Shown: one piece after another, positions 1 to 64,000 of the stretch
Layout: each line of letters begins with the position of its first letter
Numbering within the stretch: position 1 is the stretch's first letter
Assembly (NCBI RefSeq): GCF_002205845.1
Contig: NZ_NISI01000001.1
Coordinates: 682,001-746,000, forward strand
Direction: 5' to 3'
From: Roseateles puraquae
GTDB taxonomy: Bacteria > Pseudomonadota > Gammaproteobacteria > Burkholderiales > Burkholderiaceae_C
DNA: 64,000 nucleotides
Program-made: the position numbers and the translations under genes
The notes under the pieces: generated by a model
Database searches by the model: none
What the model saw: the letters and a program-made list of their open reading frames with translations, nothing else
Told to the model about the DNA's origin: nothing

Positions 1-1
1 G

Positions 2-691
2 ACCATCCGCGCGGTGGCCTACCCGGCCTTCTCGCGGGCCCATCGCGAGGGCGACGCGCTGGAGCAGCGTCACCTGCAGAGCCTGGCAGCCGTGAGTGCG
101 GTGGCGTGGCCTTTCTATGGCTTCGTCGGCCTGTTCGCGCTGGAAGTGCTGCGGCTGATGTTCGGCACGCAGTGGGATGCCTCCGCGTCCCTCGTGCCCA
201 TCTATTGCGCGGCCGGCGCCGTCAGCGTCATCAACAGCCTGGTGCCCACCGTCATGCTGGCCGCGGGGCATGCCAAGCTCGTGGCGATGGCAGACCTGAT
301 CATCCAGCCGGTGAAGGCGGTCGCCCTGGTCGCTGTGTTGTGGTGGTGGCGTGAGCTGCAGCCGCTTGCGTTCGCTTTCCTCGCGATGGCCATCATTGCC
401 GTTCCCTACTTCTATGGCTTCAAGCAGCGCTGCCTGCCCACCGACTACCGCACGCTGGCCCGGGAGTTGGGCCGCAGCGCCCTGCTGGCCTTGCTCAGCC
501 TGGCGCCCAGCGCCCTCGTCGTGCAGGCCCTGCGTGAGCCGGGGCAAGCGCTGCCGCTGCCCGGCATGCTGGGCTGCGCAGCCTTGACCTGCGTGATGTG
601 GCTGGTGGGGCTGCGCCTCTTGAATCACCCGCTCTATCCGGAGCTGATCGGCTTTCTTCGTCGGCGTCGCGCGCCGAGCACGCCCGCATGA
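2..691 (+). CDS. Wzx-like polysaccharide flippase, C-terminal part (5' end outside window)
   Basis: The reading frame is open from the first bases of the window, so the N-terminal half is missing; the GTG at 14 is internal. The visible ~229 residues begin with a segment ending in AYPAFSR, which resembles the middle of MATE-like Wzx/O-antigen flippases, followed by several hydrophobic segments (FYGFVGLFALEV near residue 40, AVALVAVLWWW, AFAFLAMAIIAVPYF, LLALLSLAPSALVV, ALTCVMWLVGL) with basic loops. By family, such proteins move undecaprenyl-linked repeat units across the inner membrane. The stop overlaps the next start (ATGA at 688-691), so it is translationally coupled to a glycosyltransferase, which supports the polysaccharide role. 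The flippase assignment rests on topology and context rather than a signature motif. Confidence 0.7.
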   Translation, partial: TIRAVAYPAFSRAHREGDALEQRHLQSLAAVSAVAWPFYGFVGLFALEVLRLMFGTQWDASASLVPIYCAAGAVSVINSLVPTVMLAAGHAKLVAMADLIIQPVKAVALVAVLWWWRELQPLAFAFLAMAIIAVPYFYGFKQRCLPTDYRTLARELGRSALLALLSLAPSALVVQALREPGQALPLPGMLGCAALTCVMWLVGLRLLNHPLYPELIGFLRRRRAPSTPA

Positions 692-1635
692 ACGTCTTCG
701 TCGTCATCGTCACCTTCAACGGCGCCGCGTGGATCCGCGGCGCCCTGCAGTCGCTGCGGGACAGCGTGCACCCGTGCACGGCCGTGGTGATCGACAACGC
801 CTCCAGCGATGACACGGTCGAGATCATCCGGCGCGAGTTCCCTGAAACCGTGCTGCGCGAGGCGGGCGGTAATCTGGGTTTCGGCCGCGGCAACAACCTG
901 GGCATCGCCCACGCCTTGCAGCACGGCGCTGACGCGATCTTCCTGCTCAACCAGGACGCCTACGTCACCCCGCAGGCCATCGGCTTGATGGTGGATTTTC
1001 TGGAATGCGGGGCTGGCCACGAGATCGTGTCCCCCCTGCACTGCAGCCCCGACCTGACCCGCGTCGATCCGCAAACCCAGCAGGGTTATCTGCAGCGCTA
1101 CGCTGCCGCGTATCTCTCCGATGCCTGCCTCGGCCAGGTCAAACCGCACTACACCATCCGCGGCATCAACGCGGCCGCCTGGATGATGCGCGCCGACGTG
1201 TTCCGCCGGGTCGGCGGCTTCGACCCGCTCTATTTCATGTATGGCGAGGACGACGACCTGATCGAACGATTCGCGCACCATGGCATCCGCACCGCCCTGC
1301 TGCCGCAGGCGCGCATCGTGCATCTGCGGGCCAAGGCGCCGCGGCCCGCGCAGACGTGGTGGCAAACCACCCGCGCGCGCAGCGAACGGTATCGCTCAGG
1401 CCTGCTGGTCGACTTGAAGCAACCTCGCGCCCGGTTGCCCGGCCGCCTGGCGCGCCTGGTGGCTGACGGCGTCATCCGCCCATTTGCCAATCTGCTGAGC
1501 TCCCATGACGTGCAAGCGTTGGTGGCCCATCTGTGGGCAACCGCGCGCGTGCTGACGGAGCTGCCGAGAATCCAGCGCCACGCTCGCCTGTGCGCCACCC
1601 CGGGCCCGCACTTCCTGGATTCACCATCGCCATGA
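688..1635 (+). CDS. Glycosyltransferase family 2 (rhamnosyltransferase-like)
   Basis: A 315-residue GT-A enzyme predicted to transfer a sugar from a nucleotide donor to a lipid-linked glycan at the inner membrane. The N-terminus VFVVIVTFNG and the motif VIDNASSDDT are typical of GT2 nucleotide binding; LNQDAYV around residue 100 occupies the metal-binding DxD position, and GEDDDLIERF near residue 190 matches the acidic ED motif that holds the catalytic base. The open frame extends upstream to 598, but ATG 688 gives the canonical N-terminus and overlaps the flippase stop by four bases. The gene also overlaps the next start at 1632, so three genes are coupled. The sugar transferred cannot be read from the sequence. 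Confidence 0.88.
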   Translation: MNVFVVIVTFNGAAWIRGALQSLRDSVHPCTAVVIDNASSDDTVEIIRREFPETVLREAGGNLGFGRGNNLGIAHALQHGADAIFLLNQDAYVTPQAIGLMVDFLECGAGHEIVSPLHCSPDLTRVDPQTQQGYLQRYAAAYLSDACLGQVKPHYTIRGINAAAWMMRADVFRRVGGFDPLYFMYGEDDDLIERFAHHGIRTALLPQARIVHLRAKAPRPAQTWWQTTRARSERYRSGLLVDLKQPRARLPGRLARLVADGVIRPFANLLSSHDVQALVAHLWATARVLTELPRIQRHARLCATPGPHFLDSPSP

Positions 1636-2825
1636 GGCAGGCGCCGGACGGCCCGCTGAGTGGCGCTGCTCGGCGCCCGGGGCTGCCGCGCGGACCCGCA
1701 GAACGAGGCCATCCCGCGCCGACGCAAAGCGACACCGCCACGGTTCAGGCGTACGCCCATGTCCGCGACCTGCCTGCCGACGCCCTGGCGTTGCTCGCCG
1801 AGGCGGAGTCACAGCATGTCGAGTTCGGCGCTGACTGGTACGCGAACCTGATCGACACGGTGCAAGCGCAAGCCCCTCGCTCGGCGGAGGTGCGCCTGCA
1901 TGTGCTGCGGCAGGACGGCCAGGTCAAGGCCGTGCTGCCGACCGTGCGGCATGCGCGGCGGCTGGGGCCGGAAGTCGCGTCGCTGTCGAACTTCTACTCC
2001 GCGCTGTATGCCCCCGCGCTGGCCGACGGCGTGGACGCGCCGGCGCTGCTGCCGCTGTTGAGGAGCCTGCGGCGCGAGCGTGTGGCGGCCTATCGCTTCG
2101 CGCCGATGGACCCGCAGTCACGCCCGTTCCAGGTGCTGCGCGAGGCCATGCGCCTGGCCGGCCTGAGCACCCATGCCTACTTCGCCTTTGGCAACTGGTA
2201 CCTGCCGGTTCACCAGAGCTGGCCGGCCTACCTGCAGGCGCGCAGCGGCCAGATCCGCAGCGCCCTCAAGCGCCAGGGCAAGAAGTTCGCCGCGGAAGGC
2301 GGCCGCCTGGAGATCGTGCACGGCGGCCCGGCACTGATGCCCGCGCTGGCGGCCTACGAGTCGGTCTATGCCCGCAGTTGGAAGCTGCCCGAGCCCTACC
2401 CTGCCTTCATGCCAGGCCTGATCCAACTCTGCGCCCGCCGCGGCTGGCTGCGGCTGGGTGTGGCCTGGCTGGGCGAGCAGCCGATTGCCGCCCAGATCTG
2501 GATCGTGGCCAACGGCCGCGCCGACATCTACAAGCTCGCCTACGACGAGACCTACAAGGCGCTCGCGCCCGGCACCCTGCTGACCGCTCACCTCATGGAG
2601 CAGGCGATGGATGTCGACCAGGTCCGGGAGATTGACTACCTGATCGGGGACGACCCGTACAAGGCCGCCTGGATGAGCCACCGGCGCGAGCGCTTCGGGC
2701 TCGTGGCCTACGACCCGCTGACGGTGGGCGGGCTGCTCGGCCTGGCACGCCAACAGATCGGCGCGGCGTGGCGTCGATGGCACCCGAAACCCGCGCTGCA
2801 CAACGACAATGCGGCCGCTGCGTGA
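1632..2825 (+). CDS. BioF2/FemAB-type GNAT acyltransferase
   Basis: A 397-residue protein of the acetyltransferase group (Acetyltransf_6, BioF2-like) common in exopolysaccharide clusters. The recognisable core runs from about residue 200 (RSALKRQGKKF) through QIWIVANGRADIYKLAYDE to the C-terminal signature IDYLIGDDPYKAAWM, a pattern seen in proteins that acylate or aminoacylate sugars or cell-wall precursors. The first ~45 residues are Pro/Arg-rich and probably disordered. ATG 1632 overlaps the upstream stop (ATGA). The likely job is acyl decoration of the polysaccharide repeat unit in the cytoplasm; donor and acceptor are unknown. A second, different FemAB-like protein of the XrtA system lies at 25909-26958. 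Confidence 0.75.
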   Translation: MRQAPDGPLSGAARRPGLPRGPAERGHPAPTQSDTATVQAYAHVRDLPADALALLAEAESQHVEFGADWYANLIDTVQAQAPRSAEVRLHVLRQDGQVKAVLPTVRHARRLGPEVASLSNFYSALYAPALADGVDAPALLPLLRSLRRERVAAYRFAPMDPQSRPFQVLREAMRLAGLSTHAYFAFGNWYLPVHQSWPAYLQARSGQIRSALKRQGKKFAAEGGRLEIVHGGPALMPALAAYESVYARSWKLPEPYPAFMPGLIQLCARRGWLRLGVAWLGEQPIAAQIWIVANGRADIYKLAYDETYKALAPGTLLTAHLMEQAMDVDQVREIDYLIGDDPYKAAWMSHRRERFGLVAYDPLTVGGLLGLARQQIGAAWRRWHPKPALHNDNAAAA

Positions 2826-2845
2826 AGCTCGAACCACAACAAAAG

Positions 2846-4519
2846 ATGCACAACCACACCCTAGCGCCTGACACGCCCTTTGCCGCCGGCAACGCACGCT
2901 TCGGCACGGCCGCCGACGACGCGATGAACGCCTGGCAACAGGCCTTTGCCGCCCGTGGCGCCCGCTGCGCGGCCGACGCCGTGGGCGAGTTTGCCGTGGC
3001 CCTGGCGCTGCCCGGCGGCGGCACCTACCTCGCGGTGGACCGCTTTGCGGTTCACAGCCTGTGCTACGCGGTGCACGACGGCCGGCTGCATTTCGCCACA
3101 CGGGCCGATGAACTCGCCCGCCTGCTGGGCATCCAGGAGATCGACCCGCAGGCGATCTTCAACTACCTCTTCCACCACTGCATCCCGTCGCCGCGCACCA
3201 TCTACGCGGGCATCTACCGCCTGCCGCCGGCGCACTACGCGCTGTTCGAGAACGGCCAGCTCACCGTCGCGCCCTACTGGACGGCACGTTTCGATGAGCT
3301 CCGCAACCCGAGCTTCGATGAGCTGCGCGACGAGTTCCGCGGCATCCTGCGCACCGCCGTGAAGGACAGGCTCGCGGCCGATGGCCAAACCGCCTGCTTC
3401 CTCAGCGGCGGCACCGACAGCTCCACCGTCTGCGGCCTGCTGGGCGAGGCCACGGGCAAGCCGGCCGCCAGCTATTCCATCGGTTTCGAGGCCGAGGGCT
3501 ATGACGAAATGGCCTATGCGCGCATCGCCGCCAAGGCCTACGGCGCCGATCATCACGAGTACTACGTGACGCCGGCCGACCTCGTGAAAGCCATTCCGGA
3601 CGTGGCGGCCCACTACGACCAACCGTTCGGCAACTCGTCGGCCGTGCCGGCGTTCTACTGCGCGAGCAAGGCACGCGCCGACGGCTACACCCGCATGCTG
3701 GCGGGCGACGGCGGCGACGAGCTCTTTGGCGGCAACACGCGCTATGCCAAGGAGCGGGTGTTCCACGTCTACACCCAGATCCCCTCGCCGCTGCGCGCGG
3801 GCGTGCTGCACCCGCTCTTCATGAACCCGGTGACGGGCAACATCCCGCTGCTCAAGAAGGGCACCAGCTACATCCGCCAGGCGCGCGTCCCCATGCCCGA
3901 CCGCATGCAGAGCTACAACCTGCTCGACCGGCTGGGCATGGCCGAGGTGCTCACCCCCGCCTTCCTGGCGGCGGTCGACACCCAGGGCCCGCGCGAGCAC
4001 CAGCGCGCCACCTGGGCCGCCGGCCCGCATGAGGCCAGTCTCGTCAACCAGATGCTCGCCTTCGACTGGCGCTACACCCTGGCCGAGAACGACCTGCCCA
4101 AGGTGGTCGGCACCACCGCGCTGGCCGGCGTGGACGTGAGCTTCCCGCTGCTGGACACGCGGCTGCTCGATTTCTCGCTCAAGCTGCCGACCCGCTACAA
4201 GCTCAAGGGCCTGAAGCTGCGGTGGTTCTTCAAGGAAGCCCTGCGCGGCTTCCTGCCCGACGAAATCCTGACCAAGAAGAAGCACGGCTTCGGCCTGCCC
4301 TTCGGCCCCTGGGCCGTCAAGGATGCGGCGCTGAATGCCCTGGCCACCGAGTCCCTGCGCGGCATAGTGGCACGCGGCATCGTGCGGGCCGACTTCGTCG
4401 ACAGCCTGCTCACCCAGCGCCTGAAGGAGCACGCCGGCTACTACGGCGAGATGGTGTGGATCTTGATGATGCTGGAGCAGTGGCTGCGCCGGCATGCGCC
4501 GAACTACCGGCTGGGTTGA
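2846..4519 (+). CDS. Asparagine synthetase-like amidotransferase without N-terminal nucleophile Cys
   Basis: A 557-residue protein. The C-terminal two thirds carry the ATP-pyrophosphatase signature SGGTDSSTV (about residue 190), AGDGGDELFGG and KKKHGFGLPFG, as in AsnB-type synthetases, which adenylate a carboxylate and add ammonia. The N-terminal glutaminase-like domain is shortened: no start in this frame places Cys at position 2, and the protein opens MHNHTLAPDT. It may therefore use free ammonia or act as an amide-forming or adenylating enzyme on a sugar acid; that is inference. ATG 2846 is chosen because homology begins just after it; the frame extends to 2768 but overlaps the previous gene. 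It is the last plus-strand gene before a convergent junction, and differs from the complete amidotransferase at 15764-17683. Confidence 0.82.
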   Translation: MHNHTLAPDTPFAAGNARFGTAADDAMNAWQQAFAARGARCAADAVGEFAVALALPGGGTYLAVDRFAVHSLCYAVHDGRLHFATRADELARLLGIQEIDPQAIFNYLFHHCIPSPRTIYAGIYRLPPAHYALFENGQLTVAPYWTARFDELRNPSFDELRDEFRGILRTAVKDRLAADGQTACFLSGGTDSSTVCGLLGEATGKPAASYSIGFEAEGYDEMAYARIAAKAYGADHHEYYVTPADLVKAIPDVAAHYDQPFGNSSAVPAFYCASKARADGYTRMLAGDGGDELFGGNTRYAKERVFHVYTQIPSPLRAGVLHPLFMNPVTGNIPLLKKGTSYIRQARVPMPDRMQSYNLLDRLGMAEVLTPAFLAAVDTQGPREHQRATWAAGPHEASLVNQMLAFDWRYTLAENDLPKVVGTTALAGVDVSFPLLDTRLLDFSLKLPTRYKLKGLKLRWFFKEALRGFLPDEILTKKKHGFGLPFGPWAVKDAALNALATESLRGIVARGIVRADFVDSLLTQRLKEHAGYYGEMVWILMMLEQWLRRHAPNYRLG

Positions 4520-4733
4520 GGCGGCGCTTCGGACGGACTCCAGGCTGGGGTCTGGTCCGCCCAGCAGTTGGGGTGGCGAGCGCTAGTTGAAGAGGCAGCG
4601 ACGCTGGGAGGTATGGCCGCGAAAGGCTGGTTGCGGTCTTCCGCTGATGCCGGCCTGACTGCCGGCAATCGACCCTGAGCGGAATTCCACAGGCTCGGCT
4701 TCGTCGCCACAAAACGGTTGATCGGGCAACAAG

Positions 4734-5273
4734 TTAGCCCGTCAATTCCAAGCCGTCCTCATAACGGAATCGGTAGATTCGCTTCTCGAAGTCAACTGCC
4801 TCAACGCAATCGGGCAGGAGCGCGAATCCCTCGGAGAAGATGTCCGCCCCGGACTCACTCCAAAGAACTGCACCGTCCTCGGACAGTCGCGCGATCTCCA
4901 GTTCCCCGTGCGAAACGAATGCGTCCCTGGGTTCGTGAAAGTAGATTCCGAAGCACGTGGCTGAGTCCACCTTGGTCGACCAGATCACCTTAGGCGGCCG
5001 AAGGCTCAGGCAGACGACGTTGTCACCCACTGCCAGATACAGAAAGCCATTTCGGTAGACGGCCGAATGCTCATGGACTGCGCTCGCGCCTCCGCCGTTC
5101 GAGAACACTGCGACCGGCGCATCGTCCAACAGGACACCATGAATTGAACTCGCTCGCGATCCAACTGCCAAGTCGACTTCAAGCGCGTAGCTCCGTGCGT
5201 TGTCAGCAGAACCGATCGAGTGCCCCGGTTCATCGATGACGTGAACGGTCCCTAGCGGAGTCTTGAGGAGCAT
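4734..5273 (-). CDS. Hypothetical protein, cassette-like gene 1
   Basis: A 179-residue protein that I do not recognise. It has no signal peptide or membrane segment and consists of short beta-strand-like stretches rich in Val, Gly, Ser and acidic residues (LYLAVGDNVVCLSL, FVSHGELEIARLS, KRIYRFRYEDG), which suggests a compact beta structure of WD/propeller-blade type. ATG 5273 is preferred over the longer frame to 5351, because the extra residues are encoded by the repeated element at 5321-5420. GC content is visibly lower than in neighbouring polysaccharide genes, which suggests recent acquisition. It is the last of three minus-strand genes between two converging operons. Confidence 0.6.
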   Translation of the reverse strand: MLLKTPLGTVHVIDEPGHSIGSADNARSYALEVDLAVGSRASSIHGVLLDDAPVAVFSNGGGASAVHEHSAVYRNGFLYLAVGDNVVCLSLRPPKVIWSTKVDSATCFGIYFHEPRDAFVSHGELEIARLSEDGAVLWSESGADIFSEGFALLPDCVEAVDFEKRIYRFRYEDGLELTG

Positions 5274-5320
5274 GGTCTGTTGATCTTGCGTTTCCGGGAG
5301 CTGCTGTGCACGACCGTCGG

Positions 5321-5420
5321 CTCCTGGGCGAGAGTACTCGCTCGCGGGCATCGCCGGAAGCCGCCGTCCGGGCCGACGACCGAAGTCCGCTTCTCAAGGC
5401 AGCGATCGGACCGTGTCGAC
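5321..5420. repeat. Copy 1 of a ~100 bp dispersed repeat
   Basis: This block aligns with 6127-6230 nearly throughout. The longest identical run is 27 bp (agagtactcgctcg and onward, 5331-5357), another shared run is tccgcttctcaaggc, and a 4 bp gap falls in the middle. It lies between the stop of the gene at 5482-6045 and the start of the gene at 4734-5273. It is not obviously an inverted repeat. Confidence 0.75.
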
Positions 5421-5481
5421 CCGTTCCAGTCATCCACATAACGATTTTCTGGACTGATAGCAGTCGTTGCCATGCAACGCA

Positions 5482-6045
5482 TCACTTCGCAGCTAAGGGC
5501 CGCTCGACGACTACGAGGCGCTGCCGGGACAGATAAACGAGCTTGCCATCTCGCACCGTAACGTCTGCAATGCCAGCACCATCCGAGGAGACAAAATCAT
5601 CAATCAAGCTGAATGAGTCGCCGTCATTCCTCAATAGCAGGAAGCGCGTACGCCCGGCCTGCGGCACTTCTACACCGAACAACGCCAGCACAGAGCCATC
5701 CGGCTTTGCTCGTTCACCGAAGGCATGAAGGCCGTAGCCGGGAAACTTCAGCTTGAGCACTGCAGCGACCATCTGTCGTCGGTCAGGAAACTCCTTTGGC
5801 AACGACGTTGATTCAACCAGCTGCGCTGCTCGGTCAGCTTCACCCGGCGCTAGATTCTTCGTGTCGTTCCTGAACTCGTCGTAGTCTCGATAGGCCTTGC
5901 GCAGCTTGATCGACTGCCCCTGGTACTCGACAGAGTCCCCGAACCTCGCCGTGTCATCAGCCGCCTGGCAGGGCAATGCCGGACAAACGAGCAAACACAT
6001 CAGCGAAACACGCCGTACCGCGGCCTGCCAAAGGTACTTCGTCAT
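5482..6045 (-). CDS. Secreted hypothetical protein, cassette-like gene 2
   Basis: A 187-residue protein of unknown function with a clear signal peptide: basic start (MTKYLWQAAVRR), hydrophobic core (VSLMCLLVCPAL) and a probable cleavage after CQA near residue 28. The mature part is mixed alpha/beta, with VLALFGVEVPQAGRTRFLLL, and ends in a strand-rich tail (KLVYLSRQRLVVVE). It is predicted to be periplasmic. It sits between the two copies of the ~100 bp repeat and is read in the same direction as its neighbours, with lower GC than the surrounding operons. It may be a stress or envelope accessory protein, but nothing in the sequence decides this. Confidence 0.65.
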   Translation of the reverse strand: MTKYLWQAAVRRVSLMCLLVCPALPCQAADDTARFGDSVEYQGQSIKLRKAYRDYDEFRNDTKNLAPGEADRAAQLVESTSLPKEFPDRRQMVAAVLKLKFPGYGLHAFGERAKPDGSVLALFGVEVPQAGRTRFLLLRNDGDSFSLIDDFVSSDGAGIADVTVRDGKLVYLSRQRLVVVERPLAAK

Positions 6046-6126
6046 GTCGGTGTAGATAAGTAGTGCATCAACCAGCGCCTGATGCTATGCGAGGCAGCCT
6101 CCAAAGCGTCCGGTCGTCAGTGGCTG

Positions 6127-6230
6127 CTCCTGGCCGAGAGTACTCGCTCGCGGGCATCGTCGGAAGCAGCCGTCCGGGTCGGCCGGCGGCCGATGTCCGC
6201 TTCTCAAGGCGGCGATCGGACCCTGTCGAA
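6127..6230. repeat. Copy 2 of a ~100 bp dispersed repeat
   Basis: This is the partner of 5321-5420, in the same orientation and again between two minus-strand genes (stop of 6311-6688 and start of 5482-6045). A weaker partial match, sharing gggagctgc and gtcggctcctgg with the left edge of copy 1, lies near 6765-6800 upstream of the third gene. Confidence 0.75.
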
Positions 6231-6310
6231 CCGGAGCTGCCATCCATTCTCGCGAACCAGCCACCCCAAGCCGGTCGCATGGCGCCGGCACCTCCCGTCT
6301 GAATCGCAAG

Positions 6311-6688
6311 CTAGAGCTGGTTGGTGCTGTACAGGTCTACTTCAAATCCGTGCCGTTCGACAAGCGCGGTGGCGAGAGTGCGAGCCGCGTTTAGGTCTGC
6401 AACGATCAAGTCCTTGCACCTTACGTAGCCAAGCGCACCCTTTGCATGGTTCGACACAGAGAACTCTTCTGTATCTAGGATCACGTCGCCTTCGTGATAT
6501 CGACTGGACCAGCGATGGTGCTCAGTACCAATCGGCAAGGTGCCAACCGGAAATCGCCACCGCCGGTGGCTCCAGAGGGTCGTCTGACCGTCAACACTCA
6601 GCACCAGGCCGCATGCATGCGTCGCGACTCCGTCAAGTCGATATCTGATATCGATCCAGAGCTCTGTACAAGTGGCGTGAGCGCGCAT
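6311..6688 (-). CDS. Hypothetical protein, cassette-like gene 3
   Basis: A 125-residue soluble protein that I do not recognise. The open frame extends to 6838, but the added N-terminus is Arg/Pro-rich and overlaps the partial repeat near 6765-6800, so ATG 6688 (MRAHATCTELW) is the more likely start. Visible traits are a Trp/Arg-rich centre (LWSHRRWRFPVG) and a strand-loop pattern ending in FEVDLYSTNQL. There is no signal peptide, transmembrane segment or known catalytic motif. It is the first of three short same-strand genes in a lower-GC island. Confidence 0.5.
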   Translation of the reverse strand: MRAHATCTELWIDIRYRLDGVATHACGLVLSVDGQTTLWSHRRWRFPVGTLPIGTEHHRWSSRYHEGDVILDTEEFSVSNHAKGALGYVRCKDLIVADLNAARTLATALVERHGFEVDLYSTNQL

Positions 6689-6892
6689 CGCCTGAATCCT
6701 ATGTAGGGCTGTTCGAGTGCTGACCTTGATGGCTGGCCGATCACGGTCACTCAGCGCTTCTCCTGGGAGCTGCCGTTCGGCGGGGTCGGCTCCTGGCCGA
6801 CGGCGGACGCCAGCCGCGGTCGACTCGAAGGACGGCACCCGCTGAAATGCAGCCTGCCACCCGACCCCACACGGCCAGCAGCGCCCGCTGGC

Positions 6893-7990
6893 TCAACCTA
6901 GCGCCCGCGCCAGCGCAGCCACCACCTCGTCCTGCTGGGCCTCGGTCAGGTCGGCGCTCATCGGCAGGCTCATCACGCGCGCGGCGGCGCTGACGGCCTG
7001 TGGGCAGGCGTCTGACGGCGCGAAGCGCGCGTAGGCCGGCTGGTGATGCAGCGGGCGCGGGTAGTGCACGGCGGTGGGGATGCCGGCGGCCTTGAGCTGC
7101 GCCTGCACGGCCTCGCGGTCGTCCACGAACACGGTGTACTGTGCCCAGACGCAGTCGCGGTCGGGGCGCACGGCCAGCAGCTGCAGGTTCGGCACGGCGG
7201 CCTGCAGTTTGGTGCGGTAGGCGTCGCCGAGGGCCAGGCGGCGCTCGATCTCCCAGCCGAAGCGGTCGAGCTTGCCCAGCACCACCGCGCATTGGAGGGT
7301 GTCCATGCGGCCGCCGACGCCCAGGCGGGTGTGCAGGTAGCGCTGGCTTTGGCCGTGCACCCGGATCTCACGGCAGGCTTGGGCCAGGGTGGTGTCGCTC
7401 GTGAAGATGGCGCCGCCGTCGCCGTAGCAGCCCAGGGGCTTGCTTGGGAAGAAACTGGTGCAGCCGAAGGTGGAGAGGTTGCAGCTGCGCCGTCCCTGGT
7501 AGGTGGCGCCAAAGCTCTGCGCCGCATCCTCGATCACCGGCAGCCCGTGGCGCGCGGCGATGGCGTTGATGGCGTCCATGTCGGCCACCTGGCCGTACAG
7601 GCTCACCGGCATGATGGCGCGGGTGCGTGGCGTGATGGCGGCCTCGATCAGGCGGGCATCGAGGTTGGCGGTGTCAGGCTCGATGTCGACGAACACCGGC
7701 ACCCCGCCGGCCAGCACGATCATCTCGGCGGTGGCCGCGAAGGTGAAGGGGCTGGTGATGACCTCGTCGCCCGGCTCCAGGCCCAGCGCCATCAGGCAGA
7801 TGAGCAGCGCCTCGGTACCGCTGGCCACGCTGATGCAATGCGCCGCACCCGTGTAGGCGGCCAACGCGGCCTCCATCTCGGCGACCTCGGGGCCCATGAT
7901 GTACTGCCCGTGGTCCAGCACGCGCTGGATGCGGGCGTTGATGTTGTCACGCAGAGCCGCGTACTGGCTCTTGAGATCGATGAAGTCCAT
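6893..7990 (-). CDS. wbpE: UDP-3-keto-sugar aminotransferase, WbpE-like (DegT/DnrJ/EryC1/StrS family)
   Basis: A 365-residue PLP enzyme predicted to aminate the 3-keto group of UDP-2-acetamido-3-keto-glucuronate using glutamate. Visible motifs are SGTEALL (~57-63, phosphate binding), IEDAAQS (Asp155, which contacts the pyridine nitrogen) and FFPSKPLG with the Schiff-base Lys184. Length and N-terminus (MDFIDLKSQY) agree with WbpE/WlbC of the Pseudomonas and Bordetella diacetamido-uronate pathways. Its start directly abuts the stop of the WbpD homologue, and WbpB lies just above, so the three catalytic steps are contiguous. It is the last gene of the long minus-strand operon that begins at 17683. 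Confidence 0.88.
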   Translation of the reverse strand: MDFIDLKSQYAALRDNINARIQRVLDHGQYIMGPEVAEMEAALAAYTGAAHCISVASGTEALLICLMALGLEPGDEVITSPFTFAATAEMIVLAGGVPVFVDIEPDTANLDARLIEAAITPRTRAIMPVSLYGQVADMDAINAIAARHGLPVIEDAAQSFGATYQGRRSCNLSTFGCTSFFPSKPLGCYGDGGAIFTSDTTLAQACREIRVHGQSQRYLHTRLGVGGRMDTLQCAVVLGKLDRFGWEIERRLALGDAYRTKLQAAVPNLQLLAVRPDRDCVWAQYTVFVDDREAVQAQLKAAGIPTAVHYPRPLHHQPAYARFAPSDACPQAVSAAARVMSLPMSADLTEAQQDEVVAALARALG

Positions 7991-8587
7991 TCAGCGCACG
8001 TCGAGAAGTTGCAGTTCGCCGCCCTGCAGGCGGTAGCGATCGCCGGTGTGGGGGCACTGGGCGTCCAGGGGCTGGTCGCTGTGCAAAGGCAGCTCAAGCC
8101 GCTCGCCGAAGCGACTCATCCAGCCGATCTGGCGGGCTGGCACGCCCACCATCAGCGCAAAGTCGGGCACGTCGCGGTTGACGACCGCGCCGGCGCCGAT
8201 GAATGCATAGCGCCCAATCGTCGTGCCGCACACGATGGTGGCGTTGGCGCCAAGCGTGGCGCCCTGCTTCACCCGTGTGCGGCGGTATTCGTCCTTGCGT
8301 GCGATGGCGGAGCGCGGGTTGTAGACGTTGGTGAACACCAGGCTGGGGCCGCAGAAGACGTCGTCCTCCAGCGTCACCGCGTCATACACCGACACGTTGT
8401 TCTGGATCTTGACGTTGTGGCCGATCAGCACGTCGTTGCCGACGAACACGTTCTGCCCGAAGGAGCAGCGCTCGCCGATGCGGGCACCGGCGCTGATGTG
8501 CACGAAGTGCCAGACGCGGCAACCGTCGCCGAGCTGGGCGCCTTCGTCGACGATGGCACTGGGGTGGATGGTGGTGGAGGCGCTCAT
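7991..8587 (-). CDS. wbpD: UDP-amino-sugar N-acetyltransferase, WbpD-like (hexapeptide repeat)
   Basis: A 198-residue left-handed beta-helix acetyltransferase predicted to acetylate the 3-amino group of UDP-GlcNAc(3NH2)A with acetyl-CoA. Hexapeptide repeats run from about residue 8 to 140 ([43 protein letters not shown]), followed by the conserved [11 protein letters not shown] and a short Cys-containing tail. It is close to WbpD/WlbB in length and order. ATG 8587 ([10 protein letters not shown]) is chosen over the longer frame to 8635 because homology begins there and four bases separate it from the upstream gene. It lies between the WbpB and WbpE homologues. Confidence 0.87.
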
Positions 8588-8591
8588 CGCG

Positions 8592-9662
8592 TCAGTAGGC
8601 CAGCGGCAGGTTGACGCGCTTGCCATCGCGCGCACTCATGTAGAGGGCGATCAAGAGCTCCAGCGACTTCAAACCCTCGCGGCCGTCGGTCTCGGGGGGG
8701 GCCTCGCCACGCAGCGCGCGGATGACGTTGTCGTAGTAGAGCGGGTGGCCGAAGCCGTAGACCGAGGTGGTCTGGTAGCTGGCGTCCTGGATGAGGGCGT
8801 CCATCTCATGGGGCGTCTGGAAGTCCCAGTGCTGGATCTCGTTGACGGCCAGGCCGCCCACCCGCACCGAGCCCTTCTCGCCCAGCAGCGTGATGGAGCC
8901 TTCGAGGTTCTTGGGGTAGGTCAGCATGCTGACGTTGACCGTGCCCATGGCGCCGTTGCGCCACTTGAGGGCGGCCACGCCGCTGTCTTCCACTTCGATG
9001 TTGCGCGCCAGCGTGCCGGTGTAGGCCATGACGCTCTCCACGGGGCCGCAAATCCAGTCGAGCAGGTCGACATAGTGGCTGGCCTGGTTCATGAACGCGC
9101 CGCCGTCGAACTCCCAGGTGCCACGCCAGGCGGCGCTGTCGTAGTAGGCCTGGGGCCGGGTCCAGAACACGTTGACGGCCACGTTGTAGAGCCGGCCGAA
9201 GCGCCCTTCCGACACGGCGCGCTTGAGCAGCTGCAGCGTCGGGTTGCGGCGGTTCTGCTTCACGACGAAGAGGCGCACACCCGCGTCGTCGCAGGCCTTG
9301 ACCATGGCCAGGCCGTCCTGCCAGCGGGTGGCCATGGGCTTTTCGGTCATCACATGCACGCCGGCTGCCGCGGCCTCGATGGCCTGGCGGGGATGCAGGC
9401 CGCTGGGCGTGGCCAGCACGACGCAATCGACGCCCAGCTCGCCCTGGGCGCCCAGCAGATCGGTGAGGGACGAGAAAGCGCGGGCGCCGGTCTTGGCCAC
9501 GGCCGCCTGCAGGGCCACCGGGTCGGTATCGCACACGGCCACCAGCACGGCCCGCTCGCCGTGCTTCTTGATGGCCTCCATGTGGTTCTGCGCGATACGG
9601 CCGCAGCCGATCAGCGCAAAGCGCACCAGGCGGTCGGTGACGGGAGGACGGGACGGTTGCAT
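8592..9662 (-). CDS. wbpB: UDP-GlcNAcA 3-dehydrogenase, WbpB-like (Gfo/Idh/MocA family)
   Basis: A 356-residue NAD-dependent oxidoreductase predicted to oxidise C3 of UDP-N-acetylglucosaminuronate. It has the Rossmann motif [12 protein letters not shown] near the N-terminus, the family hallmark TEKPMA about residue 115, and [17 protein letters not shown] containing the catalytic-region His/Asp. In WbpB and WlbA, tightly bound NADH is recycled with 2-oxoglutarate and the product passes to WbpE, whose homologue lies two genes downstream. The start could be ATG 9662 or GTG 9671; neither has a strong ribosome binding site. A gap of 68 bp separates it from the deacetylase upstream, the largest gap in this operon. 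Confidence 0.86.
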
Positions 9663-9730
9663 GCAGATCACCAGGAGAACGAATGTGCAGCCCGCATTGT
9701 CCCCGGGCTCGGCCCCCCGTGACGCCGGCC

Positions 9731-10690
9731 TCAGTGCGCCAGGTTGCGCAGCAGCCGCAGGCCGAACTTCAGCCGGCTGCGGTCCCAGGGCGTGAAGCGC
9801 GGGATCTGGAAGATGTCGTCCCCGCGGCGCGCGGCCGCCCAGCGGGTGGAGACGGCCGCATCAAAGCCCAGCTCCCGCACGATGCCGGGATGGACGTCGG
9901 GCAGGTAGTCACTCCCCGGCTTGCCGTTCGGGTAAGCGAACAGGCCCACCTTCTCGCCGAGCAGGGCCTGCAGCACGTCGCGGCTGCGGGCGATCTCGTC
10001 GGCAGCCTGCTGCGGCTGAAGCGTGGCGAGGATGGGGTGGCTGACCGTGTGCGCCCCGATCTGCATGCCGGCGGCTCGAAGCGCACGGACCTGCGCGCCG
10101 CTCATCATCAGGTCGTCCGGCGGTGCCACCTCGGCGCGGGTCGCTATCGCGTTGACGCAGGCCAGCCGCGGCTCGGGCGGCAGGTACTTGACGCGGCCGA
10201 TCAGCGCAGCGATGGCCGCGCGGCGATGCGCGGTGTCACCCAGCACATGCTGGCCGAGGTCGTCGCCCCGGCCGTCCTGCAGCCCGCGCAGGTCCAGCGT
10301 GGGCAGCGCACTGCGCCGGATCGACTCGATCAGGGTGTCGTTCCACATCCGGCCGCCGTCCAGGAAGCCGGTGGCCACGAAGAAGCTGCACGGCAGGCCA
10401 TGGCGGCGCAGCAAGGGCAAGGCGATGTCGTGGTTGTCGGCGTAGCCGTCGTCGAAGGTGAGCACCGCAGCGCGTGCGGGCAGACTGCCGTCGGCCAGGC
10501 GCCGGGCGGCCTCGTCCAGCGGCAGCACGTTGAACCATGACTTCACCCAGCCGAGGATTTCGTCGAAGCGGGCGGCATCGACCTCGTCCGGGAAAAGCGG
10601 GTCGGGCTGGGCCAGCACGCGATGAAAGATCAGCACGTTCAGACGCGCCCCAGCGCCTGCGGGCGACAACAGACTGAGCAGCGGCTTCAT
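9731..10690 (-). CDS. Polysaccharide deacetylase (carbohydrate esterase family 4)
   Basis: A 319-residue NodB-fold protein. TFDDGYADN (about residue 98) supplies the catalytic Asp and metal-binding Asp, and IGAHTVSHP further on supplies the two metal-binding His residues, so it should be an active metal-dependent de-N-acetylase. No convincing signal peptide is visible (MKPLLSLLSPAGAGARL), so it may act on a cytoplasmic or membrane-facing intermediate. The start overlaps the stop of the upstream ligase-like gene by four bases (TCAT on the plus strand at 10687-10690). It is distinct from the DUF3473-type deacetylase at 26959-27858; the locus thus has two deacetylases. Confidence 0.85.
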   Translation of the reverse strand: MKPLLSLLSPAGAGARLNVLIFHRVLAQPDPLFPDEVDAARFDEILGWVKSWFNVLPLDEAARRLADGSLPARAAVLTFDDGYADNHDIALPLLRRHGLPCSFFVATGFLDGGRMWNDTLIESIRRSALPTLDLRGLQDGRGDDLGQHVLGDTAHRRAAIAALIGRVKYLPPEPRLACVNAIATRAEVAPPDDLMMSGAQVRALRAAGMQIGAHTVSHPILATLQPQQAADEIARSRDVLQALLGEKVGLFAYPNGKPGSDYLPDVHPGIVRELGFDAAVSTRWAAARRGDDIFQIPRFTPWDRSRLKFGLRLLRNLAH

Positions 10691-12000
10691 GGCTGGGGCA
10701 CGGCCTTCTTCTTGAAACGTTTCGCCAACCAGGGCGGCAGGATGATCACGGGCTCAGGCTTCTCCGTCAGCCAGGCCTTGCGCGCCAGCCAACGCCGGCC
10801 CAGCACCACCATGACCACCATGTTGTACGGCAGGTCCCAGTAGGACAGGCTGAGGAAGGCGCCGCCCACCGCATAGCCCACCAGCGACACCTGCACCATG
10901 GCGCCCAAATCGGACAGCCATTGCGTCTCGGCCTGACGCTTACCCTGCACGCGCAGGTACTTGGCCGAGCCCCAGGCAAAGCCGAACAGCGTGAGGAACA
11001 GGATCAGGCCGATGAAGCCCTGCTCGCCCAGCATCTGGAAGTAGATGCTGTGCGCCGCGTGGACGTCCGACGGGTCAGGCGCATACAGCGCGAAGATCGA
11101 GGCCGTCCAGATGAAGAAGCCGCCGCCGAAGAAGTTGGCCTTGGCCAGGTTCCAGGCCATCCACCAGGCATTGATCCGCCCCATGGCGGAACCGTCTTCC
11201 TGATAGGTCTTGATGGTGCCCATGCGCTCCCACCACTCTGCAGGCATGAACGACAGCATCACGAGGGCCGCCACCATCATGCCGATGCCGGTGACGACCT
11301 TGTTCTTGCTTCGCAGCCACATCACGAAACCCATGGCCGCAATCGCGAGCAAGGCCCCGCGCGAATGGCTGCCCAGCGCGGAGGCGGCCATCATCAGCAT
11401 GCAGAAGGTCATCACGCCCTTGGCCCATTTGGCGTGAAGCTGCATCTGCACGAAGCGCATCAGCGGAATCACCATCACCGCGGCCAGCGCCATCTCGTTG
11501 TTGCCTTCGATGTAGGTGTTGTCAGGCCCCCAGACGCGGTAGCTGCCCCCGGTCGCCACCGTGAACATGCCGCCCTTCACGCCATAGAAGCCGACCGAGA
11601 TGACGTTGACCCATACGAAGAGCATCACGTGACGACGGGTGTAGAGCAGCACCATGGTCACCAGCACCATGAGGTCGATCTTCATCACGCGCTTGTAGAG
11701 CTCGAAGCTGCCGTCCCAGAGCATGGCGAATGGCAGGGTGATGGTGAACCACACCATCAGCAGGATGAGCGTGATGCTCTCGCGGTTCAACGAAAAGTCG
11801 CGCCTGTCCTTGGTGGTGAACAGACCCACGAGGGTGGCACCGCCGATCGCCGCGGCCACCGGCAGGCTCTTGACCTGCCAGGTGAGCTGGTGCGGGTTCA
11901 TGATGCTGATCCACGTCCAGCACAGGATGCCGATCCAGGGCCGGCGGAAGGCTTGCAGGAAGCACCAGCCGATGATGACGAGCAGGACAAGGTCACGCAT
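10687..12000 (-). CDS. Exosortase A-associated O-antigen ligase/polymerase-like membrane protein
   Basis: A 437-residue polytopic protein with about 10-12 hydrophobic segments and the N-terminal pattern LVIIGWCFLQAFRRPWIGIL, then WISIMNPHQLTW, characteristic of the XrtA-system putative O-glycosylation ligase family (TIGR03097). The Wzy_C-like periplasmic region holds GSHSRGALL and DVHAAHSIYFQMLGEQGFIGL, where the His and Arg residues match those of WaaL/Wzy proteins. It may polymerise repeat units or ligate glycan to protein; the sequence does not separate these. The C-terminus is basic (KRFKKK). It overlaps the GT4 gene upstream by 8 bp and the deacetylase downstream by 4 bp. Confidence 0.88.
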   Translation of the reverse strand: MRDLVLLVIIGWCFLQAFRRPWIGILCWTWISIMNPHQLTWQVKSLPVAAAIGGATLVGLFTTKDRRDFSLNRESITLILLMVWFTITLPFAMLWDGSFELYKRVMKIDLMVLVTMVLLYTRRHVMLFVWVNVISVGFYGVKGGMFTVATGGSYRVWGPDNTYIEGNNEMALAAVMVIPLMRFVQMQLHAKWAKGVMTFCMLMMAASALGSHSRGALLAIAAMGFVMWLRSKNKVVTGIGMMVAALVMLSFMPAEWWERMGTIKTYQEDGSAMGRINAWWMAWNLAKANFFGGGFFIWTASIFALYAPDPSDVHAAHSIYFQMLGEQGFIGLILFLTLFGFAWGSAKYLRVQGKRQAETQWLSDLGAMVQVSLVGYAVGGAFLSLSYWDLPYNMVVMVVLGRRWLARKAWLTEKPEPVIILPPWLAKRFKKKAVPQP

Positions 12001-13201
12001 GCAAACGACTTCCCGTGACGGAATGGAACAGGTTCAGTTGACCCTGGGTGGTCTCCTGCCAGCCGAAGCGGCAGGCATAGGCCTGCACCGCCTCGCGGGC
12101 AGGTCGTGACCGCCATAGATCCAAAGCGGCAGCCGCCAGGCCTTGCGGCGAGCGGTCGTGCACGAGGCGGCCCGTGGACGGGACTTCGACGATCTCGGGA
12201 ATGCCGCCCACCGCCGTAGCCACCACGGGCGTTCCGCAGGCCATGCTTTCCAGCAGCACGTTGGGCCACCCCTCGCGCTCGGAGGCCAGCACCAGCATGT
12301 CGGCCGCACCGTACCAGGCGGCGAGCTGATCCTGGGGCAAGGCGCCGAGGAGCTTCACCTCACGCGCCAAGCCCAGGCGCTCAATGTGAGCCTGGAGCTC
12401 ATCGCGCAGCGGGCCGGCACCGATGATGCACAGGCGGGCGTCCAGACCTTGGCTGCGCAGGCGCGCCACCGCCTCGATCACGAGGTCGTGGCCCTTGAGC
12501 GGCACGAGGTTGCCCACCGACACCAGCAGCGGGCTGCCGTCGACGCCCAGCCGCTGGCGCAGCGCGGGCACATCCGCTTCCACGTGAAAGCGGGTCAGGT
12601 CCACACCGTTGCGCAACGCAACCTGGCGGGCGCTGGCCAGACCCAGTTCCTGCATGCGGTCCACCAGCGCCTGGCTGACGCCGATGGAGGCTCCGGCCAC
12701 GCGCGAGGCCCATTGCATGAAGCGCCTGGGCAGCGCGTGGCGGCCGATGAGGTTGATGTCGCTGCCCCGGGCGGTGACGGTCAGCGGCTTGCCAAACCAG
12801 CGTGACAACAGCGCCGCAGCCACGCCGTCGGGGTAGTAGTAGTGGGCGTCGATGACGTCGAAGTCGAAGCCTTCATCCAGCAGTTGCCGCACCGCCCCGC
12901 GGGCACCGAGCGCGAGCATCAGCGGCGCCGTCGTCATTCCCACTTTGGGCAGCAGCAGGTAGCGCGGATGCAGCACGTCCAGGCCGTTGCGCTGCTCGCG
13001 CAGCGGCGTCGCGGCGAAGCGGGCGTAGTCGCCCCAGCGTGGAGCGGCAGACGGGAACCACGGCACCGGCGCCACGACGCGTGACTCGACCTCGCCGCTC
13101 TTGAGCAGTTCACGCAGGCGCGTCTCCACGAAGATGCCATGGCCCGGCCGCACGCTGCTTGGGAACAGCGTGGAGAAGGTCAGCACCTTCAGTGGGCTCA
13201 C
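11993..13201 (-). CDS. Glycosyltransferase family 4
   Basis: A 402-residue GT-B enzyme predicted to extend the lipid-linked repeat unit. The N-terminal acceptor domain starts VLTFSTLFPSSVRPGHGIFVE; the C-terminal donor domain contains SVGNLVPLKGHDLVIEA (about residue 215) and the GT4 signature SEREGWPNVLLESMACGTPVVAT with the conserved EX7E-type acidic pair. The GTG at 13201 is preferred: it overlaps the upstream stop as GTGA, a coupling pattern repeated elsewhere in this locus. An ATG-initiated extension does not fit conserved length. Sugar specificity is not readable. Confidence 0.88.
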   Translation of the reverse strand: MSPLKVLTFSTLFPSSVRPGHGIFVETRLRELLKSGEVESRVVAPVPWFPSAAPRWGDYARFAATPLREQRNGLDVLHPRYLLLPKVGMTTAPLMLALGARGAVRQLLDEGFDFDVIDAHYYYPDGVAAALLSRWFGKPLTVTARGSDINLIGRHALPRRFMQWASRVAGASIGVSQALVDRMQELGLASARQVALRNGVDLTRFHVEADVPALRQRLGVDGSPLLVSVGNLVPLKGHDLVIEAVARLRSQGLDARLCIIGAGPLRDELQAHIERLGLAREVKLLGALPQDQLAAWYGAADMLVLASEREGWPNVLLESMACGTPVVATAVGGIPEIVEVPSTGRLVHDRSPQGLAAAALDLWRSRPAREAVQAYACRFGWQETTQGQLNLFHSVTGSRLHA

Positions 13202-14430
13202 GCGCCGCCTTCCTGAGCCTCGTGCGCCTGCCACGCCTCGACGAGGACGGCACCGAACACATCGGCCGCCACGCGGTGGCCGAAGCGGTCTTCCACCAGC
13301 GAGCGCGCCGCGCGTGACAGCTTCAGGCGCAGAGCCTCGTCGGCCAACAGCCGCAGGGTCGCGTCGGCCAGCGCCTCGGCACCGTCAGCGCGCAGGAAGT
13401 GCGTGCCGTGGTCCACGTCCAGGCCCTCGATGCCGATGCTGGTGGACACCACCGGCAAGCCCATGGCCATGGCCTCGAAGGCCTTGATGCGCGTGCCGCC
13501 GCCCACCCGCAGCGGGATCACAAACGCCTGCGCATCGCGGGCATGGTCGCGCACGTCATCGACAAAGCCCGTGAAGCTCACCCCTGGCACCTGACGCTGC
13601 ACCAGCGAAGGCGGCGGGTTCTTGCCCACGACGCGCAACTGTGCGTTGGGCACCTGGGCGCGCACGCGCGGCCACACGTCCTCGATGTAGAAGCGGATGC
13701 CGTCGACGTTCGCCTCCCAGTCCATCGAGCCGGTGAACACCACCACGGGCACACCGCCGGCCGGGGCCTGCCAGGAGAAGAAGTCCAGGTCGACGCCCGT
13801 CGGGATGGCACGCGCGGTCTTGAGGCCGTCGTTCTTCTCGAACATCTTCGCGTCGCGTTCCGACACGGTCACGACGCGCGTGAAGCCGGCCAGCACCTCG
13901 CGCTCGAAACGGCGCATCTTGGCGGCCTGAGAGCCCCACAGCCAGCGCAGTGCGGCGCTGGACGCGGTCTTGGCATGGCGCTCGAAGATCTCGGCCTCGA
14001 CGTTGTGCGTGAAGCAGACCGTGGCGCCCCGCATCTGGCGCGGACGCAGCACGGCGGCATGCACGAAGTCGAACACGACCACATCGAACGCCTGCGCCGC
14101 CAGCGCCTGCTCCACGGCCGCCACCGCCGCGGGCGTGCGGTCGTTGACCACGTTGATCGGCAGCGCCGACAGCAGGTCAGGGGCGCGCTGCCAGCGTGGG
14201 CGTGGGGCGGCCGGGGCCCAGCCGATGAAGCGGTGGCAAAGGCGCTCGAGCTCGCCCTGCCATTGGCGCTGCTGTTCGGGAGCGGCCGGCGACAGCAGCG
14301 TGATGTCGAAGCGGCCGCTTTCCTTCAGCCCGCGCAGGATGTTGCCGGTGCGGATCTTGCCGCCGGCGTCGGCCGGGAACAGGAAGACCGGCGAGATGAA
14401 CGCGATCTTCAACGGCGAGGGCTGGCTCAC
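13198..14430 (-). CDS. Glycosyltransferase family 4 (second of a pair)
   Basis: A 410-residue GT-B protein beginning LKIAFISPVFLFPADAGGKIRT, a pattern shared with polysaccharide GT4/Stp1-like proteins that bind the donor through a Gly-Gly loop. The donor domain shows VVFTGSMDWEANVDGI and RVGGGTRIKAFEAMAMGLPVVSTSIG, typical of the Glyco_trans_1_4 group. The gene starts at GTG 14430 (GTGA overlap with the dehydrogenase stop) or at TTG 14436; the overlap pattern favours GTG. Its partial similarity to the protein at 24630-25823 suggests an ancient duplication within the locus. It probably adds a different sugar from its neighbour. Confidence 0.86.
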   Translation of the reverse strand: MSQPSPLKIAFISPVFLFPADAGGKIRTGNILRGLKESGRFDITLLSPAAPEQQRQWQGELERLCHRFIGWAPAAPRPRWQRAPDLLSALPINVVNDRTPAAVAAVEQALAAQAFDVVVFDFVHAAVLRPRQMRGATVCFTHNVEAEIFERHAKTASSAALRWLWGSQAAKMRRFEREVLAGFTRVVTVSERDAKMFEKNDGLKTARAIPTGVDLDFFSWQAPAGGVPVVVFTGSMDWEANVDGIRFYIEDVWPRVRAQVPNAQLRVVGKNPPPSLVQRQVPGVSFTGFVDDVRDHARDAQAFVIPLRVGGGTRIKAFEAMAMGLPVVSTSIGIEGLDVDHGTHFLRADGAEALADATLRLLADEALRLKLSRAARSLVEDRFGHRVAADVFGAVLVEAWQAHEAQEGGA

Positions 14431-15743
14431 CAGCAAATGCCCTCGTACTGCGCAAAGCCAGCGGCGCGCAAATCGGCATACCCGTTCAGGTCCACGACAC
14501 GCGCGCCCTTGGCGAGGCTGATGATGCGCTGGCGGGTCTCGGCGTCGGCATGCCCCACGACGACGATCTCGGCGCGCGCCAGGGCCGCGTCGGGCGTCTC
14601 CTGCAGCAGCTTGTCCAGGTGCGGGATCTCGCGGTCGATGTACTCCTTGTTCTTGCCCAGCAGCCGCGCGATCTTGACGAACTTGTCGTAGATGGCGAGA
14701 TCGAAGCCCTTGCCCAGCAGCCGCTCGGCGAGCACCACCAGGGGCGAGTCGCGCAGGTCGTCGGTGCCCGGCTTGAAGGCCAGGCCGAACAGGGCGACGG
14801 GCTTGCGGCCGGCCGCGGCGATCAGGTCGTAGGCGCGACTGATGTGGGCTTCATTGCTGTTCAGCAGCGAGCCCAGCACCGGGATGTCCACGCCGCGCTC
14901 ACGCGCGATGGTGAGGAAGCCCTTGACCTCCTTGGGCAGGCAGGAGCCACCAAAGGCGAAGCCGGGGCGCAGATAGGCCTTGGAGATGTTGAGCTGCTTG
15001 TCCTCGCAGAACAGCGCCAGCACGTCGCGGGAGTCGAGGCCCGCCTCCTTCAGCACCGCGCCGGCCTCGTTGGCGAACACGATCTTCAGCGCATGGAAGA
15101 CATTGCAGAGGTACTTGACCGACTCCGCCACGCCCACGTCGGCCGCCACGAAGCTGCCCGGCACGCCGGTGTAGAGCCGTTTCATGACCTCGACGCCGGC
15201 TTCGTCCAGGCTGCCGACGATGGTCTGCGGCGGGTTGTGGAAGTCGGACACCGACGAGCCTTCGCGCAGGAACTCGGGGTTGAAGACCAGGGACAACCGG
15301 TCACCGATCTTGCGGCCCGCCGCCTGCTCCAGCAAAGGTGCAATGCGGGCCCGCGTGGTGCCCGGAGCGACCGTGCTGCGGATGACCAAGGTGTGCTGCC
15401 CGTCCTTCTTGGCGATCTCGGCACCGATCTGGCCCACCACCGCGTCCAGCGCGGTCAGGTCGGGCATGAAGTTGGGCAGCGCCGGCGTGGCGACCGAGAT
15501 CAGCGAGATCTCGGTGTCTCGGACCGCCCGCGCGACGTCCTGCGTGGCGGTCAGCTTGCCGGCCTTGACCGCCGAGGCGATCAGCTCCTCGATGCCCTCC
15601 TCCACCACGGGCGACTGCCCCGAGGCGATCAGCTCGACCTTGAGCGGGTTGATGTCCACGCCCACCACCTCGTGGCCGAGTTCGGGCAGGCAGGCGCAGG
15701 ACACCGCGCCGACATAGCCGAGACCGAAAACCGAAACCTTCAT
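14427..15743 (-). CDS. algD: GDP-mannose 6-dehydrogenase, AlgD-like
   Basis: A 438-residue nucleotide-sugar 6-dehydrogenase. Residues 1-30 carry the NAD-binding motif VFGLGYVGAVS and the acidic strand end VGVDINPLKV; the catalytic cysteine lies in GFAFGGSCLPKEVK. Features shared with AlgD rather than UDP-glucose dehydrogenases are CNVFHALKIVFANE, LGSLLNSNEAHI and a length near 436. It should oxidise GDP-mannose to GDP-mannuronate using two NAD, which would feed a uronic acid into the polymer. ATG 15743 is chosen over the frame extending to 15839 because homology starts exactly there. It overlaps the GT4 gene by four bases and lies 20 bp below the amidotransferase. UDP-glucose as substrate remains possible. 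Confidence 0.82.
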   Translation of the reverse strand: MKVSVFGLGYVGAVSCACLPELGHEVVGVDINPLKVELIASGQSPVVEEGIEELIASAVKAGKLTATQDVARAVRDTEISLISVATPALPNFMPDLTALDAVVGQIGAEIAKKDGQHTLVIRSTVAPGTTRARIAPLLEQAAGRKIGDRLSLVFNPEFLREGSSVSDFHNPPQTIVGSLDEAGVEVMKRLYTGVPGSFVAADVGVAESVKYLCNVFHALKIVFANEAGAVLKEAGLDSRDVLALFCEDKQLNISKAYLRPGFAFGGSCLPKEVKGFLTIARERGVDIPVLGSLLNSNEAHISRAYDLIAAAGRKPVALFGLAFKPGTDDLRDSPLVVLAERLLGKGFDLAIYDKFVKIARLLGKNKEYIDREIPHLDKLLQETPDAALARAEIVVVGHADAETRQRIISLAKGARVVDLNGYADLRAAGFAQYEGICW

Positions 15744-15763
15744 CCTGTTTGTCCTTGTCGAGA

Positions 15764-17683
15764 TCAGGCCGCGGCGCGCGCCGTGGCGGTGCCCAGGCCC
15801 GCATTGCGCAGGAAGGCGTCGAACATCAGCAGCGCCCACAGCGGCTGGGCATGGTCCAGCGCGCCACGCTCATGCTGGTCGAGCAGGCGGGCGATGGTGG
15901 CGGGGTTGAACCAGCCGGTCTGGGCCAGCGCGCCGTGCTGCAGGGCCTGGCGGGTGTGCTCGCGCAGCGGGCCACGCAGCCAGCGGGCCAGCGGCACTGC
16001 GAAACCCATCTTGGGCCGGTAGAGCACGTCATGCGGCAGCATGGGCTCCAGCGCTTTCTTGAAGATGTACTTGCCTTCCTGGCCGCGCAACTTGACCGCG
16101 GAGGGCAGCGTGGCGATCCACTCCACCAGCGGATGGTCCATCAGCGGCTCGCGCACTTCCAGGCTGTGCGCCATGCTGGCGCGGTCGACCTTGGTGTTGA
16201 TGTCGCCGGGCAGATAGGTGTGGATGTCCAGGTACTGCACCAGCGCGAGCGGGTCGTCGGTGTTGGCGCGGCGGGCGTGGTCGTGGAAGACCTCGCTGGC
16301 ATGCCAGCCCTGCAGCTCGCGCTTGAAGCCATCGCTGAAGAGCTGCTGGCGCAGCGGATCGCGCACCAGGCCCATGGTGTTGAAGTAGGCATCGACCGAG
16401 GTGCGGGCGATGGCCTGGAAGGTGGTCTTGGCGCGGAACACGCGGGGTGCCCAGTCGGCCTTCGGGTAGATCTTGGCCAGCGGCCCGAATACGCTGCGGC
16501 GCAGCGCCAGCGGGAAGACGCTGCGCATGCGCTCTTCCATCATGTGCATCTTGTAGCGACGGTAGCCCCCCAGGCTCTCGTCCCCACCGTCGCCCGACAG
16601 GGCCACGGTCACGTGCTTGCGTGCCAGCTCGCAGACGCGGTAGGTCGGGATGGCCGACGAGTCGGCATAGGGCTCGTCGTACAGGTGGGCCAACAGGTCC
16701 ACGAGACCGAAGTCATCGCTGCTGACCGTCTCGACGCGGTGGTTGGTGCGGTAGCGGTCCGCCACCATCTGCGCGAATTCGGTCTCGTTGAACTTGGGAT
16801 CGTCGAAGCCGATGGAGCAGGTGTTGACCGGTTGGTCGTCGAGCTGGGCCATCGCGGCGACCACGGCGCTGGAGTCCACGCCGCCGGACAGGAAGGCACC
16901 CAGCGGCACCTCGGCCTTCAGGCGCAGCTTGACGGACTCGGTCAACCGACGGCGCAGCTCCTCGGCCGCTTCTTCCTCACCGATCTTGGCGTCCAGCGTG
17001 AACTTGACGTCCCAGTAGCGCTGCGGCGTGCCCAGCGGCTGGCCACGCTTGACGAGCAGGCGGTGGCCCGGCGCAAGCTTCTTGGCGTGCTTGTAGATGG
17101 TGCCGGGGTCCGGCACATAGCCCAGCGCGAAATAGGCCTCGACCGCACGCGGGTCGATCTCCTGGCGCAGGCCACCATGAGCCATCAGGCTCTTGAGCTC
17201 GGAGCCGAACAGCAGCCAGCCGTCTTCCGTGAGGGCGTAATGCAGCGGCTTCACGCCGAGGCGGTCCCGCGCCATGAAGAGGCAGTCGCGCCGGCGGTCG
17301 TGGACCATGAAGGCGAACATGCCGCGCAAGTGGTGCACGCAGTCCTCGCCCCAGTGCTCCCAGGCACGCACGATGGCTTCGGAGTCGCTCTTGGTGCGGA
17401 ACACATAGCCGTGGCCGCGCAGTTCGTCCATCAGCTCCAGGTAGTTGTAGACCTCGCCGTTGAAGACCAGCGCGACCGACTTGTCGTCGTTGAAGATGGG
17501 CTGCTGGCCGGTGGCGATGTCGATGACCGACAGGCGTCGATGGCCGAACCCCACGCCGGGCTCGATGTGGAGGTCGCCTTCATCCGGACCCCGGTGGTGT
17601 TGGGACTCGTTCATCCGGTGCAGGCGCTCCCGCTCGGGAAGACGCTGGCCGCGGGTGTCGAACAGACCGGTGATGCCGCACAT
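15764..17683 (-). CDS. Exosortase A-associated amidotransferase 1 (asparagine synthetase family)
   Basis: A 639-residue class II glutamine amidotransferase fused to an asparagine-synthetase domain. It begins MCGITGLFD, so Cys2 is present as the glutaminase nucleophile after Met removal; HHRGPDE, VFNGEVYNY and SELKSL complete the glutaminase pocket. The synthetase part has LSGGVDSSAV and SGDGGDESLGGY. The N-terminus and length fit the XrtA-associated amidotransferase 1 family (TIGR03108). It is presumed to amidate a carboxyl group on a sugar acid or precursor, a fitting activity beside AlgD-like and WbpB-type enzymes. The open frame reaches 18055, but ATG 17683 is required for Cys2. It heads the operon that continues to 6893 and faces the GtrA gene across 256 bp. 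Confidence 0.92.
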   Translation of the reverse strand: MCGITGLFDTRGQRLPERERLHRMNESQHHRGPDEGDLHIEPGVGFGHRRLSVIDIATGQQPIFNDDKSVALVFNGEVYNYLELMDELRGHGYVFRTKSDSEAIVRAWEHWGEDCVHHLRGMFAFMVHDRRRDCLFMARDRLGVKPLHYALTEDGWLLFGSELKSLMAHGGLRQEIDPRAVEAYFALGYVPDPGTIYKHAKKLAPGHRLLVKRGQPLGTPQRYWDVKFTLDAKIGEEEAAEELRRRLTESVKLRLKAEVPLGAFLSGGVDSSAVVAAMAQLDDQPVNTCSIGFDDPKFNETEFAQMVADRYRTNHRVETVSSDDFGLVDLLAHLYDEPYADSSAIPTYRVCELARKHVTVALSGDGGDESLGGYRRYKMHMMEERMRSVFPLALRRSVFGPLAKIYPKADWAPRVFRAKTTFQAIARTSVDAYFNTMGLVRDPLRQQLFSDGFKRELQGWHASEVFHDHARRANTDDPLALVQYLDIHTYLPGDINTKVDRASMAHSLEVREPLMDHPLVEWIATLPSAVKLRGQEGKYIFKKALEPMLPHDVLYRPKMGFAVPLARWLRGPLREHTRQALQHGALAQTGWFNPATIARLLDQHERGALDHAQPLWALLMFDAFLRNAGLGTATARAAA

Positions 17684-17939
17684 GGGTTGGACCTGATTCA
17701 GCCAATCATGGGTGAGGGGCGCGGCTGCCGGAGCGGCAAGGCGCGGAGAAAGGCGGATTCTTACCGAGCTTGACCTCGACGCCCGGCGATGAGCCCCCCA
17801 GGTGTGACGTGAAGCACGGGTTATCCCCCTGTCCAGGGGATGGATCACTGCAAGCAGCAGGACTGCTTTGCTGCCCCACAGGGCGCCGATACTTTGACGC
17901 CCGCAGCGCCACCCCGCCCTACCCCCTCGCCCCCTCCCC

Positions 17940-18335
17940 GTGATCGCGCAGCTGTTGTCCTTCCTCGGCGTCGGCCTTCTGGCCACCGTGTTGCAGTACG
18001 CGGTGACCGCAGGCCTCGTGCTGGCCCAACTGCTGCCGCTGCTGGCAGCCTCCACCGTGGGCAGCCTCGCGGGCGCGGTGTTGAGCTATTGGGTCAACGC
18101 CCGCCGCACCTTTGCCGACCAGAGCAGCCCGGTACGCGACCGGCGCCAACAGCTTCGCTTTGCGGCCATGGTGGCCCTGGGCTGCGGGCTGAACGCCGCC
18201 TACCTGAAGCTCGGCCTGGTGCTGGGCCTGCACCCGGTCGCGGCACAGATGATGGCCACGGTCGGTGTGCTGGCAGGTAACTTCAGCGTCAGCCGGCTCT
18301 GGGTCTATCGCCGATCGCCCCCCGGGTCGACCTGA
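17940..18335 (+). CDS. GtrA-like membrane protein
   Basis: A 131-residue protein with four hydrophobic helices (LLSFLGVGLLATVLQYAV, LLPLLAASTVGSLAGAVLSY, AAMVALGCGLNAAYL, QMMATVGVLAGNFSV) and the GtrA-family motifs SYWVNARRTF and NFSVSRLWVY. GtrA proteins are thought to flip or pass undecaprenyl-phosphate-linked sugars. The start is GTG 17940; no stronger start lies nearby. It is transcribed away from the amidotransferase at 17683 and converges with the gene ending at 18342, leaving only 6 bp between stops. A second GtrA-like gene lies at 20474-20899. Confidence 0.82.
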   Translation: MIAQLLSFLGVGLLATVLQYAVTAGLVLAQLLPLLAASTVGSLAGAVLSYWVNARRTFADQSSPVRDRRQQLRFAAMVALGCGLNAAYLKLGLVLGLHPVAAQMMATVGVLAGNFSVSRLWVYRRSPPGST

Positions 18336-18341
18336 CGGCCC

Positions 18342-19484
18342 CTAGCGCGACGGCCGAGCAGAGCCGGCGGCGTACAGCGCGCCGTAGGCGTCGACCATGG
18401 TTTGCAGGCTGAACTCGGCGCGGGCGCGCGCCAGCGAGGCGGCGGCAAGCCGCTCGCGCAGCGCGGCATCGCTCACCAGCCGGGCGAGCGCGGTGGCCAG
18501 GGCGGCGCTGTCCTGCGACGGCACCAACAGGCCATTGACGCCATCGTCCACCAGCTCCGGATTGCCGCCCACCGCCGTGGCCACCGGTGCGCAACCGCAG
18601 GCCATGGCCTCCAGCAGCGTGTTGCTGATGCCCTCGGCCTGCGAGGGCAGCGCGAAGACGTCGACATGCGGCAGCAAGCTGGCCACATCCTTGCGGTCAC
18701 CGGGGAGCCAGGCCTGCGCGATGGCGCCGGCCTGGGTCAGGCGCTCCTGCGCCGCGGCATGCAGCGGGCCACCGCCGAGCATGGCCAGCCGCAACCGCGG
18801 CCAGGCGTCGGGGCAGAGCTCACGCAGGCGCAGGAAGGCCTCCACGAGGTTCAGCGGGTCCTTGACGGCCTGCATGCGGCCGACCGCGCCGATGACCACA
18901 TGCTCGCCACGCCGATACGGCCAGGCCTCGGGCGGCTGGGCCGCCGGCCCGAAGCGCTGCGTGTCCACGCCATTGCAGATGCGCTGGACCCGCGCCGGCG
19001 CCAAGCCCACGGGCCCGGTGAGATAGCTCTCGATGGCACGCGACAAGGCCACGAAGCGATGCACGCCCGCACCGTAGACACGCCGCAACCGCTGATTGGC
19101 CCGGTTCACGCCGCCCAGGTCGTTGACGTCCCAACCATGCTCGCTGTGCACCCGCAGCGGCACGCGGGCCGCCCAGGCAGGCAGCTGGAACTCCATCGCG
19201 CCGAGGTTGCGCGTGTGCACCACGTCGGGCCGAAGTTCGCGCAGCAGTCGATAGACCCGCGGGTAGAGCCACAAGCCCTGGCCAGGCGGCTTGTGCAAGG
19301 CGATGAACTGCGTGCCCGGCGCCGTGACCCGTTGCCTGAAGTCAGTGATCTCGGTCACCGCCACCACCGCATGGCGGAAGGCGGGCAGGTGGTTGATCAG
19401 GTTGACGACACCGTTCTCCAGCCCGCCGGTGTCGAAGCGGTGGAGCAGGTGAACGACCAGCGGGCGGGGGTCATCAGCAGCCAA
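18342..19484 (-). CDS. XrtA-system glycosyltransferase (Stp2, TIGR03088-type)
   Basis: A 380-residue GT4 enzyme with the family opening VVHLLHRFDTGGLENGVVNLIN and VHSEHGWDVNDLGG, characteristic of the PEP-CTERM/EpsH1-associated sugar transferase Stp2. The donor domain has VIGAVGRMQAVKDPLNLVEAF and SQAEGISNTLLEAMACGCAPVAT. No ATG fits: the start appears to be TTG 19484, supported by a GGGAG six bases upstream. It is the last gene of the minus-strand operon that begins at 33889. The assignment of subfamily is from remembered family motifs. Confidence 0.87.
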   Translation of the reverse strand: MAADDPRPLVVHLLHRFDTGGLENGVVNLINHLPAFRHAVVAVTEITDFRQRVTAPGTQFIALHKPPGQGLWLYPRVYRLLRELRPDVVHTRNLGAMEFQLPAWAARVPLRVHSEHGWDVNDLGGVNRANQRLRRVYGAGVHRFVALSRAIESYLTGPVGLAPARVQRICNGVDTQRFGPAAQPPEAWPYRRGEHVVIGAVGRMQAVKDPLNLVEAFLRLRELCPDAWPRLRLAMLGGGPLHAAAQERLTQAGAIAQAWLPGDRKDVASLLPHVDVFALPSQAEGISNTLLEAMACGCAPVATAVGGNPELVDDGVNGLLVPSQDSAALATALARLVSDAALRERLAAASLARARAEFSLQTMVDAYGALYAAGSARPSR

Positions 19485-19532
19485 GGCAGGCTCCCGGCGG
19501 GGTCACACACGGCATGCAGGTTTGGCGCCCCA

Positions 19533-20471
19533 TCACAGCGTCTTCTCGATGAAAAAACGGGGGCGCTGCTTGGTCTCCAGGTAGATCTTGGCAACGTACT
19601 CGCCAATCACGCCCATCGCCAGCAACTGGATGCCGCCAAGAAAATAGATCGGGACCACCGAAGACGCCCAGCCAGGGACGACGGCCTTCATGACCAGCGT
19701 GCCGTAGATGACGAAGCAGATCATGAAGAACGAGAACACCGACACCAGAAAACCCAGCAACGTAATGAGCCGCAGGGGCACGATGCTGAAGGAGGTCACG
19801 CCTTCGATCGCGAAGGTCAGCATCTTGCGCAAGGGGTACTTGGACACGCCCGCGAAACGCGCGGCCCGGTCGTACTTGACGGTGGCGGCGCGGTAGCCGA
19901 TGAGCGGCACGATGCCGCGCAGGAACAGGTTCACCTCGCCGTACTCGCGCAAGGCCTCGATGGCCCGGCGCCCCATCAGCCGGAAGTCGGCATGGTTGTG
20001 GACCAAGTCCACCCCCATGCGGCGCATCAGGCCGTAGTAGGCGGCTGCTGTCGTACGCTTGAACGCGGTGTCCGTCTGGCGGGAATCGCGCACGCCATAG
20101 ACCACCTCCGCCCCCTGGCGAAACTCCGCCACCATCTGCTCGATCACGCTGACGTCGTCCTGCAGGTCGGCGTCGATGCTGACCAGGGCGTCGCCCTCCA
20201 CCGTCAGCAGCCCCGCCAGCAATGCCGCCTGGTGCCCACGGTTGCGCGACAGCTTGATGCCATGCACGCGCGCATCGGCAGCCGCCAGGGATTCGATCAA
20301 GGACCAGGTGCCGTCGCGACTGCCATCGTCCACGTAGTGGATGGCGCTCTCCGGGCTGACCGCGCCGGCTTCGCGCAGGCGGCCGAGCAGTTCCAGCAGT
20401 CGCCGGTTGGTCTCGGGCAGCACTTCCTCCTCGTTGTAGCAGGGGACGACGATCGCCAGTCGAGTGGTCAT
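19533..20471 (-). CDS. Polyprenyl-phosphate glycosyltransferase, GtrB/DPM1-like
   Basis: A 312-residue GT2 protein with the GtrB layout: a catalytic domain (AIVVPCYNEEEVLPE, YVDDGSRDGT, VSIDADLQDD as the metal-binding DxD) followed by two C-terminal transmembrane helices (near LITLLGFLVSVFSFFMICFVIYG and PIYFLGGIQLLAMGVIGEY). Such enzymes load a sugar onto undecaprenyl phosphate. It sits 2 bp from a GtrA-like gene, the classic GtrA-GtrB pairing in which the loaded sugar is then flipped for periplasmic glycan modification. This suggests that the polymer or a protein receives a side-branch sugar outside the cytoplasm. Confidence 0.9.
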   Translation of the reverse strand: MTTRLAIVVPCYNEEEVLPETNRRLLELLGRLREAGAVSPESAIHYVDDGSRDGTWSLIESLAAADARVHGIKLSRNRGHQAALLAGLLTVEGDALVSIDADLQDDVSVIEQMVAEFRQGAEVVYGVRDSRQTDTAFKRTTAAAYYGLMRRMGVDLVHNHADFRLMGRRAIEALREYGEVNLFLRGIVPLIGYRAATVKYDRAARFAGVSKYPLRKMLTFAIEGVTSFSIVPLRLITLLGFLVSVFSFFMICFVIYGTLVMKAVVPGWASSVVPIYFLGGIQLLAMGVIGEYVAKIYLETKQRPRFFIEKTL

Positions 20472-20473
20472 GA

Positions 20474-20899
20474 TCAGTTCCGATGATGGCTTTCAGTCTG
20501 GACCGGCCGGCGCGAACCGCCGAAGACGAGGGTGCGCTGGACGAGGAAGGAGCCTAACGCCATCGGCAGCAAGGCCAGTGCGCCGGCGGTGTAGGCATTC
20601 AGCCCCAGCCGCATCAGGCTGGCGATCAAGGCGACGTTGAGGGCGTACAGGATGAGCCAGCACAACACGAAGCGCGGCAGCAGGCGATTGTCATGGCTGC
20701 CGAACACCAGTCGCCCTTGCAAGAAGAAGCTGACCAGAATGCCCACCACCAGGGAGCCCAGGTTGGCCCAGCCGTAGGCCAACCCCAGCCACAGCAGCAG
20801 GGCGTAGACGGCATAGGCCAGGGCCGTGTTCAGGGCCCCGACGATCAGGAATCGCAGGAAGGCCCCGCTCAACCACACGCGTGCCGCAAGACGCTTCAT
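20474..20899 (-). CDS. GtrA-like flippase partner of the adjacent GtrB
   Basis: A 141-residue protein with four transmembrane segments (FLRFLIVGALNTALAYAVYALL, LGSLVVGILVSFFL, FVLCWLILYALNVALIASL, AYTAGALALLPMALGSFL) and the conserved FFLQGRLVFG and RTLVFGG motifs of GtrA proteins. It lies directly between a GT2 gene and the GtrB-like gene with gaps of 1-2 bp. It is predicted to move undecaprenyl-phosphate-sugar across the inner membrane. Confidence 0.87.
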   Translation of the reverse strand: MKRLAARVWLSGAFLRFLIVGALNTALAYAVYALLLWLGLAYGWANLGSLVVGILVSFFLQGRLVFGSHDNRLLPRFVLCWLILYALNVALIASLMRLGLNAYTAGALALLPMALGSFLVQRTLVFGGSRRPVQTESHHRN

Positions 20900-20900
20900 G

Positions 20901-21749
20901 TCAATGGACGTGCAGGCGATAGAACGCCAGGCGCGCCAAGTTGTTCAGGGCCGGGGTCAGGCGGCCGAGCAGGCGGTCCGGCCAGGTGGTGCAGGCCTGC
21001 ACCCGCGCATCGACGCGCCGGATGAACGCGCGGAATTCCCGCCCCTGGTCTCGGCCGATGGCGAGGCTCCAGGACTGCGGCCAGACGCGAAAGCTCGCCA
21101 GGTCGGCATCGCAGTAATAGGCATCGCCATGGTCGAGCAGGCGAAACCAGTAGTCCAGATCGATGACGTACGGGTTTGAGGCATCGAACGGCCCCACACG
21201 GTCCACCAGGGTCTTGCGCATCAGCACCGCGCCAGGCTCGCCCAGCAGGTTGGTGCCACGGCGAACGCAGTCTGCCACCACACGCCGGGCCGGGAGAACG
21301 CCTTCCCGGGCGCCGGGGTAGCCGCGCCGCGTCAGCAGCCGCCCAGTCGGGCCGATGACCCGACGGCTGCTGAACACCAGCGCCAGTCGCTGGCCGCGGT
21401 CCTGCTCCAGCACGCCCACCTGGCGGGCGAGGCAGTCCGGGTGCAGCAGGTCGTCGTGGGGCAGCAGCTTGACGTAGCGCCCGCGGGCTTCCCGCAGGCA
21501 CCGGTTCCAGTTGCCCTGAGGCCCCAGGTTGTGCTCATTGCGCAGGTAGCGAAGGCGCGGGTCCGCAAAGGACGCGACGATGTCGGGCGTTGCATCCGTC
21601 GAGCCATCGTCAATGACGACCAGCTCGAAGTCATGCCAGGTCTGGCCCAGCACGGAGGCCAAGGCGGCCCGCAAGGGTTCACCGCCGTTGTAGGTCGGCA
21701 CGCAGACCGACACTGCAGGCGGGGCGCTGGCGCCCGCCGGCCTCGTCAC
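20901..21749 (-). CDS. Glycosyltransferase family 2
   Basis: A 282-residue GT-A enzyme: VSVCVPTYNGGEPLRAAL and VVIDDGSTDATPDIV bind the nucleotide, LLPHDDLLHPD supplies the DxD-type metal site, and YVIDLDYWFRLL the acceptor-side acidic motif. Start codon GTG 21749 overlaps the TviB-like stop as GTGA. There is no membrane segment, so it is expected to be cytoplasmic or peripheral and to extend the lipid-linked repeat unit. Donor and linkage are unknown. Confidence 0.88.
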   Translation of the reverse strand: MTRPAGASAPPAVSVCVPTYNGGEPLRAALASVLGQTWHDFELVVIDDGSTDATPDIVASFADPRLRYLRNEHNLGPQGNWNRCLREARGRYVKLLPHDDLLHPDCLARQVGVLEQDRGQRLALVFSSRRVIGPTGRLLTRRGYPGAREGVLPARRVVADCVRRGTNLLGEPGAVLMRKTLVDRVGPFDASNPYVIDLDYWFRLLDHGDAYYCDADLASFRVWPQSWSLAIGRDQGREFRAFIRRVDARVQACTTWPDRLLGRLTPALNNLARLAFYRLHVH

Positions 21750-23026
21750 AGACGCCAGAGCCGGTAGCCGGCGCCTTCGATGGCCTTGGCATCAAACGCG
21801 GCCTTCACGTCAATGAAGGCGCCGCCCTTCACCAGCTTCTTGCCGATGTCTTCCATGCTCAGGCTGGCGTACTCGCGGTGCGAGACGGCCGCGACGATGG
21901 CATCGGCGCGCGGCAGATCGTCGAAGGGCATGAGGCGCACGCCGTATTCGTGCATCGCTTCCTCGGCCTCGGCTTGCGCGTCCGTCACGAACACCTCGAC
22001 GCCGTAGGTCTTGAGCTCGTTGATGATGTCGATGACCTTGGAGTTGCGCAGATCGCCGCAGTTCTCCTTGAAGGTCAAGCCAAGCACGTTGACGCGGGCG
22101 CCCTTGATGTAGCTGCCGCTGGCAATCATCTGCTTGATGGTCTGCTCGGCAATGAACTTGCCCATGCCGTCATTGATGCGGCGGCCGGCCAGGATGACCT
22201 GCGGGTGGTAGCCCAGCATGTCGGCCTTGTGCGTCAGGTAGTAGGGGTCGACGCCGATGCAGTGCCCGCCCACGAGGCCCGGCTTGAACTTCAGGAAGTT
22301 CCACTTCGTGCCGGCGGCCTCCAGCACCTCCGAGGTGTCGATGCCGAGCTTGTCGAAGATGATGGCCAGTTCGTTCATCAGCGCAATGTTCAGGTCGCGC
22401 TGGGTGTTCTCGATCACCTTGGCCGCTTCAGCCGCCTTGATGCTGGACGCACGATGCACGCCGGGCACGATGATGCGCTCGTAGACCTTGGCCACCTTCT
22501 CCAGCGTCTCGGGCGTGTCGCCGGATACGATCTTGAGGATCTTGGTCAGCGTGTGCTCGCGGTCACCGGGGTTGATGCGCTCGGGGCTGTAGCCCACGAA
22601 GAAGTCCTGCTTCCACTTCATGCCGGATTCGCGCTCCAGCACGGGGATGCACACCTCCTCGGTCGCGCCAGGGTAGACGGTGCTCTCGTACACGACGATC
22701 GCGCCCTTCTTCATGTGGCGGCCCACGCTCGTGGACGAGCCGATCAGCGGGCGGAAGTCCGGGATGTGCGCATCGTCCACCGGCGTGGGCACGGCCACGA
22801 TGATGACGTCGGCCTCGGCCAGCATCTTGGGGTCGTCGGTGTAGACGGCGTGCTTGGCGGCCTGGACTTCCTCGTCGGTGAGCTCGCGGCTCGGGTCGGT
22901 GCCGCGCTGGCAGGCCTCGACCTTGTGGGTGGCGATGTCGAAGCCGATCGTGCGGATCTGCTTGCCGAACTCCACCACCAGGGGCAGGCCCACGTAACCC
23001 AGGCCGATGACTGCGAGCGTATTCAT
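21746..23026 (-). CDS. tviB: UDP-N-acetylglucosamine 6-dehydrogenase, TviB/WbpA-type
   Basis: A 426-residue dehydrogenase with LAVIGLGYVGLPLVVEFGK (NAD binding), VAVPTPVDDAHIPDFRPL, VYESTVYPGATEEVCIP and the catalytic segment VGGHCIGVDPYYLTHKA. These motifs are those of the TviB/WbpA group, which oxidise UDP-GlcNAc (or its epimer) to the uronic acid, not those of UDP-glucose dehydrogenase. ATG 23026 follows a good ribosome site (GAGGAACG). The product is the substrate expected for the WbpB-WbpE-WbpD homologues at 6893-9662, so the pathway is split between two operons. It overlaps the downstream GT2 gene by four bases. Confidence 0.9.
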   Translation of the reverse strand: MNTLAVIGLGYVGLPLVVEFGKQIRTIGFDIATHKVEACQRGTDPSRELTDEEVQAAKHAVYTDDPKMLAEADVIIVAVPTPVDDAHIPDFRPLIGSSTSVGRHMKKGAIVVYESTVYPGATEEVCIPVLERESGMKWKQDFFVGYSPERINPGDREHTLTKILKIVSGDTPETLEKVAKVYERIIVPGVHRASSIKAAEAAKVIENTQRDLNIALMNELAIIFDKLGIDTSEVLEAAGTKWNFLKFKPGLVGGHCIGVDPYYLTHKADMLGYHPQVILAGRRINDGMGKFIAEQTIKQMIASGSYIKGARVNVLGLTFKENCGDLRNSKVIDIINELKTYGVEVFVTDAQAEAEEAMHEYGVRLMPFDDLPRADAIVAAVSHREYASLSMEDIGKKLVKGGAFIDVKAAFDAKAIEGAGYRLWRL

Positions 23027-23070
23027 GGAACGTTCCTCGTTGCTGTGATTCTTGGAAATGGCCGGGATTG

Positions 23071-24630
23071 TCACTGCCGCGCCGCCGCCGGCAGGTCCCG
23101 GACGCCCCGCAAAGCGGTGTCCAGACTCCCCCAATGCTTGCGCAAAAAGTCGCGCAGCAGCGCGTCGTCAGCGCCGGCAGCGGCCGGATCGGCATGCACC
23201 AGGATCACCGCGGCATCGTCGCCGTGCCCGAGCAGCGCCTGCACGGCGCCGTAGGCCTTGGCCTGCCAGTCGCTGGAGAACGCCCGGCCGTTGATCCAGT
23301 AGATCTGCCACACCCGCAGGCGCGGCGCCTGCGTGACGCTGTTGAGTTGGGCGAGCGAGTGGCCCCGCAGACTCGCCGTTCGCCAGACTTGCCCGTCCAG
23401 CTCCGCCTTGCCCGAGGCCGTGCGGGCCCAGGTGTCCGATTCCGCCGCCACAAGCACGTTCACCGACGTGACCAGCTGACGGCCCTGGCGCTGGTCGCGG
23501 TAGTAGCCGATATACACGCCCACCGCTGCGCCGCCATCCTGGGACTCGTAGCGACCATAGGCCGTAGCGGCCGGGTTCAGGAAGTGCGGCTGCCAATCGG
23601 TGAGCGGCTCGCCCACCCAGGTCAAGCCTGCCAGCTGAGGCATGCTGACCGTGGGCTTGGCGGCGGTCACGCTGTGCGACGCGTTCGCGCGCATCCCGAC
23701 CGGCAGCGCCACCAGCAGCAGCGCCGCGACCAAGCTGGCCAGCACTCGCCCGGTGGGCAGGGCATGCGGCGCGGCCATCGGGTGGTCGGCCTGTGCCGAG
23801 GCGGGTTCGGCGTCAGGGTCGGCCCAGCGGGCGCCGATCATGAACATGGCCAGCATGATGAGGCCGAAGAACACCCAGCCGTAGATGATGTGGTCGACCC
23901 CCACGGCCAGCCGGTTGCCCGAGAAGTGCCCGAGCATGACGATCATGTAGGCGCGCAGCCAGTTCGCCACCAGCGGCGTCACGATGGCCACGCCGACAAA
24001 GGCCCAACGCTTGCGATTGCTGCGGTAGTTCAGGTACGCGAACAGCGTGCCCACCATCAGCGAGGCCATCAGGTAGCGGATGCCACTGCAGGCGTCCACG
24101 ACCGACCAGGAGCCCGTCGGGATCACGAACTGGTTGCCTTCGCGGAACACAGGGATGCCCGTGGCTCGCACCGCCATCACGGTGAAGTCTGCGGTGCGAT
24201 CGATCAGCCAGGGCGTCAGGAAGTCACCGAAGGGCACCGCGAAGAACAAGAAGCCCAGCGGAAAGGACAGGCGCGCCGCCACCGCCGGGCCGAGCAGTGC
24301 GGGCACGAGCGCAACCGCCATGCCGAGCATGGCGAACTGGGTCACGGAGTTGGCGGCTGCCAGATCGCCGAGCAGCCAGAAGAAGCCCAGTGGCAGCATC
24401 AGCAGCAACCATGCCGGCGCAGGCCGCGGCTGCATGGGCGCCAGCAGGCCACGCATGCGCCAGACCAGCCAGGCCGAGATCGGGGGCACCGTCCAGGCGT
24501 GCGCAAAGGTTTCCGAACGGTTCCAGATCACCACCATCGCGGCACCGGTCTGGGCGTACAGCAGGGCCAGCAGCGCCCAGGCGGCCAGCAAGGCGAAGAG
24601 CGGCAGGCGCCACGGCTTGGGCAGGTGCAT
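23071..24630 (-). CDS. xrtA: Exosortase A fused to an EpsI domain
   Basis: A 519-residue inner-membrane protein. The first ~290 residues are the exosortase, with about eight transmembrane helices and the protease-like triad of the family: Cys181 in SVVDACSGIRYL, Arg226 in ANWLRAYM and His247 in VGVDHIIYGW. Exosortase is thought to cleave PEP-CTERM proteins at the sorting motif and transfer them to an envelope acceptor. After a hydrophobic helix near residue 300, the C-terminal ~200 residues match EpsI (DUF3485), a periplasmic domain encoded separately in some genomes. ATG 24630 overlaps the previous stop by one base (TGATG). The candidate substrate in this window is the protein at 35792-36628. 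Confidence 0.95.
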   Translation of the reverse strand: MHLPKPWRLPLFALLAAWALLALLYAQTGAAMVVIWNRSETFAHAWTVPPISAWLVWRMRGLLAPMQPRPAPAWLLLMLPLGFFWLLGDLAAANSVTQFAMLGMAVALVPALLGPAVAARLSFPLGFLFFAVPFGDFLTPWLIDRTADFTVMAVRATGIPVFREGNQFVIPTGSWSVVDACSGIRYLMASLMVGTLFAYLNYRSNRKRWAFVGVAIVTPLVANWLRAYMIVMLGHFSGNRLAVGVDHIIYGWVFFGLIMLAMFMIGARWADPDAEPASAQADHPMAAPHALPTGRVLASLVAALLLVALPVGMRANASHSVTAAKPTVSMPQLAGLTWVGEPLTDWQPHFLNPAATAYGRYESQDGGAAVGVYIGYYRDQRQGRQLVTSVNVLVAAESDTWARTASGKAELDGQVWRTASLRGHSLAQLNSVTQAPRLRVWQIYWINGRAFSSDWQAKAYGAVQALLGHGDDAAVILVHADPAAAGADDALLRDFLRKHWGSLDTALRGVRDLPAAARQ

Positions 24631-25823
24631 CACGCAGCCTCCAGGTAATGATCGAGACCGGCCAGATGCGCCTCCCAGCTGCAAGCCTTCAGCACGTGGG
24701 CACGGGCCGCTTCGCCGGCGCGCGCCGCCTCGGCGGCATCGTGCAGCCACGGGCTCAGGCGCTCGACGTAGTCGTGTTCACTTTCCGCCGCCACCAGCCC
24801 GGCGAGCGGTGATGGGCTGATCGCGCGCACGCAGCTGCCCGCGGCCACCACGGGCCGGGCCATGGCCATGGCTTCGAGAATCTTGTTCTGGATGCCGCGC
24901 GCCAGTCGCAGCGGCGCCACCACGGCGGCCGCATGCTGGAGATAAGGCCGCACATCGGGCACGGTGCCGGTCACGTTCACCGCGTCACCGGCCAGCGACT
25001 GGACGGCCGGCGTGGGGCTGCGGCCGACGATGTGAAAGCGCAGCGCCGGAAAGCGCTCGCGCAGTGCCGGCAGGATGTCCCGCACGAACCAGCTGACGGC
25101 GTCGACGTTGGGCCAGTAGTCCATCGCGCCAGTGAACACCAAGGGCAGCTCCCCGGCCGTGAACGGGCTCGCGCGAGAAGCGTCGGGCGTGAAGAAGTCG
25201 GCATCGACGCCATTGCCGAGCGCGGCCAGTTTGACGTCATGGTCGGCACCCAGGCTGCGGAACAGCGCGACCTCGTTGTCGGTCACGAAGAAGCTGCAGG
25301 CCGCCCGAGCCGCCACGGCGCGCTCGAAGCCCAGCAGCTTGCCGAACTCCCGGCGGTAGAGCCACGACATCGGCCAGCGATGCTCAGGCGCGTAATCCCG
25401 CCACTTGGCGGAGTCGACATCCACGAAATCCACCAGCGTCTTCACGCCCGCCAGCTGGCCCGTGTACTGCGCCATCACCCCGCTGAACACGACCACGGCG
25501 TCGAACCGTACCTGCTGCGCCGTTCGGTTGACCCAGGCTTGCAGGCCCGCGTCACGGTAGTAGGGCAGGCTCAGCGCTTCGCCGCTCAACAGGCCGCGCA
25601 GGCTCATCAGCTTGGCCGCGCGGGGGTTGAGCCGGGCCACATGCAGGCTCTTGCACAGCGCCTGCACACGCGACAGGTGCTGTTCGTCGTCGGGGTCGTC
25701 GATGAAGGTGCCGAGATGCACCTCGTGCCGCGCCGCCAGGTGCCGAAGCAGGTGGTAGGAGCGCACCTTGTCACCCTTGTTGGGTGGGTAGGGCAGCCGG
25801 TGCACGAGGTAGAGGATCTTCAT
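24630..25823 (-). CDS. XrtA-system glycosyltransferase (Stp1, TIGR03087-type)
   Basis: A 397-residue GT4 protein. It opens ILYLVHRLPYPPNKGDKVRSYHLL, the signature of the PEP-CTERM/EpsH1-associated sugar transferase Stp1, and has VDFVDVDSAKWRDYA mid-protein. The donor domain carries LVFTGAMDYWPNVDAV and LRLARGIQNKILEAMAMARPVVA. It is immediately upstream of and coupled to exosortase A, an arrangement seen in many XrtA loci. Its linkage specificity is unknown; together with Stp2 at 18342-19484 it marks the locus as exosortase type A. Confidence 0.92.
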   Translation of the reverse strand: MKILYLVHRLPYPPNKGDKVRSYHLLRHLAARHEVHLGTFIDDPDDEQHLSRVQALCKSLHVARLNPRAAKLMSLRGLLSGEALSLPYYRDAGLQAWVNRTAQQVRFDAVVVFSGVMAQYTGQLAGVKTLVDFVDVDSAKWRDYAPEHRWPMSWLYRREFGKLLGFERAVAARAACSFFVTDNEVALFRSLGADHDVKLAALGNGVDADFFTPDASRASPFTAGELPLVFTGAMDYWPNVDAVSWFVRDILPALRERFPALRFHIVGRSPTPAVQSLAGDAVNVTGTVPDVRPYLQHAAAVVAPLRLARGIQNKILEAMAMARPVVAAGSCVRAISPSPLAGLVAAESEHDYVERLSPWLHDAAEAARAGEAARAHVLKACSWEAHLAGLDHYLEAA

Positions 25824-25908
25824 GTCAGCGCCGCCTGGTCGTGCGCAGGCCGTGAGATCCCTTCGGGGTGCGCGATCGAAATGAGCGTGCGGGCGCCATG
25901 CATCGGTC

Positions 25909-26958
25909 TCAGCCGAGGTTCTTCACGATGAATGGCCCGAGCCAGTTCGCCACGCCCAGCGGCAGCTTGCGCCAGGCCTTGATCATCAGTTGGTACTTGG
26001 GGTTGTTCGGGTTGTTCTGGGGAATGCTGTCGCGCTTGAAGAGCCGGTACTCGTAGGACAAGGGCTGCGGCTCGAAGCCCCAGTTCTTCTTGAAGGCATA
26101 CGGGCCCGTGCCCTGCTTGCTGCGACCGTAGTCGAACACCTTCAGCCCGCGGGCGCAGGCGCGGCGCATCAGCTCCCAGTACTTGAAGTCATTGGCCGCC
26201 AGGTCACGGGCGGCTTCGTCATCGCCCGCGTAGTAGGGCAGCACCTCGTCGCGGAAGTAGAAGGTCAGCACGCTGGACAGCGGCTTGCCGTCCGGCGCGG
26301 TCACGGTCAGCACCTCGGCATCGGGCCCGAACTCGTCGAGCAGCGCCTGGAAGTACTTCTTGGGCATGGCGGGCGTGCCGTGTCGGCGCACGTTGTCGGC
26401 ATACAGCGCGAAGAAGCGCTCGACGCCCGGGTCGATGTCGGCCCGCAGTTCGTTCTTGATGCCCTTGCGCACCATGGCGCGCTGCTTGCGCGGAATGGCC
26501 AGCATGTTGGCCTCTTCGTCCGGCAGGATGGCCTTGCGGAAGGTGACGTAGAGGTCCTGGCGCGGCCAGTCGGCGTGGCGCGTGGCACCGAGGTAGCGGT
26601 ACTCCAGGTGAGCCGCGCCCTGCCCTCGCGCGATCTGCTCGGCTTCGGCCTCCAACGCGGCGGCGGCCTCGTCGTTGAGCGCCGCCACGCCGCCATAGAC
26701 GGCGAAGGGCAGACTCGTGACCGCATGACCAAACAGGCGGCTCTTCACTTCGGCCAGCGGCAGCACGCCTTCGATCTGGCCGTCACGCTCGGCAAACAGG
26801 AAATAGCAGGGATGGCCGAACACGCGCTGGATGACGCGCATCCAGCCGCTGCGATGGAAGAACGTGGCTTGCGGGTGGGCCAGCACGAAGGCATCCCAGC
26901 GCGCGGACAAGGCGGGGTCCTGCGCGTCCAGACGCGCAATGCGGAGGGGCGCGCTCAT
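25909..26958 (-). CDS. FemAB-family XrtA/PEP-CTERM-associated protein
   Basis: A 349-residue double-GNAT protein (TIGR03019-type). Visible motifs are FFHRSGWMRVIQRVFGH near residue 33, IPRKQRAMVRKGIKNEL in the middle and the C-terminal FDYGRSKQGTGPYAFKKNWG, a strong subfamily hallmark. FemAB enzymes transfer amino acids from aminoacyl-tRNA to peptidoglycan precursors; in XrtA loci they are suspected to modify the acceptor or polymer, but the reaction is unknown. The start directly follows the deacetylase stop (0 bp gap). It ends 85 bp before Stp1. Confidence 0.92.
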   Translation of the reverse strand: MSAPLRIARLDAQDPALSARWDAFVLAHPQATFFHRSGWMRVIQRVFGHPCYFLFAERDGQIEGVLPLAEVKSRLFGHAVTSLPFAVYGGVAALNDEAAAALEAEAEQIARGQGAAHLEYRYLGATRHADWPRQDLYVTFRKAILPDEEANMLAIPRKQRAMVRKGIKNELRADIDPGVERFFALYADNVRRHGTPAMPKKYFQALLDEFGPDAEVLTVTAPDGKPLSSVLTFYFRDEVLPYYAGDDEAARDLAANDFKYWELMRRACARGLKVFDYGRSKQGTGPYAFKKNWGFEPQPLSYEYRLFKRDSIPQNNPNNPKYQLMIKAWRKLPLGVANWLGPFIVKNLG

Positions 26959-27858
26959 TCAGGCGGGGCTCAGGGCGGCAGCTGCCGTGGCAGCCGGCGG
27001 CCGCACATCGCGGCCGAGGAAGATCTCGTCCATGCGGCCCCAGCGGAAGTCTTCCAGCAACTTCGCGATGCGGTCGTGGGTGCGCGAGATGTTCACGTAA
27101 TGACGAAAGCGCGTCTTCGCATCGATGCCCGCCACGCGCGGCTGCTCGGCGTCGATCTCCCAGGGGTGGAAGTAGAAGACGGCGGACTGGCCATCGACCT
27201 CGTTGACGCGGCGGATCATCCAGCGCGACAGCGCATAGGGCAGCAGGCGGAAGTAGCCGCCACCGCTGCTGGGGAGATTGCGCGAACCCATGCGCACCGT
27301 GGTCACGGGGATCTCCAGCAGGCCCTCTCGCACCGGGTAGGCGAAGCGCGGAGAGTCGGGCATGCCGTAGTGGTCGTGGGCGATGGGGTAGACGCTGCTG
27401 GAGTAGTGGTAGCCCGCGTCGCGGAGCACATCGAAGGCCCACAGATTGGCCTTGCCGATGGAGAAGCTCGGCGCCCGGTAGCCGACGACCGGCACGCCGC
27501 CGAGGTCTTCGAGCAGGTGCTTGGCGCGGCGGATGTCGTCCAGGAAGGCGGCCGGATTGAGGTCGCTGGCGCGCTCATGGCCATAGCCGTGGCTGGCGAG
27601 TTCATGGCCACCGGCCACGATGGCCTTGACCACCTGCGGGTAGCGCTCCGCGATCCAGCCGAGGGTGAAGAACGTGGCCTTGACCTGCCTGTCGGCCAGC
27701 AGCGCGAGGATCCGGTCAATGTTGCGCTCGACCCGGCATTCCAGGCCGTTCCAGTCGTCGCGCCGGATGTAGGGCGCGAAGGCGGAGACCTGGAAGTAGT
27801 CCTCCACGTCAATGCTCATCGCATTGCGCAAGGGGCGGGTCGGGGTGGGCATCAGCAT
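26959..27858 (-). CDS. XrtA-associated polysaccharide deacetylase (DUF3473 type)
   Basis: A 299-residue NodB-family enzyme with the opening MSIDVEDYFQVSAF, which provides the catalytic Asp, then ASHGYGHERASD supplying two metal-binding His, GYRAPSFSIG, and the DUF3473 C-terminal part with YFHPWEID. This arrangement is the PEP-CTERM deacetylase family (TIGR03006). It likely removes N-acetyl groups from the polymer or an intermediate. ATG 27858 has a GAGG six to seven bases upstream; the frame can be read further up, but overlaps the ATPase gene. It is preceded by 13 bp after the ATPase stop. Confidence 0.92.
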   Translation of the reverse strand: MLMPTPTRPLRNAMSIDVEDYFQVSAFAPYIRRDDWNGLECRVERNIDRILALLADRQVKATFFTLGWIAERYPQVVKAIVAGGHELASHGYGHERASDLNPAAFLDDIRRAKHLLEDLGGVPVVGYRAPSFSIGKANLWAFDVLRDAGYHYSSSVYPIAHDHYGMPDSPRFAYPVREGLLEIPVTTVRMGSRNLPSSGGGYFRLLPYALSRWMIRRVNEVDGQSAVFYFHPWEIDAEQPRVAGIDAKTRFRHYVNISRTHDRIAKLLEDFRWGRMDEIFLGRDVRPPAATAAAALSPA

Positions 27859-27871
27859 GGCAACCTCGCTG

Positions 27872-28969
27872 TCAGTGCTGCTTGACGGCGTCAACGAGCT
27901 TCTGCAGCAGCGCCAGGGTCTGCAGGTTGATGCGCTCCAGGCGCATCATGCTGCGCTCCAGGCGCTGCAGGCGGTCGGTGTGGTGATCGGCGCTCAGGGC
28001 TGCGATCTCGGAGGACAAGCCCTCGACCTCGGCCACGCTCATCTTGAGCTTGGCGACATCCAGGTTGCCGGGTGCGCTGTCCAACCCGGCGGGGCGGCTG
28101 TCGGGCAGTTTGGCCGGTGCGCTGTCCAGCGGGCTGGCGTCGCTGTGGCGCGGCGTTTCGCTTTCCTGGGCGATGTCGCGCAGGACTTCCTTCACGTCAG
28201 CCAGCGTCAGGTGGGTGCGCCCTTGCATGAAGCCGAGCAGCAGCAGCCGATCACACAAGCGGTTGATGCGGCGCGGGATGCCGTTGCTGGCCTTGTGGAT
28301 GGCCGGGAAGGCGTCGTGGTCGAAGGTGGGCTTGCCCACGGAGCCCGCGCACTTCAGGCGGTGCTCCATGTAGCGCTGGGTCTCGTCCTCGTCCAGCGGG
28401 CCGATGTGGCAGGTGGCCGCGACACGCTGGCGGAACTGCTCCATCTCGGGCTTTTGCAGGATGCCACGGAACTCGGGCTGTCCCACCAGGAAGGTCTGCA
28501 ACAGCGACTGGTTGCTGAACTGGAAGTTGGACAGCATGCGCAGCTCTTCCACCGCGCGGGGCGTCAGGTTCTGCGCCTCGTCCACGATCAGCAGGCAGCG
28601 CTTGCCCTGCGTCACCTGGTTCACGAAGAAGGCCTCGAGCGTCATCAACAGCTCGGACTTGGGCGCATCCTTCACGCGCACGCCAAAGGCGGCGCCCACC
28701 ATGCGCAGGGTGTCCTCGGCATCAAGCTGAGTCGTGACGACATTGCCGATGACGACGTTGCTGCGGTTCAGGCTGTCCAGCAGGCCGCGCAGCAGCGTCG
28801 TCTTGCCGGCGCCGATCTCGCCGGTGATGACGATGAAGCCGTCGTTGCGCAACACGCCGTAGTCCAGGTAGGCCTTGGCGCGGCGGTGCTGCTTGCTGCC
28901 GAAGTAGAAGTTGGGGTCCGGGCTGAGCTGGAAGGGCTTGCTGCTCAGGCCGTAGAAGGCTTCATACAT
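27872..28969 (-). CDS. XrtA-associated AAA ATPase (ExeA-like)
   Basis: A 365-residue ATPase with MYEAFYGLSSKPFQLSPDP at the N-terminus, Walker A GEIGAGKTT (about residue 50), Walker B CLLIVDEAQN and sensor-like residues around SNGIPRRINRLCD. This is the PEP-CTERM ATPase family (TIGR03015), related to general secretion protein ExeA/GspA. The region from about 275 is Ser/Pro/Asp-rich, and the C-terminal 70 residues form a likely coiled coil (HTDRLQRLERSMMRLERIN). It probably drives assembly or transport steps at the inner membrane and works with the barrel protein encoded just upstream. Confidence 0.92.
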   Translation of the reverse strand: MYEAFYGLSSKPFQLSPDPNFYFGSKQHRRAKAYLDYGVLRNDGFIVITGEIGAGKTTLLRGLLDSLNRSNVVIGNVVTTQLDAEDTLRMVGAAFGVRVKDAPKSELLMTLEAFFVNQVTQGKRCLLIVDEAQNLTPRAVEELRMLSNFQFSNQSLLQTFLVGQPEFRGILQKPEMEQFRQRVAATCHIGPLDEDETQRYMEHRLKCAGSVGKPTFDHDAFPAIHKASNGIPRRINRLCDRLLLLGFMQGRTHLTLADVKEVLRDIAQESETPRHSDASPLDSAPAKLPDSRPAGLDSAPGNLDVAKLKMSVAEVEGLSSEIAALSADHHTDRLQRLERSMMRLERINLQTLALLQKLVDAVKQH

Positions 28970-29052
28970 ATCGCTGGCCCCATGACACTCGCAACCCAGC
29001 CTTCAGCGCCTTCTGGCGCCGAGCCGAGTGCGAGCAGCCGGAGCATTCCATG

Positions 29053-30585
29053 TCAGAACTGTTGGGAGACCGTGCCGTAGACCGAGTTCTCGGAATATGG
29101 CGCAGTACTCTCGAAACGACTGTGACGCGCGCCCAATTGCACGCTGAGACCGGAACCCAGTCGGGTATTCCAGTTGGCAAACCAGCTCGTCAACTGGGTG
29201 GCGCGGCCGGTCCCGTCGCCCTGGCTCTCCTGGCGCGAGGCCGTCAATGACAGCCCCGAGACCGGCGACAGCTGGTAGCTGCCCGACAGCGAGTAGGAAC
29301 GCTGCTCCACAAAGGCGTTGGTCGCCAGGTCGCCCTGGTTCAAGCCGCTGCCCAACCGGGAAGACAAGGTCCGCGTGGCTGCAGCGGTCACGTTGGTGCG
29401 CACACCCTGCAGGGTGAAGCTCAGCTGCTGGCTGCGCGTCTGGCTGGGGCCGGACGACAGAAAGCCCTGGGAGACAGGCGCATCCGGCGACAGCCCCAGG
29501 GACTGCAGCGCGGCGCGCACCAGCGCGTCACGCTTGACCGGGTCGGGCTCGACGGAGGTCAAGAGCAGCGAGTAAAGGTCGTAGTTGGTGCGGACGCTGC
29601 CAGAAGACCCGGAGTTGCCGACGATGACGCTGCGCGTGTCGGAGTAGCGCCAGACCGAGTTGCGCATGCGATGCTCGAACACCAGCCCCCGCGTATCGCC
29701 ATAGCGGTGGCTCTGGTAGTTGGCCGACAGCCGGGTGCGCGAGGTCGGCGTCCAGTCGCCCGTGACGCCCCAGGTCCGGCTGTCATTGGCCTCTCCAGAC
29801 GCACTGAGGTAGTTGCTGCGCTCTTCACCCACGTTGGCACTGAGGGCCAGGTCCGGGTCGGGACGGTAGTTGGCGCCGAGCGTGAGCGTGCTGTTGCGGT
29901 TGGCCTGGGCCAGCTTGGGCCGCATTTGCTGCGTAGAGGCCTGCGCGTACCAACCCAGGATGCCAGGGCTGAGCTGGGTCAATTGGAGCGTCGCGCCCGT
30001 GCTCCGGCTGTCGCCGAGCGCGCTGCCACGCACCTCCGTCATGGCAAGGTTGCCCCGCAAGCTGACCGCAGCAAGGCCGCCCAGCTGCGAGCGCCACTGG
30101 GGCGAGACGGTCAGACTGCCGACCTCACGGCTGTTCAGATTGCTCAAAGGGGACACGCCACCCGTGCCCAGGACCGAATTGGCCTGCTGACCGAAGGCCG
30201 ACACGTTTTGCCGAGCGATATTCGCCTGCGCCTCCACCGTCAAGGTCTGGGGCAGCAGTTCGGCTTGCAGGTTTGCGGACAGGGCATTCTGGATCTGCGA
30301 CGGCACATCCGTCTTCAGGTAACTGATCCCGTTGAGCGAGTAGTCGAGGCTGCCGCGAAACGTGCCTGAGTTGCGCGAGACACTGATGCCAGGCGATACG
30401 GTCGTGATGAGGGCCGCATCCTTGTTCTGATCGGACAGCCGCAGGTTGTCCGTCCAGGTCTGGGTGAGCGAGAACCGCGGGGTGATCGCACCACGCCCGC
30501 CCTGCCCTTCCTGGGCCTGGGCAGCCAGGGAAAGCAGCGCAACAGCCAGCGGCAGCAGACGCGTCTCAGGCCTGAGGCGCGTCAT
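29053..30585 (-). CDS. TIGR03016-type PEP-CTERM-associated outer-membrane beta-barrel
   Basis: A 510-residue protein with a signal peptide (MTRLRPETRLLPLAVALLSLAAQA, cleavage about residue 24-26) and long alternation of polar and hydrophobic residues with many strand-turn units (SLTQTWTDNLRLSD, ANYQSHRYGDTRG, SLSGSYQLSPVSGLSLTA). It ends in Phe (YGTVSQQF), the usual terminal signal of BAM-assembled porin-like barrels. It belongs to the outer-membrane family found in XrtA loci and may form or support the export pore. The start could be ATG 30585 or ATG 30594; both lie inside the end of the kinase gene, immediately after its Tyr-Gly repeat. Confidence 0.85.
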   Translation of the reverse strand: MTRLRPETRLLPLAVALLSLAAQAQEGQGGRGAITPRFSLTQTWTDNLRLSDQNKDAALITTVSPGISVSRNSGTFRGSLDYSLNGISYLKTDVPSQIQNALSANLQAELLPQTLTVEAQANIARQNVSAFGQQANSVLGTGGVSPLSNLNSREVGSLTVSPQWRSQLGGLAAVSLRGNLAMTEVRGSALGDSRSTGATLQLTQLSPGILGWYAQASTQQMRPKLAQANRNSTLTLGANYRPDPDLALSANVGEERSNYLSASGEANDSRTWGVTGDWTPTSRTRLSANYQSHRYGDTRGLVFEHRMRNSVWRYSDTRSVIVGNSGSSGSVRTNYDLYSLLLTSVEPDPVKRDALVRAALQSLGLSPDAPVSQGFLSSGPSQTRSQQLSFTLQGVRTNVTAAATRTLSSRLGSGLNQGDLATNAFVEQRSYSLSGSYQLSPVSGLSLTASRQESQGDGTGRATQLTSWFANWNTRLGSGLSVQLGARHSRFESTAPYSENSVYGTVSQQF

Positions 30586-31549
30586 TGCTGCCATAGCCGT
30601 ATCCGTAGCCGTAGCCATACCCGTAGCCGTACCCGTAACCGTAGCCGCCCGCTGCGTTCGGGCTGGCCTGGTTGAGCAGCATCATCTTGACCGGGCAGGT
30701 CTCGATGGCGGCCAGGGCCTGCTGAACCGCGCTCTGGGCGGTCTTCTCGGCATGCACGACGATGATGATCTGACCCATGTGCGACGCCAGCACACGGGAC
30801 TCCGTCGTCAGCAGCAGCGGCGGGGAGTCGAAGATGATGATGCGGTCAGGGTAGCGCTTGGCCATGTCGTCCAGCAGCTGGCGCATGGCGTCGCTGGCCA
30901 GCAGTTCGGTCGCGCGCGGATGCGGCGTGCCGCTGGGCAGGATGGTCAGTTTCTCGACGTTGGTGCGCAGCAGCACTTCGGACATCTCGACGCGCTCTTC
31001 CAGCACGTCCAGAAGCCCCGGGCCCTGCGGCAGACCGAGCATGCGCAGCACCGACGGCCGGGCGACGTCGGCATCGACCAGCATGACGGTGTTGTCCAGC
31101 TCGGCGGCGATGCTGAGTGCCAGGTTGATGGACGTGAAGCTCTTGCCCTCGCCGGCCAGCGCACTCGTGACCATCATCAGGTTGGCGTGGTTGATGGTGG
31201 CCGCGCCCTTGCCCATGGCGTTCTTGATGAGCGGACGCTTGATGACGCGGTACTGGTCGCCGGTCTGCGAACGCGGCGTGTGGGGCATCAGGAAACCCTG
31301 GGCGGCCAGGGCCACCACGTCGAGCTCGACACGCTTGGACGACGGGTGATGGCCGTCTTCCTGCAGCGACAGCCCCACCGCGGGCGCTGCAACAGGCGCA
31401 GCAGCAGCCGCCTGCACAGCCGGCGCCGGGGCCACGGGAGGCATGGCGTTGTCAGGCGCCGGCTGGCCTTGCTCATCGCCCGGCAGCACCACGCCCGCCT
31501 GGCGCAGTTGCTCCAGGCGCTGGGCGGCTTGTTCAATCAGGCTCGTCAT
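30566..31549 (-). CDS. epsG: Chain-length-determinant tyrosine kinase EpsG (BY-kinase)
   Basis: A 327-residue cytoplasmic bacterial tyrosine kinase (TIGR03018-type). The ATP site is formed by SALAGEGKSFTSINLA (Walker A), VMLVDADVARPS (Walker A') and RIIIFDSPPLLL (Walker B). The N-terminal ~90 residues are Ala/Pro-rich and probably flexible. The C-terminus is a G(YG)9SNDAPQA tail: nine tyrosines in strict alternation, which should be the autophosphorylation cluster that controls interaction with the chain-length regulator upstream. BY-kinases usually carry a scattered Tyr cluster, so the regularity is striking. It starts 1 bp after the regulator stop. Confidence 0.93.
   Translation of the reverse strand: MTSLIEQAAQRLEQLRQAGVVLPGDEQGQPAPDNAMPPVAPAPAVQAAAAAPVAAPAVGLSLQEDGHHPSSKRVELDVVALAAQGFLMPHTPRSQTGDQYRVIKRPLIKNAMGKGAATINHANLMMVTSALAGEGKSFTSINLALSIAAELDNTVMLVDADVARPSVLRMLGLPQGPGLLDVLEERVEMSEVLLRTNVEKLTILPSGTPHPRATELLASDAMRQLLDDMAKRYPDRIIIFDSPPLLLTTESRVLASHMGQIIIVVHAEKTAQSAVQQALAAIETCPVKMMLLNQASPNAAGGYGYGYGYGYGYGYGYGYGSNDAPQA
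30590..30646 (-). repeat. Imperfect hexanucleotide repeat encoding (Tyr-Gly)9
   Basis: Nine 6 bp units (consensus TAY-GGN on the minus strand) encode alternating Tyr and Gly at the end of epsG. Synonymous third-base variation (ggc, gga, ggg, ggt; tat, tac) shows the repeat is kept at protein level. Length change by whole units would keep the frame. The start codons of the downstream barrel gene follow within 5 bases. Confidence 0.9.
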
Positions 31550-31550
31550 G

Positions 31551-33140
31551 TCACACCACCTGCCGGCTCAGTTGCACAGCCAACACCGTCAATGCGACGG
31601 CAAACATCACCAGCAAGCCCCCGGCTCCGGCAGAGAAACGAATCAGGTCCACACGCTGGCGCGCGCGGTCGGCATCCGTGACCAGCCGCGTCACCACGCC
31701 CAGGATGGGCAGCTCGACGCGAGAGCGCAGGTCGTTGGCGTCGTGGAACACCGGGCGCAGCTGGCTGGCAGCGAAGGTCGTGAACACACCGATACCCAGG
31801 GCCGCGGCCATCGCACCGGCCAGCAGCAGCAGGCGGTTCGGCGCCACGGGCTTCGGGTTGGCGCGCGGCGGGTCGATCACGCGGAAGTCGGCCACGCCGG
31901 AAGCCACGTCGAGATCGCCCGAGATGGAGGCCTGTTCACGGCGCTGCACCAGCTCTTCGTAGTTGCGCTTGTGGATGTTGTAGTCGCGGTTGAGCTGGGC
32001 GGCTTCGGCTTCGAGCTGCGGCGCCGTCTTCAGCGCTGACAGCGCCTGGGCGTAGCGAGCCGTGTATTCGTCGACCCGGGCCTTCAACGAGGCCACCTGC
32101 ACTTCAGTGGTGGCCAGAATGCGCACCAGCTCCTGCACGGCGGGCGAACCGCTTTGCTGACCAATGGTGACACTGGGCGTGTTCATCGCCTGCTTGCGCA
32201 GCTCGACCAGCTCCTTCTTGCGCTGCTCTTCCAGGTCCTTGATGAGCTTGCGGGTGCTGATGATGTCGGGGTGCTGCTCGGTGTAGCGCTGCAGCAGCCC
32301 ATCGAGATTGCGTCGCAGGTCAGCCAGACGGGCGTCGAGCTCAGGCGTGGCGATGCTCGCCGTGGACTCCTGCAACAGACTTTGCGTCGTGGTCTGCGCA
32401 CCGCCACGGGCCTTCTCGGCTTCCAACTGAACCTTGGCCGCATCGCGGGCGTTGACGGCCTCGCGGTACTCCAGGCGGGCTCGCTCAAGCTGGCCACTCA
32501 ATTCCGAGATGCGTGCGGCGGCATCCTTGCCGTCGCCGGACATATTGGCCAAGTTCTTGAGACGGAACTCCTTCAGCCGGCCTTCCGCTTCCTCGAGCTT
32601 GGCCTCGTAGGTCTTGATCTGCTCGTTGATGAAGGTCGTGGCCGTCGCACTGCCGACGCGCGTCTGCCCCAGGCTGGACTCCACGAAGATGGAAACCAGG
32701 GCCTGCACCACTCGCTTGGCCGTCTCGGGGTTGCTGTCCCGGTAGCCGAGGATGTAGAGATTGTCGCGACCGACACTCTGGATGGAGAGGTTGGCCGTGA
32801 CGGTCTCGATGGTCGCTTCCTGCTGGGCCTTGGACTGATTCTTCAGATCCAGGTCGGCCATGCGCACCAGCTTCTCGACGTTGGGCCGGCTGATCAGCGT
32901 GCGGCTGAGCATCGTGACCTGCTGCTCGACGTTCGGCTGCACGGCCAGGCCGGACATCAGCGGCTTCAGGATCGATTGCGTGTCGACGTAGATGCGCGCG
33001 CTGGCCTCGTAACGGTCAGGCAGCACGAACACCACGACAGCTCCCACCACGCCGGCCACCCAAGCGACAGCCAGGCCCACCCAGCGGTACTTCCACATCC
33101 GCCGAACGATGTTCAGAAGCTGACCAATCAGCAAATCCAT
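31551..33140 (-). CDS. epsF: XrtA-system polysaccharide chain-length determinant (Wzz/PCP-2 type)
   Basis: A 529-residue co-polymerase. It has an N-terminal transmembrane helix (VGLAVAWVAGVVGAVVVFVLP, about 21-41), a long periplasmic alpha-helical region with coiled coils (EAEGRLKEFRLKNL, LEEQRKKELVELRK), the Pro/Gly segment VIDPPRANPKPVAPN before a second helix (LLLLAGAMAAALGIGVF), and a third hydrophobic helix near the C-terminus. This is the TIGR03007 layout. It sets polymer length and is regulated by phosphorylation of the EpsG kinase encoded 1 bp downstream. Upstream, 62 bp separate it from the Wza-like gene. Confidence 0.93.
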   Translation of the reverse strand: MDLLIGQLLNIVRRMWKYRWVGLAVAWVAGVVGAVVVFVLPDRYEASARIYVDTQSILKPLMSGLAVQPNVEQQVTMLSRTLISRPNVEKLVRMADLDLKNQSKAQQEATIETVTANLSIQSVGRDNLYILGYRDSNPETAKRVVQALVSIFVESSLGQTRVGSATATTFINEQIKTYEAKLEEAEGRLKEFRLKNLANMSGDGKDAAARISELSGQLERARLEYREAVNARDAAKVQLEAEKARGGAQTTTQSLLQESTASIATPELDARLADLRRNLDGLLQRYTEQHPDIISTRKLIKDLEEQRKKELVELRKQAMNTPSVTIGQQSGSPAVQELVRILATTEVQVASLKARVDEYTARYAQALSALKTAPQLEAEAAQLNRDYNIHKRNYEELVQRREQASISGDLDVASGVADFRVIDPPRANPKPVAPNRLLLLAGAMAAALGIGVFTTFAASQLRPVFHDANDLRSRVELPILGVVTRLVTDADRARQRVDLIRFSAGAGGLLVMFAVALTVLAVQLSRQVV

Positions 33141-33202
33141 CGAGAACAGTCCCTGTTAATGCAAAGCAGCCACGGCACGCATGAACTCGCGTGCCCGCAA
33201 GA

Positions 33203-33889
33203 TCAGAACAGGCTCTGCGGAATGATGAGGATGTCGCCGGGGCGCATGTCGACATTCGCCGACACGTCGCCGCGCTTGATGAGGTCTTTCAGGCGCACCG
33301 AGTACTGCTTGTTGCCCTCGGCCGTGCGGAGGATGGTGGCGCTGTTGCCGGAAGCGAAGTCGGTCAGGCCACCCACGGCGATCATCACGTCGAGCAGCGT
33401 CATCTTTTGCTTGTAGGCCAGGAACTGCGGCCGCGCCGCCTCGCCCACCACACGGATCTGCTCACTGTAGGGGCCCACGAAATTGGTCACGATGACGGTG
33501 ACGACGGGGTCGCGGACATACTTGCTGAGCTGCTTCTCGACGTCGCGGGCAACCTGCACCGAGGTCTTGCCCTGCACGATCATCTCGTCGACGAGCGGCG
33601 CGGCGATCTTGCCGTCCGGGCGCACCGGCACCGACATCGACAGCTCGGGGTTGCGCCAGACCTGGATGCTCAGGTTGTCGCCAGCACCGATGATGTAGCT
33701 GTACTCGTCTGTTGCGGCGTTCACAGGGGCAGGCGGATAGGAAGCCCCACCTAGCACACTGCAGCCCGACAGCATCACCGAACCGGCTGCCATCGTCAGG
33801 GTCAGGGTTCGCGCCGTGCGACGAAACAAGCCGTTCGCGGCGGACTTCAATGTCTCAGTAAAACCTTGAGTGCGGTGAAGCTGCTTCAA
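33203..33889 (-). CDS. XrtA/PEP-CTERM polysaccharide export lipoprotein (Wza-like)
   Basis: A 228-residue outer-membrane export protein of the TIGR03027 group. A basic N-terminus (FRRTARTLTLTMAAG) leads to a lipobox LSGC, so it is lipidated. The export domain begins YIIGAGDNLSIQVWRNPELS, followed by a SLBB-like domain (IRVVGEAARPQFLAYK, MTLLDVMIAVGG) and ends RPGDILIIPQSLF. The start is taken at TTG 33889, which has AGGGGA five bases upstream and keeps the basic region; the frame upstream to 34081 is not lipoprotein-like and an ATG within the hydrophobic core (MAAG) would remove the basic residues. It heads the operon that runs to 18342. A sigma-54-like sequence with wrong spacing lies at about 33946-33960. 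Confidence 0.88.
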   Translation of the reverse strand: MKQLHRTQGFTETLKSAANGLFRRTARTLTLTMAAGSVMLSGCSVLGGASYPPAPVNAATDEYSYIIGAGDNLSIQVWRNPELSMSVPVRPDGKIAAPLVDEMIVQGKTSVQVARDVEKQLSKYVRDPVVTVIVTNFVGPYSEQIRVVGEAARPQFLAYKQKMTLLDVMIAVGGLTDFASGNSATILRTAEGNKQYSVRLKDLIKRGDVSANVDMRPGDILIIPQSLF

Positions 33890-34105
33890 TGGAATCCCCT
33901 GCTCTAATGATGGCGACAGCCCGGGCCGCCAAGCCCTAGCTGAAAGCGGGTGATCATGCCACAGCCCCCTTGGCGGAAAACAGCCGGAGCGCCCCAAGGC
34001 AGGGGGATGACGCGGCAGCTGCCGCGTGAAAAAGACCCGGCTCGGGCGATTTCCTTCCGACCCTGAACGACCCCCGCCCAAACACCCCGCCAGTGCGGGG
34101 CCGGC

Positions 34106-34966
34106 TTACAACTTCAAGGCAGGCCGGATGAAGGCCATCAACAGTTGCTGCAACGGATTGGCATTGCCGAACGGCCGCCACGTGTAGCGCAATTTCTGGT
34201 GATAGGCATCGAACTGCATGGCCCACGGTGCCGCGCGCAAATGCCCGCGGTTGAGCAGCACCTTGAGGACGGAGGTGCCCATCATGCCGGCGCACAGGTC
34301 GCAGGACATCATGGTCGATGGCCCGCGCCGCTCCTGGAAATTGACCGCCTCGGGCGCTACGAGATAGCTGCGCTGCAGCATCGCCGGCGACAAGCCCGCG
34401 ATGAAACGCGCGTATTGCTCCACCTCACTCTTGCCGTCGACCCGGAAGTACTGCTCGAAGCTCATGCCACCCGGCTTGAAATACAGCAGCGACACGCCCA
34501 TGCCCAGCGGCGCCGCCGTGAGCGCCGGAATGCCACGCGCATGGCAGGCATTGAACAGCAGGCGCCGCGCCTTGATGGCGAAGAAATCGATGCCGTCGAC
34601 ATAGACGTCGACGTCACGCAGGAACTCGTCGACGTTGCCCTCGTTGACGCCATCGCCGAACACCCGCACGTCCGCCTCGGGATTGATGTCGCGCGCCATG
34701 TCGGCAAGCACCGAGGCCTTGGGCTGATCGAGGGTGGACATCATGGCGCCCACCTGGCGGTTGAAGTTATGAACTTCAAAGCGGTCGAAGTCAGCAATAT
34801 TGAACCGAGCCAATCCCAGGCGAGCCAGCGTCAACAGATGCGCCCCACCGACACCTCCGAGCCCGGCGATCGCAATTCGCGCCCCGCGCAGTCGCTGCTG
34901 CTCAGCCTCGGTCACCCAACCGATATTGCGCGAGAAGGCACTGGCGTAATCAAAAGCGGAATTCAA
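34106..34966 (-). CDS. ThiF/MoeB-family E1-like adenylyltransferase
   Basis: A 286-residue E1-like enzyme. Visible motifs are the nucleotide-binding IAGLGGVGGAHL (about residue 33), DFDRFEVHNFNRQ with the conserved Asp, Asn and Arg that bind ATP and Mg, and KASVLADMARDINP. Only one CxxC pair (CDLC, about residue 225) is present, so the usual four-Cys zinc site seems incomplete. By family it adenylates the C-terminal carboxylate of a small protein or a carboxylic substrate. It starts at TTG 34966, with GAGGTGA just upstream, 15 bp below the methyltransferase. No ubiquitin-like or ThiS-like partner is encoded nearby; a role in the XrtA/N-acyl amino acid region is inferred from location. Confidence 0.8.
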   Translation of the reverse strand: MNSAFDYASAFSRNIGWVTEAEQQRLRGARIAIAGLGGVGGAHLLTLARLGLARFNIADFDRFEVHNFNRQVGAMMSTLDQPKASVLADMARDINPEADVRVFGDGVNEGNVDEFLRDVDVYVDGIDFFAIKARRLLFNACHARGIPALTAAPLGMGVSLLYFKPGGMSFEQYFRVDGKSEVEQYARFIAGLSPAMLQRSYLVAPEAVNFQERRGPSTMMSCDLCAGMMGTSVLKVLLNRGHLRAAPWAMQFDAYHQKLRYTWRPFGNANPLQQLLMAFIRPALKL

Positions 34967-34981
34967 ACAGTCACCTCGGTA

Positions 34982-35659
34982 TCAGGGCTTGCGGGCGATG
35001 ACGTTGTAGCAATTACCCGAAACCTCTTCGCTGACGATCTGCAGACCCGCCCCGACGATACGGGCACGAATATCCTCTCGCTCATAAGGCGTCACGAGGA
35101 TGCCCTTGCGGATACCCCAGGCGTTGATGCGGTTGGCAATCGCGGCCAGGATGCCGCGCCGGGTTGGGTACAGCAGCACATTGCCCGCCCAGGTACCGCC
35201 CGGCTTGAGCACCCGCACCATTTCCTTGAGCGCCGCATCGACCTGCGGCAGGCAGTGGATGGCGTTGGCGATGTTGACGGTGTCGAATTCGTTCGCCTCG
35301 AACGGCATCTCGGCCGCATCGGCATGGACGAATCGAAAACCGGGCTGCCCCCTGAACCGGCGAATCGCGCCAGCCAGCATGGATTCGGCGTAGTCCACCC
35401 CGACGATGTCCACCTTGGGGAGCTTCTTCCAGCGGCGCCATTTCAGCACCAGGTCCAGCAGGGTAGCTGTTCCGCAGGCCACATCGAGATGCCTGGCGCC
35501 CATATTCGAGCCGAACAGCCGAACCTGTTCGGTCAAGGTGCTGTTATAGGCAAAAGTGAGGATGAAAAAACCGCGGACGTCATACCACCACGGCTCTGAC
35601 TTGTAGGCCTCGGCGATTTCGTCGGCGGACTTGCGCTTCCCCTCACCCATGGTTGCCAT
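34982..35659 (-). CDS. Class I SAM-dependent methyltransferase
   Basis: A 225-residue Rossmann methyltransferase with motif I LDVACGTATLLDL (about residue 58), the acidic GVDYAESML, motif II-like FVHADAAEMPFEANEFDTV, and MVRVLKPGGTWAG. It resembles UbiE/Menaquinone-type small-molecule methyltransferases in motif order, but the substrate is unknown. ATG 35659 has AGAGG five bases upstream. It appears to be co-transcribed with the E1-like gene 15 bp below and is separated from the PEP-CTERM gene by a strong terminator, so the pair has its own promoter within about 70 bp. Confidence 0.85.
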   Translation of the reverse strand: MATMGEGKRKSADEIAEAYKSEPWWYDVRGFFILTFAYNSTLTEQVRLFGSNMGARHLDVACGTATLLDLVLKWRRWKKLPKVDIVGVDYAESMLAGAIRRFRGQPGFRFVHADAAEMPFEANEFDTVNIANAIHCLPQVDAALKEMVRVLKPGGTWAGNVLLYPTRRGILAAIANRINAWGIRKGILVTPYEREDIRARIVGAGLQIVSEEVSGNCYNVIARKP

Positions 35660-35724
35660 CGACGCCTCTTGAATCGTGTTGAGAAACTGCCGGGGATGGT
35701 ACTACCACGCCCTCGGCAAGCACC

Positions 35725-35756
35725 AATAAAAAAGCGCCCCGCAAGCGGGGCGCTTT
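35725..35756 (-). terminator. Rho-independent terminator of the PEP-CTERM gene
   Basis: A perfect 12 bp stem (AAAGCGCCCCGC / GCGGGGCGCTTT) with a 2-base loop lies at 35731-35756; read on the minus strand it runs into a T-rich tract (TTTTTTATT). It follows the PEP-CTERM stop by 35 bp and isolates that gene from the methyltransferase below. Confidence 0.92.
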
Positions 35757-35791
35757 CATGCTGCCAGAGCAGCGCGGCTTATTGCCGAATC

Positions 35792-36628
35792 TCAGGCCGA
35801 CTTGCGACGCTTGCTGGCCACACCGACGGCCAGGAAGGCAGCGCCAACCAGGGCCAGGGCGCCCGGTTCCGGCACCGGCACGAAGAAGGCGTTGGCGGAG
35901 TTGTTGAGCAGTTGGATGCTCTGGCCCGACACCGGAATGAACGACTGGAAGTTACCGTTCAGGTCCAGCTTGATGTGGAAGGGACGCGGGGCGATGAAGT
36001 AAGCCTCACCGTCCGGGCTCTTCAGCTGGAAGTCACCGAACAGGATCTCGAAGTTACCGTTCGCCAGGCCGGAGCCGCTCGAATTGCCGTCCGCAGCGAG
36101 CGTCAGCGAAGCCGTACCCAGCAGCAGGTCGTCGGTCAGCGAGGCTGCGCCGCTTGCCAGCACGAGGTCACCAAACGACGGCACAGCGCTAGCCGAACCG
36201 CCGACGTTCCAGTCGGTGTCCTGGTTTTGGTCCAGGTAGAGCTCAATGGCGTTGTAGGTGGCCTTGAACGTCGTCGTCGTGCCGTCCGTCGTGTAAGTGC
36301 CGGAACCGATGAACTTGGCGTAGATGCCGTAGCCGTAGGCCGGGAACAGCGGGGGGTAGACGGCGTTCAGCTGCGTCGACAGGGCATTGCCGTTGCGGAA
36401 CCACTGACCGGCGTTGAAGATCGCGGCGGTGGAGAAGTGGCTCGCATCCTGGAACGTCACGACTTCGTCGTACTGGCCGCTGAGCTGGTCAGCCACGAAT
36501 TGGTTGGGGAAGCCGCCGCCGGCGCTTTCCTGGATCGTGACCGGCAGGCCAACCGTCGCTGCGTGAGCGCCAGCAGCACCGAACGCCAGGGCCACAACAG
36601 CCAGCTTCAGTTGCTTGGAAAACATCAT
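35792..36628 (-). CDS. PEP-CTERM sorting-domain protein (exosortase substrate)
   Basis: A 278-residue exported protein. It has a Sec signal peptide (MMFSKQLKLAVVALAFGAAGAHA, cleavage about residue 23), a Ser/Thr/Gly/Asn-rich mature part, and a full sorting signal at the C-terminus: VPEPG, hydrophobic helix (ALALVGAAFLAVGVA) and basic tail (SKRRKSA). The exosortase encoded at 23071-24630 should cleave near PEP. The body has no known fold that I recognise; it contains many aromatic and Asp/Asn residues and no Cys. ATG 36628 follows AGGAG by seven bases. A -24/-12 promoter lies 53 bp upstream, which suggests that expression depends on RpoN and PrsR. Confidence 0.93.
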   Translation of the reverse strand: MMFSKQLKLAVVALAFGAAGAHAATVGLPVTIQESAGGGFPNQFVADQLSGQYDEVVTFQDASHFSTAAIFNAGQWFRNGNALSTQLNAVYPPLFPAYGYGIYAKFIGSGTYTTDGTTTTFKATYNAIELYLDQNQDTDWNVGGSASAVPSFGDLVLASGAASLTDDLLLGTASLTLAADGNSSGSGLANGNFEILFGDFQLKSPDGEAYFIAPRPFHIKLDLNGNFQSFIPVSGQSIQLLNNSANAFFVPVPEPGALALVGAAFLAVGVASKRRKSA

Positions 36629-36680
36629 TTGGAATCTCCTGTTGGTGAACAAGGCGCTAGTGATTCGCCGCACACCACAT

Positions 36681-36698
36681 AAGCAGAGACCATGCCAA
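36681..36698 (-). promoter_or_regulatory. Predicted sigma-54 promoter of the PEP-CTERM gene
   Basis: Minus-strand sequence TTGGCATGGTCTCTGCTT has the invariant GG and GC of sigma-54 promoters spaced by exactly 10 bases and matches the -24 TGGCA and -12 TGC blocks. A start of transcription about 12 bases past the GC would fall near 36670 and give a leader of about 43 bases before ATG 36628. The same locus encodes PrsR, an activator with the GAFTGA loop that binds sigma-54. Confidence 0.78.
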
Positions 36699-36759
36699 CT
36701 CGCTCAACTGCTTTAAAAACAAGGACTTAGGAAATTCAAGCCGGATCAGCGCCACAAGC

Positions 36760-36776
36760 TGTAAACAATTCCGACA
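36760..36776. promoter_or_regulatory. Possible activator (PrsR) binding site
   Basis: A partly palindromic sequence, TGTAAACAATTCCGACA on the plus strand, with TGT and ACA ends, lies about 90-105 bases upstream of the predicted transcription start, where enhancer-binding proteins usually sit. No PrsR consensus is known to me, so this is only a candidate. Confidence 0.25.
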
Positions 36777-36806
36777 AGCGCCGACGCCCACCAGCGCGCC
36801 CTGGCC

Positions 36807-38099
36807 TCAAATCATGAGGTCGTAGGACGTGTGGCCGACTTCCAGCGCCGCCACACACTCCCGCCAGACACGGTCCGGCTCGGCGAGCTTGAAGCCGACG
36901 AAGACACCGCCTTCGCTTTCCATCTTGCGCACGGCCGAGACCTTGAGCGTGGTCTTCTCGTTCTCGCCCAGCTCAATCAGGGCCTCGCCTTCCTGGCCGA
37001 CCTCCACGTCGAGCTTGCATTCGGCCTGGAAGCCCGACAGCGACACCTCGATCACATTGAGGATGAATGGACGAGGCCCACTGGGCGTGGGGAAGGTCAC
37101 CACACCCGGGCAGCGCAGCGAGAAGCGCTGGTGCTGACGCACATGCACCGGCCCCACTGGATCAAGCTCCAACAGGGGTAGCACCGGCCGGTACTCCGCC
37201 ATCGTGTAGATCGACCACAGCAGGGACTTCTTGCGATCTTCCAGGCTGGCAAACAGGTCGCTTTGCTGGTTGAAGAAGTAGTCGAGCAGCTCCGGCGTCA
37301 TGACCGGGTCGTTCGTCGTGTGATAGCGCCGCTGCGGCAGGCGGATGTTGGGCAGCTTCAGCTCGACGAAATACTTGTAGAGGTTCTTGCGCAGCGAGCG
37401 GCCCTTGTACGCCTCACGGAAGATGTGCGGCGCCTTGCGCAGGTCGAGCGAGGCCACCACGGCCGGCGCGCCGTTGGCAAAGTCATAGCCCTCGATGGTC
37501 TTCTGCTGCATGCGGCGGAAGAAGAGCAGGGCCTCGTAGAGCTGGATCTTGTCCGGGTTGACGGCGATGACGAGGTGGCGCGTATCGAAGTACTTGGTGC
37601 AGTACTGATACATGAACTTCATGAGCGGGAACAGGATCCAGCCGCCCGTCTTGCGGAAGTCCGGATGCACGGCCAGTGCCGAAATCTCGGCGATCTTGCC
37701 GCCCTCGCTGCGCAACGGGTCCAGGTCGAAGATGGCCTGCAGCGGGAAGCCAAAGACACCTTCGCGGATCATCGACATCGTGCCAACGACGCGCCCCTCG
37801 TACTTGGCGCACAGCGTCGTGGTGGTGGGCAGCGCGTGGTACTGCGTGATGCGCATGCCCGAGGGGTGGGGCTTCATGAAGCCGCTGCCGACATAGGCGT
37901 CGTGCAGCAGCCGAAAGCACGCTTCGAGCTCTTCCTTGGTCTCGGCGATCTTGAGTTCGAGCCGGGCATCAGGCGCCGGATCGCAATCGATCATGTAGCG
38001 CAGCACCGGGAAGCGCACGGCGGGCGGCAGCATGCCGAATGCGGTGCGCAGCACGCCTCGCATGCGCTTTTGCAAGCTGGAACGGCGGACCTGAGCCAT
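36807..38099 (-). CDS. N-acyl amino acid synthase-like GNAT protein fused to PilZ
   Basis: A 430-residue two-domain protein. Residues ~45-250 match the FeeM-like/PEP-CTERM-associated acyltransferase group: HDAYVGSGFM, GTMSMIREG and IAEISALAVHPDFRKTG, a pattern that binds acyl donors (acyl-ACP) and makes long-chain N-acyl amino acids. Residues ~325-425 look like a PilZ domain: RQHQRFSL gives the RxxxR motif, and EVSLSG stands where D/NxSxxG is expected, with Glu in the first position. PilZ domains bind cyclic di-GMP, so enzyme activity may respond to it. The gene lies 47 bp below prsT and its stop is about 110 bp from the predicted sigma-54 promoter of the PEP-CTERM gene. Confidence 0.85.
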   Translation of the reverse strand: MAQVRRSSLQKRMRGVLRTAFGMLPPAVRFPVLRYMIDCDPAPDARLELKIAETKEELEACFRLLHDAYVGSGFMKPHPSGMRITQYHALPTTTTLCAKYEGRVVGTMSMIREGVFGFPLQAIFDLDPLRSEGGKIAEISALAVHPDFRKTGGWILFPLMKFMYQYCTKYFDTRHLVIAVNPDKIQLYEALLFFRRMQQKTIEGYDFANGAPAVVASLDLRKAPHIFREAYKGRSLRKNLYKYFVELKLPNIRLPQRRYHTTNDPVMTPELLDYFFNQQSDLFASLEDRKKSLLWSIYTMAEYRPVLPLLELDPVGPVHVRQHQRFSLRCPGVVTFPTPSGPRPFILNVIEVSLSGFQAECKLDVEVGQEGEALIELGENEKTTLKVSAVRKMESEGGVFVGFKLAEPDRVWRECVAALEVGHTSYDLMI

Positions 38100-38146
38100 C
38101 GTGAGTTACCGCGTGAATGTGCCGTTCGGCACCATGCCGTTACGGG

Positions 38147-40923
38147 TCAAAGCCGCGCCTGCAGCGCCTTCACTTCCGCCTGGCCGGAGAACTTGTCTCC
38201 CAGAGCCGCCAGACGATCGAGTTCAACGCGCGCCTTGGCCTTGTCGTTGCTGCTCAGATAGTAGCTCGCCAGATGCAGGCGGTAGAGCGGAACGTCGGGT
38301 GCTGCGTCAACCGCGGAGAGCTGTATTTGCAAAGCCTTTGCGAAATCCCGCTTGCTGGCATGGATCTCGGCCAGGGTGTCGAGAAACGCCGGCTCCTGGG
38401 GAGCCAACTTGACCGCCTTCTGGGCCATTTCCAGAGCACCAGGCTTGTTCTCCCGGTTCAGCAGCCAGGCCAGGTTGTTCAGCGCCGCAGCGTTGTCAGG
38501 CTTGGCTTGAACCACGGTCGTGAAGCGCTGGCGGGCCAGTTCGTACTGCCCCTTCTTGAGCGCCAGGTCACCAAGGTAGAACACAAACGGGGCACTCGTC
38601 CACTGAGACTCGAGCTTGGCAGCCGCATCCGCCTGCCCAGCGCGAAGCAAGGCACTGTGCAGCTTGATGGCCACGTCAACCGATGGCTGCTTGGCCAACG
38701 ATTGGCGGTACGCACCGGCAGCGGCAGCCCAGTTCTTGCCGCTCCATTCAAGATCACCTTCCAGGGCGAAGCCTGCTGCCATGTTGGCGGGCTGGCGCTG
38801 CAAGGCACGAGCAGCGGCCAACGCCTCCTTGCGGTTGCCGACACCCAACTCGAGCGCCATCAACCCCTGCCTCGCCTCGACGGAATCGGGCTTGATATCC
38901 AGCGCCTTTCGTAGCGCGGCGCGTGCGGCGGGCAGATCCTTGCGAACGCGATGTACATCGGCGAGGCGCAGGTAGGGCTGCGCCGATGCCGGCTGCAGAG
39001 ACGCGAGACGGGTGAACGTCGTGATGGCCTGATTCTGGTCTCCCGACAGGAACTGCGCGCGACCCAGCGCGTCCAACAACTCGGGGTTGTCAGGCAGCAA
39101 GTTCAGTCCCTCTTGCGCGGCGGCGATCCCGCCCTTGAAATCCTTGCGCTCCAGCATCGCATTGATCAGCGCCACCCGGGGCACCACCTCTGACGGGTTC
39201 GCCTTGATCGCTTGAACCAGGGCATCCTGCACTTCCGCCGGGCCAGCACCCGACTTGGCACGCAGGCTCGAAAGCAGAAGCGCGCCCTGAGGATCACCTG
39301 GCCGCGCCTTGACGAACGCCTCCAGCCGCTGCCGCGCCTGATCGAACTTGTCATCGCCAACGTCCAGCGACGCCAGCGTTGCAATAGACGGAAAATGCGT
39401 TGGGTCAAGGCGCAGGGCATTCTCAAAAGCCGCCCTCGCCTCCTTGGCCTTGCTGCGCTGCAACTCGGCACGGCCGCGCAGGTAGGGTCCAAGAGGCGAC
39501 TTCGGTTGCTTGCGCTCCAACTGCTCGATGGCCTTGAAGGCGCCGTCGTATTCCTGACGGCGCAGATGGCCATTGATCAGCGCCAGATCCGCAGCCACGC
39601 CGGGGTCCGACGAGGAGATGGTGCGCAGCGCTTCAAAGCCCTGCTCCGTCTGGCCTTTGGCCATCTGGGCCAGAGCCAACGCCGTGCGGCTGCGTGCATC
39701 CTTCTCGTCAAGGGCTGCCGCCTGCTTGAAGAGTTGCTCCGACTTGGCCGACTCTCCACCCACCCGATACGCCTGAGCCATCAGCACCAAGGCTTCTCGC
39801 GGTGGGGCCGCCGCCTCCACCAAGGGTTGCAACGCCTTGATCGCCTTGGTCGGCTCGCCAGACTTCACGTAGACCTGACCCAGCAACAGCCGCGTCCGGG
39901 GCCGGTCGGGCGCCACCTGGAGCGCGCGAGCCAGATGCGTCTGCGCCTGCATCAACTGCCCCTTGCTCAACTCGATGGCACCGGCGAGTTGCAGCACCAT
40001 CGGGTCATCAGGCAGGTTTCGCACCAGCGGCTGAACCGTTTCGTAGGCTGTTTTCACGTCCCCCTTCTCGAAGGCCAGAGAAGCCGTGAAGAAAATCGTC
40101 TCCAGCGATTGCGGCGCCACCTTGCGCAGGACCTGCAACTGCGCCTCGACGGCCGCCAGGTCTTTGCGCCCCATCAAAAGCCAGATCAGCGAGGTGTGAG
40201 CCGCCCCGTTGTTCGGATTGCGATCGATGGCCTCGCGGAACGCCGCCATGGCCGCGTCTTCCTGACCGGTCACCAGCAGGAGTTCTCCACGCAGCTGCCG
40301 TGCTTCGGAGTCGGCCGGCGCCGACTCGATGACCTTGTCCAGCAACGCCAGCGCGCCCGACACATCCTTCTGCCCGGCAAGTCGACGGACTTCCAACAGA
40401 CGCGCGCCGAGGTGGTTGGGCGAGACGGACAGCGCCGCCTTGACGGCTGCATCAGCCTCGACCGGCTTCTTCAGGGTGATGTAGGCCTTGGCCAGGGTGA
40501 CCTGCAGATCCGCCTGCGCCTCAGGCAGCTTGAGAGTCTTGCCGGCGTATGTGCTGACCACCTTCTGGGCGTCGCCTTTGCTCAGCGCGATCCGCGCCAG
40601 CAGCGGGGCTACGCGGTCGGGGTCGAAGCCGAGATCCTGCGCCTTCTGCAACTCCACGCTCGCGGCCGCGTCTTCGCCCGCGTCGAGCATCAGCTTGCCC
40701 AGCAGGTAACGCCCTTCGGCGTCATCCGGGTTCTTCTGGAGAAGGTTCTTGAGCTCGATCACCGCGCCCTTGGTGTCCTTCTTCTCGATGTGCTTGCGAG
40801 CCGACTCCAGCAGGTTGCCCTGCGACTCGCCGGAACAGCCCGCCAGGCCCAGCGACAGGCCCAGAGCCGCCAGCACCCATGCGCTTTGGCTGAATATCAC
40901 GTGGTTCTTCCCTGACTTTGGTG

Positions 40924-40927
<4 letters not shown>
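38147..40927 (-). CDS. prsT: PEP-CTERM system TPR-repeat lipoprotein PrsT
   Basis: A 926-residue protein with a lipoprotein signal (LGLSLGLAGC, lipid Cys about residue 31) followed by roughly twenty tetratricopeptide repeats extending to the C-terminus (for example GNLLESARKHIEKKDTKGA and NPDDAEGRYLLGKLMLDAGE at the start). The family (TIGR02917) accompanies PrsK and PrsR in XrtA genomes. It should be a periplasm-facing scaffold, perhaps for polysaccharide export or for PEP-CTERM protein handling. ATG 40927 overlaps the prsR stop (ATGA), so it is in one operon with the regulator. It is among the longest genes here and has no frameshift. Confidence 0.93.
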
Positions 40928-42287
<1,360 letters not shown>

Positions 42288-42291
<4 letters not shown>

Positions 42292-44402
42292 TGGACGTCG
42301 AGCGCCGTCAGCGGCGCCTCGGTCTGGGCATGGAACAAGGGCAGCAGCAGGGTGACGGTCGTCCCCTGGTTCACTTCACTTTGCACGCTGATCTTTCCCC
42401 CCAGTTCATGCACGTATTGGTAGCTCTCGTGGGCGCCAATGCCCATGCCGCTGGCCTTGGTGGTCTGGAACGGCTTGAAGAGACGATTCTGGATGAAATC
42501 CTCGGTCATTCCGCAGCCCGTGTCTTCCACGCGAACGCGGGCTTGGCTGCCTTGAGCGTCCAGGGTGAGGCTGACGCGACCGTTGGCGGGCGTGGCATCG
42601 AAGGCGTTCTGCACCACGTGGCCCAACACCCGCTCCACGCGCTCCACATGCCCCCGCGTGCTGACACCCGGCTGCAGCACCAGTTCCAGCGTTCGCCCCT
42701 TGCTGGCCGCGGCCGAGGCCAGACGGCGGGCGATCTGCTCCAGGTCAACGCCACTGGTCACACCATGCGGCTTGTCACCTTCCCGCAGTTGCAGCATCAG
42801 CTGGCGCATCTTCTCGAGCGAGTTCTCGACGGTGTCGAGCATGTCCTGCTGGAACTCAGGGTTGTCACGCAGGCGCTTGGCGTTCTTCATCATCAGCGAC
42901 AGCTGCGTGACGATGTTCTTCAGGTCGTGCACGACAAAGGCCGACATGCGATTGAAGGCGTCGAACTTGCGCGCCTCCAGCAGGGCCTCGGTGACCAGGG
43001 CTTGGTCCAGATAGCCCGACGCCTGGCTTGCCGCAGTGCGCAGCAGGTCGCGCACCTCCCAGTTCAATTCCACGGTCGCCCGCGGCCGCCCCAGGACGAC
43101 GAAGCCGATCAACGCCTCCCGCACCAGCAGGGGCACCAGCAACCAGCACCGGTCATCGGCCACCAGCCACGCCGGCAGGTCGAGCTCCGGATAGGCCTCG
43201 CGGCGAGCGCGCCATTCGTCGATGTCGATGATCCAGGCGCGCTGCTGCCAGAACCGCGCCAGAGCACCGTCCCGCGGTTCGCTTGCGACCTCATGGGACA
43301 GGTTCCAGCGTGCCGCCTGCAGGAAATCGCCGCCCGACGAGCGCTGCATCCAGAGCATGCCGCTCGGGCTCTCCACCAGGTTGGCCAGCGCCTTGACGAC
43401 GGTTTCGGAGGTGTGCTCGGGCGCCGTGCTGCCCGACAGCAACTGCGTGAAGCGCAGCCACTCTTCCCGGTAGTCGTAGCGGTAGCTGAAGAAGTTCTTG
43501 CTGATGTAGACCCGCAATCGCGATCGCATCGAGCCCGAGGCCACCAGCAGTGCCAGCGCCACCAGCGCCACGAAGACCAGGGCCACCGACAGCGCGCGCC
43601 CCCAGTCGCCGCTGGTGTAGCGCACGTAGTAACCGACGCCGGCCACGATCAGCAGATAGGCGCCCACCAGCAACAGCGTGGCCGAATGGAACACCGCCGC
43701 TCGCGACACGTGCAGCTTGCCCAGCCAGTCGCCATGGCGGCGCGACGCCACGTAGAGCAGCGGCACGGCTGCCGCATGCACCAGGGCACGCACGCTGATC
43801 GCGTCACCGTCGAACCGCTCGAACAAGGCGGCCTGGGAACCGACGAAAAGGTCGAACACGAAGATCGCCCCGAGCCCGAGGCAGACCGGCTTGGCATTCC
43901 AGCGCGCATCGCCCGTGGCGTTGCGCAACATCTGCTCGACCAGCACCAGGCCCAGCACGGCCGTGGCCAGGGCCGCGAAGCCCTGAGGCCGCGCAAGCGC
44001 ACCCGCAGGCAGCCCGTCTGACCAGAAGACCAGGCCAAACGACAACAGCAGCACGCCCGCTGCAAGCGGCCTCAGCAGGCCGAAGGCACCGCCACGCCGC
44101 GGCGGGGGCAGCAGCATCAACATGAAGGCGTACCAGCAGCACACCCGAAGGAGGTCCAGCGTCGGCGCGATCCAGCCCGGCGGCCGTGCCGACCAATGGC
44201 TCACGCCCTCCAGCAGCACGGCGCCGGCCCAGGCTGTGCTGAACGCCAGCGCCAGCAGGAAGGTGACGGCCACGCGCGTGACGGGCTGCCCGCCAACCAC
44301 CAGCCGCTGGGCGAAGTACAACCCCAGGCCGCCATAAGCCAGCAGGGCCACCAGCGCACTGAGGCTGCTCAGGACAAGAAAGGGGGCCAGCACCTCGGTC
44401 AT
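42288..44402 (-). CDS. prsK: PEP-CTERM system histidine kinase PrsK
   Basis: A 704-residue membrane sensor kinase (TIGR02916-type). The first ~300 residues carry about eight to ten transmembrane helices, then a GAF-like domain (about 330-470). The dimerisation helix with the phospho-acceptor His lies in SAFVVHDLKNIVTQL, and the ATP domain shows HVVQNAFDAT (N box), VEDTGCGMTED (G1) and SGMGIGAHES (G2). It should phosphorylate PrsR at Asp55 in response to an unknown envelope or carbon signal. ATG 44402 is chosen over TTG 44423, although neither has a strong ribosome site. 115 bp separate it from epsB. Confidence 0.93.
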
Positions 44403-44517
44403 GACATTCGGCGCAGCGCCCAATTCAGCAAAGTCGCAGACATCCAGGATTCAAGCACGCCACATGGCGCCTGCCCATCCCGTCTAACGCCGCCACATCC
44501 GGGGCGGCCCGGCGCGG

Positions 44518-45900
44518 TCAGCGCGCGCCCTTGCCGGTCAGCACCACCGCCACGGTCTCCAGCATGATCAGCAGATCGAGGAACAGCGAATGGTTCTTCA
44601 CGTAGTACAGGTCGTACTGCAGCTTCTCGACCGAATCCTCGATGGTGGAGCCATATTCGTAGCGCACCTGCGCCCAGCCGGTGACGCCCGGCTTCACGCT
44701 GTGGCGCACCGCGTAGTACGGGATCTTGCTGATCAGCTCATCCACGAAGAACTGCCGCTCCGGACGCGGGCCCACCATGCTCATCTCGCCCCACAGCACG
44801 TTGAAGAGCTGCGGCAGTTCGTCGATGCGGACCTTGCGGATGAACCGGCCGACGCGCGTCACGCGGTCATCGTTCTTGGTGGCCCAGCGCGGCTTGCCGT
44901 CCTTCTCGGCGTCGGTGCGCATGCTGCGGAACTTGATCACCTTGAACGGCACGCCGTTCAAGCCGACCCGCTCCTGGCGATACAGCACCGGGCCGCGGGA
45001 CTCCAGTCGGATGGCGATTGCCGTGACCAGCATGATCGGCAGCGTCAGCAGCAGGATCAGCGTGGCGAAGATCACATCGCTCACCCGCTTGATGGCAGCG
45101 CGCAGCATGCCCTGGCTGAAGCCATCACCAAACACCAGCCAACCGGCATTGACGTGCTTGATGTTGATCTGAGCCAGGGTCTTCTCGAAATGGGTGGCGA
45201 TGTCGACCACGCGCACGCCCGACAGCTTGCAGTCCAGCAACTGGCGCAGCGGCATGCTGCCGCCGCGGCGCTCGGTCAGGGCCACCACGATCTCGTCGAC
45301 GTTGTGCTTCAGCGCGGCCTCGGTGAGGTTGGCGCCGTCGTTGATGATCTCGCTGGCCGGCACATCCGGCTGGTCTTCATTCGGGCCGGCATAGAAGCCG
45401 ACGATCTGGGCGTGCGGGTCCGAGGCCCGCAGGGTGTTGCCCACCGTCAGCGCTGCCTTGCCGGTGCCGAAGATCAGGATGCGACTGCGCATGCGCGCCT
45501 GCGCGCCGGAGTGCGCCGCATAGACCCGGTGCACCATCACGGCCGCCACCGCCACCATGGCCACCAGCGTGAGCGAGTCCCGATGCGTCGTGTTGGACGG
45601 CACCAGGCTGAAGATCATGTACGCCAGCGGCAGGCCGAAGAGCAATCCGAACAGCGCACGTGCGCAGGACTCGGTGACCGAGCGGTTGTGGACGTGCTGG
45701 TAGAAACCCGTCGCTGAATTGATGACGAACATGCAGCCCGCGAGGGACAGGCCATGCGACGCGGCAAACGGCAGCACCGTCTGCGCCGACTCGCCTTGGC
45801 TCAGCACCACTGCAATCACGGCAAAAACAATCAGGCCCAGGTCAAAACAAACCTGTAGCAGAGTTTGTTTATGCAGATAGTGGTTGAATATTCGAATCAT
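44518..45900 (-). CDS. epsB: Initiating undecaprenyl-phosphate sugar phosphotransferase EpsB
   Basis: A 460-residue polyisoprenyl-phosphate hexose-1-phosphate transferase of the TIGR03013 group. It has four N-terminal helices, a Rossmann-like domain (RILIFGTGKAALTVG), a fifth hydrophobic segment (VIFATLILLLTLPIMLVTAIAIRLES), and the catalytic bacterial sugar-transferase domain (GPVLYRQERVGLNG, FKVIKFRSMRTDAE, RKVRIDELPQLFNVL, MSMVGPRPE, GVTGWAQV). It begins synthesis of the polymer by loading the first sugar on undecaprenyl phosphate. ATG 45900 has GGGGA five bases upstream; ATG 45906 is possible. It is the first gene of the prs operon and is preceded by a long non-coding stretch. Confidence 0.92.
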   Translation of the reverse strand: MIRIFNHYLHKQTLLQVCFDLGLIVFAVIAVVLSQGESAQTVLPFAASHGLSLAGCMFVINSATGFYQHVHNRSVTESCARALFGLLFGLPLAYMIFSLVPSNTTHRDSLTLVAMVAVAAVMVHRVYAAHSGAQARMRSRILIFGTGKAALTVGNTLRASDPHAQIVGFYAGPNEDQPDVPASEIINDGANLTEAALKHNVDEIVVALTERRGGSMPLRQLLDCKLSGVRVVDIATHFEKTLAQINIKHVNAGWLVFGDGFSQGMLRAAIKRVSDVIFATLILLLTLPIMLVTAIAIRLESRGPVLYRQERVGLNGVPFKVIKFRSMRTDAEKDGKPRWATKNDDRVTRVGRFIRKVRIDELPQLFNVLWGEMSMVGPRPERQFFVDELISKIPYYAVRHSVKPGVTGWAQVRYEYGSTIEDSVEKLQYDLYYVKNHSLFLDLLIMLETVAVVLTGKGAR

Positions 45901-46501
45901 TTGCATCCCCGATCACCTACTGCTTGGCACCCTCAATCGCATATTGATCAACGAAATTCGAAAACAATCGATATTTCATTCACCACCCCAGCGCAGACAC
46001 CTGGCATCTCTAACCCACCAAGTGGCTGTTCCGAGCCTGAGGGCGCTTCGGAGACAGTCCGGCGGGTTCGCGCGGGGTCGACAACCGGCTTTGCAATGAC
46101 CGTAGCCGACCAGCCTCTGATCGCGCCGGCATCATGCCTCTGGCACCCCGCCTTGAAAGCCCCCCGTTTGGAGGGTGCGCGGACCCTGAAGATGTGACGC
46201 CGGCGTGCCCTGTTCGGCGACTCCCCAGCGCCGCGCGTGATGACGGGCGGGAGTAGAACGCAAAGCCAACTTCGGGCGCACGACGGACGCAGCCAAAGCG
46301 TGCGGAACGCACGCGCAAACCTGCCAAAACCCCAAAGCAATCACTTATGTGCAGCGTGCGTAACAGCCGCGCAGCCGTAGTTCCCCGCGTCGTCAATATT
46401 TACCGAGACGCTGCTTTCGGGGAGTATTCACGCCTTGCGACATTCACCCGCCACACACGCCCGAACGCGCTGGCCGCAGACACGCCGACCCGCGACAAGA
46501 C
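45901..46501. other. Long non-coding region upstream of epsB
   Basis: About 600 bases without a convincing gene: open frames are short and have no family resemblance. GC is lower near 45900-46000 than elsewhere. It contains a 7 bp inverted repeat (gcgtgcg gaa cgcacgc, 46298-46314). The region must hold the epsB promoter; a sigma-70-like pair (TTGTTT and, 17 bp on, ATATGC) exists on the minus strand near 45935-45965, with weak matches. I saw no well-spaced -24/-12 element here. Confidence 0.5.
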
Positions 46502-46529
46502 GAAAAAAAGCCCGCCGGGCGGCGGGCTT
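46502..46529 (-). terminator. Rho-independent terminator of the livK-like gene
   Basis: A stem AAGCCCGCC / GGCGGGCTT with a GGGC loop lies at 46508-46529, preceded on the plus strand by a run of seven A, which is a T tract on the minus strand. It stands 22 bp after the stop of the binding-protein gene. Confidence 0.88.
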
Positions 46530-46551
46530 GCAGGAGCGGAGGCGTTCGGGA

Positions 46552-47694
46552 TCAGCGCACGACGGCGATCTGCTCGCGGTTGCCGCCCTTGTAGGTGTAG
46601 AGCGTCAGGGCGCCGTTCTTGATGTCGCCCTTGTCGTCGAAGGCGATGGTGCCGGTCACGCCCTTGTAGCCAGCGGTCTTGGCCAGCACGGGCAGGTACT
46701 TCGCCGGCTCGGCGGAGTTGGCCTTGACCATGGCAGCGACCATCACGTTGACGGCGTCGTACACGTAGGGCGCGTAGATCTGCACGTCGACGTTGAACTT
46801 GCTCTTGAACTTGGCCTTGAAGTCGTCCATGGACTTCTTGGCTTCGCCCTCGACGCCACCGGCCTCGGCGCAGACGACCTGGCCGTCAGCCATGGTGCCG
46901 GCGGCCAGCTTGGGCAGTTCGCCCGAGCAGATGCCGTCGCCGCCCATGAACTTGGCTTCGATGCCGAGCTGCTTCATCTGGCGCAGCATCGGGCCGGCCA
47001 CGGCGTCCATGCCGCCGAAGAAGACGACGTCGGGCTTCTTGCCCTTCAGGGAGGTCAGGATGGCGGTGAAGTCCGTGGCCTTGTCGTTGGTGAACTCACG
47101 GCCGACGACCTTGCCGCCAGCCGCCTTGACGCCCTTTTCGAACTCGTCGGCCACGCCCTGGCCGTAAGCGGTGCGGTCGTCGATGACGGCGATGGACTTG
47201 CCCTTCAGCGTGGTCACCGAGTACTTGCCCAGCGTGCCGCCCAGGTGCACGTCGTCAGCCACGACGCGGAAGGTGGTCTTGTAGCCGTTGCGGGTGAACT
47301 TGGGGTTGGTGGCGGACGGCGAGATCTGCGGGATGCCGGCGTCGCTGTAGACCTTGGAGGCGGGGATGGAGGTGCCGGAGTTCAGGTGGCCGATGACGCC
47401 GTTGACCTTGGAGTCGACCAGCTTCTGCGCAGCCGCGGTGCCTTGCTTCGGATCGCCAGCGTCGTCTTCGGCCAGCAGTTCGAACTTGGCCTTCTTGCCG
47501 CCGATGGTCACGCCCTTGGCGTTCAGTTCCTCGATGGCCAGACGAGCGCCCAGCTCATTGTCCTTGCCGAGGTGGGCGATCGCGCCGCTGGTCGGGCCGA
47601 CGTGGCCGATCTTGACGACCAGGTCCTGCGACATGGCGGCGCCGCTGAGCAGTGCTGCCACTGCACCCACCACGATATTCAGCTTGATTTGCAT
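46552..47694 (-). CDS. Branched-chain amino acid ABC transporter substrate-binding protein (LivJ/LivK-type)
   Basis: A 380-residue periplasmic binding protein. A signal peptide (MQIKLNIVVGAVAALLSGAAMSQ, cleavage about residue 22) precedes VKIGHVGPTSGAIAHLGKDNE, the start of the Leu/Ile/Val-binding fold; AEDDAGDPKQGTAAAQKLVD and SATNPKFTRNGYKTTFR are characteristic. It captures branched-chain or related amino acids for the Liv permease, which is not encoded adjacent. ATG 47694 has GGAG seven bases upstream. It is followed by its own terminator, so it is monocistronic. Confidence 0.93.
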   Translation of the reverse strand: MQIKLNIVVGAVAALLSGAAMSQDLVVKIGHVGPTSGAIAHLGKDNELGARLAIEELNAKGVTIGGKKAKFELLAEDDAGDPKQGTAAAQKLVDSKVNGVIGHLNSGTSIPASKVYSDAGIPQISPSATNPKFTRNGYKTTFRVVADDVHLGGTLGKYSVTTLKGKSIAVIDDRTAYGQGVADEFEKGVKAAGGKVVGREFTNDKATDFTAILTSLKGKKPDVVFFGGMDAVAGPMLRQMKQLGIEAKFMGGDGICSGELPKLAAGTMADGQVVCAEAGGVEGEAKKSMDDFKAKFKSKFNVDVQIYAPYVYDAVNVMVAAMVKANSAEPAKYLPVLAKTAGYKGVTGTIAFDDKGDIKNGALTLYTYKGGNREQIAVVR

Positions 47695-47844
47695 GGATCA
47701 ACTCCAGTTTGGATGAGAGAGGAACGACAGAGAACGTTGAGTTTTCAACCGAATGAACATACCCCAAATCCGAGGCCCTCTCATTCGGGAAAGCGTGGAC
47801 GCATCGGCCGTGGGCACGCCGCAACGAGACGGCTTTGCCCGCGG

Positions 47845-48267
47845 TCAACCCGCCGCCGAAAAATGGTCCAGCTTGGCGCCGGATTGGCTGTAGCGACGGT
47901 AGCGCGCACGCCCCGCTTGAACGCGCGCGGGGTCGTGCCCGATGACTTCGAGCACGCGCTCAAAAGCCATCACGTCGCCGGGCATGTCGTCGGCGAGGTT
48001 GAGCAGCAGGCCGCGGTGCGGCAGCCGCGCGGCGTCGTCCACCAGCAGCACCTCGCCAGGCGCTGCCGGTGACGAGCCGTCCCAGCGGCGGTGAGGGATG
48101 AACTCAGTGGCTTCGAAGGTCCAGAGCAACTGGTCCAGCCGAGCCGCCTCGGCGGCCGGCACGCACACCCCCACCGGCTTGCCCGTCGCCAGCGCCCGCC
48201 GGATGAGCCGGCAGGCGAAGTGCAGCGGGTCGGCCGCGTCGCTGTAGAAGCTGACCTGCAGCGCCAC
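47845..48267 (-). CDS. holC: DNA polymerase III subunit chi (HolC)
   Basis: A 140-residue protein starting at GTG 48267. The motif order (VSFYSDAADPLHFACRLIRRA, LDQLLWTFEATEFIPH, VLLVDDAARLP, FERVLEVIG) matches the chi subunit, which links the clamp loader to single-strand binding protein during replication. It follows pepA after 3 bp, and pepA-holC order is widespread in proteobacteria, which supports both calls. The C-terminus KLDHFSAAG is short and polar. Confidence 0.9.
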   Translation of the reverse strand: MALQVSFYSDAADPLHFACRLIRRALATGKPVGVCVPAAEAARLDQLLWTFEATEFIPHRRWDGSSPAAPGEVLLVDDAARLPHRGLLLNLADDMPGDVMAFERVLEVIGHDPARVQAGRARYRRYSQSGAKLDHFSAAG

Positions 48268-48270
48268 GTC

Positions 48271-49734
48271 TTACTTGGCGTGGCTCAGCACGAAGTGCGT
48301 CAGCAGGCCCACCGGCCGGCCGGTGGCACCCTTGGCGGCGCCGCCCTTCCAGGCCGTACCGGCGATGTCGAGGTGGCCCCAGCGGTACTTGGTGGCAAAA
48401 CGCTGCAGGAACTTGGCGGCCGTGATCGAGCCACCGGCACGACCGGCGATGTTGGGCACGTCGGCGAAGTTGCTCTTGAGGCCCTCGTTGTACTCGTCGT
48501 CCAGCGGCATGCGCCAGCACGGGTCGAGCGCCGCATCGCCCGCAGCCGTCAGCGCGGCGGCGAGTTCGTCATCGCTGGCATACATGCCACTGCGCACGCC
48601 ACCCAGGGCGATGACGCAGGCACCGGTCAGCGTGGCCACGTCCACCACCACGGCAGGCTTGAAGCGCTCCGCGTAGGTCAGCGCGTCGCACAGGATGAGG
48701 CGGCCTTCGGCGTCGGTGTTCAGGATCTCGATGGTCTGGCCCGACATGGACGTCACCACATCGCCCGGCTTCACCGCACGACCGCTGGGCATGTTCTCGC
48801 AGGCGGCCACGATCATCACCAGATTCAGCTTGGGCTTGAGTTCGGCCACGGCGCGCAGCGTGCCGATGACGCTGGCCGCACCGCCCATGTCGAACTTCAT
48901 CTCGTCCATCTCGGCGCCCGGCTTCAGCGAGATGCCGCCGGTGTCGAAGGTGATGCCCTTGCCGACCAGCACGACCGGCGGCACGGTCTTGGCCGCGCCG
49001 TCGTAGCGCGCCACGATGAAGCGCAGCGGCTCGTCCGAACCCTGGGCCACGGCCAGGAAGCTGCCCATGCCGAGCTTCTCCACCGCCTTCTTGTCCAGGA
49101 CCTCGACCTTCAGGCCGTGGCTCTTGCCCAGGGCCTGCACCACCTGGCCGAGGTAGGTCGGGGTGGCGTAGTTGGCCGGACGGTTGGCGCATTCGCGGGC
49201 CAGTTCGACGCCGGCGGCGATTGCCTCGCCACGGGCCAGGCCCAGCTTGGCAGCCTTCAAGTCGGCCTTGCCCACCAGCAGGGCCACGCGGGCCAGCTTG
49301 GGTGCCGCCGGTGCGCTCGGCTTGGTGTGGCGGTAGACGTAGACGGCGTCGGTCGCGGCCACGGCCGTCTGCTCAGCCAGGGACTCCGCCAGCGCAGCAT
49401 CGAAACCCGCAAAGGCGACGGCGGCGCTCGCTACGCCGCGCGACTTGATCTGGCCCAGCGCGGCGCCCAATGCCGCGCGGGCGGCAGCCAGGCTCGCCTT
49501 GCCGCTGGCGGCCAACACCAGGCGGGTCGCCTTGACGCCTTCCGCCGGGGCCAGGGTCAGCACCTGGCCGGCCTTCAACGCGAAGTCGCCGAGCTTGATC
49601 GCGGCCTGCACCTGCTTGGCCACGGCTGCATCCAGACCCTTGGGCAACGCCTCACCGGCGATCACCACGACAAGCGCATCCGCACCCACGCCCGCGAGCC
49701 CATCGAGCTCAGCGGTTTGAATCTTGAAGTCCAT
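48271..49734 (-). CDS. pepA: Cytosol (leucyl) aminopeptidase PepA
   Basis: A 487-residue M17 metallopeptidase. The C-terminal catalytic part includes the metal-binding Lys/Asp segment LVGKGITFDTGGISLKP, MKFDMGGAASV and the family signature NTDAEGRL with Asp and Glu ligands and the Arg of the active site. It cleaves N-terminal Leu and other residues; in enteric bacteria the protein also binds DNA. ATG 49734 is only about 30 bp from the divergent lptF start. HolC follows after 3 bp. Confidence 0.95.
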   Translation of the reverse strand: MDFKIQTAELDGLAGVGADALVVVIAGEALPKGLDAAVAKQVQAAIKLGDFALKAGQVLTLAPAEGVKATRLVLAASGKASLAAARAALGAALGQIKSRGVASAAVAFAGFDAALAESLAEQTAVAATDAVYVYRHTKPSAPAAPKLARVALLVGKADLKAAKLGLARGEAIAAGVELARECANRPANYATPTYLGQVVQALGKSHGLKVEVLDKKAVEKLGMGSFLAVAQGSDEPLRFIVARYDGAAKTVPPVVLVGKGITFDTGGISLKPGAEMDEMKFDMGGAASVIGTLRAVAELKPKLNLVMIVAACENMPSGRAVKPGDVVTSMSGQTIEILNTDAEGRLILCDALTYAERFKPAVVVDVATLTGACVIALGGVRSGMYASDDELAAALTAAGDAALDPCWRMPLDDEYNEGLKSNFADVPNIAGRAGGSITAAKFLQRFATKYRWGHLDIAGTAWKGGAAKGATGRPVGLLTHFVLSHAK

Positions 49735-49764
49735 AATGACTGGAAGTAGAAAGAAGTGCGTTTG

Positions 49765-50862
49765 ATGTTATTCGATTCATCCACGCGGTCCGAGTTGGCG
49801 CGGAGCTTCGGGGTCACCCTTGTGGTCATCCTGACCATCATGCTGACGGTGACCCTGATCAAGACACTCGGGCAGGCCGCAGGCGGCAATGTGGCGCCGC
49901 AGGATGTGGTGCTGCTGATGGGTTACGCCACGCTGGCGCACCTGGCCACGATGCTGAACCTGTCGCTGTTCATCGCCGTGGTGGCCACGCTCGGGCGGCG
50001 CTACCGCGAGTCGGAGATGACGATCTGGTTCGCCAGTGGCGTGCCGCTGTCCCGCTTCATCCGGCCGGTGCTGCGCATGGCCTGGCCGATCCTGCTGGCG
50101 ATCGTGGTGCTGGAGTTGGTGGTGTGGCCCTGGGGCAACCAGAACAGCGCCGAACTCCGCGACCGCTACCAGAAGCGCAGCGACCTCTCCCGCGTGGCGC
50201 CGGGCCAGTTCCAGACCTCGCGCGACGGCAGCCGCGTGTTCTTCATCGAACGCGACGGCGACGATGCCGGCACGGGGCGCAATGTCTTCATCCTGTCCAA
50301 CCAGAACGACCGGGAGTCGGTCACCACCTCCGCCCGCGGCCGGCTCGAGATGGAAGGTGACGACCGCATGCTGGTGCTGGACCACGGTCAGCGCAACGAG
50401 ACCCAGCTCAAGACCGGCGAGAAAAGCCTCGCCCGTTTCGAGCAGTACAAGGTGATGACCGACACGCAGGTGCTCGCCAACGCCAACCAACTGCCCCCCA
50501 AAGCCACGCCCACCCTCGATCTGCTGCGCAACCTGACGGTCAAGAACCAGGGCGAGATCGCGTGGCGCCTGGGCTGGATCTTCGCGGGCTTCAACATGGC
50601 GCTGCTGGGCATCGGTGTGGCGGCCTCCAACCCGCGCCGGGCCAACAACTGGAACCTGCTGTTCGCGCTGCTCGCCTTCGTCGTGTACTTCAACTCGATC
50701 AATGTGTCGGTGTCGCGCGTGGGCAATGGCACCGCCGCGCTGGCGCCGACGCTGCTCGGCCTGCATGGTGGCGCCTTCGTGCTCGCGCTGACCCTCATCT
50801 GGCTGCGTGACAACGGCAACCGCTTCTGCCTGCGCCGCCGCGCCAAGGAGGCCACGGCATGA
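49765..50862 (+). CDS. lptF: LPS export ABC transporter permease LptF
   Basis: A 365-residue inner-membrane protein of the LptB2FGC exporter, which moves lipopolysaccharide out of the inner membrane. Six transmembrane helices are split by a periplasmic jellyroll domain (about 130-260): FGVTLVVILTIMLTVTLIKT, LATMLNLSLFIAVVATL, PILLAIVVLELVVWP, then the C-terminal three. RRYRESEMTIWFASG is the cytoplasmic coupling region. ATG 49765 gives the N-terminus MLFDSSTRSELARSFG usual in the order; GTG 49756 would add three residues. It overlaps lptG by four bases. Confidence 0.93.
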   Translation: MLFDSSTRSELARSFGVTLVVILTIMLTVTLIKTLGQAAGGNVAPQDVVLLMGYATLAHLATMLNLSLFIAVVATLGRRYRESEMTIWFASGVPLSRFIRPVLRMAWPILLAIVVLELVVWPWGNQNSAELRDRYQKRSDLSRVAPGQFQTSRDGSRVFFIERDGDDAGTGRNVFILSNQNDRESVTTSARGRLEMEGDDRMLVLDHGQRNETQLKTGEKSLARFEQYKVMTDTQVLANANQLPPKATPTLDLLRNLTVKNQGEIAWRLGWIFAGFNMALLGIGVAASNPRRANNWNLLFALLAFVVYFNSINVSVSRVGNGTAALAPTLLGLHGGAFVLALTLIWLRDNGNRFCLRRRAKEATA

Positions 50863-51986
50863 GGACGGTCCGCCGCCTGCTCTACAAGGACATCATCGGC
50901 TCGGTGCTGCTCGTGGCCCTGGCCTTCCTGTCGCTGTTCTTCTTCAACGATTTCGTCGACGAGATCGATCGCATGTCCCGCATCGGCGCGGGCGCGGGCA
51001 AGGCCGCGCTGCTGGCTGCAATGGAGATCCCGGGCAACTTCTACACCCTCTTCCCGATCGCCGTGCTGATCGGCGCCATCTTCGCGCTGGCCCGCCTGGC
51101 GCAGAGCAGCGAGTTCACCATCCTGCGCACCGGCGGCCTGGGGCCCGCGCGGGCGCTCGGCCTGCTGGCCCGGCTCGCCGCGGTGTTCGCCATCCTGACC
51201 TTTGTCGTCGGCGACTACGTCGCCCCCGAGTTCGAGCGCCGCGGCAACGACCTGCGTGCCGGCTTCGCGCACGACGCCTCGCAAAGCACGCGCGGCGCCT
51301 GGCTCAAAGACCATCAAACCGTCGACGGCCAGGAGCGCAGCTACTCGGTCAAGGTCGGTCGCGTGGGCGGCGGCGGCGACCTGGAGAACGTCTTCATCTT
51401 CGAGTTCGATGCCGAAGGCCGGCTGCTCTCGCGCACCGAGGCCCGCAAGGTCGATGTGGATGGCCAGGGGGTCTGGCATCTGCAGCAGGTCAAGCGCGCG
51501 GTCTGGAACCCCGGCCTGCCCGCCGGGGCCAGCCCGGTGGGCAATGTGGTCGTCAGCGAGCAAAGCCTCGACAAACTCGACTGGCAAAGCTCGCTGCATG
51601 CCGGCGTCATCGCGGCGGCGGTGCTGCCCGCGATGTCGATGTCGACCGTGGAGCTGTACCGCTACACCCGCCACCTGTCGGCCCAGGAGCAGTCCGCGCA
51701 GGCGCACAACATCCAGTTCTGGCGCAAGGCCCTCTACCCCTTCGCGTGCTTCGTGATGGTGGCCCTGGCCCTGCCCTTCGCCTACCTGCACGGCCGCTCC
51801 GGCGGCATCAGCATCAAGGTGTTCGGCGGCATCATGCTGGGCATCAGCTTCGTGCTGCTGAACAACGTCGCCGGCCACCTCGGCCTCCTGAAGAACTGGA
51901 CGCCCTGGGTCGTGGCCGCCACCCCCAGCCTGCTCTACCTCGGCCTGTCGATGGCTGCGTTCACCTGGCTCGTGAGATACCGCTGA
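50859..51986 (+). CDS. lptG: LPS export ABC transporter permease LptG
   Basis: A 375-residue partner of LptF with the same six-helix, periplasmic-jellyroll layout. The N-terminus MRTVRRLLYKDIIGSVLLVAL and the segment ARLAQSSEFTILRTGG are typical LptG; the C-terminal helices include FACFVMVALALPFAYLHGRSGGISIKVF. ATG 50859 overlaps the lptF stop, with AAGGAG upstream. Together with LptF it forms the transmembrane core for LPS extraction. Confidence 0.93.
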   Translation: MRTVRRLLYKDIIGSVLLVALAFLSLFFFNDFVDEIDRMSRIGAGAGKAALLAAMEIPGNFYTLFPIAVLIGAIFALARLAQSSEFTILRTGGLGPARALGLLARLAAVFAILTFVVGDYVAPEFERRGNDLRAGFAHDASQSTRGAWLKDHQTVDGQERSYSVKVGRVGGGGDLENVFIFEFDAEGRLLSRTEARKVDVDGQGVWHLQQVKRAVWNPGLPAGASPVGNVVVSEQSLDKLDWQSSLHAGVIAAAVLPAMSMSTVELYRYTRHLSAQEQSAQAHNIQFWRKALYPFACFVMVALALPFAYLHGRSGGISIKVFGGIMLGISFVLLNNVAGHLGLLKNWTPWVVAATPSLLYLGLSMAAFTWLVRYR

Positions 51987-52354
51987 TGGATGGTCTTCTG
52001 TTGTTCGCACACGGGGCGCGTGACCCGGCCTGGGCTCGCCCCTTCGAAGCCGTTGCGCAGCGCCTGCGCGAGTCGCGGCCTCAAACACCGCTGGTGCTGG
52101 CCTTCCTCGAATTCATGACGCCCGGCCTGCCGGAGGCTGCCGAGCAGCTCGTCGCGGCCGGCTGCACGCGGGTGCACGTGATGCCGCTGTTCCTGGGCAC
52201 GGGCGGCCATGTGCGGCGCGATATCCCCCCGCTGCTGGACAGCCTGCGCGAACGCCACGGCAGTGCGGTGCAGTGGGAACTGCACCCGCCGCTGGGCGAG
52301 CACGAGGCCGTGCTGCAGGCGATGTGCAACGCCTGCCTGGAGCCGCTGCGATGA
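51986..52354 (+). CDS. Short CbiX-type sirohydrochlorin chelatase-like protein
   Basis: A 122-residue single-domain protein of the CbiX/SirB family. The active-site His lies in LLFAHGARDPAWA near the N-terminus and a second is in MPLFLGTGGHVRRDIPPLL. By family it inserts Co or Fe into sirohydrochlorin for cobalamin or siroheme. ATG 51986 overlaps the lptG stop by one base (TGATG) and the gene overlaps the LysR regulator by four bases, so four genes are coupled. A link to sulfite reduction through siroheme fits the CysB-like neighbour. Confidence 0.86.
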   Translation: MDGLLLFAHGARDPAWARPFEAVAQRLRESRPQTPLVLAFLEFMTPGLPEAAEQLVAAGCTRVHVMPLFLGTGGHVRRDIPPLLDSLRERHGSAVQWELHPPLGEHEAVLQAMCNACLEPLR

Positions 52355-53295
52355 ACCTGCATCAATTCCGCTTCGTGCAGGAAGCGGCACGCCGCAATCT
52401 CAACCTGACCGAGACCGCCAAGGCGCTGTTCACGTCGCAGCCGGGCGTGTCCAAGGCCATCCTGGAGCTGGAAGAGGAGCTCGGCGTCGACATTTTCTCG
52501 CGCCACGGCAAGCGCCTGCGCCGCATCACCGAGCCGGGCCAGCAGGTGCTGGCCTGCATCGAGATCATCCTGCGCGAGGTGGGCAACCTCAAGCGCATCG
52601 GCGAGGAGTATTCGCGTCAGGACAGTGGCACCTTCTCCATCGCCACCACCCACACCCAGGCGCGCTACGTGCTGCCTGCGCCGGTGGCCCAGCTGCGCAA
52701 GAACCTGCCGCAACTGCGCATCAGCCTGCACCAGGGCAGCCCCGATCAGGTCGTGAAGATGCTGCTCGACGAGAGCGCCGACCTGGGCCTGGCCACCGAA
52801 TCGCTCGCCCAGTACGCGGAGCTCGTCACCCTGCCCTGCTACGAATGGCAGCACGTGATGGTGGTGCCGCGCGACCATCCGCTGGCCAGCGCCGAGCGCA
52901 TCAGCCTGGAGCAGCTCGCCGCCGAACCGCTGGTCTCCTACCACCCCAGCTTCACCGGACGCACGCGCATCGACAAGGCCTTTGCGGCGCGCCACCTCAC
53001 GCCCAACGTGGTGCTGGAGGCCATCGACTCCGATGTCATCAAGACCTATGTGCGGCTGGGCATGGGCGTGGGCATCGTGGCCGAGATGGCGATGCGCGAG
53101 GAACCCGCCGGTAGCGACCTGGTCGCCCGCCCGCTGGGCAGCCTGCTGGGCAGCAACGTCACCCGCATCGCGTTCAAGCGTGGCGCCTACCTGCGCAACT
53201 ACGTGTACGTGTTTGCCGAGCTGCTGTCCGACCGGCTGAGCCGCAAGCTCATCGAGAAGGCCATGAACGGGGACGCGAGCGACTTCGGCCTTTGA
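52351..53295 (+). CDS. LysR-family regulator, CysB/Cbl-like
   Basis: A 314-residue regulator with the CysB-type opening MNLHQFRFVQEAARRNLNLTETA and the helix-turn-helix TAKALFTSQPGVSKAILELEEELG. The effector domain shows the CysB pattern IATTHTQARYVLP and GSPDQVV, which binds sulfate or acetylserine derivatives, and the conserved DVIKTYVRLGMGVGIVAEMA. It likely controls sulfur assimilation genes elsewhere. ATG 52351 (ATGA overlap with the chelatase) is preferred to the frame opening at 52273. Confidence 0.9.
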   Translation: MNLHQFRFVQEAARRNLNLTETAKALFTSQPGVSKAILELEEELGVDIFSRHGKRLRRITEPGQQVLACIEIILREVGNLKRIGEEYSRQDSGTFSIATTHTQARYVLPAPVAQLRKNLPQLRISLHQGSPDQVVKMLLDESADLGLATESLAQYAELVTLPCYEWQHVMVVPRDHPLASAERISLEQLAAEPLVSYHPSFTGRTRIDKAFAARHLTPNVVLEAIDSDVIKTYVRLGMGVGIVAEMAMREEPAGSDLVARPLGSLLGSNVTRIAFKRGAYLRNYVYVFAELLSDRLSRKLIEKAMNGDASDFGL

Positions 53296-53310
53296 GCCGA
53301 CTGCAGGCGC

Positions 53311-55083
53311 CTAGCCGTCGAAGCGGGAATCCAGCGGCAGCATGAGGTCCACCTCATCGCCGCGCAGGCCGGCCTCGTAGAGGTCGCGGGCGACGCTGTA
53401 CAGCAGCAGCAGGTCGCGATAGGCCGGCAGGTCGAACTGCGTCACACCCGGGCCGCGGCCGTGGGCCAGCAGCTCCTGCAGCATCCGCATCGCGGCTGCC
53501 GAATCCGACCACACCACCTGCAGGTGCGCCATCACGCTCGGCGAGGCATCCAGCGTGCGGCCACGCGACAGGCTCTGCGACCAATCCGGCCCCAGGCTGC
53601 CGAAGCGTTGCTGGAACTGCGTGACCAGTTCCGCGAAGGCCTCGGGGTCGCCGCGTTGCTGGCACAGCTCCATCAGCATCAGGTGAGGCATGGCGCCGGT
53701 CTGCACGCCCGTCGGGCCGCGGGTGAGGCGGCTTGCCAGCAAGTCGGCGGCGGCGTCCTGCTGGCCGAGCAGCAGCAGGAACTCCACCTGCTGCTGCAGG
53801 TCCAGCAGTTCATCAGCCAGGGTGTCCAGCCCCGTGGGTGCGGAGGTCACCACCGGCTCTGCAGAAGCGCGCACCGGCAGGGGCTGCGTCGCTTGCATGG
53901 ACGTCGGGATGACGGCGGCCTGGGGAGCCGTGGGCGCCGCGGGTGTCGGCGGCCAGGGCATGGGCCGTGGCTGCGGGCGCGTGATCTGGTGTGGACTGTC
54001 CTCGGCGCCAACCATCGCCCCGGCCAGCACAGGCGCCGCGACGCCCGACGCGGCTGCCGGCGCCGCCGGCACGGCACGCGGCAATCCGGCGCCTTCGGCC
54101 GCATGCAGGGCGCGCCAGTAGGCCAGCTCCTGCCGGGCCCGCTGGTCACGCCAGCGGCTGAAGTAGAACGCCCCGGCGCCGGCAATCAGGCTCATGGCGA
54201 GGGTCAAGAGCCAGGTCATGGGGTCCCGGTAGGGCGACGGCCGCGGCGCTGGCGCCAGCGTCGGCGCCACGCGGAAGGCCTCTGGTGCCGGCGCGGCCGA
54301 CGCCGGTGCCGCCTCAGGCGGGGAAGCGGCGGCCGAAGCCGGCACGGCCGCCTCGGGCGCGGACGCGGCGCCACCCTCCGCCTGCTGGCGAGCCAGGATC
54401 TCGGCGCGCAACTGCGCCACGGTCTGCTCCAGCTGGGTGATCTGCGCTTCCAGCTCGGGCGTCAGCTCCGTGACCGCCGAGGCCGCCGGTCGCGCGGGGC
54501 GAGCCGCCGCGGAGGCCAGGATCTCCGGCTGCTCCAGCGTGAGACGCGGGCCGGTCACACGAGGCTTCGGGCGCGGCCGGGGCTTCGGAGCGGGCGGCTG
54601 CACCTCCAGCCGGGCGGTTTCCACCAGCGGGGGCGGTGCGTAGACGGGCGCGGGCGGCGGCGCCGCGGCCGAAGCCTGCGATGCACCACCCGGCGGGTCG
54701 ATGAAGGCGTTGAACTCGCGGGTCAACACCAGCGGGCAGCCGAGCGCCAACGTGATGCGCAGGGCCGGCTCGTCGATGCCGACCTGGCTGGTCAGCCGCA
54801 CCCGCCGCTGACCCGGCTCCCCTTCCAGCCGCAGCTGCAGCAGGCCGGCCGGCACGCGCGCATCACCGGCAATCACCTCGGCGCGCGCGCAGCCGTCGGC
54901 CAATTGCTCGCCCTCAGCCAGCAGCAGCGGGAAGGTCACATCCAGCGGGCGGCCGAGGGTGGATTGCACCTGGGGCCGGCCCAGGCCCAGCGCGTGTACG
55001 CCTGGGGTGGCCAGGCCCAACAGCAGTGCCAAAGCGGGAGTGATGGCGCCGAGCAACGTCGGGCGCAGGGCCGTGATGGGCAT
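53311..55083 (-). CDS. FimV-like protein
   Basis: A 590-residue protein. After a signal-like hydrophobic start, the segment HALGLGRPQVQSTLGRPLDVTFPL is the FimV N-terminal domain, which in Pseudomonas is periplasmic and supports type IV pili and polarity. A long Pro/Ala/Glu-rich linker with a short coiled coil (about 220-260, ELTPELEAQITQLEQTVAQL) leads to a transmembrane helix (MTWLLTLAMSLIAGAGAFYF, about 285-310). The cytoplasmic C-terminal part is helical. No LysM motif is evident. ATG 55083 is preferred; an upstream ATG at 55146 also exists. It converges with the LysR gene, with 15 bp between stops. Confidence 0.72.
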   Translation of the reverse strand: MPITALRPTLLGAITPALALLLGLATPGVHALGLGRPQVQSTLGRPLDVTFPLLLAEGEQLADGCARAEVIAGDARVPAGLLQLRLEGEPGQRRVRLTSQVGIDEPALRITLALGCPLVLTREFNAFIDPPGGASQASAAAPPPAPVYAPPPLVETARLEVQPPAPKPRPRPKPRVTGPRLTLEQPEILASAAARPARPAASAVTELTPELEAQITQLEQTVAQLRAEILARQQAEGGAASAPEAAVPASAAASPPEAAPASAAPAPEAFRVAPTLAPAPRPSPYRDPMTWLLTLAMSLIAGAGAFYFSRWRDQRARQELAYWRALHAAEGAGLPRAVPAAPAAASGVAAPVLAGAMVGAEDSPHQITRPQPRPMPWPPTPAAPTAPQAAVIPTSMQATQPLPVRASAEPVVTSAPTGLDTLADELLDLQQQVEFLLLLGQQDAAADLLASRLTRGPTGVQTGAMPHLMLMELCQQRGDPEAFAELVTQFQQRFGSLGPDWSQSLSRGRTLDASPSVMAHLQVVWSDSAAAMRMLQELLAHGRGPGVTQFDLPAYRDLLLLYSVARDLYEAGLRGDEVDLMLPLDSRFDG

Positions 55084-55196
55084 CGACTGCGTGCGGCTAC
55101 GGATGGGTTGAGTAACGAAGGGTATCGGCGCGAGGCACTCTAGCATGGGGAAAGACGGCTCAGCCCCTTGGCAGACCGGCACAATTCCACCCCAGC

Positions 55197-55901
55197 ATGA
55201 ACGCACTCAGCCTGACCCCCGCCGAACGGCAGCAGATCGACCAGGGCGCCTGGTTCTCCAAGCTGTCCGAACCCCTGCGCAATGACATCCTGCAGCGCGC
55301 CTACGTCCGCCGCCTGCCCGACGAGACCATGCTGTCCCACCGCGGCGAGCCTGCCGAGGAATGGTCGGCCGTGGCCAAGGGCGCGGTGCGCGTGAGCTCG
55401 GTGTCGCTCGCGGGCAAGCAGATCTCCCTCACCTACGTGGAGCCCGGCACCTGGTTCGGCGACATCGCCCTGTTCGACGGCCTGCCCCGCACGCACGATG
55501 CCTATGCGCATGGCGACACCACGTTGCTGTGCGTGCGCAAGGCCGACTTTCATGCGCTGCTCAAGGCGCACTCCGAGCTGTACGACGCGCTGCTGCGCCT
55601 GAACTGCCGGCGCCTGCGCCTGATGTTCGACATGATCGAAGACCTCAACACCCGGCCGCTGGCGGCACGCCTGGCCAAGCAGGTGCTGCTGCTGGCGCGC
55701 TCCTACGGCGTGCAGGAGGGTGACGAGATCCGCATCGGCCTGCAGCTGGCCCAGGAAGACCTCGCCCAATTGCTCGGCGCCTCGCGCCAGCGGGTGAACC
55801 AGGAGCTGAAAGCCTTCGAGCGTGAAGGCGCCGTCCGCGTGGAGCCGACGCGCCTGGTGGTGCTCAGCCGCGAGAAGCTGCTGGCCGCCGCCGCCCGCTG
55901 A
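55197..55901 (+). CDS. Crp/Fnr-family transcriptional regulator
   Basis: A 234-residue regulator. The N-terminal cyclic-nucleotide-binding-like domain carries VEPGTWFGDIALFDGLPRTHDAY, without the N-terminal Cys cluster of Fnr, so iron-sulfur sensing is unlikely. The C-terminal winged helix shows QEDLAQLLGASRQRVNQELKAFE. The nucleotide pocket has GDIALFDG in place of the GELAL motif of Crp, so the ligand is uncertain. It is divergent from the FimV-like gene with 113 bp between starts. Confidence 0.88.
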   Translation: MNALSLTPAERQQIDQGAWFSKLSEPLRNDILQRAYVRRLPDETMLSHRGEPAEEWSAVAKGAVRVSSVSLAGKQISLTYVEPGTWFGDIALFDGLPRTHDAYAHGDTTLLCVRKADFHALLKAHSELYDALLRLNCRRLRLMFDMIEDLNTRPLAARLAKQVLLLARSYGVQEGDEIRIGLQLAQEDLAQLLGASRQRVNQELKAFEREGAVRVEPTRLVVLSREKLLAAAAR

Positions 55902-55970
55902 CACTGCCGCGACACGCCGGCCCCCCGCCGGCTCGCAGAATGCGCGGCTGCACCTGACCACCTGCCTGCC

Positions 55971-57044
55971 ATGGAAGCATTCACCGGCACCCGCCCCCTC
56001 GCCCAACCGCTGGACACCGCCGCCCTGCAGGCCTGGCTGTCCGCTCACGTGAAGTGCTTTGCCGGCCCGCTGGCCATCGAGCAGTTCAAGGGCGGGCAGT
56101 CCAACCCGACCTACTTGCTGAAGACGCCGGGCGCGCAATACGTGATGCGCAGCAAGCCCGGCCCGGTGGCCAAGCTGCTGCCGTCGGCCCATGCCATCGA
56201 GCGCGAGTTCCAGGTGATGGGCGCGCTGGCAGGCAGCGCGGTGCCGGTGCCCGACATGCTGGCCTTGTGCGAAGACGAGAGCGTGATCGGCCGCGCCTTC
56301 TACGTGATGAGCTTCGTGCCCGGCCGGGTGCTCTGGGACCAGAGCCTGCCGGGACTGAGCCCGACCGAGCGTGCCGCCCACTACGACGAGATGAACCGCG
56401 TCATCGCGGCGCTGCATCAGGTCGATGTCGAGGCGGTGGGGCTGGCGGCGTACGGCAAGCCGGGCAACTACTTCGAGCGCCAGATCGGGCGCTGGAGCAA
56501 GCAATACCTCGCCTCAGTCACAGAGGCCAATCCGGCCATGGACGCGCTGCTGGCCTGGCTGCCGGCCCACATCCCCGCCTCGGCGCGGGACGAGGCTGAA
56601 GTCAGCATCGTGCACGGCGACTACCGCATGGACAACGTGGTGTTCCACCCCACCGAGCCGCGCATCATCGCGGTGCTCGACTGGGAGCTGTCCACGCTCG
56701 GCCACCCCTTGGCCGATTTCAGCTACCACTGCATGAGCTGGCACATCAAGACCTCGGGGGCGGCCCGCGGCCTGGGCGGCAAGAACCTGGCCGAACTCGG
56801 CATCCCGAGCGAGCGCGAGTATGTTCAGCGCTACTGCGAGCGCACCGGCCGCGCCGACGTGAACGCCGTCATGGCCGACTGGAACTTCTACATGGCCTAC
56901 AACATGTTCCGCATTGCGGCCATCGTGCAGGGCATTGCCAAGCGTGTGGTGGATGGCACGGCCTCCAGCGCACAAGCCCGGGAGACCGCCGCCACGGCGC
57001 GACCGCTGGCCGAGATGGCCTGGAGCTTCGCGCAGAAGGCGTAG
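55971..57044 (+). CDS. APH-family phosphotransferase, acyl-CoA dehydrogenase-associated type
   Basis: A 357-residue kinase-like protein. The nucleotide lobe includes FKGGQSNPTYLL and YVMRSKPG; catalytic features are VHGDYRMDNVVF (Brenner motif) and LDWELSTLGHPLADF. This is the ACAD10/11-like APH subfamily common near beta-oxidation genes, where some members phosphorylate 4-hydroxyacyl-CoA. No beta-oxidation gene is in view, so the substrate is open. The ATG at 55971 is the only good start. Confidence 0.85.
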   Translation: MEAFTGTRPLAQPLDTAALQAWLSAHVKCFAGPLAIEQFKGGQSNPTYLLKTPGAQYVMRSKPGPVAKLLPSAHAIEREFQVMGALAGSAVPVPDMLALCEDESVIGRAFYVMSFVPGRVLWDQSLPGLSPTERAAHYDEMNRVIAALHQVDVEAVGLAAYGKPGNYFERQIGRWSKQYLASVTEANPAMDALLAWLPAHIPASARDEAEVSIVHGDYRMDNVVFHPTEPRIIAVLDWELSTLGHPLADFSYHCMSWHIKTSGAARGLGGKNLAELGIPSEREYVQRYCERTGRADVNAVMADWNFYMAYNMFRIAAIVQGIAKRVVDGTASSAQARETAATARPLAEMAWSFAQKA

Positions 57045-57078
57045 GCGACGCCCCGCGGCTCAAGCCGCACAGGCCCGC

Positions 57079-57813
57079 TCAGGCCTCGCCCTGGCGGGTG
57101 CTGTGCGTCCAGGCGATGGAGGTGGTGGTGGGCCAGACGCCGCCTTCGGAGAGGCGGCCGTTCACCCGCTGCGCCTCACGCGCCGCGGTTTCGAGCAGGC
57201 GCACGAGGGCTTGCACCTGGGGCAGTTCGGCCTCGGCCATCTCGGTGCGCAGGTAGAGGTTGCCGCGCAGGCACATCAGCACGAAGCGATGGCCTTGGGG
57301 CAGCAGGTCCTGGCTGGCCTGAACCAGCACCTCGCCCAGATCGGACTCGACCCAGGAGCCGGCCAGATCGCTCGTGACCCCGACGATGCCGTAGCGCTCG
57401 CGCAGGATCTGCGAGTGCGTGGGCGTGAACTTCGGGAACATCACCAACCAGCGCATTTCCTCGGGCAAGTCGGCGTCCGCCCGGGTCTTGAGCGTGTCGG
57501 TGTAGGCCTCGAAGATCGTGTGCTCCAGCTGATCCATCAGGCTGTGGCACATGATCATCAGCTGCAACTCCGCGTGCAGCCCCATCTCGCAGCGCATGCG
57601 CAACTCGAAGCCCGGGATATAGCCGCGCTGCGAGGCGCCCCACTCGATGCGCAGCGGGCCGGGAGACGCCTGGCGCTGGTCGATCTGGAAGCCCTGCGCG
57701 TCTTCCGCCAGCGTGAACTCCGCCCCGCGGGATTCGGCCCAGTCGTGGATCGGACGCCACCGTGCGGCGTTGGCGCGCGTCACGAGCCAGTGCTTGACTT
57801 GCTTTACCACCAT
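57079..57813 (-). CDS. Conserved-looking hypothetical protein
   Basis: A 244-residue soluble protein that I cannot place. It is Trp- and Glu-rich with motifs such as WRPIHDWAESRGAEF, RCEMGLHAELQLMIMCHSLMDQLEH and MRWLVMFPKFTP, and has no signal peptide or membrane helix. The full-length frame and average codon use argue for a real gene. It lies between the APH-like kinase (convergent, 34 bp) and the GST (divergent, 82 bp). No operon partner. Confidence 0.7.
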   Translation of the reverse strand: MVVKQVKHWLVTRANAARWRPIHDWAESRGAEFTLAEDAQGFQIDQRQASPGPLRIEWGASQRGYIPGFELRMRCEMGLHAELQLMIMCHSLMDQLEHTIFEAYTDTLKTRADADLPEEMRWLVMFPKFTPTHSQILRERYGIVGVTSDLAGSWVESDLGEVLVQASQDLLPQGHRFVLMCLRGNLYLRTEMAEAELPQVQALVRLLETAAREAQRVNGRLSEGGVWPTTTSIAWTHSTRQGEA

Positions 57814-57895
57814 GAGTCGTGAGAATCGGGCTGATTGCTGAGATTGGCCGGGACTGAGACAGACGTCCCCGCGGGCACACCGATGGAGGCGACGA

Positions 57896-58588
57896 ATGCT
57901 TGAAGTCTACTCATGGCCCACGCCCAACGGGCACAAGGTCCACATCATGCTGGAGGAGTGCGGTCTTGCGTACCGGGTGCATCCCGTGGACATCGGCAAG
58001 GGCGAGCAGTTCGCGCCGGACTTCCTGACCATCAGCCCCAACAACAAGATCCCGGCCCTGGTCGACCCGGCCGGCCCGGACGGCCAGCCGATCTCGCTGT
58101 TCGAGAGCGGCGCCATCCTCCTCTACCTCGCCGGCAAGACCGGACGCTTGCTGCCCGCCGACGTGGCCGGCAAGTACGAGGTCCTGCAATGGCTGATGTT
58201 CCAGGTCGGCAGCATCGGCCCGATGCTCGGCCAGGCGCATCACTTCCGCACCTACGCGCCCGAGCAGCTGCCCTACGCCATCGACCGCTACACCCAGGAG
58301 GCCCAGCGCTTGTACGGCGTGCTCAACAAGCGGCTGGCCCACGCCACTTACCTCGGCGGCGCGGACTACAGCATTGCCGACATCGCCGTCTTCCCCTGGC
58401 TGCGCTCCTGGAAGAGCCAGGGGGTGGAACTGGCCGATTACCCGCACCTCAAAGGCTGGTTCGACGAGATCGCCCACCGCCCCGCCGTGCAGCGCGGCGT
58501 GGCCGTGCTGGCCGATGCGAGGCGCCCACTGACCGACCCGCAGGCACGCGAGGCGCTGTTTGGCGAGCGTCAGCGGCAACAGCGCTGA
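57896..58588 (+). CDS. Glutathione S-transferase, YfcG/YghU-like
   Basis: A 230-residue protein with a thioredoxin-like N-terminal domain (VYSWPTPNGHKVHIMLEE, SPNNKIPALVD, FESGAILLYLA) and an all-helical C-terminal domain (YLGGADYSIADIAVFPWL). The Asn-Gly-His-Lys segment is characteristic of the Ure2p-like/Nu-class group that includes the disulfide-bond reductases YfcG and YghU. GGAGG lies seven bases before ATG 57896. It is a single gene, convergent with the tail-sheath gene 15 bp away. Confidence 0.9.
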   Translation: MLEVYSWPTPNGHKVHIMLEECGLAYRVHPVDIGKGEQFAPDFLTISPNNKIPALVDPAGPDGQPISLFESGAILLYLAGKTGRLLPADVAGKYEVLQWLMFQVGSIGPMLGQAHHFRTYAPEQLPYAIDRYTQEAQRLYGVLNKRLAHATYLGGADYSIADIAVFPWLRSWKSQGVELADYPHLKGWFDEIAHRPAVQRGVAVLADARRPLTDPQAREALFGERQRQQR

Positions 58589-58603
58589 CGCCGGCGCACA
58601 CGG

Positions 58604-60625
58604 CTAGGCAACTGCCGTCTGCTGCCCCACCCGCACCACGACGAACTCGGCGGGCTTGAGCAACGCCACGCCGATCAACAGCCGGAGGCGGCCGTGGGCC
58701 AGGTCGTCGGGGCTCATGGTCGTGCGGTCGCACTGCACGAAGTAGGCCTGCTCCGGCTTGGTGCCCAGCAACGCGCCGGACTGCCACTGGGTCAACAGGA
58801 AATCCTGCACGCACCGGCGAACGTTTGACCAGAGCGCCTCGCCATTCGGTTCGAAAACCGCCCATTGCGTGCCAAGGTCGATGCTGCGGAACAGAAAGTC
58901 GACATAGCGCCGCACCTGCACGTACTTCCACTCCGGGTCGGCGCTGAGCGTGCGCGCGCCCCAGACGAGGTTGCCGCGCCCCTCGAAGAAGCGAAGGCCG
59001 TTGATGCCTGCCGGGTTGAGCAACTCCTGGTCCCTGAGGGTCAGCACCCGCTCGAAGCCGAGGATGCCCCGCAGCACCTGGTTGGCTGGCGACTTGTGCA
59101 CGCCGACGGCCTGGTCGTTGCGGGCATAGATGCCAGCGAGCGGGCCGGAGGGCGGGAGGGTCAAGGGCGGGCCACCAGCGGGGTCGGCGATTTGCAGCCA
59201 AGGGTAGTAGAGCGCGGCATGCGAGGTGTCGAACGCACCGCGCCAGCTCACCACCTCGCCCGGCAGCACGCCCTCGGGGGGATCGATCAGGGCCATGCAA
59301 CCGCGCCGGCCTTCGGCGTGCGCCACGAGCTGGCGGTTGATGGCCAAGAGCTCGCTCGGCGTGTATCGCCCTGTGCGGCCCAGGCCCGGGGCCGCGACGG
59401 TGGCGATGCCGTCCACCGCGCCCAACTGCCCCAGGCCTCGCGGCGCCACGCCTTCGGCAGCCGGTCGGCCCGCGTAAGCCGCCTCATCCGGCAGCAGGCC
59501 GTCGTGCCCTCCGGTCAGAAGGCCGACGGCCAGCAGGCCCTGCTCGAACTTGCGGCGCAGCGTTACCAGCTCCTGCTGGCCGCTGGCGGCCCATTCGGCA
59601 GGCGTGATCTGCAGGCTCATGCCCAGCGACTGCAGGGCCGCGAGCAGGTCGATGCCATCCTGCAGCAGGTCCTGCCCGGGTGCGCTGCCATTGAGCAGGG
59701 CAACCAGGCGCATCGCTCCTTCGGCCGCAGGCAGGCTCTCGGGCAGCGTCAATGCAAAACTGGCCAGCAGCCCTGGCTGCGCCACATCCGCGGGGCGTGC
59801 GGGGTCGGGTGACAGGTCTTGCCATGTGGCGAGCGCCCTGCCCTCGGCGGTCTGCACGTCCAGGCTCAGGCTGACCGGGCTCAGCAGATCGCCGCTGCCC
59901 GGCGCGGCATTCAGGCCGAAATCAGCGAGTGCGAAACGTGTCGCACCGGGCGGTGCCCCTGCCGGGGCGAGCGAGCCGGTGAACGTCCAGGCACCCGCTG
60001 CATCGCGGCGCGCCACGTACAACGGCAACTCCCGCAGGCCGCGTGCCGCAGTGGGCGGCGTATTGCCGGTGGCAGGTGCCGGCAATCGCGCGGCGGCGCT
60101 GGAGATCCACACCACATCGCCATCCGACAACACCGGCGACCCGGCCTGGAGCCGGTTCGCCCCCAGCCTCACACCAAACTGCAGTTGCAGGTTGCCCAGG
60201 CGCCCCGGGTGGCGCGCCACGACACGAAAGCCGGGCGTGGTGCCGACCCGCAGACGCGCGTGGCCATCGACCGCGCCCGCCGGCGGGAGGGCCGCCGCCA
60301 GGTCCGGCGGCGGACCTCCATCTACCGGACGGTAGACGCGGCTCACGAACAACCGCCGCCCGCCCTGCGCAAAGAAGCTCGCCACCGCGTGATAGAGATC
60401 CGTCACGGCAACCGCATTGCCGTCGGCCCCGAAACGCAGCGGCTGCGCATCGCCATATCGATCGACGAAAGCCGACAGGCTCTCCAGCAACACGGGCGCC
60501 CCGGCCACGGGGCCATACCGGCAGGGGCCGATGAAGCCGGCCGTGGTGGTGTCCACGCCTTCGATCGTCCGCGCACGGAACGACACCTCTTCCACATAGA
60601 CACCGGGCGCAAGGTACTCAGGCAT
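58604..60625 (-). CDS. Contractile tail sheath protein (orphan)
   Basis: A 673-residue sheath protein. The N-terminus PEYLAPGVYVEEV is the classic start of tail sheaths of contractile phages and extracellular contractile injection systems; AGFIGPCRYGPVAGAPV and FFAQGGRRLFVSRVY follow. The C-terminal part (GNLVWGARTLSADPEWKYVQ, RRYVDFLFRSIDLGTQW) is the conserved sheath-C domain that forms the inter-subunit handshake. AGGAGA lies before ATG 60625. No tube, baseplate, spike, clamp-loader-like ATPase or phage gene is in the window, so it seems an orphan. It lies 39 bp after the MscS gene on the same strand. Confidence 0.88.
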   Translation of the reverse strand: MPEYLAPGVYVEEVSFRARTIEGVDTTTAGFIGPCRYGPVAGAPVLLESLSAFVDRYGDAQPLRFGADGNAVAVTDLYHAVASFFAQGGRRLFVSRVYRPVDGGPPPDLAAALPPAGAVDGHARLRVGTTPGFRVVARHPGRLGNLQLQFGVRLGANRLQAGSPVLSDGDVVWISSAAARLPAPATGNTPPTAARGLRELPLYVARRDAAGAWTFTGSLAPAGAPPGATRFALADFGLNAAPGSGDLLSPVSLSLDVQTAEGRALATWQDLSPDPARPADVAQPGLLASFALTLPESLPAAEGAMRLVALLNGSAPGQDLLQDGIDLLAALQSLGMSLQITPAEWAASGQQELVTLRRKFEQGLLAVGLLTGGHDGLLPDEAAYAGRPAAEGVAPRGLGQLGAVDGIATVAAPGLGRTGRYTPSELLAINRQLVAHAEGRRGCMALIDPPEGVLPGEVVSWRGAFDTSHAALYYPWLQIADPAGGPPLTLPPSGPLAGIYARNDQAVGVHKSPANQVLRGILGFERVLTLRDQELLNPAGINGLRFFEGRGNLVWGARTLSADPEWKYVQVRRYVDFLFRSIDLGTQWAVFEPNGEALWSNVRRCVQDFLLTQWQSGALLGTKPEQAYFVQCDRTTMSPDDLAHGRLRLLIGVALLKPAEFVVVRVGQQTAVA

Positions 60626-60664
60626 GCATCTCTCCTGTCAGGCATTTGAGTCGCGGCGGCCAGC

Positions 60665-62266
60665 TCAGGGCGGCGGCGGCAGCGGCCCGGCTTCGGGTGC
60701 GAACCAGGGGCCGGCCGGCACCACCTGCGGCGAAGCCGGGTCACTCCGGTAGTGCGGCGACATGATCTGCACGCCGTTCTCGTTGAACACATCCTGGATG
60801 TGCGCATGCAACTGGCTCAGGGCCTGGGCCCGCAGCCGTGGCGCGGCGCGGCTGCCCTGCGCGCAGAGGCGGTACTCCACATAGAAGTCGCTCAGCGCGG
60901 TTTGCACCACGTACGGCGCCGGCGCTTGCAGCACACCCGGCGTGCGCCGCGCCGCCTCCAGCAGCATGGCATGGACCTGGCGCCAGGGCGTGGCATAGCC
61001 GATGGTGACGGCCGTGTGCAGCACGAACTGGCCGTCCTCCACCAGCCGCGAGAAATTGCGGATGGGCTGGCCGAACACCACGGCATTCGGCAGGCTCACC
61101 TCTTCACCCAGCCCCGTGTGCAGCCGGGTAGAGAACACGCCGAGGTGTGTGACCGTGCCCTCCACCTCGCCGATGCGCACGTACTCGCCGGCCCGCAGCG
61201 CCCGCGAGTACATCAACGACAGACCCGCCATCACCTGCCCCACCACGCCCGACGCGCCGAGCGAGACCATCAGGCCCGCGAGCACCGTCACGCCCTTGAA
61301 GGCCTCCGTGCTGGCGCCCGGCAGGTAGGGGTAGGCCATGGCGAGCGCAAACAGCCAGACCACCAGCCCCACGAGCCGACGCGTAGGCCCGGCGGTGTCG
61401 GCGTCGAGCCCGGCCAGCGTGAATTCGCCCTGCTCCACCCGCTCCAGCACACCCCGCGCGACGCGCAGCACGCCTTGTGCCACCAGGAAGATGAGCCCGG
61501 CCGTCAACAGGCCTGGCACGGCGCTGAGCGCCGACCTCGCCAGCTCCAGCGCTTGCGTCAGCAGCCAGTCGCTGGCCCGCTCGCCCCAGGCCCGCGTGGG
61601 CGCGAACTGGCGCAGCACGGTACTCGCCCACAGGTCCAGCACCACCAGGGCCACGACCCAACTCGCAAGACCCGCCACACCGCGCAACAGCGCCAAGGCA
61701 TGCTCGCCTGGCACGCGCCACCAGGGCAGGCCGGTGCCGGGGCTGCTGACGTCGCCCAGGCGCCGAGCGGCCCGCCTCAACAAGCGGCGCCGCAAGGCCG
61801 CCAGGGCCTTGAGCAGCACGACAGCGACAACCGTGGCCAACACGCTGACAGCGAGCCCGCGGGCCCAGTGGCGCGGGTCACGCGCCTCGCGCAGCTCGGC
61901 CACCGCGACGCGCAACCGTCGCTCGGCATCTGTGCCCGCGGCGTCCAGCAGATTGCCGGCCTGCGGGCCGGCCAGATCCTCAGGCACGAGATGCAGCACC
62001 ACCACATCGTTCACCCGCAGTCGCACCGCGGGCGTCTCCCCGGCCAGGGCCTGCCGCTCGACGCGATCCACCGGCACGGGCACTGCCAGGGCGGCGGCGA
62101 GTGCCGCCTCGGCGGCCTGCACACGCTCCTGCGGCGTCTCGCCCTTGAGCGTGGCGCGCAGGCTCACGACCTTGCGCTGGTTGACCACCAGCTCCGCCTC
62201 CTGCGCCTGCGCCGTGCTGGCCAGGGTGCACAGCGTCCACAACAGCATCCAGCACCAAGCTCTCAT
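60665..62266 (-). CDS. MscS-family mechanosensitive channel
   Basis: A 533-residue membrane protein with a cleavable signal peptide (MRAWCWMLLWTLCTLASTAQA), a periplasmic domain of about 110 residues, and several hydrophobic helices. The pore-lining and beta-domain region is recognisable: VLAGLMVSLGASGVVGQVMAGLSLMYSRAL followed by GEYVRIGEVEGTVTHLGVFSTRL and LPNAVVFGQPIRNFSR. These are the MscS TM3 and beta-domain signatures. It should release osmolytes at membrane tension. It sits between soxA (25 bp upstream) and the sheath gene. Confidence 0.88.
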   Translation of the reverse strand: MRAWCWMLLWTLCTLASTAQAQEAELVVNQRKVVSLRATLKGETPQERVQAAEAALAAALAVPVPVDRVERQALAGETPAVRLRVNDVVVLHLVPEDLAGPQAGNLLDAAGTDAERRLRVAVAELREARDPRHWARGLAVSVLATVVAVVLLKALAALRRRLLRRAARRLGDVSSPGTGLPWWRVPGEHALALLRGVAGLASWVVALVVLDLWASTVLRQFAPTRAWGERASDWLLTQALELARSALSAVPGLLTAGLIFLVAQGVLRVARGVLERVEQGEFTLAGLDADTAGPTRRLVGLVVWLFALAMAYPYLPGASTEAFKGVTVLAGLMVSLGASGVVGQVMAGLSLMYSRALRAGEYVRIGEVEGTVTHLGVFSTRLHTGLGEEVSLPNAVVFGQPIRNFSRLVEDGQFVLHTAVTIGYATPWRQVHAMLLEAARRTPGVLQAPAPYVVQTALSDFYVEYRLCAQGSRAAPRLRAQALSQLHAHIQDVFNENGVQIMSPHYRSDPASPQVVPAGPWFAPEAGPLPPPP

Positions 62267-62291
62267 GCGGCCTCCGGTTGGAGGCCCGAGC

Positions 62292-63023
62292 TTAGGGCCT
62301 GACGCCCGGCGGCTGCATCGGCAGTCCTGCGGAACGACGCGCGAGGTAGACCTCCAGCGCCAGCAGCTCCGCGCTGTCCCAGTCCCAGACGGTGGCGCGC
62401 ACGCCGTTCAGGCAGCCGCGCAGCCGCCGCTGCAGGCTGCCCAAGGATTGCCACTCCAGGCGGTAGACGGGGTAGTCGTCCACGTGGCCCTGCGGGATGA
62501 GGCTGCCGCCCAGGCGCAGGCCGGCACGTTCGTCGTGGCACTGGGCGCAGGAGAGGTTCAGGGCACCCAGGCGCGTCTTGAAGAGACGCTGCCCCTGGGC
62601 CGCCGCGGCATCCAGGGCCGGCCCGCGGGGCGGTTGCAGCGGCAGGCCGCGCGACTGCTGGGCGACCAGCGCGGTCAGCGCGAGCAGCGGTTCGGCCTCC
62701 GGCGCCCAGGCGGGCTGCTGCTGGTGCTGAACGCGGCAGCGTTGGATACGGCCGGGGAGGTCCAGCAGGCCACGGTCCCAGGCGGGGTAGCGCGTGGCAG
62801 CGCCGCGCAGGGTCTGCGGCTCGCCGTGGCAGCTCGCACAGGACTTGGGCCCGCCCGCCCACAGCTCCCGGCCGAAGGCCAGGGCCAGTTGTGCGGGATG
62901 CTGGGTGTCGTCGGCCTGCAGGGCGCGCAGGGCGGGGGTCATGGTGTCCCGGCCAGAGCGGCGCTCATCAGCCACGCTCACCAGCGCCACGCCCACGAGC
63001 AGCAGACCCAGCCCCGCCTTCAT
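62292..63023 (-). CDS. soxA: Sulfur-oxidation diheme cytochrome SoxA
   Basis: A 243-residue periplasmic cytochrome with a signal peptide of about 18 residues. Two heme motifs, CASCHG (about 62) and CAQCHD in the second half, are each followed by a Cys in the expected place: RIQRCR after the first, and the active-site LRGCLNGVRA after the second, the Cys that is persulfidated in the reaction. SoxAX joins thiosulfate to the SoxY carrier. ATG 63023 overlaps the soxZ stop (ATGA). It is the last sox gene in view. Confidence 0.9.
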   Translation of the reverse strand: MKAGLGLLLVGVALVSVADERRSGRDTMTPALRALQADDTQHPAQLALAFGRELWAGGPKSCASCHGEPQTLRGAATRYPAWDRGLLDLPGRIQRCRVQHQQQPAWAPEAEPLLALTALVAQQSRGLPLQPPRGPALDAAAAQGQRLFKTRLGALNLSCAQCHDERAGLRLGGSLIPQGHVDDYPVYRLEWQSLGSLQRRLRGCLNGVRATVWDWDSAELLALEVYLARRSAGLPMQPPGVRP

Positions 63024-63343
63024 CCCACGGCCAGCACACGCACCTCACGGTGCTCGAAGCCCTGGTCACCCTGCCACACGAAGCTCAGCTCGCCGCTCTT
63101 GGACGTCTGCATCCAGAAGGACAGATACGGGTTGGCCGACACCGCGGCGAACAGCTCGGCCGAGAACACCAGCTCGCCTTCCAGCCGGCATTCGAAGCGC
63201 CGCACCAGGTCGCGTGGCAGCCGGTTGCCGCCGTCGTCGTTGCGATAGCCGGTTTCCATCGCGTGCGCAACCGTGGCCCTCACCTCGAAGGGCTGGCCGG
63301 CCGTGACACGCGCCGGCAGGTGGATGACGGCACGCGCAGCCAT
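63020..63343 (-). CDS. soxZ: Thiosulfate oxidation carrier complex subunit SoxZ
   Basis: A 107-residue protein of Ig-like fold, partner of SoxY in the periplasmic carrier. Recognisable segments are RVTAGQPFEVRATVAHAMETGYR, LVRRFECRLEGELVFSAELF and ANPYLSFWMQ. It has no signal peptide; SoxZ usually reaches the periplasm with SoxY. ATG 63343 overlaps the soxY stop by one base (TGATG); a longer open frame exists but would add a non-family extension. Confidence 0.9.
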   Translation of the reverse strand: MAARAVIHLPARVTAGQPFEVRATVAHAMETGYRNDDGGNRLPRDLVRRFECRLEGELVFSAELFAAVSANPYLSFWMQTSKSGELSFVWQGDQGFEHREVRVLAVG

Positions 63344-63753
63344 CAGGGCTCCACACAGGCGGCCAGGGTCACGATGACCTCCAGGCTGCTTTGCCAGCAA
63401 CGGCCATCGGCGGCCTTGGCCACGGCCACGATGCGCTGGCTGCGGGCCAGGCGCATGCGGGTGCTGAACTCGGGCCGCGCCACCGCCGGGCCGAAGCTCA
63501 CATGCACCACCTCGGGCTCGGGGTTCAACGGCGTGAACAGGGCCAGCCCCACCACCGGCTCGCTGGCCACGAGGCGCACCGGGACGGCGTTGCCGTTCTC
63601 CACCAACTCGGCCATCTCGATCTTGAGCGGCCCGGCCGTCGGGTCTCGCCCAGCCCAGGCGCGGATGGCGGCGCGCATCGCGTCCTCGGAGGCGCGCGCC
63701 GCCGGCAACAAGGCGAGCGCCCCGGCCGCACCGATGAAGACCCGCCGCCTCAT
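63343..63753 (-). CDS. soxY: SoxY-like thiosulfate carrier with altered C-terminal motif
   Basis: A 136-residue protein with a Tat-like start (RRRVFIGAAGALALLP), the usual export route for SoxY. The Ig-like body includes KIEMAELVENGNAVPVRLVASEP. Canonical SoxY ends in GGCGG, where Cys carries the substrate on a flexible arm; here the end is LAACVEP, so the Cys is present but the glycines are not. It is next to soxZ and soxX (ATGA overlap at 63750-63753). Confidence 0.82.
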   Translation of the reverse strand: MRRRVFIGAAGALALLPAARASEDAMRAAIRAWAGRDPTAGPLKIEMAELVENGNAVPVRLVASEPVVGLALFTPLNPEPEVVHVSFGPAVARPEFSTRMRLARSQRIVAVAKAADGRCWQSSLEVIVTLAACVEP

Positions 63754-64000
63754 GGCGTGGCCAGGCTGCCGAGGTAGGCCACGATGTCGTCCAGCTGCTG
63801 CTCGGTCAGCGCCGGGCGGCCCGCCCAGGCCGGTGCCACGTCGCGCAGCCCGTCGGTCGAGCGGAACGGTGGCATCACGGTGGCCGGGTTGAAGCGGCGC
63901 ATGTCGGCAATGCGCTCCAGCAGCCCGTCACGCGTGAGGCGAGCCGCTGACAGCGCCAGCGGCGGCGCCAGGTTGCCCTGGTTGGGGTCGCCCTGCGCGG
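63750..64000 (-). CDS. soxX: SoxX-like cytochrome c, C-terminal part (5' end outside window)
   Basis: About 83 codons to the stop at 63750. The C-terminus reads TEQQLDDIVAYLGSLATP, a typical class I cytochrome c ending, and further up there is an ATVMPPF segment with the Met heme ligand, preceded by DMRRFNP. The heme-binding CxxCH lies outside the window. Its position before soxY in an XYZA order supports SoxX. The call rests on manual translation of a partial gene. Confidence 0.78.
   Translation of the reverse strand, partial: AQGDPNQGNLAPPLALSAARLTRDGLLERIADMRRFNPATVMPPFRSTDGLRDVAPAWAGRPALTEQQLDDIVAYLGSLATP

Follow-up and report, generated by a model that had tools for sequence, protein, structure and literature searches.

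The flocculation-associated PEP-CTERM gene pepA of Roseateles puraquae is very probably transcribed from a sigma-54 promoter that is activated by PrsR, the response regulator encoded in the same locus. Three DNA elements lie in order before the gene: a PrsR box, a site resembling the consensus for IHF binding, and a -24/-12 element. The elements, their spacing and the genes around them recur in relatives. The window, by which is meant the whole 64-kb stretch of DNA that was analysed, has a GC content of 67%. Its relevant features, all on the minus strand, are the following:

23071..24750 (-), exosortase A (XrtA) fused to EpsI; TIGR03109 331.3 bits (cut-off 208), TIGR02914 102.5 bits
24630..34081 (-), XrtA-associated polymer genes, without a box and sigma-54 pair
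35730..35757 (-), intrinsic terminator after pepA, with a 12-bp stem and a T run
35792..36628 (-), pepA, flocculation-associated PEP-CTERM protein of 278 aa with a VPEPGALALVG tail
36636..36640 (-), ribosome-binding site AGGAG, read from the sequence
36671 (-), predicted transcript start (G), with the C of GC taken as -12
36682..36697 (-), sigma-54 (-24/-12) element TGGCATGGTCTCTGCT, 'motif 2', matrix score 17.2 bits
36717..36729 (-), IHF-like site TAAGTCCTTGTTT, a sequence match of 8/9 to YAANNNNTTGATW, 32 nt 5' of the sigma-54 element
36760..36776 (-), PrsR box TGTCGGAATTGTTTACA, 'motif 1', a 17-mer ending TTTACA, 62 nt from the sigma-54 element
38147..40927 (-), prsT; TIGR02917 694.5 bits (cut-off 312.2)
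40924..42291 (-), prsR, with receiver, sigma-54 interaction domain and Fis-type HTH; TIGR02915 730.1 bits (cut-off 502.6)
42288..44423 (-), prsK, histidine kinase; TIGR02916 756.6 bits (cut-off 300)
44518..45906 (-), epsB2, sugar transferase; TIGR03013 523.4 bits (cut-off 393.35)

The preliminary description placed a sigma-54 promoter, TTGGCATGGTCTCTGCTT, at 36698-36681 of the minus strand, and the letters, strand and coordinates are all exact. GG (36696-36695) and GC (36684-36683) stand exactly 10 bases apart, as it had said, and 53 positions separate 36681 from the A of the ATG at 36628. GG-N10-GC by itself was rejected as evidence, with 1624 matches on both strands of the window. Longer patterns are rarer, with three matches in the window to TGGCA-N7-TGC and one to TTGGCA-N7-TGCW. 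The letters of the site are nevertheless insufficient to prove it, since TGGCAYRN4YTGCW is found 20 times genome-wide vs. 16 times for the reversed pattern. Scores were obtained with a weight matrix that we take to represent sigma-54 promoters, and TGGCATGGTCTCTGCT differs by two letters from what is presumably the consensus, TGGCACGNNNNTTGCW. The site is held to be proven because a PrsR box, TGTCGGAATTGTTTACA, sits 62 nt upstream; this box, absent from the preliminary description, is the stronger half of the pepA element, and with its support the earlier proposal of a sigma-54 promoter is very probably right. The best other sigma-54 matches in the window reach 13.9 bits, and the box scores that go with them do not exceed 14, compared with 23 before pepA. 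No second pair of box and sigma-54 site was found in the 64 kb, and the full element before pepA is far beyond chance.

The predicted start at 36671 gives pepA a leader of 43 nt, counted to the ATG at 36628. An ORF list preferred the GTG at 36673 as the start codon; this was rejected as unlikely because it lies 5' of the predicted transcript start.

The exact box, TGTCGN7TKACA, occurs nine times in the 6.06-Mb genome, and its reversed control once. Five of the nine precede PEP-CTERM genes, each accompanied by a sigma-54 site. With random placement, at least five of nine boxes would fall in the 250 nt preceding one of the 46 PEP-CTERM genes with a probability of about 1e-13. The remaining four boxes have no sigma-54 match of at least 9 bits within 110 nt, and three of these lie inside frames open for more than 400 codons. 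All 46 PEP-CTERM genes over the Pfam cut-off were scored, and five have both elements while 41 are without the pair; the total of 46 may be an undercount because the Pfam list omits two boxed PEP genes of a relative (L248 and L250 of G009). The five boxed genes lie on C12 (at 242 kb and 718 kb), C40 (39 kb), C41 (29 kb) and C43 (150 kb). One of them, L113, was counted as boxed with a spacer of 85 nt. Sigma-54 scores of the boxed genes range from 15.1 to 17.5 bits and their box scores from 17.5 to 23; the next best unboxed PEP-CTERM gene reaches 12.6 bits with a box score of 12, or 13.1 bits and 10.5 in a wider scan. Whether sigma-54 hits concentrate before PEP-CTERM genes, as the preliminary description had asked, can thus be answered in the affirmative, but they do so before only 11% (5/46) of these genes. 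A looser pattern, TTTACA-N45-75-TGGCN8TGC, has five matches in the genome and none when reversed; two precede PEP-CTERM genes and three are elsewhere, the latter with sigma-54 scores of 5.4, 6.2 and 14.9 bits. At L055 (C39:185048-185113, minus strand), TTTACA is followed by a 14.9-bit sigma-54 match away from the 46 PEP-CTERM genes.

The distribution of the element was surveyed in 60 genomes, including that of R. puraquae, with the strict pair TGTCGN7TKACA-N50-80-TGGCN8TGC. It occurs 104 times, and the reversed pattern not once. All 28 genomes with PrsR over the cut-off have the strict pair, vs. 2 of the 32 without (Fisher 8e-15, relatedness ignored). The two exceptions are G011, which is 83% complete, and G040, at 96%, where PrsR is perhaps on a missing contig. 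G040 has five strict pairs (L224, L322-L325), and its one match to the exosortase B model is XrtB. Of the 104 strict sites, 85 are followed by a frame with a PEP tail, a count that can only be inflated, because the script favoured PEP-tail frames among the start codons. The other 19 include five with related tails (AEPG, PIPG, VPLPA and two VPVPA), ten before an unrelated frame, two cut at the end of the stretch and two without a frame. L220, L221, L281 and L319 are strict pairs before frames with PIPG, VPLPA or VPVPA tails, not PEP. Read from the coordinates, a strict site lies less than 10 kb from prsR in 10 of the 28 genomes.

The pepA orthologue of G014 (L393), with 74% protein identity, has kept the box, the promoter and the length of the spacer between them. 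G014 is listed as the same genus as R. puraquae. Close relatives in that genus, L058 and L060-L063, exceed the PepA cut-off without having the box and sigma-54 pair. The control of PepA is therefore not uniform, and genes with two types of promoter go under the family name PepA. These five genes have other tails, and their upstream regions resemble each other in another way; L060 has a lone 12.7-bit sigma-54 match.

The distance between box and promoter is helically phased. It was measured at 83 PEP-tail sites whose sigma-54 element scores 11 bits or more, and 80 of these have spacings of 50-55, 61-65 or 73-75 nt. The three bins take up 14 of the 31 values that the search window of 50-80 nt allows; the limits of that window truncate the outer clusters. 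None of the 83 sites has a spacing of 56-60 or 66-72 nt. A period of 11.0 nt (R 0.71) best fits the 58 non-redundant sites, among them those of R. puraquae itself; none of 5000 draws from a normal distribution with the same mean and spread gave as high a value. The same three clusters are seen in the 14 non-redundant sites outside the genus. Spacers of 78 nt (L121) and 85 nt (L113) in the R. puraquae genome speak against a wholly sharp spacing rule.

When the spacers of the 61-65 class are right-aligned on the promoter, they give the consensus gcAAg-t-tTgatt, which at -32 matches the reverse of YAANNNNTTGATW, a sequence that we take to be the IHF consensus. IHF-like sites, defined as 8 or 9 matches of 9, are found in forward orientation in 25 of the 58 spacers (shuffle mean 1.9), in the other orientation in 17 (shuffle mean 2.0), and in either orientation in 35 (shuffle mean 3.6, with a highest value of 10 in 300 shuffles). 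Two hundred permuted consensuses gave a mean of 1.9 and a highest count of 19, vs. the 25 observed. There were no IHF-like matches in 41 real control windows; since these have a higher GC (0.68 vs. 0.50), the shuffles are relied on. The positions of the sites are also restricted, with 19 of the 25 forward copies at -33 to -31 and 10 of the 17 reverse copies at -20 to -19. These two orientation-specific positions would fit a single bend stretch that is covered either way. Within the R. puraquae genome, boxed genes with an IHF-like site at -32 (8/9) are pepA, L104/L202 and L110; none was found in the spacer of L121, and L113, with its longer spacer, was outside this test.

Two exosortases are encoded in this genome, XrtA (331 bits, cut-off 208) and XrtB, which is outside the window (364 bits, cut-off 275); a genome search found no third. 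Boxed genes differ from unboxed ones in their sorting tails. PEPxxxALVG, a pattern recognized post hoc, is present in 5/5 boxed vs. 2/41 unboxed genes of R. puraquae. In relatives, PEPxx[LIM][AG]L is found in 56 of 77 boxed tails, a set excluding own and G014 sites, vs. 14 of 74 unboxed tails in G009 and G030 (p 2e-11), where 48 of 48 and 31 of 70 PEP-CTERM matches, respectively, were examined. The ALVG ending is weaker there (15/77 boxed vs. 3/74 unboxed, p 0.005). In G039, which has XrtB and no PrsR over the cut-off, all 12 genes, taken from 17 matches listed, are unboxed and have tails of the ETYAL, DTYAL or ESYAL type. Of 30 PepA-like loci the first 14 (L058-L071) were compared; eight have a sigma-54 site of at least 13 bits and (L/M/V)AL tails, and the other six are without such a site and have different tails (e.g., PEPSSTAMLLCGLAAAGF; L060 reads IAL). 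This contrast represents few events, because five of the six siteless loci are alike and from the same genus.

A tail profile was trained on 11 tails from genomes that had been searched for XrtB, and for that exosortase only, with no match over the cut-off, and on the 12 tails of G039. Boxed and unboxed genes were separated with an AUC of 0.89 in R. puraquae and 0.91 in G030, but not in G009 (0.57, p 0.3). In these figures three genes of G030 below the box threshold (L364, L366 and L374) were counted as boxed, and two G009 genes found by the box alone were added. The profile placed 34 of the 41 unboxed tails of R. puraquae on the XrtA side. The main exception to the LAL-tail rule is a set of six boxed genes from six genomes (L199, L205, L241, L244, L249 and L268), whose products are about 170 aa long and have an ETYAL or ETYAM tail.

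A wider reading of these data is possible, although we consider it somewhat more doubtful than not. PrsR promoters would be a conserved three-part machine assembled on one face of the helix, in which the box moves only by whole turns (about 52, 63 or 74 nt). Where a genome has two exosortases, as here, few of the substrates would be switched on by this machine; they would share the tail subtype PEPxx[LIM]AL (here PEPxxxALVG) and be clients of XrtA, whereas XrtB would serve most of the remaining 41, under other control. The partition between exosortases is tentative because G009 is not separated by the profile and because of the six boxed ETYAL/ETYAM genes. If it is true, PrsK/PrsR would be devoted to the clients of a single sorting enzyme. 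No paper that treats XrtA and XrtB together was found among the main texts searched.

The identity of pepA is supported by 164.2 bits to NF033554 (PepA, cut-off 80) and 21.4 bits to PF07589 (cut-off 20.7). In order of transcription, epsB2, prsK, prsR, prsT and a FeeM-like gene precede it. PrsR has GAFTGA at residue 223, which bears out the preliminary description on this point. PrsK, judged by eye, begins with a hydrophobic region, followed by GAF and kinase domains; the role of 'envelope sensor' that had been assigned to it is putative, and its stimulus was termed obscure by Haft et al. (2006; PMC1569441). The genome encodes PrsK, PrsR, PrsT and sigma-54, the last by two rpoN genes. The FeeM-like N-acyl amino acid synthase (157 bits) lies at 38099-36807 (-), between prsT and pepA, and methyltransferase-like and ThiF-like genes follow pepA at 34106-34966 and 34982-35659 (-). 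The polymer genes at 24630..34081 encode a glycosyltransferase, FemAB, a deacetylase, an ATPase, an outer-membrane protein, a tyrosine kinase, and functions in chain length and export.

Activation of the pepA promoter by PrsR is likely, and the following sequence of events is proposed. PrsK would take up a signal and phosphorylate PrsR, which would then bind the box at -105 to -89. IHF, bending the DNA at about -58 to -46, would allow PrsR to reach RNA polymerase with sigma-54 at -26 to -11, and the AAA+ domain of PrsR, which includes GAFTGA, would open the promoter at about 36671. The resulting transcript would be short, carrying pepA only, and end at the terminator (35757-35730). After export, PepA would be processed by an exosortase, for which the fused XrtA of the same locus (23071..24750) is the likely candidate.

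It could be argued that the match is fortuitous, that GG and GC are idle, and that transcription of pepA starts at a sigma-70 promoter or comes from the upstream genes. The abundance of GG-N10-GC in the window and the small excess of the 16-mer pattern over its reversed control would be in keeping with this. We regard it as very improbable, since the box stands at the canonical distance, five of nine exact boxes precede PEP-CTERM genes, the G014 orthologue keeps the pair, and no sigma-70-like promoter was found in 35650-36900. It is also improbable, to a lesser degree, that the sigma-54 element is real and is served by an enhancer-binding protein other than PrsR, leaving PrsK out of the path. 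NtrC-type regulators are numerous, with at least 23 matches to TIGR02915 in the genome; of the 23 that were scored, out of 102 candidates, one exceeds the PrsR cut-off. Complementation of PrsK failed in Aquincola (Xia et al., 2023; PMC9850573), and in Desulfovibrio a few targets of the PrsR-type regulator are also targets of two others (PMC3333781). Against these points, the box tracks PrsR over 60 genomes.

A third explanation widens the preferred one and is compatible with it: PrsK/PrsR could be a general exopolysaccharide switch with pepA as one of many targets. The position of prsK and prsR next to epsB2 and the polymer genes would suggest such a role. It too has a small probability, considering that the window contains no second pair, that of the nine exact boxes in the genome none but the five at PEP-CTERM genes is accompanied by a sigma-54 site, and that RpoN1 seemingly does not regulate the polymer genes of Aquincola (Xia et al., 2023; PMC9850573). 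The earlier suggestion that PrsK turns on the sorted protein, 'and not only polymer synthesis', is unsupported in its second half, as the pair is missing from all polymer genes of the window. The reading of the element as a PrsR-activated promoter of pepA provides a testable, sequenced case of a PEP-CTERM regulatory circuit around a flocculation protein, and bears on the settling of activated sludge. The phased layout would predict co-regulated PEP-CTERM genes, and the match of promoter type to tail type would give a handle on exosortase-substrate assignment in genomes with two exosortases.

IHF-assisted sigma-54 promoters such as that of nifH have an activator site, a bend site and a -24/-12 element in that order. 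The same order is seen before pepA, where the match to the IHF consensus (8/9) sits between the activator site and the -24 element; the activators and genes differ, and IHF is here a predicted participant. The running text of Haft et al. (2006; PMC1569441) has no mention of IHF, periodicity of spacing or phasing. The helically phased three-part layout with a likely DNA-bending site, which comes from computation, looks new.

The idea that the sorted protein is under this control is not new, having been proposed by Haft et al. (2006; PMC1569441), who described both motifs, suggested sigma-54 control and named PrsK, PrsR and PrsT. As in their description, a 17-nt motif ending in TTTACA lies about 63 nt from a sigma-54 motif and a PEP-CTERM gene follows. 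The spacer of 62 nt before pepA compares with their mean of 62.8 nt and range of 32-92, and the distance of about 53 nt from motif 2 to the start codon is within their 23-221 nt. The proportions differ: 99 of 167 proteobacterial PEP-CTERM genes had the element in that study, vs. 5 of 46 here.

A close known case is pepA of Aquincola tertiaricarbonis RN12, which has a demonstrated role in flocculation, requires RpoN1 and has a start mapped behind TGGCAC/CTGCTT (Xia et al., 2023; PMC9850573). The RpoN part of the earlier proposal was thus already in print for another bacterium's pepA. Dependence of the Aquincola gene on PrsR was predicted only, and its prsT and polymer genes are apparently independent of RpoN1 (Xia et al., 2023; PMC9850573). 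NF033554 appears to be named for this protein. Both promoters have CTGCTT at -12, with TGGCAC at -24 in Aquincola and TGGCAT in R. puraquae; the mapped start is a G, as is the predicted one, and both genes share the protein name, a terminator behind pepA and a nearby prsT. In contrast to Aquincola, where pepA is upstream of prsT, the gene here is downstream of prsT and behind the FeeM-like gene. This comparison draws on the published description of RN12 (Xia et al., 2023; PMC9850573).

For DVUA0057 of Desulfovibrio vulgaris, DAP-chip showed enrichment of the five PEP-CTERM targets predicted for it (PMC3333781, 2011). Like PrsR, DVUA0057 is a response regulator predicted to act on PEP-CTERM genes; unlike PrsR it is plasmid-borne, belongs to a distant bacterium and is without a validated binding motif in that report. 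The pepA promoter of R. puraquae thus adds one more member to a known kind of control element, which was described in 2006 and has since been tested in part in other bacteria.
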